Position numbers and translations under genes: made by a program. Source: Methanobacteriota archaeon (GTDB taxonomy: Archaea > Thermoplasmatota > Poseidoniia > Poseidoniales > Poseidoniaceae). Taken from it: a stretch of 32,297 nucleotides of DNA. Of the stretch, positions 1 through 32,297 are shown in pieces; position 1 is the first letter of the stretch; each line of letters opens with the position of its first letter. The DNA lies in contig NZRR01000053.1 in assembly GCA_002696315.1 (NCBI GenBank), positions 1,878-34,174 on the forward strand, given 5' to 3'. Below the pieces are notes generated by a model. It saw only the letters and a list, made by a program, of their open reading frames with translations, was not told the DNA's origin and did not search any database.

Positions 1-722
1 AGAGCAACATCAAAAGCTTCCATTAATTCCGGATTATCAAATAATGAATTAGCATGGCCACTTGATGTTTCAGCATCAACCCAACCGGGCACATCAATAA
101 ATCTACCACCAAGACTCTCGCAATCTGTCTTTGCTGCAAGCCTAACATCAACAGCATAAACCACTGCACCCAACCTTTTTGCAGTTGCAATTGCTTGTAG
201 ACCTGCCACAGCAGCACCTTGAATCACAAATTTAGCTGGTCTAATTGTACCTGCTGCAGTCGTCATCATAGGCATCAACTTAGGCATATTAAATGCTGCT
301 TTTAATGCTGCACAGTATCCTGATAAATTATCTTGTGAAGAATTCACATCCATTGATTGACCCTTAGACAAACGCCTAGGTATCACTTCCAAAGATAATA
401 ACGTGATACCTGACTCAATTATTTGTTTTGTTTTTTCCATATCCCTAAAGGGATCTGCCATACATGCCAACATTGAACCTGATTTCATTTTAGTAAAATC
501 TGGAACTCCAATACTTGTAACTAAATCCGAACCGAGTACTTCATCTGAATTAGATATTGATGCACCTTTCGCCTCATAGTCTGAATTTGGATAACCTGAT
601 TTTTTACCTGCACCATCTTCAATAAATACCTCAAAACCCATCTTAAGTAACTTTGGAATCGAATTTGGCACTATAGAAACCCTTGTTTCAAAATCGGATT
701 CTAAAACCACACCTAGTCTCAT
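1..722 (-). CDS. pntA: NAD(P) transhydrogenase subunit alpha, N-terminal part (partial at window edge)
   Basis: About 240 residues are visible; the gene runs off the left edge. It starts at an ATG preceded by a GGTG Shine-Dalgarno element. The protein resembles the alanine dehydrogenase/PntA family: it opens MRLGVVLESDFETRVS, has the conserved stretch QSMDVNSSQDNLSGY, and then a nucleotide-binding segment around residues 165-195 (VIQGAAVAGLQAIATAKRLG). PntA is the NAD(H)-binding subunit of the proton-translocating transhydrogenase, which passes hydride between NADH and NADP+ at the membrane. The remaining subunits would be expected just beyond the left edge. Oddity: the dinucleotide-binding motif at residues 169-174 reads GAAVAG, where the family usually has GAGVAG. 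An alanine dehydrogenase is the alternative, but the QSMD...NxxGY block favours PntA. Confidence 0.85.
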   Translation of the reverse strand, partial: MRLGVVLESDFETRVSIVPNSIPKLLKMGFEVFIEDGAGKKSGYPNSDYEAKGASISNSDEVLGSDLVTSIGVPDFTKMKSGSMLACMADPFRDMEKTKQIIESGITLLSLEVIPRRLSKGQSMDVNSSQDNLSGYCAALKAAFNMPKLMPMMTTAAGTIRPAKFVIQGAAVAGLQAIATAKRLGAVVYAVDVRLAAKTDCESLGGRFIDVPGWVDAETSSGHANSLFDNPELMEAFDVA

Positions 723-762
723 TGAACACCCGAGTTAAAAGGGGTTATTGAAACTAACTTGA

Positions 763-778
763 TTAAAAATTTAAACTT
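763..778 (+). promoter_or_regulatory. Putative TATA box for mdh
   Basis: An A/T-only stretch (AAAAATTTAAACTTA-like) lies in the divergent gap between pntA and mdh, about 60 nt before the mdh start. A transcript starting about 25 nt downstream would have a short leader containing the GGTGGAG ribosome site at 820-826. This is composition-based inference. Confidence 0.3.
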
Positions 779-832
779 ACAACGGTCAAGATTATTTCCC
801 ACCTTATTTTCGCAGATTCGGTGGAGTACAAT

Positions 833-1771
833 ATGAGTCGAGGAAGAAGGAAAATTGCAGTGATTGGAGCTGGAAATGTAGGAGCAACATGTGCGTTCGT
901 TTTAGCACAAAAAAAATTGGGAGACATTGTTATGCTCGATATTTACGAAGGTTTTGCTAAAGGTAAAGCACTAGATATGAGTCAAGATGGTCAAGTATTA
1001 AATTATGATGGAAATATCACTGGAACAGCAAATTATGAAGATATTGCAGGATCAGATGTAGTTGTAGTAACGAGTGGATTTCCAAGACAACCAGGAATGA
1101 GTAGAGAAGATTTGATTGGTAAAAATGCTGAAATTATTAAACAAGTGGGAGAAGGAATAAAACAGTATGCACCTAACTCAATTGTAATAATGGTTACAAA
1201 CCCATTAGATTTAATGACATACCACATGTGGAAAGTAACTGGGTTTCCAAAAGAAAGAATTATTGGGCAAGCGGGAGTATTAGATAGTGCAAGAATGACT
1301 CATTTTGTTGCTAAAGAAGTTGGTTGTAATGAAGAAGATGTTCAAGCAATGGTATTAGGTGGTCATGGAGATACAATGGTGCCATTACCAAGATATACTA
1401 CATGCGGAGGTATTCCAATTACTCAATTACTCGATGAGGAAACAATTGAGGCAATTAGTAAAAGAACTGCTGGTGGTGGCGGGGAGATAGTTAAATTATT
1501 AGAGAGAGGATCTGCTTTTTATGCTCCTGGATCTGCTGCCGCCATCATGGCTGAAGCGGTTTTAAACGACAGGAAAAGGTTGATACCAGCATCAGCTTAT
1601 TTAGATGGCGAATATGGACTTAATGACATTTTTATAGGAGTTCCAATCATTCTTGGAGCTAATGGGACTGAAAAAATTATTGAATTAGATCTTACTGAAA
1701 ATGAATTGTCTAGTCTGCAAGGTTCTGCTGATTTTTATAAGAGTCAGTTAACTGATATTCTAGGATATTAA
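833..1771 (+). CDS. mdh: Malate dehydrogenase (LDH-like type)
   Basis: NAD-dependent malate/oxaloacetate interconversion in the cytosol (TCA cycle), 312 residues, the usual length for the LDH-like MDH group. Visible features: GAGNVG dinucleotide-binding motif at residues 12-17; Asp36 at the end of the second strand (NAD rather than NADP preference); the substrate loop GFPRQPGMSR with Arg85 and Arg91, the arginine pattern of malate rather than lactate enzymes; NPLD with Asn123; Asp151/Arg154 in GVLDSARM; catalytic His178 in GGHGDTMVP. I chose the ATG at 833 over the in-frame GTG at 821 because GGTGGAG (820-826) lies 6 nt upstream and the GTG would lie inside that ribosome site. The divergent neighbour is pntA, so two pyridine-nucleotide enzymes share one promoter region. 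Confidence 0.95.
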   Translation: MSRGRRKIAVIGAGNVGATCAFVLAQKKLGDIVMLDIYEGFAKGKALDMSQDGQVLNYDGNITGTANYEDIAGSDVVVVTSGFPRQPGMSREDLIGKNAEIIKQVGEGIKQYAPNSIVIMVTNPLDLMTYHMWKVTGFPKERIIGQAGVLDSARMTHFVAKEVGCNEEDVQAMVLGGHGDTMVPLPRYTTCGGIPITQLLDEETIEAISKRTAGGGGEIVKLLERGSAFYAPGSAAAIMAEAVLNDRKRLIPASAYLDGEYGLNDIFIGVPIILGANGTEKIIELDLTENELSSLQGSADFYKSQLTDILGY

Positions 1772-1820
1772 TTGATTAATTTAGCGTTGCATTCATGACC
1801 TTAGACTTCTTCCATGTATT

Positions 1821-2558
1821 ATGGCCCTAGGAACATTCATCCACCTTGAGCATGATGGAAAGTTACTATTAGTTGATTCAGAAGGAAATGGCCCACAAAT
1901 ACCAATCAAAGGGAGAAGTCTATCAAAGGATGAAAATGGATGGATATTCCGTTTACCCACCATTTCTGAAGTTGAATCCATGGGAATTATGTGGACTTTG
2001 AAAGGTAAATATAATTTAGATATCGGAGACTCTAGTAATACAATAATAATGGGACAACCAGAAATATCATGGCCTAAAAATTGGGCCTGGAAAGATGACG
2101 TGATTTCAGATTCATGTGTCCACCCTGCTGCAAGAGAATCAGTTTACCGTTCAATTCATCGACTTGTTTCAAAAGTAGTAATTCGTAATCAAAATGAAAA
2201 AATATTATTGGCAAAAGTAAAACGAGGGCATTTTACTGGTTGCTGGACACTACCTGGTGGTTATCTTGATCATAATGAACACCCAACAATTGGTGCAGTT
2301 AGAGAAACTATGGAAGAGTTAGGAATCACTCTTGAAATTGATGATTCGAATACATCCATAGTTTCACAAAAAATTTTCAATGATGCAGGTATTTCATTTG
2401 TTTCTTTTACTTATCTGGTTGAAATTAATTCAGAAGAGTTAGAATTTAATTTGAAAATTGATGAAATAGAGGAAATTAATTGGTTTAACAGAAAGGATGC
2501 AATTAATTCAGCTAGTTCTTGGTTTGATTTACAAGCCATTCAAAAATTAACTGAGTAG
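1821..2558 (+). CDS. Nudix hydrolase with unusual N-terminal extension
   Basis: 245 residues. The C-terminal half (about 115-240) is a Nudix fold: a complete Nudix box occupies residues 147-169 (GYLDHNE ... RETMEELGI, i.e. G-x5-E-x7-RE-x2-EE-x-G-I), the Mg2+-binding signature of enzymes that cleave nucleoside diphosphates linked to another moiety. The substrate cannot be told from the sequence. The first about 110 residues lack a motif I recognise; they are rich in Trp, Gly and Asp and begin with a strand pattern (FIHLEHDGKLLLVD) resembling a small beta domain. No clear Shine-Dalgarno site precedes the ATG. The 3' end overlaps the convergent alaS gene by 12 nt. The N-terminal region could be a substrate-recognition domain; that is inference. 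Confidence 0.85.
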   Translation: MALGTFIHLEHDGKLLLVDSEGNGPQIPIKGRSLSKDENGWIFRLPTISEVESMGIMWTLKGKYNLDIGDSSNTIIMGQPEISWPKNWAWKDDVISDSCVHPAARESVYRSIHRLVSKVVIRNQNEKILLAKVKRGHFTGCWTLPGGYLDHNEHPTIGAVRETMEELGITLEIDDSNTSIVSQKIFNDAGISFVSFTYLVEINSEELEFNLKIDEIEEINWFNRKDAINSASSWFDLQAIQKLTE

Positions 2559-5500
2559 ATTTTTAAGAATTCTTTCTTCTTCCTCATCAATTTTTCCATC
2601 ACTTACTGCTTCGAATATTTTCTCAACTTGCTCTGGAGATAAACCTGCTAATTCAGCTGCTTTCTTAATTAATTTGGCTTCCTCTTCATCGACATGACCG
2701 TCTGCAATTGCATGCTGAATAGCTACTCTAGTAGTATATTGACCAATTTCAGTAGATTCTAATCCTAATTTAATTGCAACTTTAATTAGTTCCTCGATAT
2801 CATTAGAAGTAAGTATATTTTCAGATCTTGCGTCCTCCCATTTACCTAAAACTAATGTTTTTGCTGCAGATAATGCACTTGGAATTCCATCTGAATTGGA
2901 ACCGCCTCCTTGTGCAAAAGTAGGTCTTCCACCTCCACCTCCTTCAATATATTTTGAAATTGCTTGTAAAATTATCGAAGCATTATATCTTTCAGAAGCA
3001 ATACTATTTTCTGTTATGGAAACCAATAATTTACCACCTTTATCCCTACTTCCAATAATTGCCAAGGTTGGTTTATTAGGGTCTAGAGTCAATTCTCCCA
3101 CCATTTTTGTCATTTGCTTAATATCACTTTCAACTTCCATAATAATTATTCTAACACCATCAACTTCGCTTGAGTCTTCTCCATCTACACCCGAAGTTCT
3201 AAGCCTAATTATTTCGGCTTCTAATTGTTCAATCTTTTTCCTTTGTAATTTCCATTCTTCAAAAAATCTACTCGAGGTTTTAGGTAAATCTTTTTCTGAA
3301 ACACCAAAAGTGGAAGAAGAATCACGAATTAATTGATCTTGTTTTCTTCCATAACTTAATGCTGCATTTCCAGCAACAATTTGTAACCTTTCTACTCCGT
3401 CTTGAACTAAAGTTGAACGAACAACCCGTATTTGTCCAATTTTACCTGGAACATCATGATGAGTACCTCCGCATGCTTGTGTGTCATGGGTGCCGATTTC
3501 TAGAATTCTAATTTTCTTTGTTTTTGGTGCACCACCTTGATATAAATCAAAACCATAGATTGAATCTGCATCCTTTCTATCCAATTCTGATTTCGTAGTA
3601 GAATCTACTTGTTGTAAAACTTCGTTTGCTATTGATTCTATTTCATCTAAATCTTCTCTAGTAAGCCGTTCATAATGAGTAATGTCTAGTCTACCGTATT
3701 CTTCAGACACATTAGAACCAGCTTGATATACATGTGGGCCTAATATTTTTCTAGCTGCACCTCCAACAATATGAACACTAGTATGATGATCCATAAGTTG
3801 TTTTCTACGATCATAATCTACTATTCCGTGAACTACCGTCCCTACTTGGATTACTGAATCACAGAAATGTATTACATAATTTCCTTGTTTTTGACAATCA
3901 AGAACTTTAGAGGTCCCATTAGGATGTATTATCTCTCCAAAATCAGGCTCTTGTCCTCCACCCTCTGGATAAAATGCAGTTTTATCCAGTAAAATTGCGT
4001 GAGTAATATTATCATTTTCATCTTTTATCTCTTCACAACAGATTACCCTAGCATTAAATTCAAACCAAAAAGAATTTTGATAATACAATAGTTCAGTTTC
4101 GACTAAACTAGGGTTTATCTCAAAATATTCTTTACTTTTAACTTTAGATGCAACTTTTACTGACTCTGCATGTCTCTCGGCCATCTCCGCATTAAATCCT
4201 AAACGTAATCTAATATTGCCTCCTGAAATATTATTTGCAATTTGAACTGCCATTCCAGGAGGAATTCCATGACTATCATTTAATTGAAAATAAAACTCAT
4301 CAGGTAGTTCAGTAACGTCTTTAGAATGCTTTTTTAACTCATTTGAAACAATATTTTTTCCTCTCCTCAAGGTTTCTGCATATCGCTCTTCTTCGACTGA
4401 TAAAATTTCTAAGACGCCACTTTTTGTCTGTTTTAATGAGTCTAATTCGAAATTAACATCTAAATGAAATTCGGCCAATTCAGGGAGTGTTTTATTAATT
4501 CCTAATTCATCCCTCATTCTCATTACTCTTCGTGACATCATTCTTGCAAGATAACCTTCCTTAGCATTAGATGGAACTAATCCATCACCCAACATATTAC
4601 ATAATGCATGTAAATGATCAGGTATAGCATAAATTTTTGATAAAGTATTCATTAATTCTTTTACTTGTTCGCTTTCAACATTAATTTTTCTTTCGGATAA
4701 CCTTTCAATTAGTTTTGAAAATATTTCATTTTCATCTGAGCCTACTTCAATGTTCATAATCCCTGAAATTTTAGATAATTCACCCAATAAGTTATCTAAA
4801 TCTTGAATATTAATATGTTTAATTTTATTATCAAATTCACATAAACTTTTCAGCCAATCGATTGATTTTGGATATATTGCTTCATAAATAGTTGGTGTTC
4901 CAGCTGCAGCCCAACAAAAACGCTCTAAACCATATCCTGTGTCAACAATTTGTAAATCCATTTCTGAGTATTTTATACCTTTAATTTCATATTGACCATC
5001 TTCATCCTCTTCTAAATTCATGAAAACTAAAGTTGCTAATTCTAAACCACCAACAATTACCTCAACAGCAGGACCTGCGTTCCCGCCTCCTGACCAAGGA
5101 TTTTCAACATACGTAATTTCAAAAGCATCTATTCCTAATTCTTCAGTAAATAATTCATGACATAATTCAACACATCTATTCATCCAATAATATTCAATTC
5201 CCTCTTTTGGCTTATTAAACACGTGATGAGCCATCATCTCAAAGGTAGTTAGATGTCTTCCAGAATGTCCGACTGCATCAACATCCGTTAATCTAATACA
5301 AGGTTGGGAGATTGTCAAAGGATTTGCAGGAGGATCAACTAAACCACTTGTAACATGTGGTTGAAAATCAGCAATTGACGCTATTGTTAAATGGATATCA
5401 TCACGCCATCTTGCTAGAATCGGATAAGGTGAAATTTTAGCATGATCTCTTAATTGAAAAAATCTTAAAAATCTCTCCCTCATATTATTTTTTAACTCTA

Positions 5501-5684
5501 ATCCTCGTTCTTTAAATCCTGAAATTAAAGGTTCTCCAATGAAGGTATATTCATCCAAGTGAGTATCTCCACAAGTTACTCTATCTGGGTCGCTTGACCA
5601 ATACCAAAGAGAGGTTTCAATACATTTCCTTCTTTCATACCCCTTTTCTACCAAATAAGGTATATCAATTGGGGGTAATGGCAT
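2547..5684 (-). CDS. alaS: Alanyl-tRNA synthetase, archaeal type, with C-terminal extension
   Basis: Charges tRNA-Ala with alanine and hydrolyses mischarged Ser/Gly-tRNA-Ala. 1045 residues, longer than the roughly 900 typical of archaeal AlaRS. Order: catalytic domain (1 to about 440; RWRDDIHLTIASIADFQPHVTSG replaced here in short form as WRDDIHLTIASI, and CIRLTDVDAVGHSGRHLT read as CIRLTDVD); editing domain with zinc ligands HTSVH (about 630) and CGGTH (about 735); DHHA1/C-Ala domain with GGGGGRPTFAQGGG (about 915); then about 65 extra residues with two ADGHVDEEE/SDGKIDEEE units resembling a TerB-like helical domain. The N-terminal cysteine cluster of archaeal AlaRS is degraded (see findings). 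Start ATG has GGTGA at 5689-5693 with a 4-nt spacer, directly after the stop of the upstream gene, so the two are probably co-translated. Confidence 0.97.
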   Translation of the reverse strand: MPLPPIDIPYLVEKGYERRKCIETSLWYWSSDPDRVTCGDTHLDEYTFIGEPLISGFKERGLELKNNMRERFLRFFQLRDHAKISPYPILARWRDDIHLTIASIADFQPHVTSGLVDPPANPLTISQPCIRLTDVDAVGHSGRHLTTFEMMAHHVFNKPKEGIEYYWMNRCVELCHELFTEELGIDAFEITYVENPWSGGGNAGPAVEVIVGGLELATLVFMNLEEDEDGQYEIKGIKYSEMDLQIVDTGYGLERFCWAAAGTPTIYEAIYPKSIDWLKSLCEFDNKIKHINIQDLDNLLGELSKISGIMNIEVGSDENEIFSKLIERLSERKINVESEQVKELMNTLSKIYAIPDHLHALCNMLGDGLVPSNAKEGYLARMMSRRVMRMRDELGINKTLPELAEFHLDVNFELDSLKQTKSGVLEILSVEEERYAETLRRGKNIVSNELKKHSKDVTELPDEFYFQLNDSHGIPPGMAVQIANNISGGNIRLRLGFNAEMAERHAESVKVASKVKSKEYFEINPSLVETELLYYQNSFWFEFNARVICCEEIKDENDNITHAILLDKTAFYPEGGGQEPDFGEIIHPNGTSKVLDCQKQGNYVIHFCDSVIQVGTVVHGIVDYDRRKQLMDHHTSVHIVGGAARKILGPHVYQAGSNVSEEYGRLDITHYERLTREDLDEIESIANEVLQQVDSTTKSELDRKDADSIYGFDLYQGGAPKTKKIRILEIGTHDTQACGGTHHDVPGKIGQIRVVRSTLVQDGVERLQIVAGNAALSYGRKQDQLIRDSSSTFGVSEKDLPKTSSRFFEEWKLQRKKIEQLEAEIIRLRTSGVDGEDSSEVDGVRIIIMEVESDIKQMTKMVGELTLDPNKPTLAIIGSRDKGGKLLVSITENSIASERYNASIILQAISKYIEGGGGGRPTFAQGGGSNSDGIPSALSAAKTLVLGKWEDARSENILTSNDIEELIKVAIKLGLESTEIGQYTTRVAIQHAIADGHVDEEEAKLIKKAAELAGLSPEQVEKIFEAVSDGKIDEEEERILKNLLS

Positions 5685-5693
5685 ATATTCACC

Positions 5694-6278
5694 CTAGTTC
5701 TCTTTCAATTTATACTCAATTAGCACTACGGTATCATCACCATCAGCTATTCCATCACCATCATTATCAACGGAACTAAAAACGTGATTTTCAAAATCAG
5801 TACTAATCACACCATTTGTTCCATTAACATAATCTTCTTTTGTTGGGAACACTGTCATTACAATTTCATGATCTTCATCAACAGTATAATCTAATAATTG
5901 ATTTTCATTGAACTCCTTATCCCACACAGTGAAGAAATCAGAAACTTTAATTTTCATTGGGTTTGAAAGTGGTATCTCAATATGCAATTTTCCATCACCA
6001 CTGTGTGTATGTATCGCATACATACAATCTTCAGTCACACCAACATCTGTTGGAATATTTACAGCACCTCCGTTAATATTAATATAAAGCCAAGGATGAT
6101 AATGATTTAGCCCTTGAGGGGAGTGTTCTACACATACATCCAATATTTTGGGAGAATTGTCTACTTCAGGACCATAAATCCCGTAAGCAGTAATTGAAAC
6201 TAGTGCAATTCCAGAAAACAACAACAACCATTTCATCATTCCTCCGCCAGCTGCAGCGGCTGCATTTTCTCCGACCAT
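5694..6278 (-). CDS. Membrane-anchored His-rich extracytoplasmic protein, unknown function
   Basis: 194 residues from the ATG at 6278; a longer in-frame reading exists but would run into rtcB on the other strand and lacks a signal-like start. After an Ala/Gly-rich N-terminus there is one membrane helix (about residues 15-35, MMKWLLLFSGIALVSITAYG). The outside domain has His52, His59 and His61 (NHYHPWLYININGG), Cys49 and Cys85, and His90, His92 and His99 (IHTHSGDGKLHIEIP). This HxH...HTH pattern recalls a widespread but unnamed family of small secreted domains in bacteria and archaea; metal binding is plausible, not shown. The C-terminus has an acidic calcium-loop-like run at 171-182 (DNDGDGIADGDD). 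It ends 9 nt before alaS on the same strand, so it is in the alaS transcription unit. Confidence 0.8.
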   Translation of the reverse strand: MVGENAAAAAGGGMMKWLLLFSGIALVSITAYGIYGPEVDNSPKILDVCVEHSPQGLNHYHPWLYININGGAVNIPTDVGVTEDCMYAIHTHSGDGKLHIEIPLSNPMKIKVSDFFTVWDKEFNENQLLDYTVDEDHEIVMTVFPTKEDYVNGTNGVISTDFENHVFSSVDNDGDGIADGDDTVVLIEYKLKEN

Positions 6279-6365
6279 AGTAATGCCTGATTGTTTGTTA
6301 CATTTAATATTCAGCGTTAAAAAATAGTCCACAATGCATTTGAATGAGTGACCGCAGGGAAAAAT

Positions 6366-7832
6366 ATGGATGACCATTCTTGGCAGGAACATATCGAAAG
6401 AATTTCACCAAATGTGGTCAAAATGAAAAAACATGGTTCGATGAACGCTGATGCAAACCTAATAGCAAACGAAGATCATTGGAAGAAGCACCAAGATGGA
6501 AGAGGACCTGCGCAATTAAGGAATACTGCAAGTCTGCCTGGTATTGTTGGTGATGTATGGGCTATGGCTGATTGGCACTTTGGTTATGGTTTTCCCATAG
6601 GTGGTGTAGCTGCAACTGATGTAGATAATGGAGGAGTAATTAGTCCTGGAGGAGTTGGTTTTGACATAAATTGTGGAGTCAGACTTGTAACTACTAATCT
6701 TACATTAAATGACATACCGAACATAAAGTCACTAGGAAAAAATCTAGCAAAATTTATTCCAGCTGGAACGAGTGGAAAAGGAGGATATGAACTAAACAAA
6801 TCAAAATTAGAACATTTAATTTCTGGTGGTGCTGAAGCTGCATATGAACTAGGATGGGGCGAATTCGAAGATTTAATTTCTATTGAAAGTAATGGTATTT
6901 TAGATGTTGAAGAGCCATCAATTTCTGAAAGAGCCATAGAAAGAGGTATTAGACAATTAGGTACTTTAGGTTCTGGAAATCACTTTTTGGAATTACAAAC
7001 TGTAGATTCAGTTTTAGACGTTAATTCTGCTAAAGGTTTCGGACTATCGGCTGACCAAATCGTAGCAATGATTCATACGGGATCACGGGGATTGGGGCAT
7101 CAAGTTTGTTCTGACCATTTGAAGAAACTTGAATCAGGATACAAGAAGGAGGGGAATGAGTGGAGACATAAAGAATGGGATATTGTTCTCCCAGATAGGC
7201 AGTTAGCAGCAGCTCCAATCCACTCAAAAGAGGGCCAACAGTATATCCAAGCAATGCAAGCAGCAGGAAATTTTGCATTCGCAAACAGAAGTGCTGTTAC
7301 TCAAAGATTCCGTGACATCCTACACAGGGAATTAGGTTCAGATGCAGAAGTGAATGTCCTCTATGATGTATCTCACAATATTGCTAAATTTGAGACTCAC
7401 ACCGTTCATGGAAAAAATTGTAACTGTTGCGTACATAGAAAGGGGGCGACTAGGTCATTACCTAAAGGGCATAAAGACCTTGATTCTAAATTTTCACAAT
7501 ACGGACAGCCAGTATTAGTTCCAGGGGATATGGGAACTGCATCATGGGTTTTGGCTGGTCCTGAAAAAAGTAATCAAGCATTTGATTCTTCTTGTCATGG
7601 TGCAGGAAGAGCATTATCAAGAACCCAAGCTAGAAAGACAATTAATTCAAAAGAACTACTAGATGAATTAATCGAAAAAGGTATTCAAATCCATGCCAGA
7701 ACTGAAAATGTACTTTCGGAAGAAGCACCTGACGCTTACAAAGATGTTGATGAAATTATAAAAATGACGAGCGGTGCTGGTTTAGCAAGACCAGTTGCTA
7801 GACTAAAACCTGTGATTGTGATTAAGGGTTAA
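6366..7832 (+). CDS. rtcB: tRNA-splicing ligase RtcB
   Basis: 3'-phosphate/5'-hydroxyl RNA ligase that joins tRNA exons after intron removal, and repairs RNA, using GTP and Mn2+. 488 residues, full length, with no intein or archease gene nearby. Metal and guanylate ligands are all visible: Cys103 in GFDINCGVR, Asn205-His206 in GNHFLE, His237 in HTGSRGLGH, His337 in YDVSHNIAK, and His411 in SCHGAGR, the guanylylated histidine. The C-terminus ends KPVIVIKG as in other family members. I chose the ATG at 6366 instead of the in-frame GTG at 6348; GCAGGGA precedes it. Its 5' region faces the small His-rich gene across an 87-nt divergent gap. Confidence 0.96.
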   Translation: MDDHSWQEHIERISPNVVKMKKHGSMNADANLIANEDHWKKHQDGRGPAQLRNTASLPGIVGDVWAMADWHFGYGFPIGGVAATDVDNGGVISPGGVGFDINCGVRLVTTNLTLNDIPNIKSLGKNLAKFIPAGTSGKGGYELNKSKLEHLISGGAEAAYELGWGEFEDLISIESNGILDVEEPSISERAIERGIRQLGTLGSGNHFLELQTVDSVLDVNSAKGFGLSADQIVAMIHTGSRGLGHQVCSDHLKKLESGYKKEGNEWRHKEWDIVLPDRQLAAAPIHSKEGQQYIQAMQAAGNFAFANRSAVTQRFRDILHRELGSDAEVNVLYDVSHNIAKFETHTVHGKNCNCCVHRKGATRSLPKGHKDLDSKFSQYGQPVLVPGDMGTASWVLAGPEKSNQAFDSSCHGAGRALSRTQARKTINSKELLDELIEKGIQIHARTENVLSEEAPDAYKDVDEIIKMTSGAGLARPVARLKPVIVIKG

Positions 7833-7946
7833 CGGAATAATAATCAAGGTCCGTAAATTGAATTAAAAATTAAAAAACATCCAAAATGTTCAAGAGCGTA
7901 TTTTTTGAAACACCTCTAACTTGGTTAGTTCCAAGGTGGGATGCAC

Positions 7947-8132
7947 ATGAAAAACAATGATGATAAATCAAATATGAACCTGACAAAAGTCAAAGAACTT
8001 GAGGACGAATTAAAACAACTAAAAACACTAGTAAATACACTTTTAACTGTAATTACCGAAGAAGCTGATGGAGTACAAAATGGATCAGCTCCAACAATTC
8101 CAGGGCAAGCTAAACGCGGATTTAGTATGTGA
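7947..8132 (+). CDS. Short coiled-coil protein, unknown
   Basis: 61 residues from the ATG at 7947. A GGTGGG ribosome site lies at 7935-7940, 6 nt before this ATG; an in-frame ATG at 7941 abuts the site and is less likely. Residues about 10-40 (KVKELEDELKQLKTLVNTLL) show a heptad pattern of leucines with charged residues, typical of a short two-stranded coiled coil. The tail is Gly/Pro/Ala-rich with basic residues. No catalytic or metal motif. It could be a small oligomerising or adaptor protein. A real gene is supported by the good ribosome site and by ending 6 nt from the convergent giant gene, matching the compact junctions elsewhere in the window. Confidence 0.65.
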   Translation: MKNNDDKSNMNLTKVKELEDELKQLKTLVNTLLTVITEEADGVQNGSAPTIPGQAKRGFSM

Positions 8133-8138
8133 AATCTA

Positions 8139-11100
8139 TTATTCGTAGAATTCGTCCTTCATTTGTTGCACAGACCATCCGGCTTCTAAATATTGTAACA
8201 ATACATCTTCACCCCAAGAAGGGAAAGCATTCATTGCCTCTGCAAGAGCAGGGTGCGCAGACGTATCTACAGGTTCGTCTGATTCCTGCCTTCCATGACT
8301 TGTAGGAACTTCAGGTGCTTCTTTTTGTATCATTTCTTCAGCATCATCAAGATAATCATCTTCATCTCTGCTCCTTAAAATTAGGAAAGCAATGGATCCA
8401 ACGACTGCAAATAATATGAATCCACCTAGTCCAAACCAAATAATCATCGATCCACCCTCATCTCTTTCACCAGATTCAACATTAATTGCAGAACCACCGG
8501 CTCCAAGTACTGGGAATGCTTCACTTTCCATTCCATCAACAATTAGTCTTAATTCTAATGAGCCCGCACTACCAATTTCGTAACTGAAAGGATCTGGCTG
8601 GAATGATTGACCATCAGTTAATGAAACGGTATTTGATGAAATTGTTGTCCAATTTCCAAAGTCATTCTTGAACTGTAGAGATACATTTCCATCTCCTTCT
8701 TTATTACCTACGTTTTTAGCAAGATAACTGATTGTAATAGTTTCACCAACATAAGGATCTGATGGAAGAACATTAATTTCTGATATTTCAAGTCTAAATG
8801 ATTGAACATCAACCTCTACAAATCGAGGTTGAGATTCTGTTCCAGCACCAATAGGCATATTCCCTGCTAAATCTTGAACTTCTACCCAAACTTTAAGTCC
8901 ATCACCAATATTTAATCTAAAACAATCATTTGGAGTCATATCTATTGCTTCTTGATATGTCCAAGATGTTGAACCAGCAGACCCCCCAGAGGTTTGCTTA
9001 ACTTCTGCGCTGTCTCTACTACATACTATTTCAGGTCCGCCAAAACCATCTGTAAAAGCCCAGTAAATATTTAATGGACCATCTGCGATTCCTCCATCAT
9101 CATTTAGAATAATTGTAACTAAAACTGCAGAAAGCTCATCCGATTTCAAATCTTTAAATGTATTTGCACCAAATGAAACCGATGGTGCATCACTGTCTAC
9201 AATAATCATTGAATTAATCTCGCTAACATCTGTACCTAATTCTGGAATTCCAGTAATACTCATTTGAATTGGTAATCTTGGATCACTTAGAGCTCTAGTA
9301 GGTAGTGTGACAATTATCTCAAAAGTTCCTTCTTCATCCGTTACTATTGAATCTCCATGAACCTCTTCCGTACCATAATTAAAGTCTAAATTTACTAATA
9401 GATCTGGTGGGATTGTCTTAATTGGTTCTCGAGCATTTGCAAATTTAACCATACCAGTAACTGATACTTCATCACCTTCCGCCACATAAAGTAATTCAGG
9501 AGATCCTGCGGTCATTGGTGGTGTTAAATCACTCATATTCACAATTTCAATCATTAATTCATTATCTAAACTCCACCTATTAGTCCCAATATTTGTTAGG
9601 ACCAAATCATATGTACCAGGATTTGTAACTGGGTCTGTATCTTCCAGAACGATAGATGGTAAATTCCATCCACCTTTCGCAACTTCAGGGAAATCCCAGT
9701 CTAGTGAGAAGTAGAAATTTAGATTATACAATGAACCTTGGAAAGGAGTAACTTCCACATCATGAATTTTTAAGAAACTACCTTCGGGTGTTGAAAAATC
9801 ATCCGTAACAGGATTATATGTCATTACACCCAAAGTTTCCTCTGTTTCCCCTAATAGGTATACTGTGATGTAATCAACTGTTCCAATTCCATTTGGCTCA
9901 TCGATTCTCATTGATAATGTATGATTTTGTCCTACCATCAAATATTCACTCTCTGTATCTAGATAAATGAAATCTTGAAGAATTTGTGTGGGTTCGTTTA
10001 TTGCAGTATATATTGTAGCATAATCGGTATCGAAACCAGGACTACCACCATTGCTTAATTGATTTCCAGCGAAATCAATTGCAGTAAAGTATACACTAAC
10101 CCTATTATTTTCTTGATTTACTTCTAAATTAATTGGCAAGAAATTAACCGTTTCTTCTCCAGCAACACCAGAATTAAAAATCATCATAGTTGTTGATGCA
10201 TATTCTTGTGGATCAGGAACACCATTCTTTCCATTTATTGAAGGATCATATAAATCATGCATATCTTCAATCCAGTAATGCATTGTAACTTCTGAACCTA
10301 ATGACTGATTATCTGCTATCGTAAACAATAAAGAAATCTCTTTAGCGGGATCCCAAGTATATCCGTCAGCATCGATATATTGTCCTGATGTATAAATTTG
10401 TAAACGCTCACCTGTAGGTGCATCATCGTCAATTCTAAACTCAACAGTTGGTCGTTGTCTAGTTTCATCAAAACCTCCTTCAACTCCATCTCCAGGTCCA
10501 ACTCTATTTATTTCAGCAGATAAAGGATAACGAATTATTACTCCTGCACCTTCATCTCCTCTTACAGGAGTTACTACAGTTCCAGACCATGTCCCTGATT
10601 CTTGTGAAGTCATATTAACTAATACACCACTTAAATTAGCAACTACATTAAAAGCGTCTATTTCTGGGAATCTATCTGTGGAATCTTCGAATGAAACATT
10701 TCCATACACTGTCAATGTACTATTGGCTGCCACCCACGAATCTTCAGAGACTAGTCTTCCGAATTGATCAAAAACCTCGAAATTAGTGACCATTAAATCA
10801 TTTTCAACTGCATTATATCCAGCACCACCAGAATCCACAGAATATGGAGATATACCATATCCATCTGCATCCATAGCTAGTGAATTCCAAGTAATAATTG
10901 GCTCATCATCCCAATCCCATTGAACTTGGAAACCCCAATCAATAACCCACTGATCATCTACAAGGTTTACTGATGATTCTGCAGGTATTAATGAAAGGAA
11001 TTGTGAACCGAGTACTTGTGTAAAAGTAGGTGTTCCATCTAAATCTTGAACATCTACTTCTATAAATGCACCACTAGATGCTGTCGCCCTCAATCTTACT

Positions 11101-14100
11101 TTTTCAATTAGATTATTATCTTCCAAATGATAGTGTGAAGTTGTTACAGTTTGAATAGTGCCGTCTGGATAAAATGTAGCAGGAGGTTCAAATGGAACAT
11201 TTGTAATTAATAATTCGTGATAAATAGAACCATTCAGAGAAACTCCCCCCCTGTCTGCTAACAAAGATAAATTGTAACGTACATTATTTGCTGTACCGTT
11301 ATCATTATTCGCTTGATGATAAGGTTCAAAGGTCGGCTCTAATCCTGTAATATTCTCTAAAATATCATAGCCTATAGCCATAGAACCAACACTTACAGAA
11401 GCTGTTGAATCCTCTCCCGAGAAATCCATACTCAAATCTATTTCTACATTCCAATATGTTCTTCCATTTTCTACTACAGTTTGTGAACCTGTCAGAGCGC
11501 CACTAATTGGTAACTCAATTAATGCTTGAGCGCCTACAGAATCATTTACCAGCATTACGGTATTTGTCTGACCTAAATATGACGCTGAGATATTTGCATC
11601 GTATAAGTCAGATGTCACCATTACAGGTAATATTGCAGACTCCACACTTGCGTTTTCAGGAATTAATGTATTGATAGAAATGATTTCATTTTCTGAAAAT
11701 TCAAGTTCTAATCCTCTATCTTCTGAATTAGACATTGTAAAAGTACCATCTTCTGACACTCCATAAAATCTATTTTGCCATCCAAAATGGCCATAATAGG
11801 GATCCGCAGGGAACTCCCAATCTATATCTCCATCACGTAAAATATCAATTTGTGGATTAAATGCGGGATTTGTATAATATCCTACTAAATAAAACCAATT
11901 AAGATAACCTGAAGGGTCAAGTTGAATATCAACTTTAATACCTGGTTGAGGATTATCAAATACTATTAGTTGTCCGGGCATTAAACTACCAATTAGATTT
12001 CCAGAAATATCACTTAATAATAGCGTTACATCTGCAGAACCAGTCAATTCAAATGTTCTCATAGGTCTCGACGAATACATAAATTCACTCGAAATAATAT
12101 GAGTTTGTCCATCTGTCACAGTCATATTTCCCAAATCTGTAATTGCAACACCTGATTCTGGTAGATTCCATCCATTATTATCAGCATACAATGTTTCATA
12201 AGATCTAATACCGCCGAAAAATAGTTCTGTCAAGGTGGGAGTGAAATGAGGATCGTCAGTACCAAAATTTAGTTGAAGTCGAATGTTTGGATATAAATCT
12301 AAATCTAAACCCGCTAATGAAAACGGTATTGTCAAATTATCAAAACCTGGAACAACCTGTCCTCCTGCATTTAATATTGATCCTGTAATCCAAGTTCCAT
12401 TTGGAACTTCCATAATTGCATCAATAAACCCTGCACCTAATTCATCCATTGCAAGCAATTCACTTTGCCACTTTCCGTTTAATTGGAAATAATCTACCTC
12501 AATACCCAAATCATCTACATACCAACCGTCATAATTCCAATACCTATCTGCTGCAAATTCAAATCTAAATTGTACAGTTGAACCATTATAATCTTCTAAA
12601 GACCCTCGCATTTTTTCCCAGCCAGGATGGGTGGTACCAGTACCAGTACAAGTCCCACCACTTTGTGGTTGACCATACCCTTGACCAACAAAAGCATCAT
12701 AACCTGCTAGAGGATTATTTGAAGTAAGGCCTCCAATCATTCCATCGTACCAAGAATTGTTATACCCTCCAAGAACTGTAGGCTGGAAATGAGTGAAATT
12801 ACTACCATTTACAGATATAAATACAACACCACCATCATAATTTGGTTCAGCACAAATCCAATGGCTAAATGACAAATAACTGGTTGCATTATCTAAAAGT
12901 GTATATGTTGGAGTTGTCAAACGTGTGTGTAACTGCGGCGCTGCCCAATTATATTGTCCAGCAAAATCAACTCCAAACCCATGAGTACCCGTTGGAAACG
13001 CTAGAGGGCCAAAACCAGGATGTGGATTAGGGATTTCACCAAACTCCCATTCTGATGCTGCATAAAGGTTTTCAGCAATAAAACCATTAGCACCTATTGC
13101 AACAGGATTTTCAAAACTTTCAGAAAATGAATAGGCCCCTTGATTATTCACAACATATTTCCAATCATCAATTCCTGGATTACTCTGTGGATTAAATCCC
13201 CCATATGGAGCTGTTTCATGCCACCCATTAACATTTGTTTGGAAATCATCTGAAAAAAGAACAGATCCTGTGTTTGAATCTGTAATTTCTAAATTATCAA
13301 AGAACACACCACAATGCTGTGAATATTGTGGATATGCACATCCAAGTGAAGAATCTGTAGAAACTTTCACTCTGAACCAAGTAGTAGAATCACCTACATA
13401 ACCAGCAGGATAAGTATATTCTAGAGATTCAAAACCTTGTGTATCGCCTGTAACTCCACTGGAAGAGGAACCTGGTATTGGATTTGAGGGAGATGAACCC
13501 ACAGGGATTAGATCTTCCCAAGTTGTATTGTCTTTACTAACCTCAAAATACATATTATCGCCATAAGGTGCATTTCCTCCTTCTAAAGCCCAATGTGCAT
13601 CAAAATTAATTGTAGGATCGACAGTTGCAGAACTTAAATCAATAGGGAAAACAAGAGAACCTCCACCTTGATTAGCATAATTTCCATTTGCATTGGTACA
13701 ACCATCTGCTGGTGAGCATCCAAATAACCAAGCATCATATGCTAATTCTCCAGGGTTATCTAACTGAATATTGTCAATATACCATCCAGGTCTTTCTTCA
13801 GAATCTACTGATGAACGATAATTCCATCTGAATTGAATAGAATTAGAACCTGGAATATCAGGAACATTTGATAAATTAAAAACTGATGTTATCCAACCAG
13901 AGGCTTCTGTACTCGCCCATACAGGGAATCCATGTACACCTCCTGAAGGTGCACCTGCAGGAATAATACTTACTTTTATTCCAGAGTTATTTATGGCACT
14001 TGTATTGAATGGTGTTTCATTACCTTGATCTATATTGTTAAATTTAGACCCCACATAACCAGTGTAATTAGCCATTGAACCATCTTCTGTAATTATAGTA

Positions 14101-14972
14101 CCTGAATATGGAAGGTTTGTAGGCAGGCTTTCATAGACATTAAGCGTACTATTTTCACCATCATAATCTCCGTCCAAAGTGTAATTTAATGATGTTAAAT
14201 TTGTATCTATTGTATTTGGATATCCACCTTCAGGGGCTAGATGAGTCCAATCTCCTACATTAACTCTGTATTCTAACCAAACTCCGTCACCATCCCCTGT
14301 AGTATTTGATGATGTATCAATATGGTACCAATGATCAAAACTTAGAATCAAATCATTTGTAGGATTAGGAGTTAGAATAGTTGGTAATTCTAAAGATTGA
14401 AATATATCACCTGTTACAGAAGAAGTAGGATTGGTACCCAACAGATAATTTCCATTAGTAGGAGATGCGGGTATATCCCCATATGGCATATTGTAAACAC
14501 CAGCATTAGGAACTGCACCTAAGATTGCCATATCTGATATAGACCATAAATCGTATTGAGAACCATATTGTTGAATTGTATTTGGGAAATCATATTCTAA
14601 ACCTGATTCAAAATCAGTTTTTTGATTAACAAAAGGATCAGGAGCTAAAGAAAGTATATCTCCGTAGTGATCTAAAGTAGTTCCTTCAAGTGAACCGTTT
14701 GAAAAATCCGTTCCGAATGAGTTGTAATATAAACCGTAACCATCATCCACCATCCCATCAACACCCACGTTAACCCAACCATCAAGAATAGTAGCATTTC
14801 CAGGAACTACAAAACCATTAGTTGTAGTTTCACTCCCTGAAGAAGTTATATACGAAGGTCCAGACCATTCTGTAAATGCAGCATTCGCTGTTGGAAGACA
14901 CATAATTAATGCTAAAAATACACATAGAGTTTTCTTATTTGAAAGTTCATTTTTTCTAAAATCAGACGTCAT
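8139..14972 (-). CDS. Giant membrane-anchored surface protein (adhesin-like)
   Basis: 2277 residues from the ATG at 14972, chosen because GGTGA at 14977-14981 sits 4 nt upstream and a signal peptide follows (KKTLCVFLALIMCLPTANA, cleavage near AFTEW). The extracellular part is rich in Gly, Ser, Thr, Asn, Asp and aromatic residues with many N-x-S/T sites. At least three jelly-roll/lectin-like domains are suggested by repeated patterns such as LSFDHWYHIDT (about 210), CGVFFDNLEI (about 545) and LSFSHWICAEPNYDGG (about 697). Many immunoglobulin-like beta-sandwich segments follow. A CARDB-like domain lies near 2060-2150 (EINVLPSDPYVGETITISY). One membrane helix (about 2173-2199) is followed by an acidic cytoplasmic tail of about 75 residues ending GWSVQQMKDEFYE. 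Likely displayed on the cell surface for attachment or polymer binding; ligand unknown. Confidence 0.9.
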   Translation of the reverse strand: MTSDFRKNELSNKKTLCVFLALIMCLPTANAAFTEWSGPSYITSSGSETTTNGFVVPGNATILDGWVNVGVDGMVDDGYGLYYNSFGTDFSNGSLEGTTLDHYGDILSLAPDPFVNQKTDFESGLEYDFPNTIQQYGSQYDLWSISDMAILGAVPNAGVYNMPYGDIPASPTNGNYLLGTNPTSSVTGDIFQSLELPTILTPNPTNDLILSFDHWYHIDTSSNTTGDGDGVWLEYRVNVGDWTHLAPEGGYPNTIDTNLTSLNYTLDGDYDGENSTLNVYESLPTNLPYSGTIITEDGSMANYTGYVGSKFNNIDQGNETPFNTSAINNSGIKVSIIPAGAPSGGVHGFPVWASTEASGWITSVFNLSNVPDIPGSNSIQFRWNYRSSVDSEERPGWYIDNIQLDNPGELAYDAWLFGCSPADGCTNANGNYANQGGGSLVFPIDLSSATVDPTINFDAHWALEGGNAPYGDNMYFEVSKDNTTWEDLIPVGSSPSNPIPGSSSSGVTGDTQGFESLEYTYPAGYVGDSTTWFRVKVSTDSSLGCAYPQYSQHCGVFFDNLEITDSNTGSVLFSDDFQTNVNGWHETAPYGGFNPQSNPGIDDWKYVVNNQGAYSFSESFENPVAIGANGFIAENLYAASEWEFGEIPNPHPGFGPLAFPTGTHGFGVDFAGQYNWAAPQLHTRLTTPTYTLLDNATSYLSFSHWICAEPNYDGGVVFISVNGSNFTHFQPTVLGGYNNSWYDGMIGGLTSNNPLAGYDAFVGQGYGQPQSGGTCTGTGTTHPGWEKMRGSLEDYNGSTVQFRFEFAADRYWNYDGWYVDDLGIEVDYFQLNGKWQSELLAMDELGAGFIDAIMEVPNGTWITGSILNAGGQVVPGFDNLTIPFSLAGLDLDLYPNIRLQLNFGTDDPHFTPTLTELFFGGIRSYETLYADNNGWNLPESGVAITDLGNMTVTDGQTHIISSEFMYSSRPMRTFELTGSADVTLLLSDISGNLIGSLMPGQLIVFDNPQPGIKVDIQLDPSGYLNWFYLVGYYTNPAFNPQIDILRDGDIDWEFPADPYYGHFGWQNRFYGVSEDGTFTMSNSEDRGLELEFSENEIISINTLIPENASVESAILPVMVTSDLYDANISASYLGQTNTVMLVNDSVGAQALIELPISGALTGSQTVVENGRTYWNVEIDLSMDFSGEDSTASVSVGSMAIGYDILENITGLEPTFEPYHQANNDNGTANNVRYNLSLLADRGGVSLNGSIYHELLITNVPFEPPATFYPDGTIQTVTTSHYHLEDNNLIEKVRLRATASSGAFIEVDVQDLDGTPTFTQVLGSQFLSLIPAESSVNLVDDQWVIDWGFQVQWDWDDEPIITWNSLAMDADGYGISPYSVDSGGAGYNAVENDLMVTNFEVFDQFGRLVSEDSWVAANSTLTVYGNVSFEDSTDRFPEIDAFNVVANLSGVLVNMTSQESGTWSGTVVTPVRGDEGAGVIIRYPLSAEINRVGPGDGVEGGFDETRQRPTVEFRIDDDAPTGERLQIYTSGQYIDADGYTWDPAKEISLLFTIADNQSLGSEVTMHYWIEDMHDLYDPSINGKNGVPDPQEYASTTMMIFNSGVAGEETVNFLPINLEVNQENNRVSVYFTAIDFAGNQLSNGGSPGFDTDYATIYTAINEPTQILQDFIYLDTESEYLMVGQNHTLSMRIDEPNGIGTVDYITVYLLGETEETLGVMTYNPVTDDFSTPEGSFLKIHDVEVTPFQGSLYNLNFYFSLDWDFPEVAKGGWNLPSIVLEDTDPVTNPGTYDLVLTNIGTNRWSLDNELMIEIVNMSDLTPPMTAGSPELLYVAEGDEVSVTGMVKFANAREPIKTIPPDLLVNLDFNYGTEEVHGDSIVTDEEGTFEIIVTLPTRALSDPRLPIQMSITGIPELGTDVSEINSMIIVDSDAPSVSFGANTFKDLKSDELSAVLVTIILNDDGGIADGPLNIYWAFTDGFGGPEIVCSRDSAEVKQTSGGSAGSTSWTYQEAIDMTPNDCFRLNIGDGLKVWVEVQDLAGNMPIGAGTESQPRFVEVDVQSFRLEISEINVLPSDPYVGETITISYLAKNVGNKEGDGNVSLQFKNDFGNWTTISSNTVSLTDGQSFQPDPFSYEIGSAGSLELRLIVDGMESEAFPVLGAGGSAINVESGERDEGGSMIIWFGLGGFILFAVVGSIAFLILRSRDEDDYLDDAEEMIQKEAPEVPTSHGRQESDEPVDTSAHPALAEAMNAFPSWGEDVLLQYLEAGWSVQQMKDEFYE

Positions 14973-14983
14973 TGGTTCACCCT

Positions 14984-15000
14984 GCACCCCGTAGGGGTGC
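14984..15000 (-). promoter_or_regulatory. Hairpin in leader of the giant surface-protein gene
   Basis: A perfect 7-bp inverted repeat (GCACCCC/GGGGTGC) with a 3-nt loop. On the mRNA strand it ends 2 nt before the GGTGA ribosome site (14977-14981) and 11 nt before the start codon. It is notably GC-rich against the surrounding AT-rich DNA, so it would form a stable stem beside the ribosome site and could modulate translation. Confidence 0.5.
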
Positions 15001-15034
15001 GTACTAGGCATTTGAAACACACGCTCAAGAGTTT

Positions 15035-15048
15035 GTAAAAATTATTGA
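15035..15048 (-). promoter_or_regulatory. Putative TATA box for the giant surface-protein gene
   Basis: On the minus strand the stretch reads AATAATTTTTACA. A start about 25 nt downstream (near 15017) would place the leader hairpin within the first 35 nt of the mRNA. Inference from composition and spacing. Confidence 0.25.
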
Positions 15049-15089
15049 ATTCTTAATTTTCATTTACAAAAATATTTGAATATTGAAAA

Positions 15090-15172
15090 CGCGATGGGAG
15101 AGATTTGAACTCCCGAGTCCAAGGGACACGTGATTTCCAGTCACGCGCAATACCAGGCTATGCGACCACCGC
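15090..15172 (-). tRNA. tRNA-Ser(GGA)
   Basis: On the minus strand a full cloverleaf can be drawn. The acceptor GCGGTGG pairs with CCATCGC (one G-U); the anticodon stem CGTGA/TCACG encloses the loop CTGGAAA with anticodon GGA, reading UCC/UCU. There is a long variable arm (TGTCCCTTGGACTC), a class II serine feature. The T arm GGGAG-TTCAAAT-CTCTC is followed by discriminator G, usual for archaeal serine tRNA. CCA is not encoded. No intron. Confidence 0.93.
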
Positions 15173-15232
15173 TTCAACACATCGTATCAGCATTAGTTGA
15201 AAAAATGTAAGTATAGTATTTTGGCAGGAGCG

Positions 15233-15245
15233 ATTAAAAAAACTT
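15233..15245 (+). promoter_or_regulatory. Putative TATA box for tRNA-Thr
   Basis: TTAAAAAAACTTA is centred about 26 nt upstream of the mature tRNA 5' end, the spacing expected of an archaeal TATA element if transcription starts at or near the tRNA. Confidence 0.35.
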
Positions 15246-15265
15246 AACGATACGCATAGTTATTT

Positions 15266-15337
15266 GCCACTGTGGCTCAGGGGTAGAGCGACGCCTTGGT
15301 AAGGCGTAGGTCGCGAGTTCAATTCTCGCCAGTGGCT
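15266..15337 (+). tRNA. tRNA-Thr(GGT)
   Basis: Acceptor GCCACTG pairs perfectly with CAGTGGC. The anticodon stem ACGCC/GGCGT encloses TTGGTAA, giving anticodon GGT (codons ACC/ACU). The T arm is GCGAG-TTCAATT-CTCGC, with discriminator T as usual for archaeal threonine tRNA. CCA is not encoded and there is no intron. Transcribed divergently from tRNA-Ser, with a 93-nt gap shared by both promoters. Confidence 0.95.
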
Positions 15338-15338
15338 C

Positions 15339-15343
15339 TTTTT
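15339..15343 (+). terminator. T-tract after tRNA-Thr
   Basis: A run of five T directly follows the tRNA 3' end, the simple oligo-T signal used by archaeal RNA polymerase. Confidence 0.5.
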
Positions 15344-15433
15344 CATTTGAGGTGAGATAACGAGTCTTACAACAAAACAATTTGTATCCTTAAAGAGAAA
15401 GTTATCTTATGTTAATGATGCGGGACAGGAAAT

Positions 15434-16606
15434 ATGGCGGCTACCCTTGGAGCGGAAAAATCGACTCCGGGAGACGCCATTACTAATGCTGATGATGCTA
15501 GTGAATTTGAAGACTTAATTAATATAAAATTAAATAAAAATTTAAGTGAATTACACCCGATTTTTAATACAATTGATGAATTAAGAAAACAGATATTATT
15601 TATGAGTTTAAAGTTACGAAAATCGTGGTCACAAGCCGAATTTTTAACTGTGGGCATAGGTACTTTAGCCATCATCATTGGCGCAATTACTTTTGATGGA
15701 GAATTGCAAAATGGTGGAGATTTCCTCAAAGTAGGTATTGGGCCTCTTGGGAATGGAGGCTTGAGTGCTGTTTCTGCAGCTAGTTTTTTCCAATTAATTC
15801 TTAGTATTGGGTGTTGGATATTCTTCCTATATCGTATTTGGAACCATTATCCACTCATGAGAGGTCAATCCGTCAGCCTGATAATTATGTGGTTTAGTAT
15901 CACAATAATGGCTATAGCGGCTCATAACGGCGCTCCAAAATTTCCATTCGAATTTAGTTCTGATAGTTTTACGACGCTATTGGGGGCTTTTGTTGTTACA
16001 ATATTTTTAGGCATTGTTTTTTCTAGGGCAGTACTAGAAACTAGAGATCTGCATGTTGAAGAAAAATTTCAAAATAAAGACCCACGAATTATGGCAGAGT
16101 CTCTGTATAACCATAGTTTATTTGGATGGGTTGCTACTCTTATAATTTGGTCGTTCATTGCATTCATTAGTTCTTGGGCTGGTGCTCATTACGTGGCTGT
16201 TAGACCCCACGGTAGTTGGATTTGGCAACTAACTTATGTAATATTTGGAAGTTTTTCGACATTTGGAATTTGCATACTATTATGGTATCCACAACTAATG
16301 CTTGGTGCTGGTGAAAGAGTAATTATGTCAAAAAGAGCCAGAGAAGTAGACGATATGCTATTGGGTGAGGAGATTTGGAAAGAGGAAGTTGGCAAATGTC
16401 CCGATTGCGATGCTCCATCACCCGTAACTAGAGGCCGAGATGGTTTGCCAAATCTTAACTGTTCAGTAGAAAATTGTGAGGGAAGAGGGCCGATAAATTC
16501 TAAATGTACTCTTTGTGATGAAAATATACCATCTAGAATTAAATGTGAAAAATGTGGAATTAGTGCGCCAGCAGTAAAACATCTTAGTGACCAAGAAGCA
16601 TGGTGA
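15434..16606 (+). CDS. Six-helix membrane protein with two C-terminal zinc ribbons
   Basis: 390 residues, family not recognised. After a polar N-terminus of about 65 residues there are about six hydrophobic segments (near 69-87, 112-135, 145-163, 180-200, 228-256, 264-290). A cytoplasmic-looking C-terminus follows with two four-cysteine clusters: Cys322, Cys325, Cys343 and Cys348, then Cys358, Cys361, Cys371 and Cys374, each spaced like a zinc ribbon. A membrane protein with tandem zinc ribbons suggests a sensor, a scaffold or a nucleic-acid/protein-binding tether; this is inference. AGGA lies close upstream of the start. Its stop codon TGA is part of the GGTGA ribosome site of the next gene, a membrane-anchored subtilase, so the two are translationally coupled. 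Confidence 0.8.
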   Translation: MAATLGAEKSTPGDAITNADDASEFEDLINIKLNKNLSELHPIFNTIDELRKQILFMSLKLRKSWSQAEFLTVGIGTLAIIIGAITFDGELQNGGDFLKVGIGPLGNGGLSAVSAASFFQLILSIGCWIFFLYRIWNHYPLMRGQSVSLIIMWFSITIMAIAAHNGAPKFPFEFSSDSFTTLLGAFVVTIFLGIVFSRAVLETRDLHVEEKFQNKDPRIMAESLYNHSLFGWVATLIIWSFIAFISSWAGAHYVAVRPHGSWIWQLTYVIFGSFSTFGICILLWYPQLMLGAGERVIMSKRAREVDDMLLGEEIWKEEVGKCPDCDAPSPVTRGRDGLPNLNCSVENCEGRGPINSKCTLCDENIPSRIKCEKCGISAPAVKHLSDQEAW

Positions 16607-16610
16607 TTCG

Positions 16611-17807
16611 TTGATTGAAGAAAAATCAAATAAACAGGAAGATAAAGAAAAAATTCTTCAAGAAGATAAAACAATTCTTGACGTTGAACATGATAAATGG
16701 GACGAATTTGATGATTTATCCATTAGATCGGTAATTGCAATTTGTACAGTCATTTTATTGATTTTAGGCTCAGGAATAGTATATGTTGCATGGAATAATT
16801 GGTGGAATGATGATTTGATTGGGCCAGGTACATTTCTTACAAGCAGACAGCAGAGTTATGAAAATTTAGTTGGTTTCTCTAATTTGGAAATTAATGGACA
16901 AGGCATCATGGTGTGTATTGTAGATTCTGGTATTGACTTAACGCATCCTGACTTGAGGCATTTAGAATTAAATGGATGGAAAGATTTTGTAAATTCAAAA
17001 GAAACGGTTTATGATGACCACGGACATGGCACCATGATGGCTGGAATCATGTCTGCAAAAGGTGGTTTAACCGGAGTAGCCAATGGTGTAAGTCTTCTAG
17101 TCGCCAAAGCCCTTTCTGAAGAAGGCACTGGTTCTGACGAAATTGTGTCTGAAGCAATTAATTGGTGTCGAAATAATCAAGCAGACATAATTTCTTTATC
17201 ATTAGGAGGCGCTCCAGGAATAATTCCATCTCTCATCAGTGGTGATTTAGTCGAAGAATCAGTTAATGACGCTTTAGATGAAGGAATTTACGTCATTGCA
17301 GCCGCAGGAAATGATGGTGAAGAAGAAACAGATGAAGATGTAGATAGTCCTTGTAATGTTGAAAATGTAATCTGTGTTGGAGGTGTTGGCATCGAGGGCA
17401 CTATTTGGAGCGGTAGTAGCAAAGGCTCGAACGATTTCCAAATATTCCCTCCAAAATTAGCAAGACAAGATCCTGATAAAAAACCCGAATTAGTAGCCCC
17501 TGCAGAAAGTATTCCTGTTCTGGTTTCAACAAATAAGGGTGAAAATGAACCTACAGAATCAACTTATGGAACTGCTAGTGGAACATCTGCTGCAACTGTA
17601 TATGTTTCCTCAGCCATAGCATTGTTACTCCAATCTAATCCAAGCTTATCTCGAAATGGTTCAAATGGTGGAGATATTGAAGTAATTGAACAAGTAAAGC
17701 AATGGATTAAAGAAACCTGTTTACAAAGAACAAATTCAAATGAACATGATGATTACTATGGATATGGATTATTACAAGTTGATATTCTAATCGAGAGGGC
17801 TACTTAG
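16611..17807 (+). CDS. Membrane-anchored subtilisin-like serine protease (S8)
   Basis: 398 residues from a TTG start at 16611. GGTGA at 16602-16606 lies 4 nt upstream, the same spacing as for alaS and the giant gene; an in-frame GTG at 16587 gives 8 more residues but has no ribosome site. A charged cytoplasmic N-terminus (Lys/Glu-rich) precedes one membrane helix (about residues 38-61). The catalytic triad is visible: Asp105 in IVDSGIDLTHPDL, His139 in GHGTMMAGI, Ser326 in GTSAA, with oxyanion Asn234 in AAAGND. Only about 40 residues separate the helix from the Asp motif, too few for a standard inhibitor propeptide. The protease would sit outside the membrane, N-terminus in. Likely partner of the zinc-ribbon membrane protein upstream. 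Confidence 0.9.
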   Translation: MIEEKSNKQEDKEKILQEDKTILDVEHDKWDEFDDLSIRSVIAICTVILLILGSGIVYVAWNNWWNDDLIGPGTFLTSRQQSYENLVGFSNLEINGQGIMVCIVDSGIDLTHPDLRHLELNGWKDFVNSKETVYDDHGHGTMMAGIMSAKGGLTGVANGVSLLVAKALSEEGTGSDEIVSEAINWCRNNQADIISLSLGGAPGIIPSLISGDLVEESVNDALDEGIYVIAAAGNDGEEETDEDVDSPCNVENVICVGGVGIEGTIWSGSSKGSNDFQIFPPKLARQDPDKKPELVAPAESIPVLVSTNKGENEPTESTYGTASGTSAATVYVSSAIALLLQSNPSLSRNGSNGGDIEVIEQVKQWIKETCLQRTNSNEHDDYYGYGLLQVDILIERAT

Positions 17808-18519
17808 ACATAATAGCGACCAGTGTTGTTTTTTTGAGTGGTACAAATCCAATTCTGTATGTTTCCTGAATTTCGCGGATTAAATCCATCCATAACTGAA
17901 AGCGGTTTGATTCTTCTTCAGATGCGCCTTCAAATGGCACATTAGGTTCAACTGTTAAAATCAAACCATTTTTTGATAATAATGGTAATGATTCTTGAAT
18001 ACATTCAACTTGTTCCAATTCACCAACGTCAATAATGATTAAATCAGCAGGTAAAGATGCTGGCGCACCTGTAGCCTCCATGGAATTGCTATTCAATAAT
18101 GCTTGATTAGACAATAACCAAGCCTTAGATTCACCAGCTAATTCTTGAAACCTCATTCCAGAAACACGAACCCAATCACTTGCATTAAATCTCTGTGTTA
18201 ATCTTAGAAGAATTGCAGCAAATTTATTACCACCCTCAACTATTGTATATTCTGGTTTATCAACTTTTGAAGAAAAAGCATCTAGTAACCATGCAGTCAA
18301 ATGACCAATTCCACCACCAACTTCGATAATCTTTTTTGGATCATGTCTTATTGCCACATCCCTTATTCTTCTTAATGTGAATTCATCGTATGAAGTTAAC
18401 TCCATATGAGCTAATTGTTCACTTATTGCTGCAGCAATTTTAGGTTCTTCCTCACCCAATTCAATGTTTTCACTCAGGAGCCAAGCAAAAGCATCCCGTT
18501 CAGATGGAACTTCGTCCAT
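17800..18519 (-). CDS. SAM-dependent methyltransferase (class I)
   Basis: 239 residues. The glycine-rich SAM-binding motif IIEVGGGIGHLTAWLL starts near residue 64 (Gly68, Gly70, Gly72), and ADLIIIDVGE near residue 155 is the expected later strand. The preceding about 60 residues are helical, and the arrangement resembles O-methyltransferases of the catechol/caffeoyl-CoA type, but no substrate residues can be assigned. It overlaps the convergent subtilase gene by 8 nt and faces the HVO_0476-like gene across a 78-nt divergent gap. Other options are a spermidine-synthase-like or small-molecule methyltransferase. Confidence 0.75.
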   Translation of the reverse strand: MDEVPSERDAFAWLLSENIELGEEEPKIAAAISEQLAHMELTSYDEFTLRRIRDVAIRHDPKKIIEVGGGIGHLTAWLLDAFSSKVDKPEYTIVEGGNKFAAILLRLTQRFNASDWVRVSGMRFQELAGESKAWLLSNQALLNSNSMEATGAPASLPADLIIIDVGELEQVECIQESLPLLSKNGLILTVEPNVPFEGASEEESNRFQLWMDLIREIQETYRIGFVPLKKTTLVAIMSK

Positions 18520-18597
18520 AATAACTGCTGGGCATCCATATTTTCAACATTCCGCATCACAAGTTTTGAAATACACGTTGCTAACAGGTTAACTTTA

Positions 18598-19275
18598 ATG
18601 GATAGTTCAGAAACAAGTTGTTTTGCAATTTGCCCTACATGCGAATCTGAGAAGGAACATGAAATTGTTCGAAAGAGAGAAGTAGGCTCTGGATTAGATG
18701 TTAAGATTAGATGTTATGATTGTTCCATCGTTCATAAAATTCATATTCGACCGAATAAAGGCATTAAATTAGCATTTTTATTAAGTGATGGACCAACAAG
18801 CTCTAATGCTAAAATTGAAGTTGACGATGATGAAATGTTCAGAGTAGACGATATTTTTGAACACGATGATAAATTATGGAGAATTAACACAATTGAATCT
18901 ACTCATAAAAAATTCATGAGAAAATCATTACCTGAAAGAATTGGAAGAATTACCGCAATAAGATTTGATGAAGTAAGAGTTAAAGTTACTATGACCGAGG
19001 GTGATGTTTCTAGTTCTGGATTAATTATTTGTGAGCCGGACAGAGTATTTACTGCAGGTTCAATAATTGAATATGAAGGAGAAAAATGGAGAATTAGATC
19101 AATAAATACCTCTAGAGGATCTACTCTTCGGGGTAAATTTGATGCATACAAAATAAAAAGATTATATTTACAGCCACCACCACCTCCAAGAAAAGCTCCA
19201 AAAACATCTAGGGAACGAAGGCAAGCCTGGAAAGAAGGTAAATTAGGGTATAACCCTAATCCAGAAAAGAAGTAA
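18598..19275 (+). CDS. HVO_0476-like zinc-finger protein
   Basis: 225 residues from the ATG at 18598; an open frame extends further upstream but overlaps the divergent methyltransferase and lacks a good start. The N-terminal zinc ribbon uses Cys12, Cys15, Cys39 and Cys42. Two similar beta units follow: FRVDDIFEHDDKLWRINTIE and FTAGSIIEYEGEKWRIRSIN, suggesting tandem small barrels. The C-terminus is Pro-rich then very basic (PPPPPRKAPKTSRERRQAW), consistent with nucleic-acid binding. The layout matches the archaeal HVO_0476 zinc-finger family as I recall it; its function is not established. It ends 1 nt from the convergent proline dehydrogenase gene. Confidence 0.7.
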   Translation: MDSSETSCFAICPTCESEKEHEIVRKREVGSGLDVKIRCYDCSIVHKIHIRPNKGIKLAFLLSDGPTSSNAKIEVDDDEMFRVDDIFEHDDKLWRINTIESTHKKFMRKSLPERIGRITAIRFDEVRVKVTMTEGDVSSSGLIICEPDRVFTAGSIIEYEGEKWRIRSINTSRGSTLRGKFDAYKIKRLYLQPPPPPRKAPKTSRERRQAWKEGKLGYNPNPEKK

Positions 19276-19276
19276 A

Positions 19277-20257
19277 TTATCTTCTATTACTCCAAGGAAA
19301 AATCATTGCCTTAAATACATGCCAAGCAATATCTGGATTCTCTCTTAATCGCCTCATAGAATATTCGTACCATTGGCTTCCATAGGGAATATAAACTCTA
19401 GTCAAATGACCCTCAGATGCTAAATTCCTCCTTACATTACCCCTTACACCCAAAAGAAATTGGAATTCATAACCATTTCCTTTACCAACTCTATTCTTAG
19501 AGGAATGTTCCCTTAAGTCTTCTTGATTAGGACCTAAATTTCTTTTCTTTAATGCTTCTTTAGAATAATTTAGTATTTTCATATCATGGCTTGCGATTCC
19601 AACATACGCATCTAAATCAAGAGCTAAATCAATATCTGTGCAAAAAGAATCCACAATAGATTGATAATTTGTATGAGATATTTCCTTAGGTTCTAAATAA
19701 ATCCCCTTACATAATCTAAAATCAGCATGACCTTTCAAACTTTCACATAAATTTTTAATATCTTTTTTGGTTCTAAATAATCTAGACTGTAAAACACACC
19801 CCACGTTTGTTAAATTACGTGAATGCATTTCAATAACAACATCAATAGTGTCTTGAGTAACCCTATGATCTTCCATATCTAACCTAACAAATATGTCAGT
19901 TTTAGCAGCCAATTCACATATTTTACTAATATTTTCTAGTCCTTTTTCCCGATCTAAAAGTAATCCAAATGCTGTAGGTTTAATTGAAATATTAGCATTT
20001 AAATTTTCTTTGTTTATAGCAAAAATTGCTCTCCTATACTCTTCAACAAAAAAATCTGCTTCTTCTAAAGTACTAATCTCTTCTCCAAGAACATCTAAGG
20101 TAGTGCATGCAGATTCTAATTCTAACTTTTTCATCACTTTTACAGCAGATTCTAGATCTTTTCCAGCAACATATCTTCTTGCTACCCATCCAATAACAAA
20201 TTTGGGCATAATTGGTAGCATCGATACTACCACACGTCCAAAAATACCACCGGCCAT
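19277..20257 (-). CDS. Proline dehydrogenase (FAD-dependent)
   Basis: 326 residues. Oxidises proline to pyrroline-5-carboxylate, passing electrons through FAD to the membrane quinone pool. The length and C-terminal signatures fit the monofunctional PRODH family: YEFQFLLGVR at 263-272 and VYIPYGSQWYEYSMRRLREN around 288-307, where the paired arginines (302, 303) bind the proline carboxylate. Barrel strands such as ISIKPTAFG and IFVRLDMED are recognisable. No pyrroline-5-carboxylate dehydrogenase lies in the window, so the second step is encoded elsewhere. It sits 39 nt downstream of dtdA on the same strand and may be co-transcribed with it. A GTGAT element touches the start. Confidence 0.92.
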   Translation of the reverse strand: MAGGIFGRVVVSMLPIMPKFVIGWVARRYVAGKDLESAVKVMKKLELESACTTLDVLGEEISTLEEADFFVEEYRRAIFAINKENLNANISIKPTAFGLLLDREKGLENISKICELAAKTDIFVRLDMEDHRVTQDTIDVVIEMHSRNLTNVGCVLQSRLFRTKKDIKNLCESLKGHADFRLCKGIYLEPKEISHTNYQSIVDSFCTDIDLALDLDAYVGIASHDMKILNYSKEALKKRNLGPNQEDLREHSSKNRVGKGNGYEFQFLLGVRGNVRRNLASEGHLTRVYIPYGSQWYEYSMRRLRENPDIAWHVFKAMIFPWSNRR

Positions 20258-20296
20258 ATCACGGCGAATAGAATTAGAAATTTGATAATTATGATT

Positions 20297-21238
20297 CTAT
20301 GTTAAAAAATCTTCAGTTCTACCGAGAGGAATATTCTCCTCATCTAAAAAATTCTTAATTGCCTTTCTTTGCCAACCTTTGAATGACTTTCTATCTAAAT
20401 ATGCCCATACCTCAGAATCTGGGTTCGCTTTTTTTGTTGATAAATATGCGGATAAAATCGCTTGTTTCCATGTGCCTTTTACGTTACTTTCATCATCCGT
20501 CTCAGAATCACTTTTATCCATAATTAGAGCATAACTTGCTAACATGTGACCTAACACTACTCCTTTATCAGAAAGCCTCATTGGTTGGGGAGCATAATGC
20601 CCACCTCCCAAACAAAATACTACTTTCTCAGCCGTAATTTTTGGAACAGTATCTTGATTGTTTAGATTTAATCCATTAATGATCACATCAGCTAATGCTG
20701 AAGCTGCTTTCTCATTACCCCATTTTTCTTCATTAGAACCGATTTCAATGAATAATGAGGGTACAGAAATCCAAGGTCCATGGTGTGTAGTTTCAAAGCT
20801 AATTGAAAATTCTTCAGATAATTCATGAGATTCTGCTTGTTTTTTTAATTCCTGCATCCATGAACTCATTCTAGGAGACGGTGGAGGTGCATCTGCTGAT
20901 TTACCCCCGAACGGTGGTTTTTCACCTAAATCATATTGTGGTGTTCCAATTGGATGAATAGTCAAACAAGGAAACCCTGATGCGGCAACATGACGACTTG
21001 GGAAAATAACTTCAGATACCTTTTCTCCTGTTTCACTTTCCCAACGTAAATCTAAATTATCTTCGAATAAAACTCCACCATCTCTCCACCATATTCTAAC
21101 AGTATGGCAATTCCAAGTGTTAAAACCCTCAACTAAATTACCTTCGACCCATTCACATTTTTCTAATAGTGACTTAGCTTGATTTGTAGAAGCTATATCG
21201 CCACCGCTAATAATAATCAAAATTACCGGTTCGACCAT
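20297..21238 (-). CDS. dtdA: D-aminoacyl-tRNA deacylase, archaeal/plant type
   Basis: 313 residues. Zinc-dependent hydrolase that removes D-amino acids from tRNA. Signature segments of the DtdA (GEK1) family are all present: FPSRHVAASGFPCLTIHPIG around residues 80-100, TTHHGPWISVPSLFIEIGS around 150-168, GGGHYAPQPM around 212-221, and RKSFKGWQRKAI around 284-296; the conserved histidines are the likely zinc ligands. Starts at an ATG shared across a 73-nt divergent gap with the propeller-like gene. Proline dehydrogenase follows 39 nt downstream. Both act on amino acids or their tRNA esters, but a shared role is only speculation. Confidence 0.93.
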   Translation of the reverse strand: MVEPVILIIISGGDIASTNQAKSLLEKCEWVEGNLVEGFNTWNCHTVRIWWRDGGVLFEDNLDLRWESETGEKVSEVIFPSRHVAASGFPCLTIHPIGTPQYDLGEKPPFGGKSADAPPPSPRMSSWMQELKKQAESHELSEEFSISFETTHHGPWISVPSLFIEIGSNEEKWGNEKAASALADVIINGLNLNNQDTVPKITAEKVVFCLGGGHYAPQPMRLSDKGVVLGHMLASYALIMDKSDSETDDESNVKGTWKQAILSAYLSTKKANPDSEVWAYLDRKSFKGWQRKAIKNFLDEENIPLGRTEDFLT

Positions 21239-21311
21239 GTTACTCGGAGAATCTTTAGTATGATAGCATATCGTCTTTAGTGATTATCTATGAGATAATG
21301 TAGGGAGGTAC

Positions 21312-22229
21312 GTGTACAGCAAGCTTTTATTTCCTCCTCAAAAATTATTTCAGTTAGAAGACAATAGAATTCTAGTAATTGGAATGAATGGGGAAATACA
21401 AATACTTGATGAAAATTTAACTGCTGAATTTGAACATAAAAAACCATTCCCAACATCAATTTCAATAAGTTCTGTTTCAAAAAATACACTTTTTGCTTGT
21501 TGGATTGATTTAGAATTAATGATTGCAAGAATGGCATCCATTAATCTTGATTCTAAAATTGATAACGGGATCACTCGTGCAGAATTAAGAAGAAAATTAG
21601 AATCAAAATCACAACCTCAAGTTGAAAGTTCAAAGTGGTCACACATATTGGACTCTGAACCATTAGCACTAATTTCAAATGAACAATTTATTGTATTTAA
21701 CTCGTGGAAAAGAGGACTTTACTGTGTAGATCATGAATCTAATGAGTTATGGAGAATTCCTGAAATAAAATGGAAAAATAAAATTAAAAATGCCAATATT
21801 ATCATTTCAATAGAAATTACGGACAAGGGACTTCTTGTTTGGTCGAAAGCCGCAGAATGGTTTTTGATTAACAAAGACAATGGTGAAATTCTTGAAAATG
21901 GTCAAGTTGAGTTCGAGAATATTCTTGAAAAAGTATTCGTTTATGAAAATAAAAGATTACTTTGTAGTCCTAATGGGTTTGTACTATGGATTGAGGAGTT
22001 AGATTCGAAGAATCCATTAAAAATGAAACAAAAAGGTCCCGTACATGATGCAAAATGGGATTTGGAAAAAAATTGCTGGAGAATATGTCAATGGAGAGAA
22101 GACATTCTATGGTCGAAGTCTGAAATTCAGAAATCAAATAGAAAAGAAATCGGAAAATCGGTGTTTAAGCATAAGGAAAAATGGATAGTACTAGAAAACT
22201 CAGGAAGTTTCTCTGAGCATTACTCTTAA
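21312..22229 (+). CDS. Hypothetical protein, possible beta-propeller
   Basis: 305 residues, not recognised. It starts at GTG 21312, the only start in its frame because a stop lies at 21291; GGGAGGT (21303-21309) precedes it very closely. There is no signal peptide or membrane helix, so it is cytosolic. Repeated four-strand-like patterns such as NRILVIGMNGEIQILDENL, EQFIVFNSWKRGLYCVD and RLLCSPNGFVLWIEEL recall WD40/PQQ-type blades, and Trp is abundant. A helical, charged insert (RAELRRKLESK) lies near residue 90. Convergent with the ribosomal operon, whose last stop abuts its own. Confidence 0.65.
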   Translation: MYSKLLFPPQKLFQLEDNRILVIGMNGEIQILDENLTAEFEHKKPFPTSISISSVSKNTLFACWIDLELMIARMASINLDSKIDNGITRAELRRKLESKSQPQVESSKWSHILDSEPLALISNEQFIVFNSWKRGLYCVDHESNELWRIPEIKWKNKIKNANIIISIEITDKGLLVWSKAAEWFLINKDNGEILENGQVEFENILEKVFVYENKRLLCSPNGFVLWIEELDSKNPLKMKQKGPVHDAKWDLEKNCWRICQWREDILWSKSEIQKSNRKEIGKSVFKHKEKWIVLENSGSFSEHYS

Positions 22230-22424
22230 TTATTCTTCTTCACTAGAATTCTCTTCAGCCTGATTATATCCACACTTTCCACAAGTTATCCTATCTTTAT
22301 GACGTGCTAAAAAAATACCAGGCCCACACTCTGGTTTAGGACAAAAGTCGTTCTTCCTAACTAGTTTATCGCCCTCTATTGAATATTTTTCCCATTTTTT
22401 TGAAACGTTTTTTCCTTCAGCCAT
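22230..22424 (-). CDS. rps27ae: 30S ribosomal protein S27ae
   Basis: 64 residues. Small-subunit zinc-ribbon protein. Cys28, Cys33, Cys48 and Cys51 form the ribbon, with the family core [21 protein letters not shown]. The first pair is CPKPEC (four residues between cysteines) rather than the usual CPxC, which slightly enlarges the first knuckle. The start codon shares one base with the stop of rps24e (TAATG), and the ribosome site GGAGGTGA (22431-22438) lies inside the rps24e coding end. Last gene of the operon rpo7-spt4-rps24e-rps27ae. Confidence 0.95.
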
Positions 22425-22747
22425 TATTCTTCACCTCCGGATTCATCTCCTTCGGGGGGCATCTCTTCTTCACCTGATGAATGTCGATTGATCATGTATT
22501 CCATTTCTGTATTTTTTAATGAGTCAACATCTGAATAAATATGCGCAAAACCAGTTGTTAAAGCCTGACCAAATCTAGTATTAACCCTCTTTAAAATTAC
22601 TAATTGAGATTTTGAACCTGGTTCCGCTTTGACAACTAAATCAATCATTTCCTTACGACTAGGTGTTGGTTTTTGTGAATGATTTATTTCAAATTCTATT
22701 TCAACTCTATTTAGTAAATTATTTTCTTTTCTATTTTTTACTTCCAT
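22424..22747 (-). CDS. rps24e: 30S ribosomal protein S24e
   Basis: 107 residues. Recognised by [21 protein letters not shown], the family block [24 protein letters not shown], and position between spt4 and rps27ae. The C-terminus is extended with an acidic Glu/Gly-rich tail ([15 protein letters not shown]) whose last codons also carry the rps27ae ribosome site. It follows spt4 after a 4-nt gap. Confidence 0.95.
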
Positions 22748-22751
22748 AATA

Positions 22752-22958
22752 TCACCTAATTGAAACCTTTAATGCGTATTCTCCGCTTCTTTCGATATTA
22801 AGTCGTTGAGCTACTTCTGAACGATCGGAATCCATAATCAAAACATATCCACTCCAATCTAAAGTTACAGGAGAACTTGGACAATGGACACACTGGTCTA
22901 CTGATTCTGTTAATATCATATGACATTCACCGCATGCAAATCTTTTATTCTGAGCCAT
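22752..22958 (-). CDS. spt4: Transcription elongation factor Spt4
   Basis: 68 residues from the ATG at 22958 (MAQNKRFACGECH). Earlier GTG and ATG codons at 22967 and 22964 overlap the GGTGA ribosome site and are less likely. Spt4 pairs with Spt5 to keep RNA polymerase processive. Zinc ligands Cys9, Cys12, Cys23 and Cys26 are present, followed by the family block LDWSGYVLIMDSDRSEVAQRLN and ending GEYALKV. Its ribosome site overlaps the stop codon of rpo7 (TAGGTGA), so translation is coupled. Confidence 0.94.
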   Translation of the reverse strand: MAQNKRFACGECHMILTESVDQCVHCPSSPVTLDWSGYVLIMDSDRSEVAQRLNIERSGEYALKVSIR

Positions 22959-22967
22959 TTTCATCAC

Positions 22968-23516
22968 CTATCTATCCTCACTTAACCATTCTAAGCCACC
23001 TAGGCCTGGCTGCTTACAAGTTAATCCAATTTTCGAATTCTTTGGGTCTGCTGGATTGAATGATAATGATACGATTCTGCTCCTCACGGGATCACCAACT
23101 CCCAATTCTTTACCACTTTGACGTCCTTCAATTCTTCTCATCGCCTGATTGACATCAACGTGGTCATCCATAATTTGTGATTTGTGTAGTAGTGCTTCAA
23201 CGGGCCCAATTCTAATGAAGCAACCGAAATCGTGTACTTCTGAAATTGCTCCTTCTATAACTTCATTTTCTTGCATAACAAAAAGTATTGCTTTGAATCT
23301 GACTTTTTGATAAATTGCACCATCTCCATGAATTATTCTTCCTCTACCAAGAGGTTCATGATCATAAGTTACCAATACAAATCTGTTTTCAGAATCATAT
23401 TTTCCTTCAAAAGCTTCTGTTGCTAACTCATCTATTCTTTGATTCAATGATTGTCCCTTACGGATAAACTCCGCTGGAATACGGAGCGTGTCTTCCATTG
23501 TTGCTTGCATATACAT
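22968..23516 (-). CDS. rpo7: DNA-directed RNA polymerase subunit Rpo7 (RpoE1)
   Basis: 182 residues. Forms the stalk of archaeal RNA polymerase with Rpo4, binds nascent RNA and helps open complexes. The N-terminal RNP-like domain (MEDTLRIPAEFI ... GKYDSENRFVLVTYD) is followed by an S1/OB domain (about 88-170; EGAISEVHDFGCFIRIGPVEALLHKSQ). Start ATG at 23516 with GGTGA six nt upstream. First gene of the operon; in many archaea a DUF359 kinase and kae1 lie in or after this cluster, and neither is here. Confidence 0.95.
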   Translation of the reverse strand: MYMQATMEDTLRIPAEFIRKGQSLNQRIDELATEAFEGKYDSENRFVLVTYDHEPLGRGRIIHGDGAIYQKVRFKAILFVMQENEVIEGAISEVHDFGCFIRIGPVEALLHKSQIMDDHVDVNQAMRRIEGRQSGKELGVGDPVRSRIVSLSFNPADPKNSKIGLTCKQPGLGGLEWLSEDR

Positions 23517-23605
23517 GGTATCTCACCTACTTCCCGCTCTCAATTCCAGTCGACAAAGCGGGATAATCCCACTCTGTCCGTCACTGGTGGTCCTCAAGAG
23601 AGAGA

Positions 23606-23626
23606 GGTCGAAGTAATCTTCCGACC
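23606..23626. repeat. Inverted repeat upstream of rpo7
   Basis: GGTCGAAG and CTTCCGACC pair with one bulged base around a 4-nt loop (TAAT). It lies in the 235-nt divergent gap between rpo7 and the giant gene, about 90-110 nt before rpo7 and close to the transcription start predicted from the TATA element at 23637-23650. Could be a 5'-terminal stem of the operon mRNA or a protein-binding site. Confidence 0.35.
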
Positions 23627-23636
23627 TAAGACCCCC

Positions 23637-23650
23637 ATATAAGTATTTCA
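23637..23650 (-). promoter_or_regulatory. Putative BRE/TATA element for the rpo7 operon
   Basis: On the minus strand the region reads TGAAATACTTATAT: a purine-rich BRE-like start followed by a TATA-like core. Spacing predicts a start near 23616 and a leader of about 100 nt containing the palindrome GGGATTATCCC at 23560-23570. Confidence 0.4.
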
Positions 23651-23750
23651 AAACCATTCGGACACCCAATCAATACCTCTATTCCTATAGATTAATGAAA
23701 TTAAAACCTTAATGTTTTAGTAATTCAACAATGGCTCCATAGTGAGGGTA

Positions 23751-26700
23751 ATGAAAAGAGGCCGCGTAAATTTCGTGTTTGTCGTAAGCACGATAGTTTT
23801 TATTTTGCTGCAATCGTGGATTCCTTTCGTTATAGAACTAGATTCAAAAATAGATAGTTCGAATAGTAATATGAATTCAGAAGTTTGGACTGGAGATGAT
23901 CAGCCTTGGTCACAATTCGGGCATAACCCAACTAGAAATTCTACATCTCCACCACATTCAATTAATGGTGGTTTTGGATTGAATAGTCTTGGAATTATTA
24001 CTGAACCTTCTATTAATTGGAAATCTTCGGCTGATGATGAATATGGAGTACAAAGTTATGGGAGCGCCATTGCCAATTTTTCTGGACAAATATCCTCTAC
24101 AGAATTCACTAATGAAAGATGTGGAGAGGGGAATTTATTTGCCGTCTTTACAATTGAGAGGAATTCTGGTTCTGAAAATGATTGGTTAGTAATTGTTGAA
24201 GGTGGATTAAATAGAGAAGCCTGGAGAGTTGATTTAGGAGAGACTTCAAATGTGAAATCAACACCTGGAATAGTAGATATTAATGGTGACGGAATTTTTG
24301 AAATTATTATTGCATATGATACGCCCTCTGGCCTTAAAGTTGATGCTTGGTCACCTCAACTATCATGTTCGGAAGCAGGAAATTGGAATGCTGACCAGCA
24401 TTCAAGTGATCTATTATGGACATACAGCGAACCTGATTTAAAGCTTGGAATTTCTGCAGATTCATTTAACGCTGGTCATCTTGCTTCAACACAAGCACTA
24501 ATTGCAGATTTACAACTAGATGGTGATCCAGAACTTGTTTTATCCACAGTAGATGATACCACGGACAGACCCACGATTATTTCAATTCCATTAACTAATT
24601 CTGCCCCAAATAACCCACTTTGGGAAATTCAATTAGACTATGGAACTCATCCATCTGACCCTACATGGGCTCAAATTGACGAAGAGAATGCGGCAATATT
24701 AGTTACCACAATAGATAGTGATGATGGAAATATGTGGGCTTGGAGAATAAATTCAGAAACGGGTTCTTTAGATTGGAATGCCAGATCTTTAATTTCAGAA
24801 GGAGATAGTGGAGTTCCACACATTAGATTACCAGGTCCCGTAATTGCACAATTGGATGATGATGATATCCCTGAAGTGATATTTACTGCACCCGGAGATT
24901 GGGACGAAAATTCACCAGTTGATGCCGCAAGTTATCATGCATGGGAATTAACTGATGGAAGTGAAATATTATCATTTACAGCTTCAAATGGATATGCTGA
25001 AACTCCACCCCTTCCTGTAGACATAGACAACGATGGGATTCATGAACATATTTGTTGGGTCACTTGGTTTGAAGACGGTGTTTTAAACTCAGATAGACAT
25101 GGGAGGGTTGGTTGTGAAGATATTACTGGAGACACATCTGGGTGGTGGGAAGACATGGAGCCATTTGATGGAAATTCAAATGATGGGATTGCCATGAGTC
25201 AACCGATATCATTAGACTTAAACGGAATTGGTGCACCCGAGATTATCGTTGCTTACGGACAATCCTTAAGGGCGTATGATGGAGATGATGGAAATTCAGA
25301 CGTGTGGGATGAAAATATTGATCTAGGGAAAAGAAGTTGGGCATCCCCTTCAATAGCAGACTTGGATGGAGATGGTTTACTTGACATCCTAGTTGGTGAT
25401 GTACTAGTTTCTCAAGCCAATATTGATATTGCACCAATATTAGATGGCAGAGGTATTTCGTTTTCCCCTTCTGCTGCGGATCCAGGAGATATTGTAGAAA
25501 TAACCGCCCAATATGCGAATCATGGCACAATAGCTAGTGATGAACCTGTAGATGCGAGAATTTATGTAAATAATAACTTAATTTCAACAAATAGAATTTT
25601 TGATATGGAACCAAGCTCACCTAGTGGAAATGCCATAGATTCATCATTTACTGTAGAATGGACTGCAGAATTAGGAACTCATGAAATCAGATTAGAATTA
25701 GATCCATACAACAATCTAACTCAATCCAGAACAGATAACGATAACTATTCCATTCAATTTACAGTATTAGAACCCTATGATTTAGCAATTTCTCTACCAT
25801 CCGAACCTACAAGAATAAATCCTGGTGAATCTGAAATATTAGATCTAAGTATCTCAGCTGTTGGAAGGCGCGCTGCAGAATGGAGTATGACAATAAATAA
25901 TTCGAATATGCCAGATAATTGGACTGTAGTTGATCAAAATCCTGAACTAAGCCAATCAGTCAATATAGACCCTGAAGGAAATGAATGGATTCCGAATCTC
26001 TTAGTTACCATCCCATCCGATGCTGAAGGCTCTGAAACAGGATCATTTCTAGTTACAATGACTTTAGATTCAAACCCATCAATCAGTAAAAGCTTTCTTA
26101 TTCCAATTGAAGTGAACTTGACAAGAGGATTATCCATCACAGGCCCTGATGGTAATTCTATTTCTACTGGTCACGGATTAAGGGGAGAAAATGCATCTGC
26201 ATGGTTTCAAATAGAGAATCTAGGTAATGCTGAAGAAAGACTAACTAGTCAAACATGGAGTTCAAATAATTGGCAAACAACACCCTCTATTTTCGATCAA
26301 AATGGTGGCCCATATTATTCCATAACATTATCTCCTGGCGAAGTAAGAGAATTTACTGCAGTGGTATCCGTTCCTAAATCTGTAGAATTAGGTTCAATCG
26401 TAAAAAATATATTTACTGGATGTATTGGAACAGAAGATGATAGTTTATGTAAATCAATAGAATTTACATTCATAGCAAATTCAATTGCCATGGAGCCACC
26501 TCATGTAAAAAGTATACCTGGTGTGGAATTATCTTGGCAATTAAATTCGAATTCAAGTGAAGGAGATCTGGTAATCGATCTTGCCACCTCGGGAATGACA
26601 TTACCAGGATGGATTTGGTCAGTTGAAGGTCATGGAACTTTAAACGGAAATATACTAAATATCACTCAATCTGAAGAAATTAAACTTACTTGGATTAATG

Positions 26701-29375
26701 CATCAATACCGAGTCAATCACCACCATTACTCCATACAATTAATTCGGAAATTGAATCTGGAATTAGTTTGAATTTCAGCATCAATATTTTACAAGTTAA
26801 TCGTGCAGAAGTAGAAATTGTAGAACCATTTAATGAGCCTATAATTGTGGATGTAGATGTACCAAATACATTAATTGTCAAATTAAAAAATAAAGGGAAT
26901 GGAGAAGACTCATTCAAACTAAATGCAGAATTCATTAATTCAGGCGATATTAAAGAAGACCCGGGGATAGAATTTTTCATCCCAGTTTCCACATTCACTC
27001 TCGATGTTGACACTAGTGTATTCCCTACAATTGATTATACAATCCCCAATAATTCTCCCGCAGGTGAAATAATAATTGTAAGGATCTCAATCACATCACT
27101 CGTAGACTCAAGTCTTTATGAATTTGAAGACATTGCAATAAGCGCTAAACAACACCACAATTGGTCCGTATCGAATATTAGTGGATTTGAATTTAATGCC
27201 AATCAAAATGAAAATGTATTTATTTCCTTTAATGTAACAAATACTGGCAATCTATTAGACATTATGGAATGGAGTTCAACTATAGAAACAATTCAAAATA
27301 TTAATGATTCATCTGTCTGGGAAGTTAATGTTGATCAAGAAAGGAATATTGAAGTAAATCAAACAAGCATGTTTGGAATTAATCTAACAATCCCTAGTAC
27401 TGCCTGGAAAGATAGTGTGCTTTTTTATAATTTAAGTTTAATATCAGATTCAAAGAGTTTTGCTGATTTAAATTTTAAGATAACTGTTCTAAGAAATAGT
27501 GGGTGGTCATTGAAATTAATTAATTCAAACCTCGATGTTGAAAATTCAGGTTCAAATATCACTTTTGAAATTGAAAATAAAGGAAATTCAATAGTTGAAC
27601 CCATACTAATTCCTGTGTTACCAACGGGTTGGAATATCACAAATATATCTGAAACCATACAAGTAGAACCTGGAAAATCAATTTCTGTGGAATTATACAT
27701 AATACCACCATCTAATTCCATGGCAGGAGAAATTGGCATCATGACATTAATCGTCAAAGATGGTGATTCATTAGATGGAAGAAGTGAAATCTCAGTACCA
27801 CTAAGAGTAGCAAATAAATATTCAATAGAAGTAGGATTTGAAGAAAATTGGTTTGTTAATGAAAATGGAGGATATCCGCTTTTTTGGATAAAAAACACAG
27901 GTAATGGATTAAGTAAAATAACAATTGATTTGGATATTCCAGAAGGTTGGCAAATTTCATCACCAGGCGAATTTTATATTGCCTCTGGCGCAACTAAGGG
28001 AGTTCCGATTTCATTAATTCCTCCAGAAAACTGGGATAAAAATAATCACTCTCAAACAATTAAAATTTCAGATCCGTCTGGTTTCGAACAAAATATTACT
28101 TTGAACGTTAAAGCACATTGTTGTGATTTAGAAATTTCTTGGGGATCTAGCCCTGTTTTTGTGGGCTATGCTAATGATGCTATTGAAATCGATATAAATG
28201 GAGACATGAATGAAGGCCAATCACTTATTGAGATAAATAGTCCAGGCATATTTGAATATGATATTTGCGAGATTCTAAATTTAAACGATTGTACAAATGA
28301 ATTACAATATAAAGTCATTGTACTTGAAAAACCAGATTTAAATGCTAACTGTGAATTAAAAAATTCTATGATTTCTGATTTAGAAACGGGAACTAGCATT
28401 AACTCTAATATAATTGCAAATTGTCAATTTTACGAAACTATTAGCGAGGTTCGTTGGAACATAATCCTCAGGATTAATGGGGAATTAATCGAAAGTATTT
28501 CGGGTGTACAAATTGGAAATTCAACAACCCAAAACCTCACACTAGAAAGCTGGACAATTGTTGGAGGAACACACTTAATTAACATTGAAATTTATGATGG
28601 TTTTGGGAATTTATTAGATAGTGAAACAAAAATAGTAACTATTCCCCATTCTAATTGGAATATTGGAATTTCATCAGTAGATATTTCTTCAGATAATGAA
28701 GACCTAACAATTAACATGCGAAGAGAAAATTATGAACAACTAGTAGATGTACATTGTACATTAACAGGATCAAGTACATCTGAATGGTATTCTGAATGGA
28801 AAATAGACATGACAAAAGGTCAAGTTGCACCAACAATTAAAATTTCTAGGCCAAACATCACCTCTAATGAAATTTTATTCACTTTAAACTGTGAAAAACC
28901 ATGGCATTTGGATGATAATCAAGAAGATAATACTTTCACATATTTGGTCCCAAGTATTACTACACCAATTATTGAAAGTAATGATTGGGCTTGGACAGTT
29001 ATTTCCGCAATAGTATTGTTGGCTTTTGCTAAAATATTTGGTTTTCTTGAAATTAAAACTAAAAAACAAGAACAAAACAATACAAGAAGAGTTGAGAGAA
29101 CTGAAAAGATACCAGAAGTAAAATTCATTCAAAATGATAAAAATGAAGAAGCAAGTATGCATCTTGAAGATGAAAAAGACAACATGTTAGAAGAAGTAGT
29201 TACTGAAGAATTAATTAGCGAGGAAGTAGCTAGCGAGGAAGTAGTTACCGAAGAAGCAGTTAGAGAAGAAGAAATTATTGAAATAACTGAGATTGATGAA
29301 ACTGATTCTGGAGTTGAAGATGACATTGATGCAAAGATAAATAAAATGATGTCTAGGAAACGCTACTACGACTAG
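23751..29375 (+). CDS. Giant membrane-anchored surface protein with FG-GAP propeller
   Basis: 1874 residues from the ATG at 23751; an in-frame GTG at 23742 is the alternative. Signal sequence at residues about 6-28 (VNFVFVVSTIVFILLQSWIPFV). Residues about 170-540 hold calcium-loop/FG-GAP repeats (DINGDGIFEI, DLQLDGDPELV, QLDDDDIPEV, DIDNDGIHEH, DLNGIGAPEI, DLDGDGLLDI) expected to form an integrin-alpha-like propeller. A CARDB-like domain follows at about 560-670, then about ten beta-sandwich repeats of the NEW3/CARDB type with GNSxxE and PxGW/NW motifs. One membrane helix lies near 1746-1768, then a Lys-rich stop-transfer and an acidic cytoplasmic tail with pentapeptide repeats. Probably a surface adhesin or envelope component; ligand unknown. 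An unknown 217-residue gene follows after 8 nt. Confidence 0.88.
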   Translation: MKRGRVNFVFVVSTIVFILLQSWIPFVIELDSKIDSSNSNMNSEVWTGDDQPWSQFGHNPTRNSTSPPHSINGGFGLNSLGIITEPSINWKSSADDEYGVQSYGSAIANFSGQISSTEFTNERCGEGNLFAVFTIERNSGSENDWLVIVEGGLNREAWRVDLGETSNVKSTPGIVDINGDGIFEIIIAYDTPSGLKVDAWSPQLSCSEAGNWNADQHSSDLLWTYSEPDLKLGISADSFNAGHLASTQALIADLQLDGDPELVLSTVDDTTDRPTIISIPLTNSAPNNPLWEIQLDYGTHPSDPTWAQIDEENAAILVTTIDSDDGNMWAWRINSETGSLDWNARSLISEGDSGVPHIRLPGPVIAQLDDDDIPEVIFTAPGDWDENSPVDAASYHAWELTDGSEILSFTASNGYAETPPLPVDIDNDGIHEHICWVTWFEDGVLNSDRHGRVGCEDITGDTSGWWEDMEPFDGNSNDGIAMSQPISLDLNGIGAPEIIVAYGQSLRAYDGDDGNSDVWDENIDLGKRSWASPSIADLDGDGLLDILVGDVLVSQANIDIAPILDGRGISFSPSAADPGDIVEITAQYANHGTIASDEPVDARIYVNNNLISTNRIFDMEPSSPSGNAIDSSFTVEWTAELGTHEIRLELDPYNNLTQSRTDNDNYSIQFTVLEPYDLAISLPSEPTRINPGESEILDLSISAVGRRAAEWSMTINNSNMPDNWTVVDQNPELSQSVNIDPEGNEWIPNLLVTIPSDAEGSETGSFLVTMTLDSNPSISKSFLIPIEVNLTRGLSITGPDGNSISTGHGLRGENASAWFQIENLGNAEERLTSQTWSSNNWQTTPSIFDQNGGPYYSITLSPGEVREFTAVVSVPKSVELGSIVKNIFTGCIGTEDDSLCKSIEFTFIANSIAMEPPHVKSIPGVELSWQLNSNSSEGDLVIDLATSGMTLPGWIWSVEGHGTLNGNILNITQSEEIKLTWINASIPSQSPPLLHTINSEIESGISLNFSINILQVNRAEVEIVEPFNEPIIVDVDVPNTLIVKLKNKGNGEDSFKLNAEFINSGDIKEDPGIEFFIPVSTFTLDVDTSVFPTIDYTIPNNSPAGEIIIVRISITSLVDSSLYEFEDIAISAKQHHNWSVSNISGFEFNANQNENVFISFNVTNTGNLLDIMEWSSTIETIQNINDSSVWEVNVDQERNIEVNQTSMFGINLTIPSTAWKDSVLFYNLSLISDSKSFADLNFKITVLRNSGWSLKLINSNLDVENSGSNITFEIENKGNSIVEPILIPVLPTGWNITNISETIQVEPGKSISVELYIIPPSNSMAGEIGIMTLIVKDGDSLDGRSEISVPLRVANKYSIEVGFEENWFVNENGGYPLFWIKNTGNGLSKITIDLDIPEGWQISSPGEFYIASGATKGVPISLIPPENWDKNNHSQTIKISDPSGFEQNITLNVKAHCCDLEISWGSSPVFVGYANDAIEIDINGDMNEGQSLIEINSPGIFEYDICEILNLNDCTNELQYKVIVLEKPDLNANCELKNSMISDLETGTSINSNIIANCQFYETISEVRWNIILRINGELIESISGVQIGNSTTQNLTLESWTIVGGTHLINIEIYDGFGNLLDSETKIVTIPHSNWNIGISSVDISSDNEDLTINMRRENYEQLVDVHCTLTGSSTSEWYSEWKIDMTKGQVAPTIKISRPNITSNEILFTLNCEKPWHLDDNQEDNTFTYLVPSITTPIIESNDWAWTVISAIVLLAFAKIFGFLEIKTKKQEQNNTRRVERTEKIPEVKFIQNDKNEEASMHLEDEKDNMLEEVVTEELISEEVASEEVVTEEAVREEEIIEITEIDETDSGVEDDIDAKINKMMSRKRYYD
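29190..29279 (+). repeat. Six tandem 15-bp units coding an acidic pentapeptide
   Basis: Inside the cytoplasmic tail of the giant protein the codons give EEVVT, EELIS, EEVAS, EEVVT, EEAVR, EEEII in register. Unit DNA is similar but not identical (for example GAAGAAGTAGTTACT and GAGGAAGTAGCTAGC), indicating old duplication rather than recent slippage. Confidence 0.75.
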
Positions 29376-29383
29376 GCGATAAT

Positions 29384-30037
29384 ATGTCAGAATTCAACGA
29401 TATTTCAGGAATTAATCCATTTTATACATTTGATCCATTTGATTGTGAGGGGATTATTGAATTATTAACAGTTTTAGACTCGACTGATGAAGATTTTCTA
29501 CAATTTTTAAAAGATAACCCCGTGATACTAGAAAGAATACAAAACCAAGGTATAGAAAATCCACAATCTAGAGAAGATATTCCATGGGATGATGCTAATT
29601 TGATTTTCATTGCATCAAAATCAGATGAAAGTAAAAGACATCCGCCTTTAGGAAAAGGAAAGGCAAAAGAGCGTTTAGGTAGGATTCCACTAGGTGAGGG
29701 AAACCCACTAAGTTATTTGTTAATGTATCTTAAACCACCAAATTCTGAAGAGGGTAAAAATATGTTTGATTTACTTTCAAAATTACATTCAGGTTTTTCA
29801 AAATCAGTACATAATCATGAGAGATTTTCAATTGGTAAATGGGGCATGAATCTTCAAGGATACCTTACTTATGATGAAATTGTCATACTAGATAAATTTC
29901 TTAAAACACTAAAATGGAGTGTTGCTGCTGATGAACCACTTGATGGAGGAGTTCGAACATTTGCAAGAGACTTAAGTATGATTTTGAGAGATGCTGAAAA
30001 ACAAAAAACAGGTGTGTTAATGCGCTCGCACCAATAA
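29384..30037 (+). CDS. Hypothetical cytosolic protein co-transcribed with the giant surface protein
   Basis: 217 residues, not recognised. No signal peptide, membrane helix, cysteine cluster or known catalytic motif. Mostly helical with a central basic, glycine-containing segment (HPPLGKGKAKERLGRIPLG) near residues 87-105 and a conserved-looking KWGMNLQGYLTYDE near 150. The start follows the giant gene by 8 nt with GGCGA four nt upstream, a one-base variant of the GGTGA-N4-ATG pattern used by other genes here. Its stop abuts that of purC. Because the giant protein has an acidic cytoplasmic tail, a soluble partner for that tail is conceivable but unproven. Confidence 0.7.
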   Translation: MSEFNDISGINPFYTFDPFDCEGIIELLTVLDSTDEDFLQFLKDNPVILERIQNQGIENPQSREDIPWDDANLIFIASKSDESKRHPPLGKGKAKERLGRIPLGEGNPLSYLLMYLKPPNSEEGKNMFDLLSKLHSGFSKSVHNHERFSIGKWGMNLQGYLTYDEIVILDKFLKTLKWSVAADEPLDGGVRTFARDLSMILRDAEKQKTGVLMRSHQ

Positions 30038-30949
30038 TTAAAAATCTTGACCTGTTAATCTTTCATACATATCAGCATACAATTCAGATGTTCTATTAAT
30101 TACTTCATCCGGTAAAGCGGGGATTGGAGGATCTTCTAGACCTGAATTCCTAGCTTCGTAAAGTTTTGGCTGGTGACCTGTTTCAATGTAGTGTTGTCTT
30201 ACAAACTCTTTAGATAATTGAACAATTTTTCCATTCTCATAAGCTTCTGCATCCCACCAACGATCTTCATCTAGTGTACCAAAAGAATCAACTAGTACTG
30301 GTTCTCTATTTGGACCCAAAGCAAACTCTTTCTTACCGTCAACATGTATTAAACCTCGAAGTCTAGCTTCTCTATCAATTATCTCATCTACTTTCAAAAC
30401 AATATCGAGTATACGGTCTAATTCATGACCTTCTAAATTAGATATTTCTAAAGCCTCTTTACGATCCAATAATCTATCAAATGCTTCGAATTTTGTTGAA
30501 ACTTCCAAATAGGGTTTTGGCAATTTTGCTCCTTCTTCCAAAGTAATTCCTGGTTCAAAACCTAACTCTTCAGAGGTTAATTCTCCTCTTTTATGCCTTC
30601 TCCAACCAGAACCTGAAAGATAATGCCTACAAATTACTTCTAAGGGAACAAATACATTTTCCATATCTTTAGGGATTTCACCAGGCTCCCTAATTACTTT
30701 GAACTTTCTTGCTAAACACCTATCAGGTCCATTCATTTCAATTAGATGTGTTTTACAAATCCCTTCTTTTTCAACTAAATTAAACCAATGACAACTAGTT
30801 CTGTTAAGGCTTTCTCCTTTACGGGGAATTAAACTAGGAATTATTTGATCATAAACAGAAATCTGATCTGTATATCTAAATTCGATTATTTCTGGATCTT
30901 CTGTACTCCAGACTTGTTTGACTTTTCCATGATATATCATCTCGCCCAT
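30038..30949 (-). CDS. purC: Phosphoribosylaminoimidazole-succinocarboxamide synthase (SAICAR synthetase)
   Basis: 303 residues. ATP-dependent joining of CAIR and aspartate in purine biosynthesis, cytosolic. Recognised by GKVKQVW at the N-terminus, RYTDQISVYDQIIPSLIPRKG (ATP and substrate site, around 25-45), the block VPLEVICRHYLSGSGWRRH near 100-118, LIHVDGKKEFALG near 200 and LVDSFGTLDEDRWW near 218. It is longer than the roughly 240-residue bacterial form and closer to the eukaryote/large type. Start ATG has GAGGT nearby. It follows the aIF6 gene by 47 nt; no other purine gene is nearby. Confidence 0.94.
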   Translation of the reverse strand: MGEMIYHGKVKQVWSTEDPEIIEFRYTDQISVYDQIIPSLIPRKGESLNRTSCHWFNLVEKEGICKTHLIEMNGPDRCLARKFKVIREPGEIPKDMENVFVPLEVICRHYLSGSGWRRHKRGELTSEELGFEPGITLEEGAKLPKPYLEVSTKFEAFDRLLDRKEALEISNLEGHELDRILDIVLKVDEIIDREARLRGLIHVDGKKEFALGPNREPVLVDSFGTLDEDRWWDAEAYENGKIVQLSKEFVRQHYIETGHQPKLYEARNSGLEDPPIPALPDEVINRTSELYADMYERLTGQDF

Positions 30950-30996
30950 AATGACCTCTGCAACAGTACGATGTAATATTGTTACGTATGGAAAAA

Positions 30997-31659
30997 TTAA
31001 ATGAATCCAAGAGCATCTTCAATCCTGTTTAATTCTGGACCTGTTGTTTCAGGACTTACAATAGCGCCTACGTCCGTTGAAACCATTCCTGCACCAACAA
31101 AAGGAGAACCATAACCAACGGTACCGACCATCACGTCAACACCCAACACATCCTTGATTTTTTCAACTTCTGAAACTGTGACGTCAGGATGTAAAATTGC
31201 ACCTTTATTATTTGCTACTGCTAAACTCCCCAATATTTCTTGGCCTGCAATTGTAGTTGAGATTCCTGGCACTTTGAAAACTTCAGAAAGTAATTCAACA
31301 CCTTCATCGGGCAATAAAGGGCTCATTAAAGCCCCCTTTGATGTACAAATCAGTAAATTACCCGCAGCATTAACTCCATGTTCCATAACTACAACATCTC
31401 CAAATGATGTTAATTTATCTATATCTTCTTGTGTTGCAATATCTGCAACAGCAATTCCATTTGAATTTCCACAAATTAAACTCCCAATTAAATTTGATCC
31501 ACCGATACTTAATGGAAATGATTCAGTTTCTAAAACTGATAAAATATTTTCTAGCTCATCACCAGAAACTCCTATTGGATGAAAAAGAACGTTGCCAACT
31601 ACTGCTAAAGAAACACCTACTTGGCTGTGTCCGAAAACCTCGGTTGCTAGTAGCCCCAT
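30997..31659 (-). CDS. eif6: Translation initiation factor 6 (aIF6)
   Basis: 220 residues. Binds the large ribosomal subunit and blocks premature joining to the small subunit. The repeated GNSNGIAV, SKGALMSPLLPDEG, NNKGAILHPDVTVSE and DVGAIVSPETT segments mark the five-fold pseudo-symmetric pentein fold. There is no ribosome site before the ATG; a TATA-like element sits 24-33 nt upstream, so the mRNA is probably leaderless. It lies directly downstream of 5S rRNA on the same strand, so a large-subunit factor is adjacent to large-subunit rRNA genes. Confidence 0.93.
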   Translation of the reverse strand: MGLLATEVFGHSQVGVSLAVVGNVLFHPIGVSGDELENILSVLETESFPLSIGGSNLIGSLICGNSNGIAVADIATQEDIDKLTSFGDVVVMEHGVNAAGNLLICTSKGALMSPLLPDEGVELLSEVFKVPGISTTIAGQEILGSLAVANNKGAILHPDVTVSEVEKIKDVLGVDVMVGTVGYGSPFVGAGMVSTDVGAIVSPETTGPELNRIEDALGFI

Positions 31660-31682
31660 GGAATTGTTGCGCGTACAAGTTA

Positions 31683-31692
31683 GTTATATGCA
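31683..31692 (-). promoter_or_regulatory. Putative TATA box for aIF6 (leaderless transcript)
   Basis: On the minus strand GCATATAACT is centred 28 nt before the ATG at 31659. Archaeal starts lie about 25 nt downstream of TATA, so transcription would begin at or just before the start codon, in agreement with the absence of a ribosome site. Confidence 0.45.
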
Positions 31693-31701
31693 ATGTGGAA
31701 C

Positions 31702-31717
31702 AAAAAAATTTGAAAAA
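31702..31717 (-). terminator. T-rich terminator after 5S rRNA
   Basis: On the minus strand the sequence after 5S reads T5-CAAA-T7, two oligo-T runs within 16 nt, typical of archaeal intrinsic termination. It separates the rRNA transcript from aIF6. Confidence 0.5.
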
Positions 31718-31728
31718 GTGAAAGAAGA

Positions 31729-31850
31729 GGGGTACAGTGACTGTATTTCCCGTGGGCTCTCGCACCACAGTACCGTAACAGACGCAGGAGGGCTTGACTT
31801 CCGGGTTCGAGATGGGACCGGGTAAACTCCTCCGCTATGACCGTACTCCC
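31729..31850 (-). rRNA. 5S ribosomal RNA
   Basis: The minus strand carries the archaeal 5S core: GGTCATAGCGGAGGAG, CCCGGTCCCATCTCGAACCC, GGAAGTCAAGCCCTCC and GGTGCGAGAGCCCACGGG, about 122 nt in all. The terminal helix pairs GGGAGTAC at the 5' end with GTACCCC at the 3' end, with one mismatch. The exact ends are estimated from that helix. A further 8-bp stem (GAAAGAAG/CTTCTTTC) lies just outside it. Confidence 0.93.
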
Positions 31851-31939
31851 ACTTCTTTCGAATGTGAAAAAGTGAGATGATTATTGGCATGTCTTATGGA
31901 CGATGGATAGCACGGGTAGTATTGACGTTTTTTTTGTAT
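31851..31939 (-). other. 23S-5S intergenic spacer
   Basis: About 90 nt of AT-rich DNA with no tRNA. It contains one copy of the direct repeat TGAAAAAGTGA (31865-31875) whose second copy lies on the far side of 5S (31711-31721). No gene seen. Confidence 0.6.
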
Positions 31940-32297
31940 GTTATGAAGCTCGAACAATTAGTACTTCCGGACTGAACACCTCGGAAAAACCTTGGTGCTT
32001 ACATCCGAAGTCTATCAAACTCGTCTTCTACGAGCGTTCTGCATTGCCTCGTCTTTGGGGCGGCTTCGAGCTTAGATGCTTTCAGCTCTTATCCGCTAGG
32101 GCGTGGCTGCCCAGCATTGCCTTATCAGACAACTGGTAAACTAGTGGCCCCGAGCCCTCGTTCCTCTCGTACTGAAGGACCCCTTCCATCAAGCAACAAC
32201 GCTTCCACCACCAAGCAACAAACCTGTCTCACGACGGTCTAAACCCATCTCACGATCCCTTTTAATGGGCGAACAACCCCACCCTTGGGTCCTGCTG
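31940..32297 (-). rRNA. 23S ribosomal RNA, 3' part (partial at window edge)
   Basis: The minus strand carries the last about 360 nt of the large-subunit rRNA. The sarcin-ricin loop (AGTACGAGAGGAAC) is at about 32160-32174, and the end reads GGAAGTACTAATTGTTCGAGC, the usual 3' domain VI end. The 3' boundary is estimated. The rest of the gene lies beyond the right edge. Confidence 0.93.

Follow-up and report, generated by a model that had tools for sequence, protein, structure and literature searches.

A giant single-copy surface protein with a predicted cytoplasmic docking peptide and a co-located orphan protein in an archaeal order, probably Ca. Poseidoniales

In this study, we describe two adjacent archaeal genes encoding a giant type I surface protein and a small soluble protein. 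In our preferred reading, to which we assign a probability of about 0.45 on the basis of sequence comparison, the giant is a surface adhesion or envelope protein found once per genome throughout its order, equipped with a predicted cytoplasmic docking peptide and a putative accessory protein that is probably co-transcribed with it. The window, that is, the whole stretch of 32,297 nucleotides that was analysed, comes from a contig of 34 kb in a draft archaeal genome of 1.7 Mb. The order bearing the gene pair is probably Ca. Poseidoniales, since its 22 genera and two families (f1 and f2) in our genome sample fit the 21 genera in two families described for this group, Marine Group II (PMC6461757). 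The features of the locus are as follows:

23751..29375, + strand: gene of the giant type I surface protein, 1874 aa from its ATG (open reading frame, Pfam, single-copy orthologue)
23751..23868, + strand: N-terminal signal sequence region (hydrophobic N-terminus in orthologues)
23871..25509, + strand: FG-GAP/VCBS-type beta-propeller, residues about 44-590 (Pfam, loops, conservation)
25512..28971, + strand: stalk of CARDB and then NEW3-type beta-sandwich repeats, residues about 591-1744, with conserved Cys
28980..29054, + strand: single membrane helix, NDWAWTVISAIVLLAFAKIFGFLEI (hydropathy, positive-inside charge step)
29055..29309, + strand: cytoplasmic linker, a basic juxtamembrane stretch followed by an acidic region of low complexity that carries six EE-x-x-[TSRI] units
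29310..29372, + strand: conserved C-terminal peptide, DDIDAKINKMMSRKRYYD; in relatives EDRMxRFFGDR or DDFExRLxRL
29384..30037, + strand: gene of the soluble orphan protein, 217 aa (order-restricted family)

An ORF check showed that the coordinates given for both genes in the initial annotation are correct, as is the gap of 8 nt between the stop of the giant and the start of the small gene. Both genes lie on the + strand and are probably read on one transcript. The ORF list also offers an alternative GTG start for the giant at 23742, which would extend it to 1877 aa. Altogether, what had been observed at this locus is confirmed, and its interpretation, an outside-in adhesion or envelope-cytoplasm linkage system, is partly supported.

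The hydrophobic N-terminus, the single membrane helix and the tail ending in MMSRKRYYD that had been described are all present in the window protein, where the one strong helix lies around residue 1750, with a mean hydropathy of 2.26, and the tail comprises 106 aa. Among the giant orthologues of 61 loci, the N-terminus is hydrophobic in 59, a positive-inside charge step marks the helix in 55, and the charge after the helix is net positive in 51. Because of this positive-inside charge and of the extracellular Cys, the propeller and the stalk are predicted to lie outside. In agreement with the beta-sandwich stalk proposed before, NEW3/NPCBM_assoc matches the window giant at 36.9 bits against a Pfam cut-off of 24.4, and CARDB exceeds its own cut-off at the same place in orthologues only. 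The propeller likely binds calcium, as five Dx[DN]xDG-like loops (residues 179, 256, 427, 492 and 540) are accompanied by QLDDDDIPE at residue 370. The calcium-binding propeller of the initial annotation is thus backed by these loops and by an FG-GAP_3 match of 30.9 bits against a cut-off of 26.9, although only one FG-GAP repeat passes the Pfam cut-off. An AlphaFold model of the propeller built from two sequences was of low confidence (pLDDT 30). The giant occurs once per genome in both families of the order, with no close paralogue, a near-constant length of about 1850-1960 aa and a constant domain order. In an alignment of the 61 orthologues, conservation is highest in the propeller and lowest in the region of the membrane helix and the tail.

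Six EE-x-x-[TSRI] repeats had been claimed for the cytoplasmic tail. These repeats are real, as the window tail holds six units, spaced exactly 5 residues apart, where composition predicts 1.4 (P about 0.001). In relatives, those of the same genus included, we found 0-3 matches, and the six-unit array occurs in the window species only; for this reason we rejected the pentapeptide repeats as a functional unit. What relatives do keep is the anatomy of the tail, namely the basic juxtamembrane stretch, the mostly acidic linker and the C-terminal peptide, so that conservation of the tail holds for its layout and fails for its repeats. The linker is net negative in nearly all tails and about neutral in L068, L069, L118 and L119. 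The C-terminal peptide reads SGRLASLRxE...EDRMxRFFGDR in most f1 genera, DIDxRIDxMLxRR in genera g1, g2 and g5, DLEQRIEDMFSRR, a form related to the latter, in g6, and DDFExRLxRL in f2. The motif [FILM][DE]x[RK][LIM]xx[LMF] occurs in 50 of 63 tails, where shuffling predicts 0.09, a count that describes conservation and is no test of a prior hypothesis, since this strict motif was composed after inspecting the tails. Within the genus, nonsynonymous differences per site (pN), a measure that does not depend on the motif, were 0.30-0.46 in the linker; the last 21 codons had 0.08-0.15, the propeller 0.06-0.13 and the small gene 0.09-0.18. Hence, the C-terminal motif evolves about as slowly as the propeller, whereas the linker evolves fast. 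For the f1 form of the peptide, seven genomes yielded no convincing second match, the next best covering 15 residues at E 0.002.

A second giant surface protein is encoded in the window at 8139-15020 (-). It comprises 2293 aa and has a MAM-like domain (PF20773) and a membrane helix, followed by 78 cytoplasmic residues whose terminal peptide, SWGEDVLLQYLEAGWSVQQMKDEFYE, is unlike that of the first giant. Cytoplasmic tails may therefore be general to large surface proteins in these archaea. Two further genes of the window were noticeable. At 2547-5684 (-), an alanyl-tRNA synthetase (PF01411, DHHA1) carries a TerB-like/EF-hand-like C-terminal extension, DGHVDEEEAKLIKKA...DGKIDEEEERILKNLL, in which PF05099 scores above its cut-off, an unusual addition to this enzyme. 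At 16587-17807 (+) lies a Subtilase-family protease (PF00082, E 1e-48), directly preceded by a 390-aa protein without a Pfam match.

The small protein had been described as an unknown cytosolic protein, and we found no match to it in Pfam, NCBIfam, PHROGs or PDB, nor any relative in a scan of a viral sequence collection. On the evidence of these searches, we regard it as a new, previously unrecognised family. Its members are soluble, about 200-250 residues long and, with one exception, acidic (pI about 4.5-6.7), and share the invariant or near-invariant motifs R-x-x-G-R-x-P, E-x-x-D-G-G and, at the C-terminus, G-x-x-x-R-x-H. The basic segment noted earlier does exist in the window member (KGKAKERLGR), within a protein that is acidic overall, with a pI of 5.2. 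The acidity of the family lends no support to a pairing by charge between an acidic tail and a basic partner. An AlphaFold model from three sequences suggests a mostly helical protein, at low confidence (pLDDT 55), and a Foldseek search with this model found nothing (best E 1.3).

The small gene was detected in 268 of 319 genomes and in 20 of the 22 genera of the order, and in 86 of 97 genomes of the window's family. In the sample of the phylum, 132 of 392 genomes were positive, all inside the order and none outside it. We read 61 loci, comprising the window, 40 loci of f1 and 20 of f2, and the giant lies directly upstream of the small gene on the same strand in every one, in L057, L109, L066, L053 and L105 as broken or truncated remains. 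In L109 (G400:C5, about 110829-116376), several stop codons break the giant and the small gene is intact; these stops are either assembly errors or the mark of a recent pseudogene. Measured on the longest ORF, the small gene starts between -62 and +47 nt from the giant; taking the conserved start, the distance is 2-65 nt. A small gene without the giant, the case that would have spoken against the pairing, was thus not encountered; as the loci were picked for having the small gene, they show only that it never occurs alone.

The neighbourhood qualifies this association. The block S24e-RpoE'-giant-small-purC is syntenic across the order, and in f1 and f2 alike the spacing of S24e and RpoE' upstream and of purC downstream is nearly constant in almost every locus. 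None of these three genes can plausibly be tied in function to a surface protein. Because such unrelated flanking genes are equally syntenic, adjacency by itself says little about a functional link between the giant and the small protein, and we do not take it as proof of function. On the other hand, the small-purC junction is inverted in L107, L113 and L115 and interrupted in L116, and the giant-small junction remains tight there, which lends mild support to a functional link. Just past aIF6 lie the 23S and 5S rRNA genes (L056 14420-17506, in the one-contig genome G011), which probably explains why so many draft contigs end about 2 kb downstream. In view of these rRNA-linked breaks, calls of absence near the locus need care. 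Accordingly, we discarded G092, G328 and G090 as cases of a missing small gene, their contigs ending in or just after the giant. The absence of both genes from the single genome of genus g7 is probably no loss either, since purC is missing there too and the locus likely lies outside the assembly.

Genus g16 is a clear natural loss. The small gene is absent from all six of its genomes in searches with a near profile at E up to 10, and all six keep a full-length giant whose C-terminal peptide is retained as DDFExRLKRLMRE. A convergent gene directly follows the giant in the five g16 loci that were read (L133-L137), in which a gene with a sulfotransferase-like start (MWSGPRNISTAMMYSFDNR) and an aminotransferase-like gene lie between the giant and purC, at the place that the small gene would take. 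An insertion of similar size is found in L116, from another genus, with the small gene retained. The small protein can therefore be rejected as the only receptor of the tail peptide. Because of g16, the peptide must have at least one function independent of the small protein, unless an unrelated protein has replaced the latter.

Several other explanations of the locus have to be weighed against our reading. The small gene may be functionally unrelated to the giant and be kept beside it by conservation of gene order around RpoE', S24e, purC, aIF6 and the 23S-5S rRNA genes. The nearly constant spacing of the flanking genes, the rRNA genes adjoining aIF6 and the loss in g16, which left the tail motif of the giant without visible change, all suit this explanation. 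Nonetheless, the shared strand and tight spacing in all loci, the invariable company of the giant and a giant-small junction that outlasts the small-purC rearrangements speak against it, and we hold it to be possible, if somewhat unlikely. Another proposal gives the small protein a dedicated role in the biogenesis of the giant, as a chaperone or an export helper, and none in signalling or linkage. The small protein is soluble, its position close downstream would allow it to act co-translationally, and the genomic association is obligate in one direction. However, g16 encodes a full-length giant without it, which makes this role quite doubtful.

The giant could also be mainly structural, an S-layer-like protein or a scaffold anchoring an S-layer, with a tail that anchors or positions it at the membrane. 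Its order-wide, single-copy occurrence, its near-constant length and domain order and its Ig-like stalk are in line with this, and two genome surveys of the group name no S-layer gene in their main texts. However, conservation peaks in the propeller with its calcium loops, which suggests binding over lattice packing. Moreover, cytoplasmic tails of 70-140 residues are unusual for archaeal S-layer proteins, and the codon usage of the giant is not distinctive, with no sign of unusually high expression. We consider a mainly structural role unlikely, albeit with some weight. Lastly, a large surface protein followed by a smaller gene recalls polymorphic toxins with their immunity genes, or the VARTIG modules of Thermococcales, in which smaller genes follow a large Ig-like surface protein (PMC8416519). 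The resemblance is one of layout alone. VARTIG modules are hypervariable (PMC8416519), whereas this locus is conserved and vertical in gene order, with one universal orthologue per genome and neither a variable C-terminal domain nor cassettes. Given a constant architecture and a single downstream gene in 61 loci, we rejected such a module as extremely improbable.

Among known proteins, the integrin alpha subunit had been proposed as a model for the giant. The likeness holds at the level of layout, with a propeller, a beta-sandwich stalk, a helix and a cytoplasmic tail in the same general order. The propeller of integrin alpha subunits is built of seven FG-GAP/Cage repeats and carries its calcium sites in blades 4/5-7 (PMC3192720), against the one FG-GAP_3 match above cut-off and the loops described here. 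The tail is different: KxGFFxR is absent after the helix, where the window has KTKKQEQNNTRR and relatives are not GFFKR-like; some integrin alpha subunits themselves lack this motif (PMC3192720). The integrin beta domain PF00362 had no match in four genomes, a result to be read with the fact that control genomes gave no match either. Judged by its sequence features, we do not class the giant as an integrin alpha subunit. LINKIN/ITFG1 is the closer architectural analogue, with an external N-terminal FG-GAP-type propeller, one membrane helix and a short cytoplasmic region (PMC4275582). Like this single-pass FG-GAP protein, the giant has a conserved extreme C-terminus whose sequence was not found in other proteins (in our case, the f1 form in seven genomes). 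LINKIN differs in its size of about 600 aa, in an intracellular domain of 22-24 aa and in having neither a long Ig-like stalk nor an acidic linker, and the likeness is proposed at the level of architecture and of propeller type. The partners of LINKIN are RUVBL1/2 and tubulin (PMC4275582). The giant also shares its domain families (PF13517, PF07705, PF10633) with prokaryotic VCBS/FG-GAP propeller proteins carrying CARDB and NEW3, from which it is set apart as one orthologue, present once per genome throughout the order, whose cytoplasmic peptide and downstream gene are both conserved.

Returning to the reading that we prefer, a surface adhesion or envelope protein with a docking peptide, the giant would be exported by its signal sequence and would span the membrane once, holding the propeller and the stalk outside and about 70-140 residues inside. 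The propeller, to judge from its domain type, would most likely recognise an external particle, a neighbour or an envelope glycan. In the cytoplasm, a flexible and mostly acidic linker would present the short, amphipathic C-terminal peptide, which may serve as a docking site for a protein of the cytosol. For the small protein, an accessory role beside the giant is most likely, for instance as an adaptor or a stabiliser of the tail. A single linkage system made up of both proteins is a candidate reading, weakened by the synteny control and by g16. A fuller version, an order-specific system in which the state of the propeller is relayed through a disordered acidic tether to a peptide read by the 217-aa adaptor and by one or more further cytosolic partners still present in g16, strikes us as an unlikely, if conceivable, elaboration.

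Ca. Poseidoniales are among the commonest archaea of the surface ocean and have lacked cultured representatives (PMC6461757). What is new here is a family of surface proteins found across the order with a conserved cytoplasmic peptide, together with an unrecognised, co-located protein family that has been lost naturally once. Genus g16, naturally devoid of the small protein, offers a direct way to test the partnership. A universal single-copy giant with a cytoplasmic peptide is a good candidate for the contact of the envelope with both outside particles and the cell interior.
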